From contig OY804589.1 of NCBI GenBank assembly GCA_963680875.1, forward strand, positions 22,971,462 to 23,035,461: a DNA stretch of 64,000 bases, read 5' to 3'. This stretch comes from Bathymodiolus brooksi. Taxonomy: Eukaryota; Mollusca; Bivalvia; Mytilida; Modiolidae. Made by a program: the position numbers and the translations under genes. Numbering within the stretch: position 1 is the first letter of the stretch; each line of letters starts with the position of its first letter. Shown here piece by piece: positions 1-64,000 of the stretch. The notes below the pieces were generated by a model. The model was given only the letters and a program-made list of their open reading frames with translations, was not told where the DNA came from and searched no databases.

Positions 1-480
1 TCCAGGGAGCCTGTTGTCACTCACCAGAGATGTTAGGTATTAAAATGTTGTCTTTTTAAAGGGAACTGCAAGAACAAACTTGATCTGTGTATTATTCATT
101 TAAAGATAGTTCAAAAATTATAAATTGATGCAATAATCAGATGGACTTAATAACACAGAGAAACCAACAAGCATCTCCTGAGGGTCCAGCAAACCATATG
201 TATGAAATTTTGTCCGAAATTAAAGATATAAAATATAGCAAAGTACCATGAACTGAAATTGTAATTAAGCTACATTTTGGCAAAAAATGGGGGGCGAGGG
301 CAAAAACATCAATATTCTTCGTAACTAATGAACAATTAAGTTGCACTTTCAGTGCTGATATTAACATAATGTACTTAAAGACAGAACTTTGCTAAAATCA
401 AGAAATAGTATTTATCCTGCAGTCATTAACAGTTTTGTATGATAATTACAGTAGGTGTGTATATATAAATACATGTGTGT
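1..480. other. AT-rich host DNA, no gene seen
   Basis: No coding signal is convincing. The longest open frame (137-367, minus) has no recognisable domain and no splice context, so I read it as chance. Confidence 0.5.
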
Positions 481-752
481 AGGGTTAATGTTAGGGTTAT
501 GGTGTTTAATGCCACTTTCAACAATATTTCAGCTAAATATGTGGTGGTCAGTTTTATTTGTAGAGGAAACTGGAGTACCTGCAGAAAACGACAGACCTGT
601 CTCAAATCACTGACAAACTAAATCACATAATGTTGTATCGGGTACACCTCGCCATCTGCAGGATTCCAACTCGCAACTTTAGAGGTGATAGGCACTGATT
701 ACACAGGTAGTTGTTAATCCAACTACCATACGATCACGACCACGACGGCTCC
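481..752 (-). repeat. SINE family A, near full length
   Basis: This is a tRNA-derived SINE read on the minus strand. The head contains a B-box-like stretch (around 'cgagttggaatcc'). A middle part has the 'cctccac..ataaaactgaccacca' type block. The 3' end reads 'ctgaaatattgttgaaagt' followed by 'ggc(a/g)ttaaacaccataaccc'. At least a dozen relatives occur in the window. The body resembles the Meta-SINE superfamily of molluscs; that assignment is from memory and not tested. Confidence 0.75.
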
Positions 753-835
753 TACATTTATTTATCACCTTTCAGTAGTATATACAAATAACAATCTCCT
801 GAAACTCAATTCATGAACATAGCGAAGAGTAAGAA

Positions 836-3336
836 GTAAGACAGTATACCCATACCAGGACTCCACATCAGAACATGTAAGACAGTATACCCATACCAGG
901 ACTCCACATCAGAACATGTAAGACAGTATACCCATACCAGGACTCCACATCAGAACATGTAAGACAGTATACCCATACCAGGACTCCACATCAGAACATG
1001 TAAGACAGTATACCCATACCAGGACTCCACATCAGAACATGTAAGACAGTATACCCATACCAGGACTCCACATCAGAACATGTAAGACAGTATACCCATA
1101 CCAGGACTCCACATCAGAACATGTAAGACAGTATACCCATACCAGGACTCCACATCAGAACATGTAAGACAGTATACCCATACCAGGACTCCACATCAGA
1201 ACATGTAAGACAGTATACCCATACCAGGATTCCACATCAGAACATGTAAGACAGTATACCCATACCAGGACTCCACATCAGAACATGTAAGACAGTATAC
1301 CCATACCAGGACTCCACATCAGAACATGTAAGACAGTATACCTATACCAGGACTCCACATCAGAACATGTAAGACAGTATACCTATACCAGGACTCCACA
1401 TCAGAACATGTAAGACAGTATACCCATATCAGGACTCCACATCAGAACATGTAAGACAGTATACCTATACCAGGACTCCACATCAGAACATGTAAGACAG
1501 TATACCCATACCAGGACTCCACATCAGAACATGTAAGACAGTATACCCATACCAGGACTCCACATCAGAACATGTAAGACAGTATACCCATACCAGGACT
1601 CCACATCAGAACATGTAAGACAGTATACCCATACCAGGACTCCACATCAGAACATGTAAGACAGTATACCCATACCAGGACCCCACATCAGAACATGTAA
1701 GACAGTATACCCATACCAGGACTCCACATCAGAACATGTAAGACAGTATACCCATACCAGGACTCCACATCAGAACATGTAAGACAGTATACCTATACCA
1801 GGACTCCACATCAGAACATGTAAGACAGTATACCCATACCAGGACTCCACATCAGAACATGTAAGACAGTATACCCATACCAGGACTCCACATCAGAACA
1901 TGTAAGACAGTATACCCATACCAGGACTCCACATCAGAACATGTAAGACAGTATACCCATACCAGGACTCCACATCAGAACATGTAAGACAGTATACCCA
2001 TACCAGGACTCCACATCAGAACATGTATGACAGTATACCCATACCAGGACTCCACATCAGAACATGTAAGACAGTATACCCATACCAGGACTCCACATCA
2101 GAACATGTAAGACAGTATACCCATACCAGGACTCCACATCAGAACATGTAAGACAGTATACCCATACCAGGACTCCACATCAGAACATGTAAGACAGTAT
2201 ACCCATACCAGGACTCCACATCAGAACATGTAAGACAGTATACCCATACCAGGACTCCACATCAGAACATGTAAGACAGTATACCCATACCAGGATTCCA
2301 CATCAGAACATGTAAGACAGTATACCCATACCAGGACTCCACATCAGAACATGTAAGACAGTATACCCATACCAGGACTCCACATCAGAACATGTAAGAC
2401 AGTATACCTATACCAGGACTCCACATCAGAACATGTAAGACAGTATACCTATACCAGGACTCCACATCAGAACATGTAAGACAGTATACCCATACCAGGA
2501 CTCCACATCAGAACATGTAAGACAGTATACCCATACCAGGACTCCACATCAGAACATGTAAGACAGTATACCCATACCAGGACTCCACATCAGAACATGT
2601 AAGACAGTATACCCATACCAGGACTCCACATCAGAACATGTAAGACAGTATACCCATACCAGGACTCCACATCAGAACATGTAAGACAGTATACCCATAC
2701 CAGGACTCCACATCAGAACATGTAAGACAGTATACCCATACCAGGACTCCACATCAGAACATGTAAGACAGTATACCCATACCAGGACTCCACATCAGAA
2801 CATGTAAGACAGTATACCCATACCAGGACTCCACATCAGAACATGTAAGACAGTATACCCATACCAGGACTCCACATCAGAACATGTAAGACAGTATACC
2901 CATACCAGGACTCCACATCAGAACATGTAAGACAGTATACCCATACCAGGACTCCACATCAGAACATGTAAGACAGTATACCCATACCAGGACTCCACAT
3001 CAGAACATGTAAGACAGTATACCCATACCAGGACTCCACATCAGAACATGTAAGACAGTATACCCATACCAGGACTCCACATCAGAACATGTAAGACAGT
3101 ATACCCATACCAGGACTCCACATCAGAACATGTAAGACAGTATACCCATACCAGGACTCCACATCAGAACATGTAAGACAGTATACCCATACCAGGACTC
3201 CACATCAGAACATGTAAGACAGTATACCCATACCAGGACTCCACATCAGAACATGTAAGACAGTATACCCATACCAGGACTCCACATCAGAACATGTAAG
3301 ACAGTATACCCATACCAGGACTCCACATCAGAACAT
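836..3336. repeat. 41-bp minisatellite, 61 copies
   Basis: A head-to-tail array of a 41-bp unit beginning 'gtaagacagtatacccatac' and ending 'catcagaacat'. The span of 2,501 bp is exactly 61 units. Copies differ by only scattered single bases (for example 'cctatacc' for 'cccatacc', 'ggattcc' for 'ggactcc'), so the array is recent or strongly homogenised. There are no spacers, and the stop codons in the unit prevent a long reading frame. Confidence 0.97.
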
Positions 3337-4543
3337 GCAACCTGTCCACTGTGGATCAGTTCTGCCCCTAACTACAACTAGCTTAGATCCCCCCCCCCCC
3401 CCATTTTACCCAGACATCAGTGGAAGGCAAACTAATTAAGCTGTGCATGTCTTATCGACTTGAAATGAAGTTTTTCTTTATCTTAGAGTTGGTGGCAAAT
3501 CGTGGTTTCCGTTTATAATTAATTAAATAAATAAAAATGTACATGTGTGATGTATCATAGACTGATGATGTAATGTACTACTACCACGTGTTCCCAACCG
3601 GGTCACAGGGACTTGCTCCCAGACACTAAATTTTGCGCCATTGACGAATATTTTTCTTACTTTCGATCTGTTACCCACTAACCAAAATGGGTAACATATG
3701 CATTGATACATGAAGTAGAATGGCCGTGATTATGGCGCAAGGGTTATTTCATTTAAAGCGTAACGTTGGTGCATTTGTAGGATCTTGGTATAGCATAGAA
3801 GGTCAATTTCTATTAAAAACAATACTCACCACATTAATAATGCAAACTTCTGTGTACTCGAGTCTTGACGTAACTTTTGTCATGCATGCTTTTGCACAGG
3901 TGTTGTCAAATGCAAGCACGAAATGATCGCGATTTAAGGAAAAGTATCATAAGCCAAACAGATTGACAGATAACCAAAAATCAAGATGCTTGGAAATTGT
4001 TGTGTTTGTTTCTATAAATTTATACATGGCATTATTTCGTATTTACAATTCTATCATAACGAACATATAATTATTTAATATTCAGTACGACAGAGTATAG
4101 ATTTATCAAAGTTGTACAACAATGATATTCAAAAAACAGACGTAGACCTGTGTCATGAAAATATTACATTGTCATCAACTGTCATAAATTAATTTATGCT
4201 GAAAAAAAAACAAGACAACCTTAACATCAATGCGTGACAAATATGTATCAGGTTTATTATTGTAGTAATAAAAGTAGTTCAAAATTATAAAAGTAAAATT
4301 GTGATGTAAGTAATAAGGAAGTAGAAACAAACAAGAACATATTTTTGTTTACATTTTTACTTTGATATTAATGTTAGAGGAGTGTTGTTTGTTGTATGTT
4401 TGTTTAAATGAGGAGTACATACATTTAGCATTCATTTGACATGTCAAAATGACATTCGTAGAAGCTGTGAATAACTTAATGAAAACACAGATATCTAATT
4501 TAATGCAGACGACGAATTTGATGGAATAATAATATAAACGAAC
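3337..4543. other. Host DNA between minisatellite and receptor gene
   Basis: AT-rich sequence with a 14-base C run at 3389-3402. A 68-codon open frame at 3720-3926 (plus) has no recognisable domain. I see nothing else. Confidence 0.5.
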
Positions 4544-4547
4544 CTAC

Positions 4548-4712
4548 AAGTACATTCGCTCTGAACATTCATCAAGTACGCTCGCTCAGAACCTACATCA
4601 AGTACGCTCGCTCTGAGCCTATATCAAGTACGCTCGCTCAGAACATTCATCAAGTACGCTCGCTCAGAACATTCATCAAGTACGCTCGCTCAGAACATTC
4701 ATCAAGTACACT
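4548..4712. repeat. 26-27-bp repeat upstream of receptor gene
   Basis: About six imperfect tandem copies of a unit around 'catcaagtacgctcgctcag', ending roughly 90 bp before the receptor's probable start codon. It lies where a promoter or 5' UTR would be, so copy number could affect expression; that is inference. Confidence 0.85.
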
Positions 4713-4800
4713 TAAACCCAAATCAATGGACAGCTAAATAATTTAAAAGTCGTTGACAGGGAGCATACTTGTTAAAGTGTGGCTACTGTGGGAGGAAAAC

Positions 4801-5969
4801 ATGTCGAACATAACACTGGAAGAATGGAATGCTGAAATTACACAAAACTTAATTCCAGATATTGTGATACTTTCATTGTACCTTATTATTGGTGTGTTTG
4901 GTAATCTAATTGTCATTGTTGTATATACATTCCAGATGAAGGAGAAAAATGACGAGCGTTATTTCGTACCAATTTTGGCAGTCTGTGATGTGATAAGTGC
5001 ATCATACATCTCAATATGGTCCATTTACCAAAATACACACCACGTTAGCTTTTCTGGTGTTATATTGTGTCAGATTGCTCAATTCTTCGTTGGAATAACA
5101 ACCTACATTCCCATTTTGTTATTGGTTATAATTGCAGTTCAAAGATATACCAAAGTATGCAAACCTCTTAGACCGCCGATGCAGTTGTACGTTAAACGGT
5201 GTATAGTTTGCATTGTCTTTGTCTTTTCAGTTTTGCTTGCGATACCTATTCCTTTAGTTTATGGCGTTGTTCCATTCCACACTACAGAATACATAATTAT
5301 CGGAAGTCGATGTGGGAAAGTAAAAGAAGGTACCAAACTGGTACGATCTATTTACGGAGTTGTCATAGGCTTAAGTGCCTTTATCATAGTCATAGTTCTT
5401 ATTGGACTTTACAGTAAAATTGGATACACAGTATATAAAACATTAAAAGGTGATAAAAATGAGCTAACACACACACGACCGGAACTAAATATAAAACGGA
5501 AGTACAGGAATCATCAACATTCTCTACGAAAGACCAATATGTGACGTCAACTACCGAGGCTGAAGATACGGATGTAAATTCCGATGCTACGTCATTAGAT
5601 GAACCGGTAACGGCTTCAAATAATATTCCAACAAATGGCGGCAGAGAAGTGAAAATCATATATATTACTTCAAAGAGTCGAAAAATTAAAAATCGTCAAC
5701 TGACTACTAAAATTACAATGATGTTTCTGGTAATAACAATAGTGTTTCTATTGAGTTACGTTCCTAAGGTTATACTGCTAATCATCGAAGGCATATCTCC
5801 ATATTTCTGGGAACAACTGTCCAATACACAACGACCAGGAATTATCTTCTTGTATCATATGTTTATTATCAATAACATAGCCAATCCTTTCGTTTACGCT
5901 TTCATGGATTTGACATTTCGGAATAACTCTAAACTTTTCTTGCAACGTATATGCATATGCAGTAAGTAA
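4801..5969 (+). pseudogene. Class A (rhodopsin-like) GPCR, frameshifted in the third intracellular loop
   Basis: A seven-helix receptor split over two frames. The first part (from the ATG at 4801) holds an N-glycosylation site (NIT), TM1 with the GN motif, TM2, TM3 with a conserved Cys and a QRY version of DRY, TM4, a second-loop Cys and TM5. The second part (open to 5969) holds TM6 with an LSYVP motif and TM7 with NPFVY, then a short Cys-rich tail. The frames meet in the Ser/Thr-rich third intracellular loop. The second frame is open from about 5471, just after the 'gataaaaatgagctaac' stretch, so a one-base slip there explains the break. No subfamily or ligand can be named. A sequencing error or a small intron would also explain the split, so calling it a pseudogene is provisional. 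Confidence 0.8.
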
Positions 5970-6170
5970 CAACTGGTACAATGGTAGGAAAGAAAGAAGG
6001 TACCAGAATAGAGAAAACGGAAGTGAGATTTGACACATACCACACACATTTCGGAATGACTCTAAACTTTTCTTACAACGTGTATGCCTGTGTAGTAGGC
6101 AACAACTGGTACAATGGTAGGAACAAAAGAAGGTACCAGTAGAACGGAAACGGAAGTGAGATTTTCCACA
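5926..6170 (+). repeat. Tandem duplication of the receptor's last codons and 3' UTR
   Basis: The segment from about 5926 (cytoplasmic tail, stop and early 3' UTR) recurs about 122-124 bp downstream from about 6049, with scattered substitutions. The second copy still reads as a tail-like peptide but has no transmembrane domain before it. Confidence 0.8.
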
Positions 6171-8061
6171 TGCCAGGCACATATCTTGCAAGGACTATGA
6201 CAGGATATAATTAACTTTCATTTTAAGGATCAAAAGCAAACATTGCTATCAATTAAATCCATAACCTACATAGAAAGATGATCGGGGTTTGTGCTAAAAA
6301 TGAAAAGATCTTAAAATCGATATTCCTTGAAGACAATAAACAATAAAACCATTATCACACGTATAATATTAAAGCTAACTTATTAATGTTATTTGGGGTT
6401 CATATTCAATTGGATGTATGTTCTTTTAATTTGCCTGAAATGATTGCATTATTAAGGCACCAACTATGTTCTTATCATGAAAAAGATATTTTTTTGGAAA
6501 ATGTATTGTCTCTCCTGTATTGCAAAATCAAATCTTCTGTTCATTATCTCCTTCTTTCCGTGGTTGGTGTTCGTTAATTTAAGATCATATTACGCTTCCA
6601 CTAACGGACATATGATATCTATGTCCAAACAAAATTCCCCTTCCCGCCACCAGCCAAAGATAAAAATAATAGTCGTTCTTTAATCAAATATTTTCGGAAA
6701 TATTATTATTATGTTTCCTGTATAAAAACATGTTAGAGATAGTCGAAGGGGAAATCCATAATGGACAATCCAAATTCACAGGCAGCATTGGACACAAGAG
6801 ACAAAGCGATGACAAACAAAACACAGAAAACTTAAAAGATGAGCAACACAGATCCATACAAAAAAATAAAATAAATCGGTAGTGAACCCAGGTGTTCGTG
6901 AAGGCTATGCAGTTGATATTTCTTATAACACATCCCTTGTGTACCTCTGGATATCCAATCGAGTAAAGAATATATTGTCAGTAGTTGTAATAGTTTTAAG
7001 CATAGTAAAACCAATTAATTTTAAGAATTATGGGTACAAATTGTATTACCACCAAACTTTGTAATACCATAAAGGACAGAGGCATATGTTGCCGATCGAT
7101 CAAGGTCGTTCACTGCTTACCACAATCATAACACTGCTTATGTGGGTAGGTGTACCGATACACACCTCAAGATTTCTAGACACCTACCCAGGGTCGAATG
7201 TGTCACCGGGTGTTTCATAATATCTCTCCGGGAAGTTCTCCATACATTGGTGTGGAAGTCATGCCATAGCATAAGCATTGTTTAAAGTAATAATAAGAAT
7301 AATGAACACTTATATATCTTATTTAGTGCACCCGAAGCGTTTCTGTATTAAGTGTCACCAGGCACGGCCATAAGCAAAAGATTGGAAAGCCAAATGACTT
7401 AATTACTTTGGCAGCAAAAAACCCAAAGGCCTTATATAGACAGCCATGATATGTCTGAGAGAGGAGAACCTTAGTTTTAATAATAATTAATACCACATAT
7501 ATAACTCTTAGAAGGTACACAGTATCCTTTCAGCGATTTGATATTTGCGATGACTGCGAATTGTGAAATGTGTATGAAATACACTTCTTACCTGTGAATT
7601 GGCAATCTGCTTTAAAGCACATCTATATCTCTCACCTACTGCAATTACTGATATGTCGCAGAGTAGGAGATCTGAAGAAACATAATTACGGGTCACATGC
7701 GAGTAACCTTATGTTTCGGTCCAATGAAAATGGCGCTTTGCTGACTTCGAAAGGATAATAATCTAAAATAAATTTGCTTTGCTAGCTACGAACAATCCGA
7801 TTGGTCGCAATAGTTCGTAATAGTAAAAACGTAGATATTATATTAAGTTCGCATGACGTAGGGTCACTCGCATGTGATCTGTAATTTTATAGAAGTTCCA
7901 CGCCGCGATATATCAGAAAAGAAACGCAAGCAATAGATGTAATTTAAATGAGATTGAGACATTGGTCAACATGAGACAGCGCCATCTTGGTAGTAATACG
8001 ATATACGGCATTTTAAAGCACGACTCACCTACTTCTACCGAGACGGCCGTGATCGTGGTCG
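6171..8061. other. AT-rich host DNA left of the Polinton
   Basis: Only short chance frames occur. The segment near 7780-7830 has a small inverted motif around an ATTGG box. The last 30 bases ('gccgtgatcgtggtcgcatg') resemble the head of SINE family A, so the element may have entered SINE-like DNA. Confidence 0.5.
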
Positions 8062-8067
8062 CATGGC
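8062..8067. repeat. Target-site duplication, left copy
   Basis: CATGGC, repeated exactly at 22917-22922 just outside the other end of the element. Six bases is the duplication length typical of Polinton integrases. Confidence 0.93.
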
Positions 8068-8272
8068 AGTAGTATATAGGGACAGCTCAAACCGCATTTG
8101 AGGGGGATCGATGGGGATCATGACGTCACCGGAAGTTGCATCACCGGAAATGACGTCACCGAAGTCGTGAACCGGAAATGAAAGGGAGATAATTTCCCGC
8201 GTTTTTTTCCCCGCGGTTTTTCCGGAACTCCTCTAGATTCTAGGTACGAACAATGGAATTGTGAATCCAACC
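8068..8272. repeat. Polinton left terminal inverted repeat
   Basis: 205 bp, matching 22710-22916 in reverse complement. The last shared bases are 'gtgaatccaacc'; beyond them the two sides diverge. Confidence 0.95.
8121..8200. promoter_or_regulatory. CRE/ATF, ETS and E2F-like sites in the left TIR
   Basis: Two perfect CRE palindromes TGACGTCA lie at 8121-8128 and 8151-8158. ETS-type cores (ACCGGAAGT, ACCGGAAAT) follow at about 8128, 8143 and 8171. An E2F-type TTTCCCGC is at 8193-8200. The same set is in the right TIR. Function is inferred from motif identity only. Confidence 0.55.
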
Positions 8273-8471
8273 TGTATCGAGTCACTATAGACCTATTACC
8301 CCATTTTCCCTCCTGAATTGTGGAGTCAGCCGTGATTAATTGACTCAGTGGTATGTGTATGCAATATATGACTGCATTTTCTATGTTCTTTTGTTTGTTT
8401 GGTTTTTTCGTAAATAAAATGTTATTCATCATACGGGGATTTACATTATAACTAAACGCCAAGTACATTTT
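8273..8471. other. 3' untranslated spacer between protease gene and left TIR
   Basis: About 200 bp without a coding frame on the minus strand. The late transcript would end here; an AATAAA lies at 8478-8483 inside the last codons of the protease gene. Confidence 0.5.
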
Positions 8472-8924
8472 CTAAGCTTTATTGATAAGACGATGCACAA
8501 AAGTCTTGACTATGTCTGTGGCTTCTCTCGGATGTCTCAATGTTCTCGTAACATCACCCATGGATTTTCCGGCACATCTGTGTATCAGATAAAATATACA
8601 GTGGTGTCCGCATACAGTGGAGTCTTCTTCTTGAACTCTAATGGCGTTGTAAGTCCAACTCGTACAATGTTTGTTCATAAAGTTCACGTAAGCCCATAAA
8701 AAGGGTGGTCTTCCTGTGGGGTCGTAATATTCTCCTCTAGAATTGGCATCGATGTATAGGGCTACCCAGTGTGTTCCCGGTCGATCGTCCGGGTCCGTGT
8801 TCCCTATCAAGGCCGAAGGTACGTTTAATCTTCTGGGTAGTCTGTTTCTGGCGTATACTCCTTTGAAAACGTTTCTGGTACTTGGGTGTGTTTTCAGTAC
8901 ATGGTCGATCTCTAAGGTGTTCAT
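8472..8924 (-). CDS. PRO: Adenain-like cysteine protease (virion maturation protease)
   Basis: A 150-residue protein of the adenovirus protease family (peptidase C5), which cleaves capsid precursors during virion maturation. The expected catalytic set is visible: H52 in 'GTHWVALY', an acidic residue D68 in 'YYDPTG', Q98, and C105 in the 'STVCGHHC' box. The Q-to-C spacing of seven matches the adenovirus enzyme. It is shorter than the roughly 200 residues of adenovirus proteases, as is usual in Polintons. The ATG directly abuts the stop codon of the capsid frame (8925-8927), so the two genes probably share a transcript. An AATAAA overlaps its last codons. The frame is intact. Confidence 0.93.
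   Translation of the reverse strand: MNTLEIDHVLKTHPSTRNVFKGVYARNRLPRRLNVPSALIGNTDPDDRPGTHWVALYIDANSRGEYYDPTGRPPFLWAYVNFMNKHCTSWTYNAIRVQEEDSTVCGHHCIFYLIHRCAGKSMGDVTRTLRHPREATDIVKTFVHRLINKA
8478..8483 (-). terminator. Candidate polyadenylation signal of the late gene block
   Basis: AATAAA on the minus strand, inside the final codons of the protease gene. It is the last good signal before the left TIR. Confidence 0.45.
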
Positions 8925-10226
8925 CTAAGCACTGTAGTCAAACAAGACTTGTCTGTTTCTATCAATTTCAATGACGTTGTCAAATTCTGCATACATGATC
9001 ACGTTGATGGTAGTTGTAAGGGCTTCTGCGAAATGAATCTCCACTCTCAAGTTGCCTTATTTTATCAGCTGAAAGGCTCCAACTTCAGACATGTCGGGTG
9101 TGAGATCAAATCCAAACAAGGTGTTTCCTTAGGCGTAATCTTCTCTCGAAATGGTATTTCCTTCGTCTTGATCCATTTTTCCGGTACTGGTGTAGAGTCC
9201 CATATAACTTCGGATGTAGCCATTGTTTTCGAAGTCGGGCTGTAGCGGTTTGGTTGGAATCTGTCGTCCGTCAACGTTGAGTGCCACAAAATTGATTTTG
9301 TAGTGTTTGAAATCGAACGGATTTTTCCCAATAGCGCCGTTCAGTGCATCGCTGTCTACACAGGCAATGACGAGTCTCTTTGGCAGCTGTCCCAAAAACA
9401 TATTGTCCTGAACGTAATTCATGTTGCCGGTGGGTACCGTGTCCACTTTTACTTCTACTCGTCTGACGGGGTATTTACAGCTGGTCTTTTCCAATGCTTT
9501 CACGTGACCCATTCTAACGGCGGGACTCAGTTGTACCTTTCTCACTTACAGAGCCATTTCCTTGATCTTGATTTTATAATTGGCCGCGTCTGCCACGAGA
9601 GCAAAAGCGTCCCGACTTCTTCTCAGTTTAATCTTCAGATCCACGTGATTGAGTAAGTATTTGTCTTGACAAAACAGATCCAAATGTAGTTTTCCCATCA
9701 TTTGTACCGACTTGCTTAGGGCCGTCAATTTTTTCCTTGCCGTGAATCTCTTGTTATCCGTCGTTCTCTTGTCCTGCTGTCCCGGAGTGTCCTTGTACCA
9801 CATCACGCCCGTCAACTGAGATTATTTAGCCGCTGGTCCGTAACTGAGAAGAGTTTCTATCTACGCCCTGTAGGGATACATGCTGGTCGGTGGCGAAACT
9901 AATTTTTCGTTTAGGCTAACGCTGACGTCACTGAACAGTGAATGCATCCACAAATCGACGGGTCCAACGTCCGTATCGGGTTCTAAGTTAGAACCATCGG
10001 TATTCACGATCTGTGCTTCCACAAACAAGTAAGTGTTGAACAGGTCGATGTAATCGTCTCCAGCTCCACTGACTGCAAATTCATAAGGACCTTGGTCCGT
10101 TAGGGTCGATGTCAGCCCTTTTTGCTCCCAATAGCCATGTTCCACACTGGTCTGAGTCGGTGGTACTCCAAACAAATCCAATTCCGATTTTGTACATTCG
10201 CAAGAGTGTTGGTGTACTAGAGCCAT
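8925..10226 (-). pseudogene. MCP: Major capsid protein (double jelly-roll, hexon-like) with five in-frame stops
   Basis: A frame of 433 codons plus stop runs from the ATG at 10226 to the TAG at 8925-8927. The N-terminal part has the Polinton MCP hallmarks ('LFGVPPTQTSVE', 'DYIDLFNTYL', 'DLWMHSLFSDVSVSLNE'), and later segments continue the family pattern to the end. The frame is broken by TAG at codon 122 (9861-9863) and TAA at codons 135 (9822-9824), 227 (9546-9548), 366 (9129-9131) and 390 (9057-9059). There is no net frameshift over 1.3 kb. The family forms the icosahedral shell of Polinton and adenovirus-type virions. As decoded normally, this copy gives only a 121-residue fragment. It lies 41 bp after the penton gene and abuts the protease gene. 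Confidence 0.92.
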
Positions 10227-10267
10227 TTTTAACCGAAGATGTCTTTCGATGTGTTCCGTAGCTTCGT

Positions 10268-11380
10268 CTAACGACGTCTGGGCTTTTTCCGTTTTGCAGC
10301 TCGTTTTATAGATCGTTCACCGGGAGGTCCCACGGTGTCCATAGCTTTCTGGAGTAAGTTTTGTCCAGTTGATTTCAATCTGGATTTGGCTGCTTGTGTG
10401 ACGTTCTGTCCTTCCATGACGTCCGATGCTAGGTTCAGACCTGTTTTCAAAGCTTCGCGACCCAAAGTTTTGGCTCCTCTCTTTAATAAAGGAACGGCCG
10501 ATTTGAACAGACTTCCGAAAATACTTCCTAGTCCATGTCCTCTCTGATAACGTGTTCCAACGTACACGGGATATCCCCTTCCTGCCTGATTCAAGTAGTA
10601 CTCGTGATACGCTCTAGCGTCTGGATTGTGTCTTTGCTTCATTCTAGATACGACTCCTTTCTTTCTGCAGTGAAGTGTCACCACCACGCGTCCTCGCTCG
10701 AATGGTATTTTGACTCCGGTATCGTCCCTTATATCTATTTCAACGGTCTGAAAGCGTCTTAGTACCAGAGGGCAGTACTGTATGTGGTCGAAGGCGCGAG
10801 TCATCATTTCTCCGTCTCTTCCTGCCACCGGTACGATTCTCAACAGTGGTACTTGAGCATCTCCTACCATCCTCGGTTCGACCAGGGGGCAATACACGTA
10901 CAGAGAATTTACTCCCCTGGTTACGTCTGCCACGTACGGTGCTTTATAATCTCCGGGTGGAAAATTCAGCTTGTCGAACCCCAGGAACGACTTTAACAAT
11001 GGACTGATGATCACTTGCGATAAGTCTCTAACCCATAATGTCGCTTTGTGGTCCACTTCGCTCATACCCAAGCTAAATCCCTTCTTCATCCCCTTCTGGT
11101 GTTTCATGGCTTCTAATGCTTTGACGATTCTCTTCGGGGAAGCATAATAACCTTCGGGCAGTACCAATATGTGTTTCTCGTGATGTCTATCCGTGAACAG
11201 TACCCATACTTCGTTTATGCGTACGTTGTACCAACTGTGCGGATATTGTATCTCTGCCAGTCCTATCTCCCAGGATCCATCCAAATCTAACATCTCCGGT
11301 AATCGTGTAGTGAAACTGGCCAGGGTGTTGTTCGGAAAATAGTCCATGGAACTGTTACTGGGTAAGGTCAGATAAAACAT
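10268..11380 (-). CDS. Minor capsid (penton-like) protein with basic amphipathic tail
   Basis: A 370-residue protein. The N-terminal 240 residues match the Polinton minor capsid (penton base-like, single jelly-roll) family, with an opening 'MFYLTLPSNSS' and a 'GSWEIGLAEIQYP' block. The protein should sit at the fivefold vertices. From about residue 280 a Gly-rich stretch ('GHGLGSIFGSLF') leads into a basic amphipathic region and a very basic C-terminus, a layout like adenovirus membrane-lytic or core proteins (pVI/pX). In this element that activity may therefore be fused to the penton. The start codon overlaps the upstream membrane-protein gene by 26 bp; the stop is 41 bp before the MCP start. 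No breaks. Confidence 0.85.
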   Translation of the reverse strand: MFYLTLPSNSSMDYFPNNTLASFTTRLPEMLDLDGSWEIGLAEIQYPHSWYNVRINEVWVLFTDRHHEKHILVLPEGYYASPKRIVKALEAMKHQKGMKKGFSLGMSEVDHKATLWVRDLSQVIISPLLKSFLGFDKLNFPPGDYKAPYVADVTRGVNSLYVYCPLVEPRMVGDAQVPLLRIVPVAGRDGEMMTRAFDHIQYCPLVLRRFQTVEIDIRDDTGVKIPFERGRVVVTLHCRKKGVVSRMKQRHNPDARAYHEYYLNQAGRGYPVYVGTRYQRGHGLGSIFGSLFKSAVPLLKRGAKTLGREALKTGLNLASDVMEGQNVTQAAKSRLKSTGQNLLQKAMDTVGPPGERSIKRAAKRKKPRRR

Positions 11381-11603
11381 GTTTGGACTTGATGGTGGGA
11401 TTAGGTAACAAGTATCCCAAACAACTGCTCAACAATGCCGTCCACAAAGTACTGTTCTCCGATTCGACCGTCAAGTTGTAAATGCTGACTACGATAACCG
11501 TGTACAGGATGAGTACCTGACACAGAAATACGATCTCCGATCGAGGTATCTTTTTTCCAAAGGCGATCCAAGACGATGTGCTGTCGGTGTCACTCGGTGC
11601 CAT
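11355..11603 (-). CDS. Small membrane protein conserved in Polintons
   Basis: 82 residues from the ATG at 11603. One transmembrane segment (about residues 23-43, 'EIVFLCQVLILYTVIVVSIY') precedes a short loop with an NLT glycosylation motif and a conserved tail 'LWTALLSSCLGYLLPNP'. Small proteins with this tail lie next to the penton or integrase gene in related elements, as I remember them. The role is unknown; a virion membrane or exit function is possible. The start is 16 bp from the integrase stop, and the 3' end overlaps the penton start. Confidence 0.7.
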   Translation of the reverse strand: MAPSDTDSTSSWIAFGKKIPRSEIVFLCQVLILYTVIVVSIYNLTVESENSTLWTALLSSCLGYLLPNPTIKSKHVLSDLTQ

Positions 11604-11619
11604 TTGCAAGACTGATGCT

Positions 11620-12669
11620 TCAAACCGCGACGCCTCGCTTTTGTAGGTCCTGTTTAAAGATCCAGCTGTTGAAGGACTCTGGATATCCGAGCCACTTTAC
11701 TAAATACTGTACTCGTCTTCCTTTCCGTCGTTTTTTCAGAACGCTTTGGATCTTGTATACGTCGTCCTGTTTAATGACTTTCTGTATCTCTTCGGCATAA
11801 AATGTTCCTTCCAGAATTTCACCGTGGTCGTCTTTGACTAAGTATACCGGGCGTCTGGTTTCGATACATTTCACTACCGTAAACAATTCTTCAGTCCGGT
11901 TGGGTAAATATCCTTTCTTGAACGTACGCTTGGCTTTGCTGAGTCGCACTCTATCTCCGGGAGAAAATTTGCACGATTGTTTGGGTCCCTTTCTTCCATA
12001 TAGCCTCTTGGACACCGTTGTTTGGTTAGCCCACGTGACTTCTGCCGGTGGTATGCCTATGGTTCTGTGAACGGTGTGGTTATAAGATGCGACCATCTCG
12101 GATAGAACTTCTACGTAGGTTAGGGTTTCTCTGTGTGTGAAATACTTCCACATCTTGGTTTTCAATGTTCTGTTAAAACGCTCAACGATACTGGCTTTGG
12201 TCTCCTCGTTGTAAGTGGTAAAGAAGTGCACGTCGTGTTCCTTGAGAAACTTTTGAAATACTCGGTTGGTAAATTCAGTTCCTTTGTCTGTCTGTAGACG
12301 TATCGGGCGCCGCCCCGATTTGAAAATGACCTGAAACGCGTCTTTCAAAGTCTTCCCCGTCTTGTCTTTCAATGGAACGACCCATGCATATCGCGATAAC
12401 ACGTCAATACATGTCAACAAGTACTTGAATCCTTTGTTGTAAGAAGACAATTTTGCCAGATCCACTAAATCCGCCTGCCACTGGTGGTCAATTCCATACA
12501 CGACCACTTGACGTCTGGGAAATCTTCGTCTAGTTGGTTTATGCAACGTGTACGTGTCCTGAGACTGTAACCATTCTCTGACTTCTTTCTTCGTATAACC
12601 TTTCGGCTTAAATTTACTCAATCCTCCATAACTAGCGGGAGCAACTACATTATAATAGGTCGACTCCAT
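11620..12669 (-). CDS. INT: Retrovirus-like DDE integrase with C-terminal chromodomain
   Basis: 349 residues from the ATG at 12667-12669. The frame is open further upstream, but 'MESTYYNVVAPASYGG' is the typical family start and the longer version overlaps the previous gene. The rve core has D67 ('QADLVDL'), D128 ('LQTDKGTEF') and E163 ('IVERFNRT'), 34 residues after the second Asp. The C-terminus (about 303-342, 'KWLGYPESFNSWIF') is a chromodomain, which in other integrases binds methylated histone tails and steers insertion. It joins the element's ends to target DNA, and the 6-bp TSD fits. No breaks. It starts 37 bp after the upstream gene. Confidence 0.95.
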   Translation of the reverse strand: MESTYYNVVAPASYGGLSKFKPKGYTKKEVREWLQSQDTYTLHKPTRRRFPRRQVVVYGIDHQWQADLVDLAKLSSYNKGFKYLLTCIDVLSRYAWVVPLKDKTGKTLKDAFQVIFKSGRRPIRLQTDKGTEFTNRVFQKFLKEHDVHFFTTYNEETKASIVERFNRTLKTKMWKYFTHRETLTYVEVLSEMVASYNHTVHRTIGIPPAEVTWANQTTVSKRLYGRKGPKQSCKFSPGDRVRLSKAKRTFKKGYLPNRTEELFTVVKCIETRRPVYLVKDDHGEILEGTFYAEEIQKVIKQDDVYKIQSVLKKRRKGRRVQYLVKWLGYPESFNSWIFKQDLQKRGVAV

Positions 12670-12706
12670 GTTTACAACTGCCCCCTTCGTGGTCTCAACC
12701 TCCGTT

Positions 12707-13315
12707 TTAAAAGGCGACCCAGTTCTTGACTTCTTTCCTTCTGTTTCTTGGTGTTTTTGGGGAGTACGGTCTAATAGGGGAGGGACTCTGTTGTCGTTTG
12801 CGAGATCTCGGTGTTCTTTTCGTCTGAGTGATGTATTTCCAGCGGTCCTCGTGACCAATCAAATCTTGTGGAACATTTGCTTCTCGTAAGGCTTCTCCGA
12901 ATGTTTCCCATCCTTGTGGATTGAAGTATTTCCTTTTGCGCAGCACGTCGTTCACTAAATATACCACGTTACTCCCTCTGACGGTTTCTCCCTTGTATTT
13001 CAGTTCCCCTTTCTCGCTCCAGGAAATGTTAGGGTCTGCTTTCATTTTCCTTACCAATAGATCGGCTTTGGTTTTCAGTGATGTCGACACTTTAGATACC
13101 CCGGGTCTAGGCCTGTAATCATCGTGGACGCTCAAATATCGAGTGAGCGATTGGTCGTATAGCTTGAGACGCTCGTCTGTCGACAGGTCTTCTCTTTCTA
13201 GTATGGATTCCATCTTTTTATCCAAGGTGTCCATGACTTTCACACGTTGTTCCACTGGAGGTTTTGGGCGCCCTTGAGTCTGTTGGTATCTATTCATTAA
13301 GGTTAGTTCCTTCAT
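12707..13315 (-). CDS. Polinton-conserved protein of unknown function
   Basis: 202 residues. I recognise the pattern from other animal Polintons and adintoviruses but know no function. An N-terminal region is rich in charged helices ('TLDKKMESILEREDLSTDE', 'LTRYLSVHD'). A core (about residues 85-165) contains 'ISWSEKGELKYKGETVRGSN' and 'VVYLVNDVLRKRK'. A basic Ser/Pro/Arg-rich tail follows and could bind nucleic acid. The start overlaps the previous gene's stop in an ATGA. Its place between core-like protein and integrase suggests a virion or DNA-associated role. Confidence 0.75.
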   Translation of the reverse strand: MKELTLMNRYQQTQGRPKPPVEQRVKVMDTLDKKMESILEREDLSTDERLKLYDQSLTRYLSVHDDYRPRPGVSKVSTSLKTKADLLVRKMKADPNISWSEKGELKYKGETVRGSNVVYLVNDVLRKRKYFNPQGWETFGEALREANVPQDLIGHEDRWKYITQTKRTPRSRKRQQSPSPIRPYSPKTPRNRRKEVKNWVAF

Positions 13316-13647
13316 TGAAACAAAGTAGAGAGCAACGGTGCTACTACAGAGGCAATCGGTGCTAGTAGGGATCCCAAAAATCCACCTTTCTGTAAGATCG
13401 CTTTCTTATTTTTGAGAGAGACCGACTTTTTCGTCAGTGCTCTCAATCCGGCCTTATTTCTCGCGAGTTTTTCCTTCTGCGGTTTAGTTAACGGGACGTT
13501 TCCTCTTAAAATGTTATCGGCACACTCACACAGACAGTCGACGAGACTGCGATCGGCTTTGGTGATGAGGTGTTTACGAATACACGGTCTTGCTTTTTGT
13601 AAATACACTAACTCGTTGGCGTGTTTCTTTAAGCGCTGAGAGACCAT
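13312..13647 (-). CDS. Small basic protein with hydrophobic C-terminus (core or membrane-lytic candidate)
   Basis: 111 residues. The first 85 are helical and basic, with a Cys pair region ('VDCLCECADNILRGNVPL') and several Lys-rich stretches. The last 24 ('GGFLGSLLAPIASVVAPLL' and onward) form a Gly-led hydrophobic amphipathic segment. This two-part layout recurs in adintovirus-type elements and resembles small adenovirus virion proteins with membrane activity. That role is inferred from layout only. The stop overlaps the next start by 4 bp. Confidence 0.7.
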   Translation of the reverse strand: MVSQRLKKHANELVYLQKARPCIRKHLITKADRSLVDCLCECADNILRGNVPLTKPQKEKLARNKAGLRALTKKSVSLKNKKAILQKGGFLGSLLAPIASVVAPLLSTLFQ

Positions 13648-13707
13648 GTTACTGCTTCCGCATCTCTCGTAAAACTGAATTAATCTTGGATAGACTGGGA
13701 TATATAA

Positions 13708-14844
13708 CTAAATATCGGCGTACGCTTTCTGTTCCTCACCGGGAAAGATATGACTTCTTAGTCTCAAGATGTCCGGTGTCTCTTGTTTCATATCGATGAC
13801 TAAATAACCGTGGGGTCGAGCAGCGGCTGCTGTGTAGGCTTCCAAAAAGTATTTCGTCCTTTGGGGATACATTTGATGCGCCAAGGCCATGATCTGCGAT
13901 ACGTCTCTCGGGTTTTTGAAGACGACCATGTAATGGGCATTGAGACTTATGGTTCTATGGTGTTTTCCTCGATGAAACAGATTCTGAACGATGTACATGA
14001 CACTGATGTTTCTGTGGTGACTCTTCTTCGTAAACAGAGAAGCTACTCTTTGATCCGTTTCGTCCATGAGATCGTCTAAGATGATTAAATGTTTTTCTCT
14101 GGGGTCGAAGGTGTCCAAGTCCGGCAATCCTTGGTGAAAGTCCACCCCATCTACGGTTCCGTATAAAGTCTGGTATTCTCCATAACACCACAAGATGCGA
14201 TCTGGTATTGGGGTCATCATGTGTTTGATATTGTGTACGAATCTCCTGACAAAGACGGATTTTCCACTTCCGGTTGGTCCCGAGATTACACTGGTAAATG
14301 GATGGACCCACGGCATGAAATGATCGGGATCGTATCCGTCTGGAACGTAAAATGTGTAAGGATTGCTGGTTTTCAAAATATAATAGGGTTCTTCTTCATT
14401 ACTCTGTGAGTATGGCTGCTGCGGCGGCGGAGGCTGTGGCGTATTTCCCTCTCTCAGCGGCGGCGGCGGCAGTTGTGGCGTATTTCCCTCTCTCAGCGGC
14501 GGCGGCGGCAGTTGTGGCGTATATCCCTCTCTCAGCAGCGGCGGCGGCAGTTGTGGCGTATATCCCTCTCTCAGCGGCGGCGGCGGCGTATATCTCTCTC
14601 TCAGCGGCGGCGTATATCCCTCTCTCAGCGGCGGATACGCATCACTGCTCTGTGGATACGGATGAGTTGTTCCATGCTTATTTCTTTTATGTCTCAACAT
14701 GACATCTTTTCTCGAACATTTCAGTTTACATACGGGGCATGTTGAAGACATCTCGTAAAACACGTCTTTCCTCTTTGACGGTTTGTATACGACTGACTGA
14801 ATTAGGGTAGATGGGGGCATATTTATAACAAACAAATAATACAT
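13708..14844 (-). CDS. ATPase: FtsK/HerA-type genome-packaging ATPase with zinc finger and proline-rich linker
   Basis: 378 residues from the ATG at 14844; a start at residue 32 (14751), just before the zinc finger, is also plausible. In order: a C2H2 finger (C36, C39, H52, H57); a proline-rich linker of about 70 residues built from a 14-residue tandem repeat ('PPLREGYTPQLPPP'); and a P-loop ATPase with Walker A 'GPTGSGKS' (189-196) and Walker B 'LIILDD' (253-258). The ATPase core matches the A32-like packaging motors of Polintons and large DNA viruses, which pump the genome into the capsid. The linker repeat differs slightly between copies and is a recent expansion. The frame is intact. Confidence 0.92.
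   Translation of the reverse strand: MYYLFVINMPPSTLIQSVVYKPSKRKDVFYEMSSTCPVCKLKCSRKDVMLRHKRNKHGTTHPYPQSSDAYPPLREGYTPPLRERYTPPPPLREGYTPQLPPPLLREGYTPQLPPPPLREGNTPQLPPPPLREGNTPQPPPPQQPYSQSNEEEPYYILKTSNPYTFYVPDGYDPDHFMPWVHPFTSVISGPTGSGKSVFVRRFVHNIKHMMTPIPDRILWCYGEYQTLYGTVDGVDFHQGLPDLDTFDPREKHLIILDDLMDETDQRVASLFTKKSHHRNISVMYIVQNLFHRGKHHRTISLNAHYMVVFKNPRDVSQIMALAHQMYPQRTKYFLEAYTAAAARPHGYLVIDMKQETPDILRLRSHIFPGEEQKAYADI
14420..14640. repeat. Coding minisatellite (42-bp unit) in the ATPase linker
   Basis: GC-rich tandem copies ('ctctctcagcggcggcggcg') that keep the reading frame and encode the 14-residue proline-rich repeats. Copies vary in length by multiples of three. Confidence 0.85.
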
Positions 14845-14852
14845 TTCTAACT

Positions 14853-14858
14853 TTTATT
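14853..14858 (-). terminator. Candidate polyadenylation signal after the PC4-like gene
   Basis: AATAAA on the minus strand directly after the TAA stop. It would end a transcript before the late gene block. Confidence 0.45.
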
Positions 14859-15476
14859 TTACAAGTCTGTTCTATACAAGGGAACTAACTGTCTCAGTTC
14901 TGGCTCTCTTTCTTCCAACAATGGGATGATCTGTTTCAGTTCTTTCCATTCTCCAAAGTGTAAAGCCACACCTCTCTTGGTAGGACGGTAGGTCCATTCA
15001 TCGGCGGGGATAAAGTGCTTTCTGATGTGAACGAAGGGAAACGGTGCCTTGATCGTCACGAAAACGTCGTTTCCGATATGGTATCGCCACTCTACTGGTT
15101 CTTTTTCTATGACTCTGGTAAGCAAATCGTCTATGACGTCCGACATGTTGCACAGGGCTTTCCATTGATCCAAATGTAAGCTCACTCCTTCTTTCGTAGG
15201 GACTGTGGCATCTTTCCAGAATCGTAAGTCTACTCTCTTGGATCCGTTCCATTCTGTTAACTCCAAGTATATGTTTCCTCCCAGGGCTCGTTTGAGCGGC
15301 TGAATGTCGACCATTTGGGCTGCCATCTGCAAGATGTCTTCTATTTGTGCGGTATCGGGCGTCTGTGAGCCGTTTTGTGTCGGTGGCATCTCTACGATAT
15401 CAATTATCTGCGGGGTTTTAGGCTGCTGTTCTGTCATCTGAACGCCTTTGGTTCTTTTACCTTTTTGACTTGGCAT
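14859..15476 (-). CDS. Protein with two PC4-like ssDNA-binding domains
   Basis: 205 residues. After a Gln/Pro/Thr-rich N-terminus there are two related domains, about 65-118 ('ALGGNIYLELTEW', 'KEGVSLHLDQWKAL') and 132-188 ('HIGNDVFVTIKAP', 'TKRGVALHFGEWKEL'). Both match the transcriptional coactivator p15/PC4 fold: an initial strand, an aromatic-rich strand, the G-V-x-L-x-x-x-x-W turn and a helix. PC4 proteins bind single-stranded DNA and assist transcription and replication. A duplicated form could bind both strands of an opened duplex or replace a viral ssDNA-binding protein; that is inference. A CCAAT-box cluster lies 80-200 bp upstream. Confidence 0.8.
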   Translation of the reverse strand: MPSQKGKRTKGVQMTEQQPKTPQIIDIVEMPPTQNGSQTPDTAQIEDILQMAAQMVDIQPLKRALGGNIYLELTEWNGSKRVDLRFWKDATVPTKEGVSLHLDQWKALCNMSDVIDDLLTRVIEKEPVEWRYHIGNDVFVTIKAPFPFVHIRKHFIPADEWTYRPTKRGVALHFGEWKELKQIIPLLEEREPELRQLVPLYRTDL

Positions 15477-15554
15477 GTTGCGGGTTCCAGCCAGTAAATG
15501 ACGCAGAGGTTTAGTTACATCATCTTATATCCAATAATAATAACGACGTATCTG

Positions 15555-15672
15555 ATTGGTCGATTTCTTTCGTAACGTCGTATCTGATTGGACAGTCATT
15601 CTGTGTTTCGATTGGCCAGTTGTTTATGAAATGGAGCTTTCTGATTGGTTCCTTTTCCTCTATTCTGATTGG
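15555..15672 (-). promoter_or_regulatory. Cluster of five CCAAT boxes
   Basis: CCAAT on the minus strand at 15555-15559, 15587-15591, 15611-15615, 15644-15648 and 15668-15672, mostly within a repeated 'tctgattgg' context. They lie 80-200 bp upstream of the PC4-like start, the distance expected for NF-Y sites in a promoter. The rightmost box overlaps the end of the Bcl-2-like ORF. Confidence 0.6.
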
Positions 15673-15920
15673 TGGATGAGCGATCGATTGAAGTATTCGT
15701 ATTCTGTCCCTTTAAGAACGGCATGGTAAATGTCCCAAAACATCCATGCATCGGTGGGGTACTGTTGCCCCATTTGACTCGTGAAGGCAAATAACACTAG
15801 CACTCGACCCATCTTGATAACACCGTCATTGAACATGGTAGACACAATCCTTCTATACGTCTGTACTCTATCGTTGTCCATATCTGAATGATATCTATTT
15901 GCCCTTTTTTCTGTTTTCAT
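15660..15920 (-). CDS. Bcl-2-like ORF with BH1 motif (partial)
   Basis: 86 residues. Residues 28-46 ('TMFNDGVIKMGRVLVLFAF') fit the Bcl-2 BH1 signature F-x-D-G-V-x-x-G-R-hhh-hh-F that spans helices 4-5. The Trp usually before GR is replaced by Met. A following helix ('DAWMFWDIYHAVL') could be helix 6. No BH3 or BH2 motif is visible, and the ORF is about half the size of a Bcl-2 fold, so it is truncated, spliced to unseen exons, or coincidental. Bcl-2 proteins control mitochondrial apoptosis, and viral copies usually keep infected cells alive. It sits between the PC4-like gene and PolB, beside host repeat fragments. Confidence 0.5.
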   Translation of the reverse strand: MKTEKRANRYHSDMDNDRVQTYRRIVSTMFNDGVIKMGRVLVLFAFTSQMGQQYPTDAWMFWDIYHAVLKGTEYEYFNRSLIHQSE

Positions 15921-15968
15921 AGGCTTTTGACCACGCCATTGTTTTAAACTTGACGTGACCGTTGTGTT

Positions 15969-16114
15969 GTCCCTGTGGAGCTCATACTCTGTACTTTAAT
16001 GTGCTGTCCCTGTGGGGCTCATATTCTGTACTTTAATGTGCTGTCCCTGTGGGGCTCATACTCTGTACTTTAATGTGCTGTCTCTGTGGGGCTCATACTC
16101 TGTACTTTAATGTG
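15969..16114. repeat. 37-bp tandem repeat, four copies
   Basis: Unit 'gtccctgtggggctcatact' plus 17 more bases ending 'taatgtgct', with one to two differences per copy. It lies upstream of the Bcl-2-like ORF, where a promoter could be. Confidence 0.9.
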
Positions 16115-16138
16115 AAGTCCTTTGTTGTATGTGTATGT

Positions 16139-16385
16139 TGTTGTCCTTTGATTTTGATTACCCCTTTGGTATTTTCAAACTCTTCTTCTGTGTGATCGGT
16201 TTTCAAGATAAGATCAAATAATATCCGTCTAGACATCTCATCTTTGAAATAAGTTTGTCAGTGACTTTGCGTTAGGTCGGTAGTTTCCTCCACCACGATA
16301 TTATTGAAAGTAGCGTTCAACACCAAATAAAATATTTGACCTCGATATAACTGAAAGTAGCGTTCAACACCAAATACAATCTTTG
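16139..16385 (+). repeat. Host repeat fragments inside the Polinton
   Basis: 16139-16195 matches host family C ('gattacccctttggtattt'). 16253-16385 matches the 3' half of SINE family A ('tttgtcagtgact', 'tcctccaccacgatat', 'gaaagtagcgttcaacacc'), with the tail present twice. No target duplications were found around them. Confidence 0.7.
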
Positions 16386-16631
16386 ATCATCCATATAAAA
16401 GACCCAACACCGTTATACAATTTCAATTATTTTATAAATACAAATATATACAACAATGAATTTTTTAAAGAAAATCAATTTAAAAGAAAATCAACGAGGT
16501 TATTGACCTCAATTTAACTATTTTTTTCCTTTATATTCAACTAGAACTTTACAGGTAAACATTTTTTTAAAACTATTTACACTATTTAAAATCTTAAACA
16601 GTCTATTATTTACAGTTTATATATCACGGAT
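16386..16631. other. AT-rich spacer after PolB
   Basis: 3' untranslated region of PolB on the minus strand. I see no coding frame and no clear AATAAA on that strand. Confidence 0.5.
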
Positions 16632-19600
16632 TTAAATATCTAACGGGATTGTAGACACTCCATCTGCCAGCACTTTTCTTTTAGGGTAAAAGTAAGAAAA
16701 TCCAGCTCTTTCTTGTAAATACGTATACATTTTATTGTCAATGACACGGAAACCTCTGTTGGTACCGGATCCAGACTGCTTGGTTAGCAGGACGTCCATG
16801 TACTTGTCTTTGTGGATGTCGTTTAGACGTTTATTGATCCCCTTGCAGCTGAACTTGTCTTCCTTCCCGAAACAGTAGTAGGTCTTGCTACACAAGGCAA
16901 CAATTCCATCTCCTCTGTACTCTTCTTTGAAGAGCCCGGGTGTCCTCTTGTCGTAGGCAGCATGTTCGCGGGTGTCATCACGGGGAAACCAGTCGTTCTT
17001 CTCTAATATATATTTCTGTCGTAAATGAGGTTTTACGACTTCTTCCAGGGTGTCTGTGGAAAGTGCCATATATGCACTATCCGTGTCCATGCTGCAATAC
17101 TGGAAGTCCGAGCGATCCACAAACACGTCCATGAAGTCATAGTAAAACTCCAGCATCTGGTGCTTGGCGTACTGGTAGACAACACAGCCAATCTGCATGG
17201 GTAAATCTAAAGTTATTGTCTTCTTACTCATTTCGACTTCAAATGTATCTTCGTTAAGCTGGTTACATTTACGGAAAAACGGATCTACAAGGTATTGATG
17301 GACATATCTATCCTTACAGTATATAACGTCTGTATGTCTCTCTTTGTTGGTGATTGTTTTCCCGTAGCTGGAATTTCCATCTAGCTTATTGGTTTCGGCT
17401 ATGATTTTTTTATGTGGATCCGCATCTCCGGCTCGGCGGGCATCGCTGACGGCTTCTCCAAATTTCTGGAAACAGGTTGCAGGACTATATTCAACGACCT
17501 GGTAAATACGGGTGACGACGAGTCCTTTGAGCAAATACCATTTTAATAGCGGGGTGATTATCATGATCTTTTCTCCAAACATACTTCCGACCAGACTTTT
17601 ACGGGGTTGAGACAGGATGTCGTGGTCCACGGCATACTGCCGCATGTGGTCACCAATATCGTCTCTGGATACTTCGACGTTTTTAAATATGGGTGACATC
17701 TCGGCAAACGTCGGTTTTAAGTGGTCGGGGACGTGAAGATCGACTTCCAAAGCACCAAACAGTTGATCGTTCAAGACGGCGGCCAGTATCTGGTCCTCTG
17801 TCATGGTGACCAAACCATCACATGGTCGTTTTCGATGTTCGATAAAACGACTCAATTCCGGGTCTCTTTTGATACTGGCTAGCCATTGACATTCCCACAT
17901 CTCCACGACGTTGTAGCCTTGTTCTTTGATGTATTGTATCTTGTCATGCGTATGGTGGTACAAGTCGTCTAAGTTCTTTCCGTTGACGGGGTTGACGCCG
18001 TTATGTTTTTTGGTCATCCAGCATCGATGTCCGTGCCAGATACATCCCTGGAATTCGTAGACGGTGTTGGTGTCTCTGCAAAATCCGTCCACAGGAAAAC
18101 GCTTCATCCCGATCAATTTTTCGGAGTCGTTGCCCTGGTGACGAATATGCTGTCCGGTGTTCTTGGCTTCCCACTCCAACCAATTGATGGCCATACACTC
18201 GTAGCGTCTTGGCGCTTGTCTCTTGAACCCATCTTCTTTCTTCCGTCGGACGAAATGGCCGGTAGGCATCTTCTGCATAATACTCCAAAGATATAGAGCA
18301 TTGGCGTCTACACCATAAATCAACTGACAGGGCTTTGGATCTGTGTACTCGGTAGGTCGTATGAAGGTCTTATCTTTCTCGTGGTAACGATGAAACACGA
18401 TGCTCGGGCCCCCAACGATGTTGTTCTTGTATAGGTCGTACAGATCTTTATTCTTCTCATCCGGTAAGGTGAAGTAGTCTGGTAGGTCTTGGAACATGTA
18501 CTTCAGTGTGAGTCCGGGAACGCTGATGCCGTCTTTAAACATATCGATGTGGCGATTCTGGTTAAACTGAAACATCTTGTCGATGGCTTCCAACATGGGT
18601 TCGACGTCCTTGTTGTTGTACCATGTCAGGAACTCTTTCATGGTCTTCATGTCGTTGTCTTCCCATACTGTCTGGCACAGCTGGTAGTCTTCGGCAGAGA
18701 TATTTTCGTTTTTCAAAGTACTGTAGAAGGCTTCGTGAGGTGGCAGTTGGCTGACGTTGAGTTTATCCAACGAGGTCATCCACTCGTACGGGAAGAATCC
18801 TTTCTGTTCTGTACACTTGTAGGCTTTCAGGTACTGACTATAACTAAAGCCGGGCGCAAGATAATTGCTGATGTCGACAAACTTCAGCTTCTCTGTCTTG
18901 ATACACATGAAATTGTTGTTCCGATTCACGGTATACTTGATCTTGTGACTGTCCACCAATCGAGTAAAAAAATCTACCTTCATGGCGTTGACGTCATATT
19001 TCCCCGTATTGAAACCGACCACGCGGAGTTCTTGTAGGTATTGTTCCAACTGCTTTTTCAACTGGTACAGGTGATGTTTCTTTTCTTCACGTTCTCTTTC
19101 TTCGTCGTCTTTGTACTCTTCCAAGTCTTGGTCTAATCTCTGTTGAATTTCTTCAAATATCATTCCATACCTTGGCACCAGTAAGCGAAAAGCTTTTTCG
19201 CTGATATCTGTTAAATGCTGCAAACAGGACTCTGCCGTCTCACTGGTATCACCTTCCGTAACAAAGCAGATGGACTCGGTATAGGTAGGAACGTTGGAAC
19301 ATACAGACACGCTGAGTAGTACATGATGACTGGTCCACTCCAACTTCTCGGATCGTCTCTTTTCTGTGGGCTGTAACATCACCTCAATGTCATAGGTAGC
19401 TCTATACGGGTAATACCGGTCTTCTTCTGGGACGTCGATGCCTTCGTCTTCTAACCGGTCGAATACGGTCTGTGTTGTATGGTACACGCCACCAGGATAC
19501 TTGTAGATAACATCTCCGGTACAGGTCCGTTCATGTCTGTGCAGCTTTCCAACATGTTTCCACAACCGGTCACATTTCGAACACAGGTAGCTGTGACTGT

Positions 19601-21101
19601 ATGACCTCAGGTCTTTAATGTAGCTGAAGTGCTGTTCGTACAGGTTCAAATTCATGGTGTCGTCGTACTTGTATGGAGAACGTCGTACCAACCGAGCTGC
19701 GATGTCACCAGCTTCTGTTTCTTGTAAGTCATACACATACACGTTCAAGCTAAATACCTGCTCCAATACCACCAAATCATCCAATGTCACACCCTTGAAG
19801 TCTGCAGGGGTCATGTCTTGTTGTTGTAGACACTGTCTGTAATAGGTCTTGGCTGGGGTTTCTAAATCTTGGACATCTACAACCCCACTATGTACTGCTA
19901 AACAACGGAAAAAGCATAGGTTGTCTGTGTAGGCACCATGGGATCCACCAACTAAAGCAACGACAGCTTTGTTTTTCAAAATATGGTCTGGAAGAACGAC
20001 TCTGGCACCAATCGGGTGGTCAAACAGCTTGTTGACATAAAACGTCACATTGGTCAGGAGGTGCACCACCCATTTGGTGTCAGGACGTTGTTGGCGAATA
20101 TACACTAACATGTCATGTCGGCTCAACTCCTCTAGAAACCTCTCCAAGTCTTCTTCTGTTCTGATGAGGTGTGGAGCATCAAAAAATCTGGAGTTATTCT
20201 GGCTGGAGTGGTAGTACCGTAATTCTCCAGTTTCCACGTTTCTCAAAATAAAACCAAACGACAGGTTGATTTTAAAGGCTGTGGTCTGCTGTCGAAAGAT
20301 CCGGCGCACCATCTCTGGAAAAGTGGACGCTGTCATATCATGCAAGGTAAAATTATACCTGTCTTGGACACGATTGCCGGTCACCTCCTCTGTACGGATG
20401 GTATTCCAGTGTCTTAAATATAGGATATGGGTCTCCGGATCTTCTGGTAATATATTAGGTTCAACGGACGGACTGTTGGAAAACTGGGGACTGTGCCTTC
20501 GTGGTTGCTTTGGAGGACTATTGGATGGTCCAGGAGATGGAGGTCTCTTCATCACTTCAGGTCTTTCGTGGAGAGCCCGGTGACGGAGCATGTTTTCCCT
20601 TCTATTAAAATATTGACCACAAACGGGACAGGTAATCGTGTAGTTGTGGGATTCCTCGTGGCGTTTTCTGTGGTCTGCCCTCTTAAACTCCTTCCCACAC
20701 ACACCACAGGGATAGGTCTGCGAAGAATCTACATGGGTTTTCATGTGTCGGGTGAGGTTGCTCTTCTCCGTAAACTGTTTCCCACATTTGTCACACACGT
20801 TCTTCTGAAACGATACAATAGAAGCATACGCTATGTTTGGGTAAAAAGTTCAATATTATTTTATTCCTGTTTTGAGATTTTATCGTCTCTTTTGTTTGTG
20901 TGATGCATATATATTGAGTGGAATGGCTCCTTCTTTAGTTTGTGTGTTTCTTGTCTCGTGTATCTAAATACGTAGTATCGATTTCCCTCTAGAGCCTCTT
21001 TATTTTTTCATACTATATTTAATAGTTATGTTTCATTTATCAAACCCAATGAGTCAAATGTAAACACATAATTAAAAAACACTTACGCTGCTTTTATCCA
21101 T
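16632..21101 (-). CDS. PolB: Protein-primed family B DNA polymerase, two coding exons
   Basis: Main exon 16632-20804 (1,391 codons with stop) plus five codons at 21087-21101, joined across a GT-AG intron (20805-21086) without changing frame. Residues are numbered from the GTG at 20798. Three C2H2 fingers lie within 2-76. An OTU-like region follows, with C295 in 'DNLCFFRCL' and H390 in 'EQHFSYI', then a further finger at 405-426. Exonuclease motifs are ExoI D470/E472, ExoII N597-D602 and ExoIII Y727-D731. Polymerase motifs are A at D831 ('GVDANALYL'), B at K1138-G1146 ('NSSYG') and C at D1238/D1240 ('MDTDS'). A nuclease-like insert (D904, E915, 'GCIWHGH') lies between A and B. It should replicate the linear element with a protein primer. 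All motifs and the frame are intact. Confidence 0.93.
20805..21086 (-). other. Intron in the PolB gene
   Basis: Starts GTAAGT (21086-21081) and ends TTTCAG (20805-20806 is the AG) after a pyrimidine-leaning tract. Splicing joins complete codons. Without it the main frame has no ATG before the first zinc finger. Confidence 0.75.
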
Positions 21102-21112
21102 CTTCGTTGAAT
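21087..21112 (-). other. 26-nt exon with the PolB start codon
   Basis: Bounded by an acceptor (TTTCAG ending at 21113) and a donor (GTAAGT from 21086). The ATG is at 21099-21101 and contributes five codons. Confidence 0.7.
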
Positions 21113-21577
21113 CTGAAACACAATGGATATTTAATAAGACCACCTGCTCAACTTTACACGAAAAAGAACTGAATGAAATTAATAAGACTATATACCACCT
21201 GCCTTGATACAAATGCTTTACATTAAATCACTGAATTCTTTTAAAATTATAACAATATGTAATCAAAATAAATTCATACTAAAAGTAAAAAAAAAAAAAA
21301 CTGTAGCAAAGATAAAAGAAAATATTAAAAAGTTTTGTTTGGTTTTGAAATCGATGAAGCGTTGTAGCACGCGACTACCCCATCGACTAATAACGTTTTT
21401 GCATAGTGTGAAGAAAATACATGAATACATCCTTTGTTTGGGTTTAGAGGCAGTCAACAATGAACAGCACCTGTCTTCGAAAATCGATTGATGCCATTAA
21501 AATTTGAAAATCCTTTGTGCTGATAACTATTTGTTAAAACGACAAACTATAACCATTTGATAAATAAATCGGCTTAC

Positions 21578-21639
21578 CTGTACCTTGAAATAAATGTTCC
21601 GTGATCACACACACTGCGTTGTATAAAAAAACTGTATTT
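21578..21639 (-). other. Candidate non-coding leader exon C
   Basis: 62 nt between an acceptor with a strong pyrimidine tract ('ttttctttttatttcag') and a donor 'CAG|GTAAGC'. It shares 'ggaacattta' with leader exon B. Confidence 0.6.
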
Positions 21640-21958
21640 CTGAAATAAAAAGAAAATAGTGGATGATAAATATCCAAGTTTAAAAATTGGATGACAAATA
21701 TGTATAACGTAGACAAGGAATAGTCAACAACATGTCGACAAAAAATGACGCAAAGTTTATTAAATATAAAAACTGATGAAACGTTAATTCTAATCTGTGA
21801 AGAAAATCCTCAGTTCCGACCAGAACCTTTAAGTTACGCATTAAAACATTTCCTTTTCCAGCCTTAATATTAAAACTTTCTATCAAACAAAATCGAATAA
21901 GAACTGACATTAATAATAACTCGGACTTGAATTCTTTTAAATTCTGAAAAATTCATAC

Positions 21959-22004
<46 letters not shown>

Positions 22005-22011
22005 ACGTTAC
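21640..22011 (-). other. Leader intron region with a 40-base A tract
   Basis: A long A run at 21966-22003 follows 'attcatactaaaagtaaaa'. The same lead-in plus a shorter A run occurs at 21272-21300, so the introns share a duplicated segment. On the minus strand the A tract is a T tract, useful near an acceptor. I see no coding frame. Confidence 0.5.
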
Positions 22012-22063
22012 CTTTTAGCAATATGTAAATGTTCCTCGTTTTCTTCAATCTATTCTTTGTATT
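22012..22063 (-). other. Candidate non-coding leader exon B
   Basis: 52 nt between the acceptor 'ccttttcag' and the donor 'AAAAG|GTAACG'. Confidence 0.5.
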
Positions 22064-22530
22064 CTGAAAAGGAACGGGTTAAGATACTTTAAAGTAAATT
22101 GATTAAAACGTGTAAACGGGAAACATGTCACAACACGATCATCATACTATTGATTTTTTCATAAAATGTTTTCTGAATTAAAAATCAACTACATGAATTA
22201 ATTTGATTAGTTTAAACATATTTTATTTGCATAAAAGTTGCAAATGGGATTGGACACAAGTTATGACAACATTAGTGAAGTCCTTTCCCTTTTACAAAGA
22301 TATAAACAAAAAATAATTGTACATAATGGCGATAATTATACAAATAAATTTTACAACATGATATATTTAGACGTTAATAATAAAGTAAATATAAAGAAAA
22401 ATAAGGTGAAATAAAATATTCAAAACATAGGGATAGAAAGAAGGATAGGAAGAAGAAGAAAGGTTTCAAACAAACAAAAACAACAAAAATTAATTTGATT
22501 AAAATATTATAGTAGGATTGAGATGCTTAC

Positions 22531-22637
22531 CTTTGTTCGAATATAAATTTTCCACAAGATAAACACGTCCTGTCAATATCAAAGCTGGAGTAGAAATGAT
22601 TTTTTCAAAAAGACGAGCGTACAATGGAAGGCCGACG
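22531..22637 (-). other. Candidate first leader exon (A), 5' end not fixed
   Basis: Its 3' end is set by the donor 'CAAAG|GTAAGC' at 22531. The transcription start should lie between here and the CCAAT boxes at 22638-22711; the boundary given is approximate. Confidence 0.45.
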
Positions 22638-22711
22638 ATTGGTTGGATTTGAATTCGAAGCAAGAAGGGGTACGATTGGTGGGATTCAAATATGAGAAGT
22701 GCTACGATTGG
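22638..22711 (-). promoter_or_regulatory. Three CCAAT boxes inside the right TIR border
   Basis: CCAAT on the minus strand at 22638-22642, 22675-22679 and 22707-22711, in a repeated 'acgattgg' context with 32-37-bp spacing. They lie 107-180 bp upstream of the first leader donor, a fitting place for the PolB promoter. The left TIR has no such boxes. Confidence 0.55.
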
Positions 22712-22916
22712 TTGGATTCACAATTCCATTGTTCGCACCTAGACTCTAGAGGAGTTCCGGAAAAACCGCGGGGAAAAAAAACGCGGGAAATTATCTACCT
22801 TTCATTTCCGGTTCACGACTTCCTGTGACGTCATTTCCGGTGATGCAACTTCCGGTGACGTCACGATCCCCATCGATCCCCCTCAAATGTGGTTTGAGCT
22901 GTCCCTATATACTACT
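22710..22916. repeat. Polinton right terminal inverted repeat
   Basis: 207 bp, reverse complement of 8068-8272. It carries CRE sites at 22826-22833 and 22856-22863, an E2F-type site at 22783-22790 and ETS cores. Confidence 0.95.
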
Positions 22917-22922
22917 CATGGC
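22917..22922. repeat. Target-site duplication, right copy
   Basis: CATGGC, identical to 8062-8067. Confidence 0.93.
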
Positions 22923-22995
22923 CGCCTAAACTATAAAAACATATCAAGAGAATATAAAATAGTAAAAACTTACTTGTATCCGAAGTCACACATCA

Positions 22996-24014
22996 CTAAT
23001 ATTTTGTAATATCACCCTTCTGTATTAGGACTTGTCTGCAACGACATGGGAGGCTCGGATAAAGCAACTGTACATAAACTAATGGAACTTGAAGCCATGC
23101 ATGCAACAATTCCGACTTAAGATCTTCAATGTTCCGAATCAGATAAAGTCTATTTTTTATTTTATTCTACATGAGAAGCCATACATGTTCTATAGGGCTT
23201 AAGTCTGGAGACTGTGAAGGCCAGTTAAACTGTGTTAGTTGAGTTTGCCTTTTCCATTCCTCAACGACACGCGAGCAATGACAGGGAGCATTGGCATCCT
23301 GGAATAAGCAAGGTGTATTCCCAAAATGTTTGGCTACAATTTGCCATAGATTATTGTCAAGTGTTTCTATATATTTAACTGAGTTCATGTTACCATTTAT
23401 CATAGCTAAAGTGCCAACACCATGATATGTAAGACATCCCCAGACCATAATTTTCAAATTGGTGGACGGTGCCTCTGCCACATAACCAAGACATTCTGAT
23501 CTCCAAATCTCAGAAGATTTCCTCCAAACTTTTAATTTCCCATCTGGTTTAATAATTATCATCATCTCATCTGTAAAAATGACTTTTTTCTACTGATTCC
23601 CTACAGTCCAGTGAAGTTTACCCCTACACCACACAATCCGTTTCTTCTTATTTACAGTTCTAATGCCGATTGTCTTACGTACTGAACGTCTGGTGTATCC
23701 AAAAAGTGCAATTTGCGATACTGCCACAGGCGTGTGTTCATTAAATTCTGAAGTAATGTCCTTCAGTGTTGCCCTACGAGACGTCTTCACAACCCTAGAA
23801 AGAGTATGTTCAGCCCTTTTGGTCACGATTATTTTCCTTCCTGTACAGGGTATATTTTCAGTATCACCGCGTATTCTCCAACGCTTCAAAACCCTAGAAA
23901 TTGTAGATTTACTTATTTTTATGCTTTGTGCAACCTGATTTGACCTGACCCACTCAATAAGTTTTATAATATCTTTTTGGTGTCGTCTGACAAAACTGTC
24001 CCGTGCTTCGCCAT
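22996..24014 (-). pseudogene. Tc1/mariner-family transposase, broken
   Basis: A decayed transposase of about 339 codons, the usual Tc1 length. The N-terminus has helix-turn-helix DNA-binding features ('KISKSTISRVLKRWR', 'RRATLKDITSEF'). The catalytic core keeps a first Asp ('VIFTDE'), a second ('LFQDANAPCH') and the Glu in 'SPDLSPIEHVW'. The C-terminus ends 'QKGDITKY', a Tc1-like finish. Three breaks are visible: a one-base frameshift near 23970, TAG at 23590-23592 and TAG at 23167-23169. I could not fix the inverted repeats or a TA duplication. It begins about 70 bp outside the Polinton end, so the Polinton may have landed at the edge of this older element. Confidence 0.88.
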
Positions 24015-24227
24015 TTTTGTTGATATCAAAAATGAGTAATTTCTGCTACAAATCCGGTATAAAAACCCGAATTTGGTAAATTAATACCGGTTATTCCCCT
24101 TTGAAAACGTTTTTATATCATTTTTCAACCGTGGACGCCGAAAATGACACCCTGAAACATATGCCCCCAAAAAAACACAACACCCGTCATTAACAAAGTT
24201 GACTCATGTGGTAGTTTCGAATTCCGT

Positions 24228-24388
24228 TCATGGCGAGGTGTACTGTAAGTGATTAAGCTTGTCAGTGACTTGCAGCAGGTGGGTGGTTTTCTCCGCCGTG
24301 TATTTGGGTTTCCTCCACCTATAAAACTGACCGGCACGATATCACTGAAATATTATTGAAAGTGACATTAAACGCAAAAACGCTAACC
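24228..24388 (+). repeat. SINE family A, 3' part
   Basis: Contains 'tttgtcagtgacttgcagca', 'ttcctccacc', 'aaaactgacc' and the tail 'ctgaaatattattgaaagtg'. The tRNA-like head is missing. Confidence 0.7.
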
Positions 24389-24730
24389 CCATGCTTTTAT
24401 ATCTCAGTTACTGTTTCATTACCACTAGGATGTAATTAAGTTAATGACATCGTTTGTGATTTTTTATTATTTCAGTTAAAAGTGATTGAATGCTTTGACT
24501 GGAAAATTTGAGTGCTTTTTTATATTCACAAAGCCAGATAAGAACATTCAAAGTGCAACTATAGACAAGCATATTAGTTTATCGGTAATTTGCTACAGTT
24601 TCCTTTGATCTTTACTACCCGATAAATTTAGTAACAACGTTCAGTTGACCACCGACTCGTGATACTAGAAATTATCAGCTGTTGGTCATTTGTCATGCGC
24701 GGTCTAATGTGACGTCACTAAACCTTTCAT

Positions 24731-24896
24731 TAAAAAAAAAAGTCAAAATACAACAAAAAAATCACAAAGCTGTGTTAAAATTGTGAAATTACCGATAAAA
24801 AAATTATTAGTATTAAAAAAAAAGGTCAAAACACAACAACAAAATCACAAAGCTGTGTTAAAATTGTGAAATTACAGATAAAAAAATTATAAGTAT
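24731..24896. repeat. Direct duplication of about 85 bp
   Basis: Two copies containing 'tcacaaagctgtgttaaaat', each starting with an A run. The second leads straight into a hairpin element. Confidence 0.8.
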
Positions 24897-24989
24897 TTTT
24901 TTCGCTCGACAAGGATTATCAGGTCCATATCAGATTCGCTCTTCGAGCTCATCTGATATGGACCTGATAATCCTTGTCTTGCGAAAAAA
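24896..24989. repeat. Foldback element 1
   Basis: Arms of about 39 bp (24897-24935 and 24951-24989, core 'aaggattatcaggtccatat') flank a 15-bp centre. The arms are almost perfect. Confidence 0.85.
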
Positions 24990-25023
24990 AACAACTTATA
25001 ATTAATATTTAACCCCGACACAT

Positions 25024-25188
25024 AGCAAATAGTTCATGGCACAGAGGGTCATATGGCAGTATATGGACCGGTCCATCACCAAAACAATATTATATGGACC
25101 GAAGCTTCTGAGGCCCGTATAATATTTTTTTGGTGACGGACCGGTCCATATACTGCCATATGACCCGAAGTGACATGAACTATTTGCT
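25024..25188. repeat. Foldback element 2
   Basis: An inverted repeat of about 165 bp. The outer arms are 'agcaaatagttcatg' and its complement, with 'catatggcagtatatggacc' inside, and some mismatch near the centre. Likely a MITE. Confidence 0.8.
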
Positions 25189-25633
25189 ATATTATACTGT
25201 TTATCTAAAATAATAATGCAGGTACCGTTCCGGAACCGAATCGAAAACGAGGCAGTCCAGTACCGGTCCATATAACGTTATATTGACCGGCTGCGATAAC
25301 AAAGACAAATAGGGAAAATAAAAACGTAAAGTATAATATATATCAATGTCTGACCCAAGCCAGAGACTGGATTTTCAGCGCCACATATGGGGATTTTTGT
25401 GTTTAATGGTTTCAGATGAAACATGGTCGTTCGTTTTGTTGAATTAGATGGAATTGTTGACCATCACTGTTTAAGCTTTCATTTAAAAATACTAGAAGAT
25501 AAATTTAGCTCCATGGTGGTAATTGTGTATTGTGTATTTACAATTTTTCACACAAAAAAATTCTGACGGCAGTAACTCCATTCTAATAATTTGATATCAA
25601 TTTTTTAGACTAGACATAACACATACGTCGTGC
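25189..25633. other. Host DNA before the 49-bp satellite
   Basis: 25430-25490 is a diverged copy of family D ('gttcgttttgttga', 'accatcactgtttaa'). The rest is AT-rich without a gene. Confidence 0.5.
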
Positions 25634-28600
25634 TGTTTTGTTTGTGCTGTGAGGTAGTTGTTCTTTGTTGGTCGCCAGTGATTGTTTTGTTTGTGCTGTG
25701 AGGTAGTTGTTCTTTGTTGGTCGCCAGTGATTGTTTTCTTTGTGCTGTGAGGTAGTTGTTCTTTGTTGGTCGCCAGTGATTGTTTTCTTTGTGTTGTGAG
25801 GTAGTTGTTCTTTGTTGGTCGCCAGTGATTGTTTTCTTTGTGTTGTGAGGTAGTTGTTCTTTGTTGGTCGCCAGTGATTGTTTTGTTTGTGCTGTGAGGT
25901 AGTTGTTCTTTGTTGGTCGCCAGTGATTGTTTTCTTTGTGTTGTGAGGTAGTTGTTCTTTGTTGGTCGCCAGTGATTGTTTTGTTTGTGCTGTGAGGTAG
26001 TTGTTCTTTGTTGGTCGCCAGTGATTGTTTTGTTTGTGCTGTGAGGTAGTTGTTCTTTGTTGGTCGCCAGTGATTGTTTTGTTTGTGCTGTGAGGTAGTT
26101 GTTCTTTGTTGGTCGCCAGTGATTGTTTTGTTTGTGCTGTGAGGTAGTTGTTCTTTGTTGGTCGCCAGTGATTGTTTTCTTTGTGTTGTGAGGTAGTTGT
26201 TCTTTGTTGGTCGCCAGTGATTGTTTTCTTTGTGTTGTGAGGTAGTTGTTCTTTGTTGGTCGCCAGTGATTGTTTTCTTTGTGTTGTGAGGTAGTTGTTC
26301 TTTGTTGGTCGCCAGTGATTGTTTTCTTTGTGTTGTGAGGTAGTTGTTCTTTGTTGGTCGCCAGTGATTGTTTTGTTTGTGCTGTGAGGTAGTTGTTCTT
26401 TGTTGGTCGCCAGTGATTGTTTTCTTTGTGTTGTGAGGTAGTTGTTCTTTGTTGGTCGCCAGTGATTGTTTTCTTTGTGCTGTGAGGTAGTTGTTCTTTG
26501 TTGGTCGCCAGTGATTGTTTTCTTTGTGTTGTGAGGTAGTTGTTCTTTGTTGGTCGCCAGTGATTGTTTTCTTTGTGTTGTGAGGTAGTTGTTCTTTGTT
26601 GGTCGCCAGTGATTGTTTTGTTTGTGCTGTGAGGTAGTTGTTCTTTGTTGGTCGCCAGTGATTGTTTTGTTTGTGCTGTGAGGTAGTTGTTCTTTGTTGG
26701 TCGCCAGTGATTGTTTTGTTTGTGCTGTGAGGTAGTTGTTCTTTGTTGGTCGCCAGTGATTGTTTTCTTTGTGCTGTGAGGTAGTTGTTCTTTGTTGGTC
26801 GCCAGTGATTGTTTTCTTTGTGTTGTGAGGTAGTTGTTCTTTGTTGGTCGCCAGTGATTGTTTTCTTTGTGTTGTGAGGTAGTTGTTCTGTGTTGGTCGC
26901 CAGTGATTGTTTTCTTTGTGTTGTGAGGTAGTTGTTCTTTGTTGGTCGCCAGTGATTGTTTTCTTTGTGTTGTGAGGTAGTTGTTCTTTGTTGGTCGCCA
27001 GTGATTGTTTTCTTTGTGTTGTGAGGTAGTTGTTCTTTGTTGGTCGCCAGTGATTGTTTTGTTTGTGCTGTGAGGTAGTTGTTCTTTGTTGGTCGCCAGT
27101 GATTGTTTTCTTTGTGTTGTGAGGTAGTTGTTCTGTGTTGGTCGCCAGTGATTGTTTTCTTTGTGTTGTGAGGTAGTTGTTCTTTGTTGGTCGCCAGTGA
27201 TTGTTTTCTTTGTGTTGTGAGGTAGTTGTTCTTTGTTGGTCGCCAGTGATTGTTTTGTTTGTGCTGTGAGGTAGTTGTTCTTTGTTGGTCGCCAGTGATT
27301 GTTTTCTTTGTGTTGTGAGGTAGTTGTTCTTTGTTGGTCGCCAGTGATTGTTTTGTTTGTGCTGTGAGGTAGTTGTTCTTTGTTGGTCGCCAGTGATTGT
27401 TTTCTTTGTGTTGTGAGGTAGTTGTTCTTTGTTGGTCGCCAGTGATTGTTTTGTTTGTGCTGTGAGGTAGTTGTTCTTTGTTGGTCGCCAGTGATTGTTT
27501 TGTTTGTGCTGTGAGGTAGTTGTTCTTTGTTGGTCGCCAGTGATTGTTTTCTTTGTGTTGTGAGGTAGTTGTTCTTTGTTGGTCGCCAGTGATTGTTTTC
27601 TTTGTGTTGTGAGGTAGTTGTTCTTTGTTGGTCGCCAGTGATTGTTTGTTTGTGCTGTGAGGTAGTTGTTCTTTGTTGGTCGCCAGTGATTGTTTTCTTT
27701 GTGTTGTGAGGTAGTTGTTCTTTGTTGGTCGCCAGTGATTGTTTTGTTTGTGCTGTGAGGTAGTTGTTCTTTGTTGGTCGCCAGTGATTGTTTTCTTTGT
27801 GTTGTGAGGTAGTTGTTCTTTGTTGGTCGCCAGTGATTGTTTTGTTTGTGCTGTGAGGTAGTTGTTCTTTGTTGGTCGCCAGTGATTGTTTTGTTTGTGC
27901 TGTGAGGTAGTTGTTCTTTGTTGGTCGCCAGTGATTGTTTTCTTTGTGTTGTGAGGTAGTTGTTCTTTGTTGGTCGCCAGTGATTGTTTTGTTTGTGCTG
28001 TGAGGTAGTTGTTCTTTGTTGGTCGCCAGTGATTGTTTTCTTTGTGTTGTGAGGTAGTTGTTCTTTGTTGGTCGCCAGTGATTGTTTTGTTTGTGCTGTG
28101 AGGTAGTTGTTCTTTGTTGGTCGCCAGTGATTGTTTTGTTTGTGCTGTGAGGTAGTTGTTCTTTGTTGGTCGCCAGTGATTGTTTTCTTTGTGTTGTGAG
28201 GTAGTTGTTCTTTGTTGGTCGCCAGTGATTGTTTTCTTTGTGTTGTGAGGTAGTTGTTCTTTGTTGGTCGCCAGTGATTGTTTTCTTTGTGTTGTGAGGT
28301 AGTTGTTCTTTGTTGGTCGCCAGTGATTGTTTTGTTTGTGCTGTGAGGTAGTTGTTCTTTGTTGGTCGCCAGTGATTGTTTTCTTTGTGTTGTGAGGTAG
28401 TTGTTCTTTGTTGGTCGCCAGTGATTGTTTTGTTTGTGCTGTGAGGTAGTTGTTCTTTGTTGGTCGCCAGTGATTGTTTTGTTTGTGCTGTGAGGTAGTT
28501 GTTCTTTGTTGGTCGCCAGTGATTGTTTTCTTTGTGTTGTGAGGTAGTTGTTCTTTGTTGGTCGCCAGTGATTGTTTTGTTTGTGCTGTGAGGTAGTTGT

Positions 28601-29043
28601 TCTTTGTTGGTCGCCAGTGATTGTTTTGTTTGTGCTGTGAGGTAGTTGTTCTTTGTTGGTCGCCAGTGATTGTTTTCTTTGTGTTGTGAGGTAGTTGTTC
28701 TTTGTTGGTCGCCAGTGATTGTTTTCTTTGTGTTGTGAGGTAGTTGTTCTTTGTTGGTCGCCAGTGATTGTTTTCTTTGTGTTGTGAGGTAGTTGTTCTT
28801 TGTTGGTCGCCAGTGATTGTTTTCTTTGTGTTGTGAGGTAGTTGTTCTTTGTTGGTCGCCAGTGATTGTTTTCTTTGTGTTGTGAGGTAGTTGTTCTTTG
28901 TTGGTCGCCAGTGATTGTTTTCTTTGTGTTGTGAGGTAGTTGTTCTTTGTTGGTCGCCAGTGATTGTTTTCTTTGTGCTGTGAGGTAGTTGTTCTTTGTT
29001 GGTCGCCAGTGATTGTTTTCTTTGTGTTGTGAGGTAGTTGTTC
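25634..29043. repeat. 49-bp satellite, about 70 copies
   Basis: Head-to-tail units containing 'gtgaggtagttgttctttgt' and 'tggtcgccagtgattgtttt'. Two linked variants alternate irregularly ('ttgtttgtgc' and 'ttctttgtgt') with a few recombinants ('ttctttgtgc'). One unit near 27640 is 48 bp. The unit has no stop codon in any minus-strand frame, so a 1,222-codon frame runs through it with a 49-residue (three-unit) period. I do not regard that frame as a proven gene. Family D sequence flanks both ends. Confidence 0.97.
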
Positions 29044-29705
29044 GTTTTTGACCGTCAGTGCTTAAATTTATTTTCATACCATATAGCAAGAACATAGACG
29101 TAAACAATTGTTTTGTTCCGATAATAACAGCTGTTTCTACAAAGTTACACTCATCAACTTTAAATGTTTGTGTTATGACTACAATGCATTGATCAATGAT
29201 AATGATTAAATATGTCATGCGGTACCGTACAAAATGGTGCTTCCAAAAATAGTTTAATAAATAAATCGTAATCTGCAATTTGTTGAAGGCGTTCAGTATT
29301 TAGTAGAAGTAGAAGTAAATTATTTGAGCAGTCAGATTGCATTGACTGGATAATATTTTGTTATATATTGCATAGTTTTCTGGTACCATGTCACATGTTA
29401 CCTGTTCAGCTTCGGAAACTAGTTGTAGATCCAGCTCACTTTCTGTTGACAGTAAATATCAAAAGGGGCAACACAGGGATAACTATATAATTGTATAATT
29501 TTGTCATATTCATTGTGATTCAAAGCATAAACTTTGATTTAGTAATGCGATTTTTCTGTTAAATAATTATAATAATCATGCAGTGTCATAAAATATACAG
29601 TTTAATGTGCATTCGGCGCATAACGGAGAAGATGATAAGTGAACCTCTCCATCATACCAGTTTTTAAGCCTCATACACATGAACTGTATACTTTAAACGA
29701 CTGCA

Positions 29706-29755
<50 letters not shown>

Positions 29756-30671
29756 AGTATTATGGTGTAGTAACAGCTATAAAGACAATGATGAATCACT
29801 TAAATTTCAAATTGATTTGCAATATCGCAATCCTTCAATAAAAATGATAATTTAATTTACGAGGAACCATGCATATACAATTGCTACGTTTTGATGATGT
29901 CACATCACCATGACGTTATTTTCTATATCGAGTGTACATTACATTTCAGATATAGCATCATCCAGCCAGCTTGATGATATAAAATATTGAGGTAGCCTTG
30001 ATTTTATTAAGAATTTTGTCAAGAAATTGGGTTTATATATAGATTGATTGATTAGTATTTGACACAAACTTTAGCAGTATTTCAGCAATATCGTGCCGTA
30101 TGCTTTTAACAGATATCTGTGAATCGCTTGACGTCTAATTTGATTTGATACATCGCTTTTGTTTACGAAATAAATTGGTAACGGACTACTATAGATAAGT
30201 AGATTAAATATAGAGGTTGACCTTTATATGAACCCGAGGTTGACCTTTATATGAGCCCAGAATATATTCATATCTACTTTCTCTGATCATTCAGAAGTGT
30301 CCATCAAAAATCTAATTTGTGGAACTTAAAGAAATCACAACAATGCAGGAAAACCATATCCATTTTATTTGTAAGAGAAATGGTAGATATACATCTCTAA
30401 TTTGTTTTACATTTATCATTTATACAAAGGATATATTAAAAAGGTCATGTATTAACTTCAGATGTATTTTGATGATGCCCCTTAGCAATAATGTTATCCT
30501 TTCAGTAGATTATTTTTATTTAAGGCAACGCGGTGGAGGTTTCCATAATCATCATATCGATACAAAATAAATATAAAATGTCAATGCACTTTCTGAAAAA
30601 AGATGAAAACCACAAAAATATCACATTGTCGTAACAAAAGTCCTATAGAGTGGTTGGTTCAACAATATTTC
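29044..30671. other. AT-rich host DNA
   Basis: 29044-29080 is family D sequence bordering the satellite. A (CT)n microsatellite lies at 29711-29752 and a small duplication ('gaggttgacctttatatga') at 30209-30255. No gene is supported. Confidence 0.5.
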
Positions 30672-30672
30672 G

Positions 30673-30944
30673 GGGCCCGGGTGGCTCAATGAGTTAGGTC
30701 GTTGGATCTAACAACTCATACAAGCCTATCACCAATACTGCGTGAGTTCGCGCCCAGCTTTGTAAATTACAAAAAAGGGTGCACTCAACTCACAACCGCA
30801 AGTGATAAAGTTTACCAGTTGCTTTCCCATGATCGGTGGTTCTCTCCGGGTACTCCGGCTTCCTCCACCACTAAAACTGGTCGCCATGATATAGCTGAAA
30901 TATTGCTGAAAGTGGTGTTAAACACCAAAATTCAAATTCAACAA
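30673..30944 (+). repeat. SINE family A, variant head
   Basis: The tRNA-like head has an A-box ('ggctcaatgagttaggtcgt') and a B-box ('gagttcgcgccc'). The body has 'tctccgggtactccggcttc' and the tail 'gctgaaatattgctgaaagt'. The head differs from other copies, so this is another subfamily. Confidence 0.8.
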
Positions 30945-30945
30945 T

Positions 30946-31143
30946 AGTTCAGTTATATTGTGGTGGTCAGTTTTATTGGTTGGGGGAAACCACGGACCAG
31001 TCGCAATTCACTGATTTTTTTTCCACATAAAGTTGTACACCTCGCTGTGATCAAGATTCGAACTCACAACATCAGTGGTGATAGGCATTGACTGCATATG
31101 TAGCTGTAAATCCAACTACCATACGATCACGACCACAGAGCCA
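30946..31143 (-). repeat. SINE family A, inverted next to the previous copy
   Basis: B-box region 'ttcgaactcacaac' on the plus strand, then 'tccaactaccatacgatcac'. It is tail-to-tail with the copy at 30673. Confidence 0.8.
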
Positions 31144-31239
31144 TTAAAATCTAATTATGACCTTCTTGCATTAAATATAATGATATTCTATAACAAATAG
31201 AGGTTTTACACAGGGAAATGTTCGAATAATGAAAATAAG

Positions 31240-31297
31240 GGTAATGATCATGGTGTTTAACGCCACTTTCAACAATATTACAGTTATATTGTATAGT
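31240..31297 (-). repeat. SINE family A, tail fragment
   Basis: Only 'atggtgtttaacgccacttt' through 'cagttatattg' remains. Confidence 0.6.
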
Positions 31298-31544
31298 GTG
31301 ACGTGCTTTCATGGTTGTTATGCGTAACTGTAGATAAATTGAAACAAGATAGATATCGCAAATAATAAATAAATGAAGGATGTTGTACTTATTCGCATAC
31401 CCGACTCACCAACGTAAAAGCACGATTCAATATTGAAGTACAAATGAATATCATAAAATTAATGTGTTTGCTTTCTCATATTTTTTAGCTAATCTGGCAA
31501 AAGGTAATGTGAACATTTTTCATCATTTGCCGCCATTGTCTGTA

Positions 31545-31725
31545 TTAAACATTTCAAATCTGATCATTGTTTGTCCTTTTGTCCTTTTCTTTTGGTCATT
31601 GTGTTGTTTGTTCATCTTCGATATACAGATTCTGATTACACCTTTGGTATCTTCAAACTCTTCTGATGCTCTAGTAACACTATGGATGGGGGAGTTATTT
31701 GGCACACGTGGTATCCCCTCATAGT
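31545..31725 (+). repeat. Interspersed repeat family C
   Basis: Contains 'attgtttgtccttttgtcct', 'tggtcattgtgttgttt' and 'acctttggtatcttcaaact'. This mussel-like family recurs through the right half of the window; '+' here means the reading that ends 'ggtatcttcaaactc'. Confidence 0.7.
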
Positions 31726-33488
31726 TGTATCCGAAAGCCCCGAAATCCATCTATAAGATTTCTGTCGTTACTCCAAACAGAAATTTCATCAATTATCAGA
31801 TACTACAATTAGTTGAAATGTAATCGTTAGATCTTTGTGAATATTTTGAGTTTATCCTAATTGTTTACAGCTATTATTTAAGTGTTAGTTCTCTGAAATA
31901 AGAATCCACCGGTAGACATATCTCTTTTATCAATCAGACACATTACACTGACATCTAGCAGACCAGTCGTTGCTCTCTCACGCCTGACTCGACCAGGGAA
32001 TTATTAGTTTATGTGCATTTACCACATTAATTATACTTACTGAAAAATAAAACCAGAACAACATTGCTTAGGCAGAGTCAATGTTTATCCCAAATGAACG
32101 TTACACACTCATATTTGATCATTTATTTGGAAACCAAAATGAAGCCTCGACAATGCTAAATAACTGGTCTTTGGACTTGTTCTTGAATTTGAATTTTGCT
32201 TTAAAAACTAAGAAGTTTGACCCTACTACACTTTGTTACCTGAATGTACAACCTGATAATGTCGTTGTCTTCTTTGTGTTCAGTGAGTTAAGGTGAAAGG
32301 CGATTGTTCTTTTTGTTGGCATTTGTGGAATTGCTGACTATCACTGCGTCAACAGTATTTTCATGAAAAGCAATAAATCCTGTAGGTAGAGATCAACCAG
32401 AGCATATTCTGTAATATGATTTTCTAATGCTACGGGGACAACGAAACATATTTGATATAGTCGGATAGATTTGCATTACAATGGGGCCGGTAAGACAACG
32501 GCCAATACTAATTAAGTGTCGTTTAATTAGAAACTGCAACAAACTTCCTTTCCTGTACAACTATCGGATGACCTTTCAGAACCAGCAGTGGATAAACTTG
32601 GTCTTGTGTATATATGGTTAATATAGGTGTCAATTCTCAGGAAGTCTGTAGTCATGACAACGAGTTATTGTTTGTTTTATTCGAATTCCCGTTGTAAGAT
32701 CTGTTTAATTATTCTCTCATTTTATTATTTATTTGCAGTGCTGTTTTTTTATGGGTTGTGACAGTTTTGCATAAAAACGATGTTCGATACGTCTTTACCC
32801 CAGTTGTTTGTAGGAGGGCTCATGTCTTATTTACGTTATTTGTTGATTGCCTCTTCGGTTTTTGTAACAAGAACGTATATATCTACTTTAGGTCTCACGA
32901 CTCGTAGTTTGCCTCTGGAATCACCTTCATCAGGTACCTCTATAACCGAATGACTCGAAAGTCTTTTGGAGCAAGTAAACAAAAGGTTCTAAATTGGATA
33001 GCTAATATCGGCTAAGGTTGCATGCGCCTGAGGACGAATGTCCTTAAAAAAATTTTTTTTATTATTTTTATTGTCGATTTGATCCTAGGTATTGTTGATG
33101 AAGATGGTTCACGATAGATGTTCCACCCTCCTCACTGAATTTAGTACTGCGTTGACTACTATTTTACCTATTTTGTTCCAGTATTGTTATAAATACTGTT
33201 ATAGTGACAGCCGAACCTTTGAACCGTATTGAAAGCGGGAAGTTTGGCGCCTTAAATTCTGATTCAACCCACCATTTCTTGGAAATGCCTGTACCAAGTC
33301 AGGGTCATTACGGTTTTCACAGTTTTCCGGTTGTTGACTGATTTTGTCTGTTTATATAATTTTGAGTTTTGACTTTCCCTTTGGAAGATTGTTCGGAGTT
33401 CGGTAATTTTGTTATTACCCATATCAATTGTTTTACTTTTTATTACAATTCAGATAATTTGGAATTCGAAAATTATTTCAATATGTAA
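31726..33488. other. AT-rich host DNA
   Basis: A short family D stretch lies at 32302-32355 and a family C fragment at 32775-32850. No gene is supported; a 71-codon frame at 32081-32296 has no recognisable domain. Confidence 0.5.
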
Positions 33489-33916
33489 AGACTATGTAAA
33501 TTTCGAACCACAAACCATAAATTACTGATAGAAACCAGACGGTGGTATGGTATTGACAGAAAAAATAGACAGTGTTTAAAATGTTATAGTAGATCTATTG
33601 GTGATGAATTTCACTTTATTATGGAATGTCAATTTTATGCTGAAAATAGAATCCAATTAATAAGTAGAAATCTTACCCAAAGGCCAAATATATTAAAATT
33701 TGAACAAATTATGTTTACCTCGAGAAAAAACAAAACTTGAAAAGAAATGTAGATTTATAAGAAAAAATCAACAGATCAGATATTCTCTAGGCTAATAGTG
33801 TAAATATTGTATGTTTATTTATTTGTCATGTATGTGTTGAGTTGTCTTTTTATGTTGTAACTTCTCAATACCATTGTAATTTATGGTTTATTTGAGAATA
33901 AAGATTCTTGTCTTGT
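33489..33916 (+). mobile_element. Non-LTR retrotransposon (LINE), 3' end only
   Basis: An 84-codon stretch (33489-33740) reads as the C-terminus of a LINE reverse-transcriptase ORF. It has 'HKLLIETRRWYGI', then a Cys/His cluster C-x2-C ... H-x4-C ('CLKC', 'DEFHFIMEC'), ending in a stop. About 170 bp of 3' UTR follow, to 'gagaataaagattcttgtct', a typical LINE tail. It is strongly 5'-truncated. Confidence 0.75.
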
Positions 33917-35536
33917 CATGATAATTATTGAATATTTATGATAGAAACCATTGTAGTTTAACAAATTAATGCGCTATCAGAGACGGATGTTGAATAATAC
34001 ACATGTAGAAAAATCCGGCCTTATATCTTTAACCTCTAAATCTCAATAATATATTATATTTTGTTTGGTTATATCATTGTGACTTGACAGTGATTTTATC
34101 ACAAACCCCAGTTTTAATGGTTCTTCAGCTATTAAGAATGATTGCTTGCTTCACAATATCATAGTATGCGTACGAAACGAAAGAAACATATGTACAAATA
34201 TTTACATAGATATCCAATGTAGCGCGCGTTTATAGAAAAATCTACATCGGGCGCGCTCAAAGTCAACAGATTGGAGTATAAAACAATTTAAATCTTTTTG
34301 AGAGCATGTAAATCAAACGGCCGAAACAAAAATCCAAAATCAGCCAAACGAGTGTGATTTTATAGATGTAGAGGACAAAGCAACGACACAAATGATAATA
34401 CAATTTGGCTTTGGTGGTTTAAATTATACCATATGCATCGATGCCGCAAACATGCATAGTTAATTGATTGTTGTTAGTTGTATATTAATGACCAGAATTT
34501 GCTTACAGAGAATGAATGAAGATACCAGAGGAGTAATCAGAAGTCGGAAACCGAAGACGAACAGACAGATTAATGGCAAAAACAAAAAGGACCAACAACG
34601 ATCTACAAAACATTACATAGAAAACTAGAGATAACGCAACACGAACTCCGCTAACAACCGGGGATGAACTCGTGTGTTCCGGAAGGATTATTACTTCCTA
34701 CTTCGCATTTGACACCTGTCGTGTTACTGTAAAATGACAGGAACACAATCTGTATATAAAGATTGAAATAAGGCCAAGTGAGAAGTAAAAGGGGGGATGA
34801 TGCAGGGCGACTGATTATCAAGGACCACCCATAGCAACCAGTTGCCAAATTTAGAGCTGTTGCATGTTGTCGTGGCATTCTCCAAACACTAGACTTGACA
34901 CTCATTTGCGTCTCGTCTCATTCTTAGTTGGAGTTGTGTATTTGATTCGTCTTCCACAATTGTACCAATGTCGCATTTCGTTTAACAGTTATGTTTTAAA
35001 TGTAGCTCTTTGATAGATATTCACTACCGTTTGGAAGAAATATTGTGCATAGTTTGATCATGAAAGTAAGTGTGCGAAGGGAGATAACTCTTAATAAATT
35101 TACATAAATCGTAAAATTGTTAAAAGAAAATCAGCACTATTTATATAAATCTACACATTTAACTCTCAGTTATAGTATCGATATCTTATTAATTAATAAC
35201 GCAAACGTCTGTGATTAAGTATAAAACACATTAATATGGAAACAAAAAAGAAGCTCTCCGTATTGGATATAATGAGTTTCTTTCTCCGCGTGAGTATTCA
35301 GGTGAAGGGCGAGGTGCGTACAATAATGATGTTATAATTTATCAAATAAAAGAAGTTGTGAGAACAGTAACAGTTTTGTTTGTGAACGAGTTTACCTAAT
35401 CTTGTCCAGAAAATGGTTGTATTTGGCGTAAGCCCTAGAATAACATATGATTTATTAAATTTAAACTTCTGGATTTCCTCCTGAATTTTTTTTATTACTT
35501 AATATCATCCAAATTATTACAGTCAAAACTGCTAAT
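33917..35536. other. AT-rich host DNA with one family C copy
   Basis: 34505-34920 is a long family C copy in reverse ('tgaagataccagaggagtaa', 'caacgatctacaaaacatta', 'ccggggatgaactcgtgtgt'). The rest shows no gene or other repeat I recognise. Confidence 0.55.
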
Positions 35537-36500
35537 GCTGTCACCTTTATTAAGCTGTCACCTCTATTAAGCTATCACCTCTATTAAGCGGTCACCTCTA
35601 TTAAGCTGTCACCTCTATAAATGGTCACCTTTATTAAGCTGTCACCTATATTAAGCTGTCACCTCTATTAAGCTGTCACCTATATTAAGCTGTCACCTCT
35701 ATTAAGCTGTCACCTCTATTAAGCTGTCACCTCTATTAAGCTGTCATCTCTATTAAGCGGTCACCTTTATTAAGCTATCACCTATATTAAGCTGTCACCT
35801 CTATTAAGCTGTCACCTATATTAAGCTGTCACCTCTATTTAGTTGTCACCTCTATTAAGCTGTCACCTCTATTAAGCTGTCACCTCTATTAAGCTGTAAC
35901 CTCTATTAACCTGTCACCTCTATTAAGCTGTCACCCCTATTAAGCTGTCACCTTTATTAAGCTTTCACCTCTATTAAGCTGTCACCTTTATTAAGCTTTC
36001 ACCTCTATTAAGCTGTCACCTTTATTAAGCTTTCACCTCTATTAAGCTGTCACCTATACTTTAAGATAACATATTATTAATTAACCTTGATTTATTAGCC
36101 TTAATATTGTCAAATCTGTCAATACCATATACAAACTTTCATTGGGCCAATACGACAAAAACCAGTCCTATACGGATATTTTCCGTATTGGCCCGATTCC
36201 AGTCCGTCCAATAACAGCTAGATCGGAATCCGCTAGACGTTTCGACAATCGCGAGGAAAAGACCCGATAGATGTCAGTCGTCTGCTGAAGTTGAAAATGG
36301 AGAGACGTAGACCAATACAGCAGGCCTCGGACCTATATCTAGGCCAATATGAAAAACATCACGTAATAATACTATATTATTGTCCTGTCATTGAAAATTG
36401 TCATATGAATTAAAATCTCTTTTAAGAGGTCACCTGTTGTATAAGGATTGTTTTTTCTTTTTACCAAATGTGACCTCATCTATACAGGTGTGACTGTGTT
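35521..36500. mobile_element. MITE-like element swollen by an internal minisatellite
   Basis: The ends 'acagtcaaaactg' (35520s) and 'caggtgtgactgt' (36486-36498) are imperfect inverted repeats. They match those of the related elements at 46132 and 55568, which carry the same 'cacctctattaagc' motif only a few times. Confidence 0.55.
35537..36058. repeat. 17-bp minisatellite, about 30 copies
   Basis: Unit 'gctgtcacctctattaa' with variants ('cacctttatt', 'cacctatatt'). Confidence 0.93.
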
Positions 36501-39500
36501 GAACTTTTAGCCCTTTCGTCAGCAAGATGTTACCTAATATTAAACTGACAAGAGTATATACAAATCAATTTGCACCAATACATTTTGACAGTATTCTATT
36601 TCTTACCGGTAAATAGAGATATCAAAAATTGTGTACATATGACTGGACCTCTGAACACATTCTCATAAATCATGTAAATAACGTGATATATATTATTGAT
36701 GTCTTATCTACAGTACAAAATGACACATATATTGACGGAGGAGAGGATAGTGAGGGGGCAAGTAATGTCAACATGATCCCTGTCGTAAATTCCTGTTAGA
36801 ATGGCTAAAGTTGCACTAAATATCACAACTTCATTTGCAGTAAATTGAAAGTGAAAAGAGCTAGAGTTGTCTTTCGTTGATTATGTTTCCAACGCTACAT
36901 GATTTTGATAAAAAAAAAGCAATCATTAGAAATGTTGTATGGGACTGTAACTATTTCTTACTTATAAGTAGAACCATTATACAACGAAACTATTGGACGA
37001 CAATTTCTCAACTCAGAACACTTGATCACCTAATTACTCGGTTCTGATTTGACAGAGTACTGCTATGGGGCAATGAATGCATGTTTGATTGGATTGTTAC
37101 TAGCAAAATAGAGGGCAGTTGATATGATCGGAAATTCTTACCTTGAAACAGATCATCAGCGAACACATCCAGCAATTAAACGTTAGAGAATGCCGGAAGG
37201 GCAACCAAAAATGGACAATACAGAGAAACTGGCAACATAGGGTACACACGACGACGAAAAATAAAACACAAGCACAACACAATATGTGTTGGACATCACT
37301 ATTCGCAAACAAACACAAATAATGTAAATAAGACATGAGCTCTCCTACACACAATTGGAGGTAAAGACGAACCGAACATCACAACTCAGAATTAAAAGAT
37401 AGAGAAAGTTGGTTAAGTCATTAATCATCAGAAGCTGAGACAAATTGTCTTAAACTTCAAAGGAGTGTAATATTCTCTAGATAGGGTGCCTCCAATTCCT
37501 CCCCGTCTGATGTGGAGTTGTGTGTTTCGTTCGTCTCGAACAATCAGTGGTGGTCTATTTCGTGAAGGTTATATCCACAACGATGAATACATGTCATATT
37601 GCTACACACCAGTCCTCCCAGTTGCGAATCTAATACATAATTCACCCATAGAACAATACGTTAATTGGATTCGGTGGAAAATATCACTCTCGTTAGTCGT
37701 CTCTCTGTTGCGACTCCTAATGATCAACGGTTTGTATAAGAGTGATCTTTTGTGTCCCTTCATAAGACTTAATTGTCCGACCGTATCTATTTTCTACTAT
37801 TCTGTCTGTTGCATTCAAGCATACCTTCAAAGACCCATCTTATAAGTGACCCTTTATACCTACATAATGCATGGTAAAATATGAACGTCAAAGATATACC
37901 TGACACACTGATAACATGACGCAAAACAACATTCAATAAATCAATCAATCTAAGTTTGTTAACAAAGCATTATCAAGGGCAAGTGTTGAACAGCAAGACA
38001 AGTGCTATTCCTCAACATAAGCTTGTGCCAGAGTGAACAATTGGATAGACTCTCGCGTTCATTTACAGTCATATTGTTTCTTACTAAATCATACACACAT
38101 GAATCCATTTAAACATTCGGAAGACACTGATAGCAAAAATTGTGAGAGAACACTGAATTCTATAAGACGACAAACACCGGGAATCCCCGCGGTATAGAAC
38201 AATATTATGCTTCTCCGTCTGGGGGCAAAATCCTCGAATGATGAGGTGTTTGCTGCTTGTACGGAACGAATAAAGTAGATGCTTAACGTACTGCCTCTTA
38301 GAGAATGGCATGCTTATTGTACGTAAAAATAGCTTGTCAGCAGTTCTGCTTATACAGAAGATTGTGGCAAATAGTCGAGTAGCAGGAGGACATTATAGAG
38401 TTAATTTTTCATAACTTTATCGCTACATCTGCCCATGCGGGTTCCCAAATAGCTCTGTATATAATTCCTGTGTACATATACCTGATTCATATAAATTGGT
38501 GGAGGAAATTCATGTTCAACTTAAAATTGGTGGTGGATACAAAGAGTGCTCCTAGACTGGAGGGAAAACGGAAATAGAAGAAGAAATGTGGCCAGTTGCA
38601 AAGCAAATTTGTTTCAAGAGAAGATTGAAGATACCAAAAGGGGTAATCAGAAGCTATCAATAGAAGAAGGACGGATAATACATGGCCACAACAAGAAGGT
38701 TATAAATGTCCGCGCATTGGGCCCATCTCAGTGAATTACATGATTAATTTTGTTGTTAACATCTTGACTTGGTAATACGCTCCCGAAGGGTGCGTTAATT
38801 GTAAATGTATTAATAGGTACTATTGCACTTCAAAATCTTCAACAATATAGCTGCCAAACCGGAAATAAATTAAAAGAAAAATCACGTGACCTAAACCGGA
38901 ACTCTATTCGATTTTTTTTCAAATAAAAATGAAACAATGTTCGGTTGCGAATACCAAAACTGTCCGGAGTTTGGAGTTTTAGGTGGTGTTATTTTTTAGC
39001 TTGATATTTTGTAAACCGGAAGAAAAATTACTGTTCTTCAGGAGCGTTTCAGGTTGCACCTGCCTCATATTAGGTGAAATATTACCCACTTAACATTAAA
39101 CAACAATTGATTAATCAATCAATTCAAAAGATATAAAGAATTACTTCTTTATAAATAACATATTTGGAGAGATCCTGTAATTTGCACTTAACAACCGACC
39201 CGGAGAACATGTGTATCCTTACCGTCTTTATAAAGAATTATGTAACAATAACTTGTCTTAATTATATTAATTTATAAATACCAGTAATAATCAGTTCAAT
39301 ACACTAAAGAGGAGTATTGTTGCCCCTTTAATTGTCAGATGAACTTAATGCACACAACTTAATTTAAAATTATGGTAAATGAATTTTCCATTATACGAGA
39401 TTTATTTTGTGTGTAATTCAATGAAGAAGGGAGAGTTTTGTAAAGTGTTTGGTTTATTGCCTATACATTTAGTAAAAACAACAGGACAAGATGACATGTG

Positions 39501-39844
39501 ATTTTCTTTCTGTCGTGATTCGTGTATGCGGTTGTCGTAAAAAAGATAGATTTATTTACGGTAGTGATGCGTGCGATGACAGATAGAGACGTAACCTTAA
39601 TTTAAAAACAAATATATATATATACTTTAGAGAAAATACCGACTATTTTCAAATTGCAAAGAGGAAAAAGTAAAAAAACGAGATATATTATTTTTAAATG
39701 TAGCTAAGGTCTGAATTGCTATACTAAAAGTAGACAGGAAAATCTATAAATCAGATAAAACCCAATTTAAAGAAATTAAAACTGCATTTATTTTCTGGAG
39801 TGACTATGGCATTTAATTAAGAAATAAGAACAAACTTGATAACC
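36501..39844. other. AT-rich host DNA with repeat fragments
   Basis: 37185-37360 is a reversed family C relative ('tggacaatacagagaaactg', 'aatgtaaataagacatgagc'). 37740-37950 ends 'aataaatcaatcaatc', like the tail of a CR1-type retrotransposon. 38615-38700 holds another family C piece. A 119-codon frame at 37486-37845 (plus) has no domain I recognise. Confidence 0.5.
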
Positions 39845-40370
39845 TATTGTAAGCTTGTGTAAGGCTCTGTGATAAATAGAAACCTGCCCCCTTTGAAAAA
39901 AATACGGTTATTCATTATTCATTTTATTATTCACAATAATGCTGTATTTTTCACTATTGTAAGCTTGTGTAAGGCTCTGTGATAAATAGAAACCTGCCCC
40001 CTTTGAAAAAAATACGGTTATTCATTATTCATTTTATTATTCACAATAATGCTGTATTTTTCACTATTGTAAGCTTGTGTAAGGCTCTGTAATAAATAGA
40101 AACCTGCCCCCTTTGAAAAAAATACGGTTATTCATTATTCATTTTATTATTCACAATAATGCTGTATTTTTCACTACTGTAAGCTTGTGTAAGGCTCTGT
40201 GATAAAGAGAAACCAGCCCCTTTGAAAACAAAACGATTATTCATTTTCTTACTCTCAGTATATCGCTGTTTTCCTCTATTGGTGTAATACTGTTGTAAGC
40301 TTGCGTAAGGCTCTGTGATGAATAGAAACCAGCTCCTTACTCACAGTATTTTCCTCAATTGGTGTGAAAC
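39845..40370. repeat. 110-bp tandem repeat, three close and two diverged copies
   Basis: The first three periods are exactly 110 bp ('aagcttgtgtaaggctctgt' recurs at each). The last two copies are shorter or diverged, so decay runs from left to right. Confidence 0.92.
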
Positions 40371-40463
40371 TGTTATAATTATACACATAAGCGCTAAATT
40401 ACCTCTTTATTACAACCGGCTTTTCAGTGGATAATACACTTGACAAATTATGTCTTTAACATT

Positions 40464-40690
40464 TAAGTGAGTGAGTGATTGTTGTTTAACGCCAAATTAA
40501 CAATTTGTCAGTGTTATCATGGTGTTAACAAATTACTTTTTTATGAGATGTTAATGTTGACGGCTTTGAACTATTTATAGACCACCATTCGCCGTACGCG
40601 TGCTGACTGACGTGTTCTTTTTTTAATGGTGAAAGCAGGTAGATATTCCTCTATAGTATGACGTCATAGCATTCTGTCCAGTCGTTTAAT
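40464..40690 (-). repeat. SINE family B fragment
   Basis: Starts 'agtgagtgagtgattgttgt', the complement of the 'caacaatcactcac' tail. The rest is diverged. Confidence 0.55.
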
Positions 40691-42158
40691 TTACTCCTAA
40701 ATGATGATGTTTATTTCTTGTTTATTAATATTAGAAGAATATGAAAATGAAAATGAAATAGACAACAAAATGTCCAAATAAGGACGAATGACTTTCAGTT
40801 CCTAATTTGTTTCTACGTCCACCTATGTTCAAAACCACTTCTGTGGTTAGCACGGTTGTATAAATATGATAGATTTGGAGTTCAATCTACGGTCGGTTCA
40901 AACCAAGAAATATGAAAAAGGGTATTTGATGTTCCTCTGCCACGCTCTCAGAATTAAGGAGTAAGAGTGAAGGCTACTTGCCTCAGAGAGTTATAATTAG
41001 GCTGATTATTGACATTCAATACCCACTCCAGCTATTATTTGTAAAGAACCCTATTGGAAAAGTTTTTATTTTATAGATTATCCTTGGTTGACAATCATCA
41101 ACATTTAATTTTAGTAGCATGAACATTTCATTCAATAATTTTAATTTTAAGTTTTGTTTTTAGATGAATTTGAAATTCTTAATAATTTGTGTGGATTGTT
41201 GATACATTTTCAACCTAAATGTATTTTACCTTTTATGGAAATCGTGTTGGACATCAGTATAACAAAATAAATACAAATAACATGCCGTAGATTTTAACAT
41301 AATCGGCCAAATATTTTAAGTCGAAGACAAGCAAAATAAAAGCACACCACGATATGTGTTGGACACCACTATGCGCAATCAAGCACAAATAACGTAAATA
41401 AGACATGAGTTCTCCTACAAACAACTGGAGTTAAAGACGAAAGGAACATTGTTTGTATGCGGAAGCAGTAGCAAACATCACAACACGGAACTCAGAACAT
41501 AAAGACACATAAAAGGACAACACGAAATACTAGAAAAATGAGCAACACGAACCACACCACAAAATCGGCGGTGAACTCATGAGCTGGGTATGGGCAAGCA
41601 GTTCCTGCTTCTTATAAGACACCAGCCGTGTTACTCATATACATAAACTATGGTCCTATAGTTACAATGTTGACAATATCATTTAGCAATGATTGTATGA
41701 CCTTTTTGTTTTATCCAACATTGGAGAATTGTCATTGTCTATAAGATGATATTACTTAGAATATTGAATTGAGGCGTGGTTAATTAAGAGACGATTTATA
41801 ACGATAACGATAAGGGTAAAAGCTGATGAAGTTCGAGATTAACAAAGTTTTCATGTATTCATTTAGACAATAAGATTAGTACATAGACAATGTGAACGAA
41901 AACCCAATTCATTAGGATTTTCATGTATGATAGAATGACCATTGATTTATAGGGTATAAGTAGTGAATACTTCCATTAACGTTTGTACTTTCTAGATTAA
42001 GCATTCGTGGTTCTGAGATTATCATTTTGAGATTATCTAAATGTATTAAGAACACACGGAATTTACACGGAATTTTTATTTTTAATCCGTATGCTTTCAA
42101 ACTTATTATTTTATTTTTGCCAAGATTCAATTTCATAATTGCATTTTTTTCCTATTCA
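40691..42158. other. AT-rich host DNA with one family C relative
   Basis: 41335-41650 is a reversed family C relative ('acgtaaataagacatgagtt', 'gatgaactcatgagctgggt' type wording with changes). No gene is supported. Confidence 0.5.
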
Positions 42159-42159
42159 G

Positions 42160-42545
42160 TAGAGTGAGTGATTGTTGTTTAATGCCAGGTCAGCAATTTT
42201 TCAGCCATATCATGCCAAGAATAAGTTAATCTTCAAAGAGAAGATGAGGAGGTCCGCTTTGAGATAATGATGACGTTTTGTTTGTTCTAGACCAACACGC
42301 TGAGTTGGATTTTTATAGTGCTAACTCACTGAAGCAACAGTCCGTGGATAGACATATCACTCCACCCGGACGCAATATCCTGATTCTGAGTCAACAAGTC
42401 ATTGCTCTTTCTCCTTAATGCTGTGTGCTTAGCGGAGAAGCAACACATGCCAATTTTATAATCTTTGATTTTACCTGATTGGGGCTCGAACCCACGATCT
42501 ACCGCACTCTAGGAGAGCACGCTTACCATTGCAGCACGTGTGTGA
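42160..42545 (-). repeat. SINE family B, full length
   Basis: On the minus strand it starts with a tRNA-like head: A-box region 'caatggtaagcgtgctctcc' and B-box 'ggttcgagcccc'. It runs through about 300 bp of body and ends 'ttaaacaacaatcactcact'. The head shape, not folding, is the evidence; I do not call a functional tRNA gene. Confidence 0.8.
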
Positions 42546-42815
42546 TTATCTATTTAGTGGAGAAGATAATTTAAGTATGTATCGTCAATTTACCATTAAA
42601 ATAGAACAGAGAACAGACGTATTTTTAACTTGATTAAAACCGAAAGTAAAACATCATCGCATATTTTGTGCGCTGATATATGAAAGTCTGATGCTATTTT
42701 GCGCTTCCGTCTTTAAATTTCTACAAATCGAAAACACGAAAAGGCGAAAGCGAAAACTAGAAGGCGAAATTCGGTTAATGTTCAACATCAATATGTTTTT
42801 TGTTTTTTGCTGTTT

Positions 42816-43055
42816 AATGGTATTTAACGCCACTTTCAGCAATATTTCAGTTATATAGTGGCTGTCAGTTTTATTGGTACCCGGAGAAAACTACCGACCT
42901 GTGCCAAGTCACTGACAAACTTTATCACATAATGTTGTCTCGAGTACACCTCGCCATGAGCGGGAATCGAACTTACAATTTTAGTGGTAATAGGCACTGA
43001 TTGTATAGGTAATTGTAAATCCAACTACCGTACGATCACGGACACGACAGCCCCA
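42816..43055 (-). repeat. SINE family A
   Basis: Near full length: tail 'tttaacgccactttcagcaa' at the left, head 'ccaactaccgtacgatcacg' at the right. Confidence 0.8.
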
Positions 43056-43169
43056 ACATCAATATATGTCATTGTAATGACTATTAATTCTTTCGATTCC
43101 TGTGATACATGTATAAGTACCACAGAACCTCTGGATCTAGGCTACAGTGATTTCAGTTAGGAAGTAAGG

Positions 43170-43475
43170 TGATTGTTCGTTTTGTTGATATTGGTGGCAT
43201 TGGTGCCCATCACTGTTTAAACTTTATTTTCAAAAATAGATACCTAGGAATTGTTCGTTTTGTTGATATTGGTGGTATTGGTGCCCATCACTGTTTAAGA
43301 TTTATTTTCAAAAATAGATACTTAGGAATTGTTCGCTTTGTTGATATTGGTGATATTGGTGACCGTCACTGTTCAAACTTTCTTTACTGAGACGTGCTTG
43401 TTCGTTTTGTTGATATTGGTGGAATTAATGATCATCACTGCTTAAACTTTTTTTTTCATTACTTTCCTTCAATTA
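43170..43475 (+). repeat. Family D tandem copies (about 79 bp, four units)
   Basis: Each unit reads 'attgttcgttttgttgatat' ... 'catcactgtttaaactttat'. The frame across three units is open (43169-43390) but repeats itself, so I treat it as repeat, not gene. Confidence 0.85.
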
Positions 43476-43564
43476 TTTGTTGTTCACCATAATTTAATAA
43501 AACTGGACTGCGTTGCAGAAACCTCAATTAAACTTTAAGTGTAATTAATTTTAGGGGGATCCGT

Positions 43565-43955
43565 GTTGCTCATCTTTTTTAGTTTTTTGTATTGTCCTAT
43601 TATGTGTCTTTGCGTTCTGAGTTCCGTGTTGTGATGTCCGTTACGATTTCCATAAAAAAACGATGTTCGGTTTGTCTTTTCCTCCAGTTGTTTGTTGGAG
43701 TGTGCATGTCTTATTTACGTTGTTTGTGTTTGTTTGCGTATGGCGTTGTCCAACTCATATTGTGCTGTGTGTTTGTTTTGTTTGTCTTCGTCTCGTGTAA
43801 CCAATGTTGCCAGTTTCTCTGGATTGTCCTTTTTTGATTGCCCCTTCGGTATTCTCTAACGTTTATTTTCGTCCTGTGTCTTGTGTACCAGGTGTTGCCA
43901 GTTTCTCTGGATTGTCCTTTTTTTATTGTCCCTTCGGTATTCTCTAGCGTTTATT
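43565..43955 (+). repeat. Family C, long copy with a small tandem duplication
   Basis: Runs from 'ggatccgtgttgctcatctt' to 'cccttcggtattctctagcg'. The last 70 bp ('gttgccagtttctctggatt' to 'tattctctaacg') are present twice. Confidence 0.7.
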
Positions 43956-44207
43956 TTAAGTGTACTTGTTATATCTTGATAAAAACTTTGTCAGTTGTGC
44001 CCCAATAGATACTCCAACAATAAAAATGTGACTATTATATAATTTAAATATTTATATTTAAAGTGGTGTGTTATTATCATTCTTATCTATAATATAATGC
44101 TATATTATTTATGTTTATTATACTTCATGCAAAAATCTATTAATGTCATTGGATAATAGGCATTTGACATTCCTCAATAGCTTTTCTTGGTGTACGAATC
44201 AGATCGT

Positions 44208-44345
44208 AATAACACCCTCTGCCGTAATAACACCCTCTGCAATATCACCCTCCCGAGCCGAACTTTCCGAACCGGAAAATAACACCCGCTCCGTCCGAGT
44301 TTTCCCGATTAGTCATTTCCGGTAATAACACCCTCTGTTATTGTT
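44208..44345. repeat. Short MITE-like repeat
   Basis: 'gtaataacaccctctg' occurs three times, at 44204-44238 (twice) and near 44322, with a GC-richer centre. It shares 'aacaccctc' with the foldback element 150 bp away. Confidence 0.55.
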
Positions 44346-44477
44346 AATGAAAATATTACTTGTTGAAATGATAGTAGTTGTTGCTTTATTTAGGTAGTGA
44401 TATGTACATAGTGTGTCCCATTGGTTAACTGACTCCAATAAAAAATCTAAGTCCTCTTTACTACTGGCATTCAGTAT

Positions 44478-44727
44478 AATAAAAACATAATGCCTTTAGT
44501 TGAGGGTGTTTATGGTAGATAACCACACACACAAGGGGAAAAATATCACACTCTGGAAAAAGAATATCACCCTCGTCTCGGGTGATATTCTTTTTCCAGA
44601 GTGTGATATTTTTTTCCCTCGTGTGGTTCTCTCGGGTGATATTCTTTTTCCAGAGTGTGATATTTTTTCCCTCATGTGGTAATCTACCATAACACCCTCA
44701 ACTAAAGGCAGTATGATGTTTTATTGA
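44478..44727. repeat. Foldback element 3 with an extra inner arm
   Basis: The outer arms ('gcctttagttgagggtgttt' and complement) enclose 'atcacactctggaaaaagaa' once forward and twice in reverse, so one arm was duplicated. Confidence 0.85.
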
Positions 44728-45066
44728 TTCAGCATTTCATGCAAAGTAAACATTTTTAAATATTTTTTAATGTATGTTTTTTATTCGACATAAATAGATC
44801 ACCACTAACGTCATGGTGAGGTGTATTCTATTCAACATTATGTGATCAAGTTTGTCCTTCTTCGATTTACGGATTCTGATTACCCTTTGGTATCATCAAA
44901 CTCTTCTTGGGCAATTTAGGCTGATGGATTAATATTAATTTTGAATACTGTAAATATAGGAATAGGAGCTCGAAATTATATTTCCAGTCTATTTTGAGGC
45001 TCATTTGTTCCGTTAAATATCATAACAAGCTCACGCATATTATATCATTATTATATTAAATATTAA

Positions 45067-45303
45067 AGGTGTCGTCGTGGTCGTATGATAGTTGGATTTA
45101 CAACTACCTATGCAATTAATGTTCACCACCACTAACGTTGTGAGTTCAAATCCCACTCAGGCGAAGTTTACTCGATACAACTTTGTCAGTAGGTCGGTGG
45201 GTTTCTCCTGGTCCTCCGGTTTCCTCCAACAGTAAAACTGACCGCCGTAACTGATAGCTATATATACTGTTGAGATGTGGCGTTAAACATCATAACCCTA
45301 ACC
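45067..45303 (+). repeat. SINE family A, full length
   Basis: The clearest forward copy: head 'gtcgtggtcgtatgatagtt', B-box 'gagttcaaatccc', middle 'tctcctggtcctccggtttc', tail 'gttaaacatcataaccctaa'. Confidence 0.85.
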
Positions 45304-45514
45304 GTTAAATGTCTATATATTTCTCGGTATTCATTTCCAGGTATTAGAAGCATCGCCCGCATTGACTTTAATTTTAAAACTGCCAATTGAGTTTTAACAA
45401 TAATATCAATGTTAGATACAACAGATGAAATTTCAGTGGCTTACACAAAGATGTGTTGATAGATGCTCTATTTGAACTACGCTAGATTTGTAATTTAAAG
45501 TTCAGGCTTGGTTT

Positions 45515-45773
45515 GGTTTTATGGTGCTTAACACCACTTTCAACAATATTTCAGCTATATCGTGGCGGTCAGTTTTATTGACGGAGGAAACCGGAGGACC
45601 AGGAGAAACCCACCTACCTGCCACAAGTCACTGACAATCTTTATCACATAACGTTGTAAATAGAGTACACCTCACCATGAACGGGGTTCGAACTCACAAC
45701 TTTAGTGGTGATAGGCACTAATTGCACAAGTAGCTGTACATCCAACTACCATACGATCATGACCACGACAACT
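45515..45773 (-). repeat. SINE family A, full length
   Basis: Tail 'gtgcttaacaccactttcaa' at left; head 'tccaactaccatacgatcat' at right. Confidence 0.85.
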
Positions 45774-45779
45774 CCTACT

Positions 45780-46125
45780 TTATTTGAACTACGACAGATT
45801 TGTAATATAAAGGCTAGTATTGAATAAAAATAAAACGTCCATGAAACAAGGAATAATCCACAAAAATGTCCCCTGTATTTTTTTAATGGGTGTGTGTACC
45901 TTTTGACAGATACTTTGATGTATTTGTAATATAAAGGTCACTACTAAATAAACACGTGCAGGAAACAAGAATGAATTCACACAAATGTTCCCGGACTTTA
46001 TTTGTATGGGTGTGTGTAGCTTTTGACCGATACTCTAATTGAACTATGATAGATTTGTAATTTAAAGGTCGGTTTTCAATAAGAAAAAAAACGTGCAAGA
46101 AACAAGGATGAATTCACAAAATTGT
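45780..46125. repeat. Tandem repeat of about 115-118 bp, about three diverged copies
   Basis: Motifs 'gatttgtaatataaaggct', 'caagaatgaattcacac' and 'atgggtgtgtgta' recur in order. Confidence 0.7.
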
Positions 46126-46131
46126 CCTCAA

Positions 46132-46523
46132 TATAGTCAAACCTGTCCATGAAGTCACCTCTATTAAGCAGTCACCTATATTTGAAGGTCACCTTTTTTG
46201 TCCTGTCATAGAAAATTTCATATGAATTGAACCTCTTTTAAGAGGTCAACCGTCTTATAAAGCCATTTCTTTTCATTTAAGCTGTCAAAAGTCATCAATA
46301 GAATTTTCAGCGCTGAAACCCCTTAATACAGGTTTAACTATACAGTTAACCCTGATTTGGTGACCACCTCTATTAAGCAATAACCTGTATTATGTGACCA
46401 TAATTTTTATTTGCCTCCCTAGTACATTTCATATCAATTAAACCTGTATTAAGCCACTATTTATCTTATGTGACCTTATTTCACTGTTCCCTTGGAAGGT
46501 CACATAATACAGGTTTGACAGTA
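46132..46523. repeat. Two MITE-like copies related to the 35.5-kb element
   Basis: 'tcaaacctgtccatgaag' to 'caggtttaactatacagt', then a second unit ending 'cacataatacaggtttgaca'. Both carry 'cacctctattaagca'. Confidence 0.6.
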
Positions 46524-48417
46524 TTTCTTTTATGGGTGTGTGTACTGAAATTGAATTGTTTGCATATCTTTAAATAGAGATAAAATCTGATTTTTCGTCT
46601 CAATGAAAATAGGAGTGCTCATTGTAAAGAAACAGTCGGTTAAGCGAGGCTTACAATCAGTAAACTAAAATGAAAATCCATCAAGAAGATTTATTGTTAC
46701 CGATCAAGTTGACTCGCTAATCATTTTCCAATTTGAACTAATCAAAGCGGCTTCACCAAAAGTAAACGATTATATTGATTTAATTCTATGCAATTTTCAT
46801 AAATATGCACAAACAAGGTTGGAGGGTAGACTATCAATCTCGGCCATTACAAGCTATTGGTATTTATCCCACTTTCGTAAGACTTTAATATGTCTATTTT
46901 CAGTAAAAATCGTTGATTGAAGGTCAAAAACTCATATAAATCAGTAATAATTTGTGATTTTAATTTTTTTACTGAGATTACCGCCTACATTATTTATAGG
47001 AGCAAATATAAACAAGAAGATATAAAAAAAAGTCATTGAAACGTTTGATGATATAAGATCAGAACGTTTCACCCCTCAAGCGTCTGGACGATATTGACAT
47101 ATAATAAATCATTGATTAAAGATTGATTATTTGTTAAATATGATTACGTATATAATATATATATAATAAATTTGTTTAAAAGGTGAGGTTTAAAGTATAC
47201 TATTTCAAAGGTTTAGTAAAAGAAACACTCGTCTTTATTTTGATCAAATAGTTATGACAATTTGAAAAATTATTTGAATAAGGGTTATGAATATCTAACG
47301 CCATTTTCACTTGCAGGACCGCAGCATTTCACGGATTCTGATTGCCCCTTTGGTTTCTTCAAACTCTTCACTAACACCATCACTTTTCATTGAAGTGCCA
47401 GTACCAATCCAGGTAAGTGAGGGGTTAAGCATGTGTCTGTTGGGGGTATAGAATCTGGCTATTTGTACGATTTTTCTATTGGATTTTGGAACTGTTCCGA
47501 CACTATGGTATATTCTTTTTTCATTTTATTATTTCAGCAATATTTCGTTCGGTTTTATTTCTAAGAGGAGAACAGAGTATAAAAAACCACCGTGCGTCCG
47601 ACAGACTTTATTACATAATGTTTTATCGAGTGCACCTCCGCACGTACTGAAATCGAAATTTAGGGTAGGTATATGTACCGAATGTATATCTGCTTTTCAC
47701 CTAAGATAATCTTTGTATTATTATTCATCGTGAAGGAATAATTTCTTTAAAATGTGTGTGCAAATTTGATTTTAAGAAAGGCTACTGGCAATAGCTTTTG
47801 ACAGATGGAACTCGTGAATATATCAGCTCTTTTAGCACAAGTTGGTTTGTTTTAATATAAAACGTTGCTAAATATAGAAAACGTGAAGTTTGCTATAACA
47901 CAAGACGGGTTGTTTAAATATAAAATGCCATTTATACAATGTGTCAGCTACCTTTCAGAGAATGATTAATAATGATATAAAAGACTTAGAAGTTTGTTAT
48001 GCTTGTATTGATGGTCTTATTGTGTGCAGTGATAACAGAGAAGAACAATTAACATGACGTCCTTCATTGTCTATATAAATAAGACAATGATAAAATTCAC
48101 GATATATTTTGATTGGCACATACGTATTGATGAACAAATTACAAACATCATTCCTTAGTGAATCCACTTAGAACCTTGTTATGCTGATATTGATGGTCAT
48201 ATTGTGTGCCGCGATAGCAGGGAAGAAAACTTAACACATTTGTATGATATTTTATTGATTATCACGAACCTATTTGGCTGTTAATCGTGGTAAAAGTGGT
48301 TTTTGTCAGGCCACGGTTGACTATGTAGAACATACAAGGGCGTGTGAAATCCATTATTGGTAAGATAGATGTTATTGATTTTCTCCAACTATAAACAGGA
48401 TATTTTGTTAATATAAG
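46524..48417. other. AT-rich host DNA
   Basis: A family C fragment lies at 47328-47372. A diverged SINE A-like fragment ('taacgccattttcac', 'tttattacataatgt') lies around 47295-47650. No gene is supported. Confidence 0.5.
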
Positions 48418-48660
48418 GTCTAACAAGAAGAGTATGAAGATACCAAAGGGGTTATCAAAATCCGTAAATCGAAGCAGGATAGGCAACACAATGACCAAAT
48501 AAATGGACAAAAGGACAGACAACGATCTACAAAACTTGACACATAAAACAAAAGATCGGGCAACACGAACCCCACTAAAAACCGGGGTGAACTCAGGTAC
48601 TCCGGAAGGGTAAGCCGTTCCTCCTCCACTAGTTGCACCCGTCGCATTAATCTAGTTACA
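48418..48660 (-). repeat. Family C copy
   Basis: 'gaagataccaaaggggttat' to 'ctccactagttgcacccgtc'. Confidence 0.75.
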
Positions 48661-48984
48661 AATCCGGTTTTGCAATCCTATTAATTTCTTTGAATATAGT
48701 TCAATATTGTAATGCTATGTTGAATTGATTATTAAAATATGCTTAAGCTTAACATGGTTATTGTTTACTTATCATTTGTGCATATAGTTTAAATTTATCT
48801 CCAGTGGGAATTGTCAGACCTGTTAAAACAGTGATTCGCTTTATGTAAACATTGCCGTTCTGATCACCACAGACTTCAGGAAGAAATTCAAACTTACCGT
48901 CGATGATAAGTGATGAAGGAATATAATCTGTTTCATATCAATAAAGTGTTGATAATGTTGAGAAAAAAAAACAATATAATATTT

Positions 48985-49145
48985 TTCTAAGAAAATTGAC
49001 AAGAAGAGTCTGAAGGTATCAATGCGAGAAATCAGAATCCGTAAATCGAAGAAGGACAGACAATACAATGGTCAAAGGACAAACAATGATCTACTAAACA
49101 TTACATAGAACACAAAAGTCGAGCACCTCATGTGATACCCGTCGT
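48985..49145 (-). repeat. Family C copy, shortened
   Basis: 'aagagtctgaaggtatcaat' through 'aaacaatgatctactaaaca' to 'gatacccgtcgtg'. Confidence 0.65.
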
Positions 49146-49331
49146 GTAATGTTTGTATTGTAGTTCGTAACTAAAGTAATATACATTATTTCTTATGAAG
49201 CAAGAATCTTGCAATCTGATTGGTTAGTTACCCGGGTGTAAATAGCACCCCACCCCAGCTAAACCATTTATACCCGGGATAAAAAAAAGTAATTTTGAAC
49301 TACCCACAGCAATAGTATCATATCATAAGAA

Positions 49332-49477
49332 ATTAATTCGTTATCTTGGTGTAATCAGGGGTGTACAGAATGTTACACCGGTGTTGACAATTCATGCACC
49401 CTGCACCTCAGGGTGTATGAATTTTCAGCACCGGTGTAAAATTATGTACACCCCTGATTACACCAAGATAACTAATA
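49332..49477. repeat. Foldback element 4
   Basis: The arms 'gttatcttggtgtaatcagg' and complement enclose a second inverted pair around 'caccggtgt'. It lies within a larger run of short inverted motifs from 49215. Confidence 0.8.
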
Positions 49478-49806
49478 TTAAGGGTGCCACTAGTGGAACA
49501 GGAACCGCCTACCCTTCCGCAGCACCTGAGTTCACCCCCGTATTTTAGTGGGGTTCATGTTATTCTATGAAGAGTTTGAAGATATCAAAGGGGTAATCAG
49601 AATCCGTATATCGAAGAAGAACAGACAACACAATGGCCAAAAGAAAAAGTACAAAAGGACAAACAACGATCTACAAAACATACACTATATTTAGTTTTCC
49701 ATGTAGTGTTTTGTAGATCGATGTTTGACCTTTTTGTTTTGGCCACTGTGTTGTATGTCCTTCTTTGATTTACGGACTCGTATTTGGTATCTTCAAACTC
49801 TTCTTA
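49478..49806. repeat. Family C, head-to-head inverted pair
   Basis: 49478-49685 is reversed and 49690-49806 forward. They meet at 'acatacactatatttagttt', so a transcript could form a long hairpin. Confidence 0.7.
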
Positions 49807-50704
49807 CATTCCGAATACAGCGTTGAAAATTTCATTGATGATTTTTGAAAGCTTAAATGAAAAGAAAATATTTCGCTTTTTTTCAGATATCTCATTTTCT
49901 TTATGTATTACATATACACAAAAAAATGTAAAAAAAACCAACAAATAATATCCAGTTTCATGTACTTTTCGAGAAAATAATCATTGTTCTATAATCAAAT
50001 TTCCTAAACGTGTCCTATATCTTATTCAAACTAGGCAAATGACCTTGATAAAACCAAATTAAATAAACGATATAATATTCTTCAAGGATATTTTGTTTTT
50101 ATTTTTAAATAATGTTAAATACTTATCTACTACTATAGATAAAATGAAAAAAACAAAAAAATAAAACTGTCGGCAAAGTTCTAAAATCCAATTTAAAAAT
50201 ATCGTGTTAAGAGTCAAAATCGATCCCCTGACACACAAATATATGACCGCTCATTTTTATTGCATGGAATAGGTACTTCAATGAAAAGTGGCGGGGTTAA
50301 GCTAGTTGTATGGGCCTAAACCTTATTTATTACAATTAATGAAAACAACTCTAATGTTCACTGAAATGTTTGCGTTGCACGGGCCATCAGCGTCCACTGT
50401 TGACAGACTGTTGTTGACCAGGAGCTGATGTTAAAAGATGTCTTTGACGAGCGTTGAATTCTACAGACACGTGATATTAATTCACGTCCCGCCCCAAAGG
50501 CGAAGGTGTATTTGATTTGTCCAACGTAACCAAGAGAATGTCGAAAGATGGGAGAAGTTCCCCCTACTGGAGAACCTACGTGATATGTATGTGACACAGG
50601 GGAAGTAATTACCATGATGATTATATTTTAAAATTAACTACATGTAGTAATTGAGACAAGTTAGATCTTAGGTAACGTGTAATGCTGTCTTGCAAACAAA
50701 TATC
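49807..50704. other. AT-rich host DNA
   Basis: No repeat or gene is supported. An 85-codon frame at 50358-50615 (minus) has no domain I recognise. Confidence 0.45.
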
Positions 50705-50825
50705 TACACACTATTCTGTGTACTGTTTTGTAGACCGTTGTTTGTTCTTCCGGCCATTGTGTTGTCGGTTCTTCTTCGATTTACTGCTTCTGATTACCCT
50801 TTTGGTATCTTCAAACTTTTCTGCA
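50705..50825 (+). repeat. Family C copy
   Basis: 'tgttttgtagaccgttgttt' to 'ttggtatcttcaaactttt'. Confidence 0.7.
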
Positions 50826-51450
50826 TAAAAACGAATATTGCTGCCATCATCACATTTCATAAAATAGTGCTTTAATATTTCTGTAAAATATTCATACAAA
50901 CTTATTAAAAATCAAAAAGTCTGATAATAGTAATATATGACTGTGGCCGACTATTATATCATGAAAACGACTTAAGGAAATATTCAAATTTGAGAACATA
51001 TTAAAGTCGACAGACAGTACATTCCAGAAAGTACAGACTTAACGCACTAAATATATAGAAATTTCATATTTTTCCATTACCAAATTACTTTACAATATGA
51101 ATATTTAATTTTAATTAGATTTTTGCCCCTGTTATGTACAAGAAACTAGACATTATACATATGACGTTTTTCAACCCCCATAATGTTCGACTTAATACAT
51201 TCTATATATTAATTTTTGATTTTCCCACTAATCCGATTTCACGTTGTGTGGCGTTACATGATGTCGGCCATATAATTAGTTGAAATAATAACCTCCTATC
51301 GACAAAGACAAATATGTTTCTTTCTCATTTATTTTAATCTATATTAAAATAACATAACGTAAGAGAAAATAGAATTGGTGTGTTATTTTGTAGAATTATT
51401 GAAAATATTGAAGATTACATTCAGCTGTATTTTAAGATATTATGAAACTG
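50826..51450. other. AT-rich host DNA, nothing recognised
   Basis: Low-complexity AT-rich sequence without a usable frame. Confidence 0.5.
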
Positions 51451-51647
51451 TGTGTGATACAGTTTATCAGTGACTTGCAGCAGGTCTGTTTTCACCGGGT
51501 ACTCCTGTTTCCCCAAAAAATAAAGCAGAGCGCCATGCTATACCTGAAATATTGTTGAAAGTGGTGTTAGTGGTGATAGGCACTGATTGTATAGGTAGTT
51601 CTAAATCCAACTACCATACGAACACGACCGCCACGACGACCTCTCGT
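51451..51647. repeat. SINE family A, tail and head of two fragments fused
   Basis: 51451-51565 is a forward 3' part ('cagtgacttgcagcaggtct' to 'tgaaagtggtgtt'). 51566-51647 is a reversed head ('agtggtgataggcactgatt' to 'cgacctc'). Confidence 0.7.
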
Positions 51648-53035
51648 TATATTTAATTTCTCCATAATATACTTATTTTCAGTTTCATAGATATTTTTTG
51701 AACTCCCACCTTTCCTCGTGTGTCACACGCATGGCGTCAATTTCATTTGTAACAATAATTATAAAAATGTTTATACATTGTATGTGTTCCTTTGAAGTTC
51801 GATTCCTTATTCGTTTGTGTTTTTATTTCGCGTCCATGAAGGCTTGAACTGTCATCTTATCCTGGATTAGTAATATAATCGGGTTACCATGGCGTTAAGG
51901 GGTAAAACATCGGTCATTGATGAAAAAACAGAAACATTCCGATTGAAGGGTATGTCCAGATATGTTCCGTAAGAGGCTCAAGTATCATTGAAGAGAAATT
52001 TGATATGGCGAAATGTGTTTTGAAAAACATGGATTCCCTTTGAAAATTGATCAACTTAATCATTTTACCGGTTTCTTGATTGACTCGAAATTAAGTACCC
52101 ACGCACTAATGTTTAATCATAACTAGTTAATGACCTTAACAAAAATCTCTTTGACAATTTAGAAAAAACATATGTGGTCACGTCATACGGATACGATTTA
52201 GTTCAATGTAGAAAGATAACTCTGTTTTTCAGGGCAAACATTATGAAAAAAAAGCTTACACTGTGATATGAGCAATTCTATCAATATCAATGTACAACTT
52301 TCTCACTTACAATTATCTGGATACTAATGTAGGTTCCCAGAGCTCAAACTCACATAGCTGCTCAGCGCACCCCGTAATGTCACATAGAGAGGAGGGTCGC
52401 AGGACGAAATATACGACCATGGACCATAATGGGTAACATGCTTAGAAAGTGCCGCGTTCCCTGCACACTAACGACCTATTTTGTCGATTTCTAAAAAGAG
52501 TAGGTGCATGGTAGCCGCTACAAAGGCTAAGCCTTTCGTCCCTACCTAACTCTCCATACTACAAAATGTGTTGACCCCGTTGACCCATCCCTTCCCTCAT
52601 TTCTATACAGTTTTTACATATTTTTGAACTTGTTTTCGTCCTTAGCATAGCGAAAATACTAATCGTTGCACACCATAAGCAATAATCAATCAATCAAGTT
52701 CAAATCTTTGTTGCCTAGCCCAGTCAATGGTCTTTTCATTAGGAAGGTTTTATGGTACATCAACTCTTTTATTTTGAATTATTTGACTTTTATGAATCTT
52801 TACATTAAAGCTTAATCACAGGAAAAACAATATTTGTGCCTTTTGACACAATTTATAGTCACGTGTTCAATATATATTTGGTCTCGTGTCCTGACGAATA
52901 GCTTTGCTTGACCTGGTTTGTAAAAAGGTTTGGTTCATTTCATCTATCTACACTATCAACATGATATTTCTCCGGCCATATTTTGTAAACAACGTATTTG
53001 ATCTCGTTCGATGTATAATTACATCTATATATATC
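51648..53035. other. AT-rich host DNA with a possible LINE tail
   Basis: 52340-52700 is less AT-rich and ends 'caataatcaatcaatcaa', the kind of tail left by CR1-type elements. No protein signal was found in it. Confidence 0.4.
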
Positions 53036-53283
53036 AGGGGCGGATCCAGGATTTCAAGTTAGGGAGGGCGCACTTAAAAAAATTGCGGCGAGCGGAGGGA
53101 GGCGCGAAAAATTTTGGGGTATTTCGTGTGAAAAATCACGATTCTACGCCAAAAAATCATATTATTTTCAATTGCCGAGGGAGGCGCGAAAATTTTGGGG
53201 TATTTCGTGTGAAAAATCACGATTTTTTTTCCAATTTTAGGGGGGGCGCGCGCCGGGTGCGCCCCCCCCTGAATCCGCCCCTA
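53036..53283. mobile_element. MITE with 'ggggcggatccagg' ends
   Basis: The inverted ends 'aggggcggatccagg' and 'cctgaatccgcccct' lie in a 'tatata' context. A GC-rich core holds two copies of 'ggcgcgaaaattttggggta'. It stands out sharply in the AT-rich surroundings. Confidence 0.8.
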
Positions 53284-53993
53284 TATATATATAATTTAAT
53301 AAATCGGTCTGTAAATGATTACAGGATGTGGATTAGGAAATAGGCTGAAAATACCATTTTATCACATTGTATTAAAATACAATACCCAATAGTAGTATTA
53401 ATAAATTTGTTGCAAATATGAAGTCAATGTTTTAATTAATTAAGGAGAAACTTGTAAGTTTGTATGGTTTTGGTTGTGTGTGTGTATGTACATATATGAA
53501 AAAAGAATAGGAGCTACACAAGCAAAGATTGAAAAGTGTACTGCAATCTTATTCCGTTTTTAATCTATTTTACCAAAATAATATTTTGATTTGAAAATCG
53601 TTTGGCGTTTTACTAAGTAGTTTTGAACTAACAGAATAATAGTTTGAAGTTACCAACGGGGTAATCAGAATCCGTAAATCGAAGAACAGACAACACAATG
53701 GCCAACAGAAAAAGGACAAAAGGACAAACAACGATCTACAAAAAAATATTGCTATATTCCAAATCTTACGTTTAGTAGAAAAGTTAATGTTAACACATAT
53801 CAATGAGGTGTTTTAATTTATATATCTTGTTGTTCACTTGATCAATCAAGATAACATGTCAAGAAATGTAAATCAATGATTGGGTGGCTCGCCTTGACAT
53901 CATATTTGGTTTCTGACACTTCATTTAAAATAATCAACTCCATGCGATGTACGTTGATTTGGTCAGTTACACTAAATATATATCAGTATAATA
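53284..53993. other. AT-rich host DNA with a family C copy
   Basis: 53640-53745 is reversed family C ('taatcagaatccgtaaatcg', 'aaacaacgatctacaaaaaa'). Confidence 0.6.
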
Positions 53994-54171
53994 CAGTAAA
54001 ACCTGTCTAAACCGAACCCCTTTGGGACTGAAAATTTGTTCAGTTTAGACAGGTGTTTGGTTTAGACAGGTTCAAATTACATAGACATTTAGTAGGTGGG
54101 ACTGTACAATCTGTCTGGCTTAGGCAGTTTTTCGGCTTACTCAGGGTTCGATTTAAACAGGTTTCACTGTA
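53994..54171. mobile_element. MITE of about 178 bp
   Basis: The ends 'tacagtaaaacctgtctaaa' and 'tttaaacaggtttcactgta' are inverted repeats; the inner part repeats 'gtttagacaggt'. Confidence 0.75.
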
Positions 54172-54284
54172 GTAACTAGCTGATTTAATTATGGACACTC
54201 ATGTGAAACCCCCTTTCCCATCCCTTCTTCTCATTAAAAATTGGACAAACAATGCATCTTCTTGATTTATTTATTCATTGTTTG

Positions 54285-54385
54285 TCTTTTTACCTTTTTC
54301 CTTTAGTCATAATTAATATTGTCTATTGTTCTTCGATTTACGGCTTCTGATTATTATCCCCTTGGTATCTTCAGACTACTCGTAC
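54285..54385 (+). repeat. Family C fragment
   Basis: 'cattgtttgtctttttacct' to 'ttggtatcttcagactact'. Confidence 0.65.
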
Positions 54386-54534
54386 TCTTACAAATGTACT
54401 TGATAGCATTGTAGTAGTGTTGCACCAATACATGACCCAGATATTAGCACAAACTACATATCCCCTGCTGAGAAATTCTCTTTGACACAATTAATTTTGT
54501 AAGCCAATTAGGTACAATTATCCTATTAGCAACA

Positions 54535-54815
54535 TAACTGTCTTTGTACCTTGAAGAAAATCTGCTTTTATTATGTCATATCTTTACTATAAACCGGCTC
54601 TAATTAGGTCAAGATAACTGGCATCGTAAAATATTGGCTAGAAAGATATTTCCTTTGTATACATTATTTGGAGATAACTGTCTTTTTACCTTGAAGAAAA
54701 TCTGCTTTTATTATGTCATATCTTTACTATAAACCGGCTCTAATTAGGTCAGGATAACTGGCATCGTAAAATATTGGCTAGAAAGATATTTTCTTTGCAT
54801 ACATTATTTGGAGAA
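54535..54815. repeat. 140-bp direct duplication
   Basis: Two near-identical copies ('taactgtctttgtaccttga', 'taactgtctttttaccttga'), about four differences. Confidence 0.93.
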
Positions 54816-55100
54816 GTAGTAGAAAAAACGTAGATATCTAAGGTGGTCTACACGGCTTGTGTTTGGAATAACCTTGATCAGGGACGCACATAGGCCAATA
54901 ATCTAAGAAAGGTATGATTATAAAAGAGATGTTTTACATCCCAATAAAACTCAAACCCCAACTTGCACGTGCCTCCATGACGACGTCAGATGTAAACAAT
55001 CAATGGCGTAGTAATTTCCAACAGCAAATAATCTAACACAAATAAAATTCACAACGAATAATTCAACTATATTAAATTTTGGTGTGATTTAAATGTAATT

Positions 55101-55233
55101 ATAAGAATTGAATGCATTTTTTTGTAGTTTTATAGGCGTGTAAAAGCGTGGACTGAGGCACATTTTTTGCTGTGTGCTTCGGTCCACGCTTTTACACGCC
55201 AATAAAACTACAAAAAATGCATTCAATTCTTAA
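55101..55233. repeat. Foldback element 5
   Basis: Arms 'taagaattgaatgcattttt' and complement, continuing through 'gcgtgtaaaagcgtgga'; small centre. Confidence 0.85.
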
Positions 55234-55567
55234 ATGAATACGTATTCATGTGATAATGATACGCCTAGTAGTCAGTGTTTTGGCGCTAACTTGGTGTATT
55301 AGATATATTTATGATCGAAATCAAATCTACACTTCGTAAATCATATAATAATTATTAAAACTAATGTTCTCATCTCTCAGGCATATGTGACATTAGCCGA
55401 ATTTTGTCTTTGGTTGTTCTGTTCCTCAAATCATTTTAGGTTATTTGGCTTTCCAAACATTTAAGAGCGCGCAGATGTCAATGATCTCATTTCAGCAAAA
55501 TGTTGTTAAATAAGCAACGAATATGCTGCAGCTTTGTTTGTATATTCTAGGTTCAAAATAGAAGGTA

Positions 55568-55750
55568 TACAGTCAAATCCGCTTTAGTGACCACCTCTAT
55601 TAAGCAATAACTTGGATTGTGTGACCTTAATTTCTATTTCCCTTCACAGTGAATTTTATTTTAATTAAACTTGTATATAGTGACCACCTGTCTTATGTGA
55701 CCCTATTTAATGTTTCCTTGGAAGGTCACACAAGACAGGTTCGCCTGCAT
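55568..55750. mobile_element. MITE related to the 35.5-kb element
   Basis: 'acagtcaaatccgctttagt' to 'cacacaagacaggttcgcct', with a single 'cacctctattaagcaa'. Confidence 0.6.
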
Positions 55751-57222
55751 TTTAGATTTAACCACGGATTTTTTTCAGGAATTACAATATACAATAGGTG
55801 CTATGTCATCCTACTTGATATCAACATTTTTAATCTTTGGTTGTTTTCGAAGTCCACAATATTGAATTATATTGGGTCGTTATCGTAAGACGATGTGTGC
55901 TACATGTGGAACAGGAAGTGCTTACCATTCATGAGCACATGAGTTCACCCCTAGTGTGCTAGTTGGCTTTGTGTTTCTCAATCATTAGTTTTCTGCGTGA
56001 TGTTTTGTAGATCACTGTTATAAAGGGTTAACGGTAATCGAGAGTAGGATTTGTAGAATCAACCTTTAGTGTAAACATATTGTATTAAGTAATTCATTAA
56101 TACAATACAAGCATGAATATCTACAAACCATTCAGATGAATCATTAATAGGATTCGGAAACAAGTTACAAAACTTATATTAATCCGTTTCCTGAAGAAAT
56201 TAAATTTACAAAGCAGAATATATGCTCAAATGGTAGAAATTATAATGAATTAATATAATAATTAAGACAAATTAAACTTGATATAATAATATACAGTTAT
56301 ATGTGAAATTAAATAATGAAAAGAAATATGATATAAAGAGAAATAAAGTGGGCACATGCACTGTGTGTGTCATATGTCAAAAGACAAGTCGTAGTTTCAA
56401 TTGACAACTCTAATGTCTGTTTAATCGCTTCGAGAATCAACCTTTAGTCTGGTAGCATACCTGAAACCAAGTTTGAAGGCTTACTTGCCAACCGATGACT
56501 ATCTAAAAACTTTAAACAAGCTTAAGATTCGTATACATTGATGATGAATATCATCAAGCAGTTTGATATAAGATTTACGTAAAAGAAACATCCCTAATAT
56601 ATATTTAATCGAATCAACGATTTGTATATAAATGTTAGTGAAATGGACAATCCAGAAAAAACAGACAACATTGGGCCAAGTCACAGAATGAAGACACACA
56701 AAGTAAAGAAGAGTAAATATAACACAAAACAAAACTAAAAAGATGAGCAACGTCAAAGACACCGGCGATGAAGCTAGGGGCGCGCGAAGAATAAGCAGTT
56801 CCCGTTTCTTATAAGGCAATTGCCGTGTATAATTGTAAGAAAACCGTGGCATCTGAACACCAGTCGGTATTAGAAGCAACTTTATGAAGAATTAGGTACA
56901 TGCAAACACTTTATTTGAAGCATGTTAATAGGAGGTAGAAAGGTCTGTTTACTATCTAAGGTAAGACCTACAAATAAGTCATTCAAAGGACAGACAATGC
57001 AACGAAAAAAAGGAAATATGACAAAAAGACAACGAATGGATGACAAAACACTTCAGAGAAATTGAGCAAACTGGTTCGTTCAAAAACGTTAGCTATCTCA
57101 GATGCTCCGTAAGAGTCATCAGTTCTCGTTCCGCTAGTGGCTCCCGTTTGTTATCACGCTATGAAACATATGCGTTAATTTACAGTATTGATGTTTATGA
57201 TCTTTGACGAACTTTCTAGGGT
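55751..57222. other. AT-rich host DNA with two family C relatives
   Basis: 56640-56865 ('tggacaatccagaaaaaaca' to 'gcaattgccgtgta') and 56970-57165 ('caaaggacagacaatgcaac' to 'ttgttatcacg') are reversed copies. No gene. Confidence 0.55.
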
Positions 57223-57415
57223 GAGGGTTATGATGCTTAATGCCACTTTCAACAATATTTCAGTTATATCGTGGCGGCAAGTATTATTGGCGGAGGAAAC
57301 CGGAGTACGCGAGAGAAAAAAAACACCGTCCTGCCGTAAGTCATTGATAAACTTTATCACATAATGTTGTATCGAGTACACCTCGCCATGAGCGGTATTC
57401 GAACTCGCGAACATT
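57223..57415 (-). repeat. SINE family A
   Basis: Tail at left ('atgcttaatgccactttcaa'); stops at the B-box ('attcgaactcgcga'). Confidence 0.75.
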
Positions 57416-57870
57416 CTAATCTATTAAATACTTTATTGAATTGTTTCCTACAGTAGCTGACGACAACGTTATACTGTGTAAAAACGACATAAATGTGTAC
57501 AGTAATATATATTTTTGTGGTATTCCTGCTCTTATGTAACTATGTAACTCATAACAGTATCATATGTTTGTAATATTGAATATTAATTAAGATTTCACAT
57601 ATAACGATATAGCGGAAATATTGTTATGAATTGCGTTGAAAAACACTCCTTCCGAATCCTACGCTCCATTTAGTGGTATTCATGGCCGCCGTGGTGAAAT
57701 CGATGGATATACAATGGACTTCTACGCTCCAAATGTTATGAATACAATATGTCGTTGTTGATTTTTTAATAAACATTGCTATTCACAAATTAAGCGCATA
57801 TATGTTTCTGTGCTGCCATGTTTTATTCAGACTGTACTGGTTGATGTACAGTTAGCTTTCTGATGCACGT
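57416..57870. other. AT-rich host DNA, nothing recognised
   Basis: No repeat family or coding frame is supported. Confidence 0.45.
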
Positions 57871-58145
57871 TAATTGTTTGAGTGAGTGGGTGAATGAAGC
57901 CATTTTGTTTTAGCTATATCACGGTGAGAACAAGTTACATTTCGACGAGATACTGATGATGTCTGCTTTTTATTAGACCAACACAGTTGATCAGATTTTA
58001 ATAGTTCTAGCTCCCTGAAACAACAGTCCATGGATATATAGACATGTTGCTCCACTCGAACAGATTATTCTGATTTCGAGCCAATCAGTCATTGCACTTA
58101 TTCCTAAAACATGCGTGCTTAGTGGAGTTCTTGATATACCACAGC
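57871..58145 (-). repeat. SINE family B, body and tail
   Basis: Same order as the full copy at 42160 ('gagtgagtgggtgaatgaag', 'attagaccaacacagttgat', 'aacaacagtccatggatata'). Confidence 0.75.
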
Positions 58146-58197
58146 CCATGCCAGTACACCACATACGTTGTTGTTACTAAATATCTAAATATCTTTG

Positions 58198-58415
58198 GTT
58201 GTTTGTTTGTTTGTTTGTTTGTTTGATGGTGCTTAACGTCACTTTCAACAAAATTTCAGTTATATCGACCCGGAGAAAACCACCGACCTGTCGCAAGTCA
58301 CTGACAAACTTTATCACATAATGTTGTACACCTCACCTTGATCGAGATTCGAACTCGCACTATCAGTGGTGATAGGTATAAATCCAACTACCATATGATC
58401 ACGGCCACGATGAAC
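58198..58415 (-). repeat. SINE family A with a (TTTG)n end
   Basis: A tetranucleotide run at 58198-58222 lies directly at the SINE's 3' end, then 'ggtgcttaacgtcactttca' to 'ccaactaccatatgatcacg'. Confidence 0.75.
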
Positions 58416-58867
58416 CCTATCTCAATATGTAACTGCATATTGGTGCAGAAGCAAATTAAGAAAAATTCAATCAAAAACCTTTAAAATGTTGGAACTTCGA
58501 TCAGTGGCCCTTTTAATATTTATATTTTACCTATCATAGTTTGACCAAAAGATTACAGCATAACGTAGAAAAGAAAAACCAATAGAACAACAATCAATAA
58601 ACGTCACTTCACACGTATAGTGTTGTGTCTTAAGATGAATAAAGATGGCTTCAAACTTTAATCTGTCCTTTCATCATAGCTTAAGGCCCTTCCATTTTAC
58701 GATGATGAATATAAGGATTACAAAGAATGAAATGAGCTAGTACTTCGAGGTGGTCCCCACGGAATGTAAAAAATAAACAAAAAAATGTTCGAGAATACGT
58801 CATTAGAGTAGTATTTACTGTGTCAACAAAGAGGCAATCGAGTCATTACTTGCAAGAAGTAGGGAGT

Positions 58868-59092
58868 TAGTTTTATGGTGTTTAACGCCACTTTCAACAA
58901 CATTTCAGTTCTATTGTAGCGATCAGTTTTATTGGTGGAGGAAACCTGTCGTATGTCACTGACAAATTGTATCACATAATGTCCTATCGAGTACACTTCG
59001 CTTGAGCGAGATTCGAACTCACAACGTTAGTTGTGATAGGCACTGACTTAAATCCAACTACCATACAATCATGACCCCGACGCCCCTGCAAG
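58868..59092 (-). repeat. SINE family A
   Basis: 'agttttatggtgtttaacgc' to 'taccatacaatcatgacccc'. Confidence 0.8.
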
Positions 59093-59139
59093 TAGTAATG
59101 ACATAGTTAGGCTGGTTCATTGTCTTTAATAAAAATAAA

Positions 59140-59900
59140 ATGCTCGTATGTATGTATGTATGTATAGGGAGGTAGCATTGGATCATACCTCTATACACAT
59201 GATGTGTGGACTGTACTCAGTGTTGTCCTATGCTAAATAACCGTTATAGAATATCGAAGGGGCAATCAAAAATGGACAATCCAAAGAAACTGGCAACATA
59301 TGGTACACAAGACGATAAAAACAAAACAAAAACACAACACAATATGTGTTGGATATCCATATACGCAAACAAATACAAAGATTGTAAACAAGACATGAAC
59401 CCTCCTACAAATAACAGGAGGTACAGGACGAGCATCACAACACAGAACTCAGAACTTAAAAACACATAATAGAACAACACTAAAAAACTTTAAGAATGAG
59501 CATCACGGGCCCCATAAAAAACGGAAGTGAACTCAGGTACTTGCGGAGGGTAAATAGTTCCATTTCGTGCAAGAAATAAATGATATAGTTAGGCAGGTTC
59601 GTCGTCTATAATAAAAGAGTTTCCATGTGTATGCATAGTCAGGTAGTATTTATCATACTTCTCATCACGCATGTCTGTACTCAGTTATTTCCTACGCTAA
59701 ATAACCGATAGAGAATACCGAAGGGGCAATCAAAAATAATGGACAATCAAGAGAAACTGGCAACACAGGTCACACAATGAGACGAAAACAAAAACAAAAA
59801 CACAACACAATATGAGTTGGATATTACTATACGCAAGCAAACAGAAATAGCGTAAATAAGACATGGGCACTCCCACAAACATGAATCATGCTTCCCCACA
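59140..59900 (-). repeat. Duplicated segment with two family C relatives
   Basis: The stretch with 'tactcag', 'ctaaataaccg' and 'gaaggggcaatcaaaaat' occurs at 59215-59420 and again at 59690-59880. Both contain 'gagaaactggcaaca' type sequence. A (TATG)n run lies at 59145-59165. Confidence 0.75.
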
Positions 59901-60069
59901 CGCATAATATCAGGACTGCACTCGGTTACGTTCTATAAAATACTAGTACGCGAGTTGTGTATTTAATTTATCTCACACAAATAACGGACTCGCTTTTCAG
60001 GGCGGACAATCGAGGTCCTATTTCTCTCCGGTAGCAGACTATTTAGGGGTCTTTTTGTGTTTCATGAAT

Positions 60070-60994
60070 ATATGCGAGAGCTATTGTTTGTTTTGTTGAT
60101 ATTGATTGAATTGAACAAGACTGTTCAAATTTTCTTTTCATAAGAGATATTGCGACGAAGCTAACATTTTCTGGAGAAACTTCTTTTTTTGTTTACTCAT
60201 TACCGATCCTGGAAAATGTTTTGATGAATGATGAAATAATAATATTAAAGTTCAAATACACAGATTGATCTTACTGAGTCTCAATCGGCGATGTTATGGC
60301 GCACTTATTTACGACATTAGATTGCTAAAAATATCGTATCTTTATAGTCGAAATTGATTAAAAACACCAAATTTGACGGGAGAGCTAATTATTTCGCAGC
60401 AACCAGAGATCGTGTTTGTTGTCTAAATATAGATATACATAATCTGAAAATATAAAAACTGCCCATAAACATAAATTAACTTCTGGTTTTGATTATGCAA
60501 TCGGGTCATTACATATATCTCGAGTCTAATTATTTCGCAGCAACCAGAGATGCGTTGTTGTCTAAATATAGAGATGTCTAAAAATAAATAAAAAGATCTA
60601 CCCATCAAAACCAAATTGTTTCTGATATTAATCATGCGATCTGCTCATTACATATTTCTCGGGTCAACTCGAATTGACACCATAAATTAATATACTTTTA
60701 GACTTTAAGACTGTAATTAACCGGAATGTAAGAGAAATATGTGGCAAGTGTTTAAAGTTCTGGATCAAGACAGAGATATTCATATAAATAATGTTACACA
60801 GAGCAGTCTCGTTGTGAATTCGAATCCCGCTTAAGCGCGGTGTACTCGATACAACCTTATGTGATAAAGTTTGTCAACGACTTGAATCAGGATGGTGGTT
60901 TTCACCGGGTACACAGATTTCCTCCACCAATAAAACTGACCGCCACGATATTACTGAAATATTGTTGAAAATGGCGTTAAACACCATAAAACCA
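60070..60994. repeat. Segmental duplication, copy 1 (includes a SINE A)
   Basis: 60177-60487 matches 61183-61497 closely ('ttactcattaccgatcctgg', 'gcagcaaccagagatcgtgt'). A shorter inner copy lies at 60527-60632. A forward SINE family A follows at 60812-60994. Confidence 0.85.
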
Positions 60995-61084
60995 AACCCA
61001 ATCGCCTTTCAGAGTGGATGATAGAGGTTCTTTCCGGGAGCAGACGACTTAAGAGGTAGTGCTCTTTTTAGTGTTTTATGAATT

Positions 61085-61712
61085 GAGGTGAAATCTAGTT
61101 ATTGATTGTTTTGGTGATATTAGTGGAATTGAACAAGACTGTTTTTTGCCTAAGAGGTATTGCGACTAAACTAACACTTTCTGGAGAAACTTCTTTTTGT
61201 TGTTTACTCATTACCGATCCTGGAAAATGTTTGGATGAATGATGCAATAATAATATTAAAGTTCAAATACACAGATTTATTTTACTGACACTCAATCGGC
61301 GGTGTTATGGCACATTTATTTACGACATTAGACTGCTAAATATATCACATCGTTATTGTCGAAATTGATTAAAAACACCACATTTTACGGGAGAACTAAT
61401 TATTTCGCAGCAACCAGAGATCGTGTTTGTTGTCTAAATATAGATATATATAATCTGAAAATATAAAAACAACCCATAAAGATAAAATTACTTCTGGGTT
61501 AAAACAGAGATATTCATACAGATCAGTCACGTTGTGAATTCGAATCCCACTTAAGCGAGGTGTCTCGTTGCACCATTATGTGATAAAGTTAGTCAGTGAC
61601 TTGAGTCAGGATGGTAGTTTTCTCCTGGTACTCGGGTTTCTCCACCAATAAAACTGACCGCCACGATATAACTGAAATATTGCTGAAGGTGGCGTTAAGC
61701 AACCTAAACCAA
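61085..61712. repeat. Segmental duplication, copy 2 (includes a SINE A)
   Basis: Same order as copy 1, but lacking about 300 bp before the SINE (61524-61712). The SINE keeps 'gtgaattcgaatccc' and 'gctgaaggtggcgttaagca'. Confidence 0.85.
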
Positions 61713-62950
61713 CAAACCAGATCAATCTTTCCAGAAATTGATATGAGAGCAAGGAACGAGAACTCGAGAAGGTATTGTCGTAAAGGGAGGTACGCTGGTT
61801 TGGATGTGGGAAGTCAGACGCATAAAACGTCCTCGCGCCCCCTTCTTGTAATAGAGAGAAACGACAAGCTGCAGAATCTCCTATTGAGTACGGTTTCTAG
61901 GAATAGTCGCGGGTGGAATTTTGCAAGACCTATGCATCTGTTTCAGGTACGATTGGTAAAAGATGAATGGAGTGTTGCCTGATATGACCCCAGACAAGAT
62001 GTAACATATTTGCCCATTGCCAAAAAAAAAAAAAAAAAAAACAACAACAACAATAAACAACAAAAAACAAAGACAAACAAAAAAAAACAAAAAAAAACAA
62101 ACGTGAATTTTTAATTAAATTATCGTAGACCGTCAATGAGCACGATAACAATAAATGAATTATTTCCCTTTGTGTTAGACATTTTTTTTTCTTCGCTTTA
62201 CACCACAAAATGAGATTCTCGCGTGAACTATACCACGTTACAATACAATTATATTTTACGCCACACTTTCCATTCAAAACAACACATTTAAAGAATATTA
62301 CAAATTTAATAAAAGCTAAAACAAAAACCGATTTGCGCCTTTTTTGTACCATGCTCAGTTTTGTAGGTTCTTACATAATCCGTATTGACTGCTAATTTAA
62401 TTATCTATGCTCCTATTAGACCAATTGTCGTCCTATTCAATGAACTTGATTTACACAAACTAAATTCAATGCGCTCTAGTCTTTTCTTTCAATGGCTATT
62501 AAAAACACATAAATCTAGATTAAACTGGAAAATCAAAAACAAGAATAGAATTCTACAAAAATCAATTTAACCTAATGTGATAAATTTTGCTACTAAAATC
62601 TTAATAATGATCTGTTTGAAAAATAAAATAAAGACAATTTAAATTAATTCAATTTCCGACACAATCCAAACTCCTAACATCGACAAGAAGCGATTCTCTT
62701 TAAGACTTAATGTCCTTAATAAGATATTAAAATAAACAGGAACTACTTTTTAAACCACGTGACGTGTTGTACTTTTTGTTTCATTCAGGATATATTTATT
62801 TATTTTTATCTTTTTTTAGTTTTATATATTTGTTTTTTTTCAATTTGGCACATTTTTTCAATGGTCTTGTCTGCAAGAAGTGATTACGTCGAAATGGAAC
62901 ATTTTGTATTGTTTTGCCCATCAGCATTGCTTGGGCTGCAGAGTGGACTA
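61713..62950. other. Host DNA with low-complexity A-rich tract
   Basis: A-rich and (AAC)n-like sequence at 62022-62102. A 123-codon frame (61611-61982, plus) starts inside the SINE and has no recognisable domain. Confidence 0.5.
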
Positions 62951-62952
62951 CT

Positions 62953-63170
62953 GAGAGTTAGGGTTATGGTGTATAACGCCACTTTCAACAATATTTCCGC
63001 TTTTTCGTCTGAATCAATTTTATTGATGGAGGAAACCGGAGTACCCAGAAAAAAACCACCGACCTGTTACAAGTCATTGACAAACTGTATCACATAATGT
63101 TGTATCGAGTACACCTCGACATGAACAGGATTCGAACTCACAACTTTAGTGGTGCTAGGCACCGTTTATG
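62953..63170 (-). repeat. SINE family A
   Basis: 'gagttagggttatggtgtat' to 'acaggattcgaactcacaac' and beyond; a 3' end with 'agggtta' is shared with the copy at 481. Confidence 0.8.
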
Positions 63171-63784
63171 GACTGTAAATTCCAATAGTAAATGCATCTT
63201 TTAATCCAAGTCAGTTCCGGAGCACTTTAAACAAAACTACAATATATTTAACCTTTATTTACTTTTTTTTTTTTCTAACGTAAAATGTATTTTCACGTTA
63301 ATATCAATTATAATGCAATAAAAGGCAATTAATTCCAATACATAAATTTTTCAGAAATATTATTTGATTTTATTTGTCATAATTATTCCTGTTATTTAAT
63401 CTAACGTTGTACTTCTGTTTAGGATGAAACAAATATACAGCATAAATAATTTACAGTTAGCATTTATTTCTACATGTTATCAAATTCAGCAGAAATTTAA
63501 CTGATTCTTGTCCGTTTTGTTCAATTTTTAATTTGATACTATTTATTATATTTGATGTGTATTATATCAATGTTATCACATTGTCTCTACCATTAACTGC
63601 ATGTTTCGGAAATATTGCATTATTTTGTCTGTTGATCGTTGTATTGCTTTATCTTAATTTCTTGCCATTTTACGGGAGCTGTTGTGATCGCGATAGACAG
63701 TAAAATGATAAAACAAGAAATACCACACTGTCGGAACAAATCCAAAATTCATTCATTAAATTTTGAGTTCGTATCTTTTAATAA
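63171..63784. other. AT-rich host DNA, nothing recognised
   Basis: No frame or repeat family is supported. Confidence 0.5.
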
Positions 63785-64000
63785 TAACACAACGACGGGT
63801 GTCACTAGTGGAGCAAGGACTGCTTTCCGTTTGGAGTACCTGCATTATCCCTTGATTTCCTGTGTTGGTTTTCTGTGTAGTATTTTCTCAAACGTTGCTT
63901 CTCTTTTAGTCACTTTTCTGTTGGACATTATGGTGTCTGACCCCATTCCGTCTACGGCTTTTGATTATCACTTCGGTATCTTCAAATTTGCTTTCTATAC
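63785..64000 (+). repeat. Family C copy running off the window
   Basis: 'acgacgggtgtcactagtgg' to 'cacttcggtatcttcaaatt'. Confidence 0.7.

What the first reader, a model, noticed from the sequence alone, without database searches (positions are those of the whole stretch)
8925..10226. Capsid frame broken only by stop codons
The 433-codon frame has five internal stops (codons 122, 135, 227, 366, 390) and no net indel, while about 3,200 codons of neighbouring genes have none. If stops fell at random over the element's roughly 3,670 codons, all five landing here would be very unlikely (about 0.118 to the fifth power). Possible readings are relaxed or adverse selection on the capsid alone (a shift from virus to transposon), a localised mutational process, or stop suppression. 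The stop contexts are not a known readthrough signal.
Basis: partly seen in the sequence, partly recalled or inferred. Interest (0 to 1): 0.75.

Follow-up and report, generated by a model that had tools for sequence, protein, structure and literature searches.

The report
One capsid-dead copy of a Polinton
One copy of a young, abundant virus-like element in an animal genome has a capsid gene broken by five stop codons that its closest sister copies lack, so it is a local pseudogene, odd mainly because so many of its few mutations are stops.

Summary
Window 8925-10226 (minus strand) is a 433-codon Polinton/Maverick major capsid (MCP) frame with stops at codons 122, 135, 227, 366 and 390 and no indel. 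The window lies in a 2.0-Gb animal genome; the complete element spans 8068-22916.

A genome search scored 40 of 514 MCP candidates, all at least 96% identical. Among 37 sister MCPs read, none that covers the site has stop 122, 227, 366 or 390; three share stop 135. Of the 29 closest, 25 have no in-register stop and 4 have one each, elsewhere. This argues against stop suppression and against a capsid-less family.

Two corrections. Sisters' other genes carry stops too. This copy also has a private 2-bp deletion fusing the penton ORF to the next, and a private 72-bp in-frame deletion.

What remains odd is the ratio: 5 of 8 private MCP changes are nonsense, against 10 of 198 in 34 sisters (Fisher 5e-5), of mixed substitution type. 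I read it as private pseudogenisation with a chance nonsense excess; repeated selection against the capsid is possible but unproven.

A side finding may matter more: copies sharing a 98-99% identical core carry either PolB or a CARD-PC4 ORF at the same junction.

The parts
8062..8067 (.). target-site duplication, left (CATGGC)
   Evidence: the same 6 bp directly flank both ends
8068..8272 (.). terminal inverted repeat, left
   Evidence: 6 mismatches and 2 gaps over 207 columns against the right arm
8472..8924 (-). PRO, adenovirus-type cysteine protease (likely)
   Evidence: PF00770 E 0.0056, below the curated cut-off; position next to MCP
8925..10226 (-). MCP (double jelly-roll major capsid protein), broken frame of 433 codons
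   Evidence: identity by homology of a sister copy and fold of a sister's protein
9861..9863 (-). internal stop, codon 122 (TAG)
   Evidence: absent in 36 of 36 other copies covering it
9822..9824 (-). internal stop, codon 135 (TAA)
   Evidence: its 18-mer occurs at 3 other places in the genome, each an MCP copy with that stop
9546..9548 (-). internal stop, codon 227 (TAA)
   Evidence: its 18-mer occurs once in the genome; absent in 37 of 37 other copies
9129..9131 (-). internal stop, codon 366 (TAA)
   Evidence: absent in 35 of 35 other copies covering it
9057..9059 (-). internal stop, codon 390 (TAA)
   Evidence: absent in 36 of 36 other copies covering it
10268..11380 (-). PEN (penton/minor capsid) fused by a private 2-bp deletion near 10660 to the next ORF
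   Evidence: the name rests on homology to unnamed proteins and on recall of Polinton gene order, no Pfam match
11620..12858 (-). INT, retroviral-type integrase with chromodomain
   Evidence: PF00665 5e-16, PF00385 5.9e-9
12707..13315 (-). ORF of unknown function with a private 72-bp in-frame deletion at 13077/13078
   Evidence: 20 of 20 sisters have 72 bp more there
13312..13647 (-). ORF of unknown function, 111 aa
13708..14844 (-). packaging ATPase (A32/IVa2-like)
   Evidence: PF04665 9e-6, PF02456 9.3e-5
14859..15476 (-). PC4-domain protein
   Evidence: PF02229 4.8e-18
16632..20798 (-). PolB-like ORF, 1388 aa, N-terminal C2H2 zinc fingers; nearest full-length genomic match 93%
   Evidence: polymerase motifs recognised from memory, no Pfam polymerase match
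22710..22916 (.). terminal inverted repeat, right
22917..22922 (.). target-site duplication, right (CATGGC)

Best explanation
This is a private capsid pseudogene in one insertion of a young, high-copy Polinton family. Shown: the element is complete at its ends; its core (PRO to the PC4 gene) is about 98-99% identical to that of the sister copies compared (20 to 29); sister MCPs mostly have no in-register stop; four of the five stops were seen in no other copy examined. Inferred: after this copy, or its recombinant parent, split from the family, its MCP was no longer needed. Germline copies are not selected one by one, and sisters can supply capsid in trans. Five single-base nonsense changes then accumulated, one of them at a codon (135) where other copies have a stop too. 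The shortage of accompanying missense changes is taken to be chance, made visible because a striking gene was picked out of many.
For: Own-genome search: 40 of 514 MCP candidates scored, all 96-100%. Stop census in 30 copies, 35 and 38. The 18-mer over stop 227 is found once genome-wide; that over stop 135 is found 4 times, in copies that share at most one other rare allele each with the window copy. Sister private changes are neutral in make-up: 132 missense, 56 synonymous, 10 nonsense in the MCP of 34 sisters, against 182 of 3897 possible single changes giving a stop. This copy's private changes outside the MCP (20 sites, one in two overlapping genes) score 15 missense, 6 synonymous, 0 nonsense, also neutral-looking. 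Over the whole element without PolB, 5 nonsense of 29 private sites has P 0.011-0.017. Other lesions exist in the same copy. Two older sisters without an indel carry 2 and 3 stops (L084, L086).
Against: Inside the MCP the nonsense share is far above neutral: 5 of 9 (P 2.5e-5), Fisher 3.1e-4 against 29 sisters, 5 of 8 and Fisher 5.0e-5 against 34, 4 of 6 and P 9e-5 when 37 sisters define what is private. Chance must be helped by selection of the case. With 514 candidate copies and about eight genes each, roughly 0.1 such genes would be expected in this family (my rough product of 2.5e-5 and about 4000 gene copies). Three of five 18-mer searches did not complete, so privacy of stops 122, 366 and 390 rests on 35-36 copies. 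Trans-complementation was not tested.
Confidence: 0.62

Rival explanations
1. Repeated selection against capsid expression at this insertion: the capsid or its fragments are harmful to the host, and successive truncations were favoured, so nonsense changes outnumber missense ones.
For: 5 of 8 private MCP changes are nonsense against 10 of 198 in 34 sisters; PRO, INT and ATPase of the copy have no stop; the penton is also altered.
Against: After the earliest stop, later ones gain nothing unless each shortens a harmful fragment. The 29 sisters show no such pattern. It is one copy only.
Confidence: 0.13
2. Stops were brought in by gene conversion or recombination with older decayed copies.
For: The family is mosaic: core 98-99%, right third mostly 92-96%. 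Stop 135 is found in 3 other copies. One of these shares the rare allele at codon 7, another the one at codon 163.
Against: The three sharers carry none of the other four stops and differ from the window copy at several codons around 135. The 18-mer of stop 227 is unique.
Confidence: 0.12
3. Assembly or base-calling error, or another artefact of the deposited sequence.
For: One assembly only, and reads were not available. PMC8547959 (passages) reports that Sanger sequencing did not confirm gene fragmentation in endogenous virophages.
Against: Five pure substitutions with no indel in the gene, four of them bases not found in the other copies read, are an unusual error pattern. The last homologue search settles nothing (best 120 of 521 seen).
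Confidence: 0.1
4. Family-wide shift from virus to transposon with loss of the capsid gene.
For: An otherwise open element with a dead MCP.
Against: 25 of 29 close sisters have no in-register MCP stop; 3 of those 25 have small indels. Nonsense shares are similar in PRO, MCP and PEN of sisters.
Confidence: 0.03

Closest known systems
Polinton/Maverick elements of animals
   Same: Six-bp target duplications, inverted ends, INT, ATPase, double jelly-roll MCP, likely PRO and penton, PolB-like ORF. PMC8097293 (passages) describes the same parts in vertebrates and says that most copies are degraded.
   Different: The genes found here lie on one strand, whereas the vertebrate elements of that paper have two facing modules. 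The MCP of this copy is dead; sister copies may lack PolB.
Degraded Maverick copies of vertebrates
   Same: Genes broken by stops and frameshifts in multi-copy families (PMC8097293, passages).
   Different: There the polymerase gene is named as fragmented in several high-copy hosts; here PolB is open and MCP is broken, with an unusual share of nonsense.
Endogenous retroviruses that lost env
   Same: A structural gene decays while copies spread by trans-complementation or within the genome (discussed in PMC8097293, passages).
   Different: No spreading of this capsid-dead copy was found: its 227 stop is unique in the genome.

Membership tests
[quoted passage not shown]
Polinton/Maverick | retroviral-type integrase | tested here: met
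   PF00665 5e-16 plus chromodomain
Polinton/Maverick | double jelly-roll major capsid protein | tested here: met
Polinton/Maverick | packaging ATPase | tested here: met
   PF04665 9e-6, over its cut-off
Polinton/Maverick | adenovirus-type protease | tested here: inconclusive
   PF00770 E 0.0056, below the cut-off
[quoted passage not shown]
   1388-aa ORF with polymerase motifs recognised from memory; no Pfam polymerase match, and its place is not among the 128 PF03175 matches listed for the genome
capsid-less transposon lineage | several copies sharing the capsid lesions | tested here: inconclusive
   stop 227 18-mer 1 place, stop 135 18-mer 4 places; searches for the other three stops did not complete; none of the 35-36 other copies covering them has them
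stop-codon reassignment or suppression | same stops conserved across copies | tested here: not met
   0 of 29 closest sisters have any of the five; 3 of 37 have stop 135

The most novel reading that the evidence does not exclude
At one insertion of an otherwise largely open Polinton the capsid gene was knocked out several times over by nonsense changes, because capsid expression from an endogenous copy is costly. The host would be turning a provirus into a capsid-free element, visible as a nonsense excess.
Probability: 0.1. Interest if true: 0.6.

Novelty: new member of a known kind. Interest (0 to 1): 0.33.

Why it matters
It shows that a capsid gene riddled with stops beside open neighbours need not mean recoding or a capsid-less lineage: the sister copies decide. 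The ratio of nonsense to missense among private changes is a simple statistic that could be run over all copies of such families to test whether hosts select against capsid genes. The family itself (many copies with a 98-99% identical core and different replication ends) is a good natural system for virus-transposon exchange.

Tried and rejected
Rejected: stop suppression; a single mutational class; a family-wide capsid loss. I first suspected that PolB-bearing copies have dead capsids while PolB-less copies keep theirs. One search rejected this: of 20 further sisters probed in 801-bp stretches, 8 showed PolB sequence, 9 CARD-PC4 sequence and 3 neither, and both larger groups include copies without an MCP stop.

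Led nowhere: viral-contig scans with two MCP pieces and with the CARD-PC4 protein (0 relatives each); a PDB sequence search with the first MCP piece (0 hits); a PDB sequence search with the PolB-like ORF, whose 60 rows shown out of 132 match only its zinc fingers; PHROGs (two weak hits in the PolB-like ORF, none in the other two proteins); Pfam search for a polymerase domain in the C-terminal 922 aa (none); the last homologue search, with the MCP piece between stops 227 and 366, to find the stops in independent data (521 proteins, best 120 seen, not settled). Dating by the inverted ends was not decisive: 6 mismatches in 207 columns here, 3 in 297, 4 in 226 and 4 in 181 in three sisters, two of these with many gaps; a fourth gave no alignment. 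Paper searches, listings only. In those listings I saw no report of a nonsense excess in a Polinton capsid or of a CARD-PC4 gene in a Polinton; the searches were few. Paper text seen: passages of PMC8547959, PMC8097293 and PMC11071308. One paper, PMC8502044, was not held. Two paper-reading runs failed on their search terms (25, 57).

Full report
What is there. The window lies at C18:22971462-23035461 of an unnamed 2.0-Gb genome of 136 contigs. The host is an animal, probably a mollusc. This is inference: the nearest capsid relatives with an animal name, at 62-65%, are from scallops; closer ones are unnamed or named after bacterial bins, one of them a mussel gill symbiont (best 120 of 1612 seen). 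A complete Polinton/Maverick spans 8068-22916 (14,849 bp). Its inverted ends (8068-8272 and 22710-22916) differ by 6 mismatches and 2 gaps in 207 columns, and CATGGC flanks both sides. The genes found lie on the minus strand: PRO, MCP, PEN, INT, two small ORFs, ATPase, a PC4-domain gene and a 1388-aa PolB-like ORF. I call the last one PolB from motifs I recall (a YxDTDS-like and a KxxxNSxYG-like motif); Pfam gave no polymerase match, and its place is not among the 128 listed matches of the PF03175 search.

Sister copies. A DNA search of the own genome with the MCP gave 514 candidates, of which 40 were scored, all 96-100% identical and 38 of them full length. Thirty were fetched, the window copy included. 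Of the 29 sisters, 25 have no in-register stop and 4 have one each at other codons; 3 of the 25 have a small indel. Five more distant copies have 0, 0, 1, 2 and 3 stops. An exact 18-mer over stop 227 occurs once in the genome. That over stop 135 occurs four times. The other three places are MCP copies of 91-98% identity with stop 135 and none of the other four. Around codon 135 they differ from the window copy at several codons; one shares its rare allele at codon 7 and another that at codon 163. I read stop 135 as recurrent mutation, but conversion is not excluded. The window copy carries six alleles seen in none of the 35-37 other copies covering them; four of these are the stops 122, 227, 366 and 390.

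How odd is it? I counted as private a base that no other fetched copy has. Against 29 sisters the window MCP has 9 private changes: 5 nonsense, 2 missense, 2 synonymous. PRO and PEN have one synonymous change each. The 29 sisters together have 81 private MCP changes, 4 of them nonsense; 24 in PRO, 1 nonsense; 64 in PEN, 4 nonsense. With 34 sisters the figures are 198 and 10, and the window copy then has 8 private changes, 5 of them nonsense (Fisher 5.0e-5). With 37 sisters it is 4 of 6 (P 9e-5). Of all possible single changes in an unbroken sister MCP, 182 of 3897 make a stop. So the sisters decay neutrally, and the window copy is the outlier. INT, the two small ORFs, ATPase and the PC4 gene, compared with 20 sisters, have 4, 10, 1, 4 and 0 private changes, none nonsense. 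One site lies in two overlapping genes, and only 773 of 1137 nt of the ATPase gene and 244 of 618 of the PC4 gene could be compared. Over the 29 private sites of the element without PolB, five nonsense has P 0.011-0.017; all five in the MCP has P 1.1e-3 and all in any one gene at most 3.2e-3. PolB could not be included: its nearest full-length match in the genome is only 93% identical (40 of 108 candidates scored; one partial match is 97%). Of the four nonsense sites with a single alternative among the 29 sisters, one is a transition and three are transversions, so no single deaminase-like process explains them.

The neighbours are not undamaged. All 29 sisters have 1-2 more bases near 10660, and the window's 370-aa penton ORF is a frameshift fusion with the next ORF. 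The sister frame ends at 247 aa in 21 of 29 and at 245 in one. It ends earlier in four through their own lesions, and three had only partial alignments, whose lengths mean nothing. All 20 sisters examined have 72 bp more at 13077/13078. The absence of stops in the other genes compared needs no selection: with 20 private sites there, about one nonsense is expected.

Mosaic family. PRO to PC4 is about 98-99% identical between copies, apart from a variable repeat in the ATPase gene, while the stretch from about 16.3 kb to the right end differs mostly by 4-8%, more where gaps are many. At window position 16658 the copies switch. Of 24 sisters probed (4, 20), 10 have PolB sequence (84-97% to the window; some truncated), 11 have CARD-PC4 sequence, and 3 showed neither in the stretch read. 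The 9 CARD-PC4 stretches are 99.4-100% identical to that of L059. Two of the ORFs were read whole (288 and 274 aa), and Pfam gave CARD E 5.5e-14 and 7.4e-14, with PC4 below its cut-off. The one sister PolB read over its full length appears split by a frameshift into two overlapping ORFs. PolB of the window copy is thus open and of a type without a close full-length copy, joined to a common core.

Reading. The best account is a private pseudogene in one insertion, in a family whose copies are not individually selected and may be complemented by sisters. The nonsense excess is real in the counts, but it is one case picked for being striking; across some 4000 gene copies of this family about 0.1 such genes would be expected (rough estimate). 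Selection against the capsid at this insertion, conversion from decayed copies and artefact remain open, in that order. Shown: the stops, their absence from most sisters, the neutral decay of sisters, the other lesions. Inferred: lack of need for the capsid, complementation, chance.

Noticed in passing
window 16658 junction; L059:540-1406, L061:485-1309 (minus strand): In copies whose core is 98-99% identical to the window element, PolB is replaced at the same junction by an ORF with a CARD domain and a PC4-like domain (sequence found in 11 of 24 sisters probed), near-identical among copies. It may be a host-derived death-domain gene carried by PolB-less Polintons.
   Followed up: partly
window 16632-20798: The PolB-like ORF of the window copy is of a type whose nearest full-length genomic match is 93% identical, although the capsid core is 99% identical to many copies, so the element looks recombinant.
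   Followed up: partly
window 10268-11380: The penton ORF is fused to the following ORF by a deletion of 2 bp that all 29 sisters lack (one of them has a single extra base there).
   Followed up: yes
window 13077/13078: A 72-bp in-frame deletion relative to 20 of 20 sisters in an ORF of unknown function.
   Followed up: partly
P0006 (public protein): A public 400-aa protein that joins the start of the penton to a later part of the MCP: it looks like a deletion chimera of a related element.
   Followed up: no
L034 and L038, C10:51.936-51.945 Mb: Two copies face each other so closely that their predicted extents overlap (coordinates).
   Followed up: no
window 836-3337, 25634-29050, 35537-36055: Large tandem arrays: 41-bp unit x 61, 49-bp unit x 70 (underlies a 1222-aa repetitive ORF), 17-bp unit x 31.
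   Followed up: no
window 4753-5969 and 23167-23565: A GPCR-like coding stretch split over two ORFs, and a Tc1/mariner-like transposase fragment next to the element (recognised by eye, not tested).
   Followed up: no
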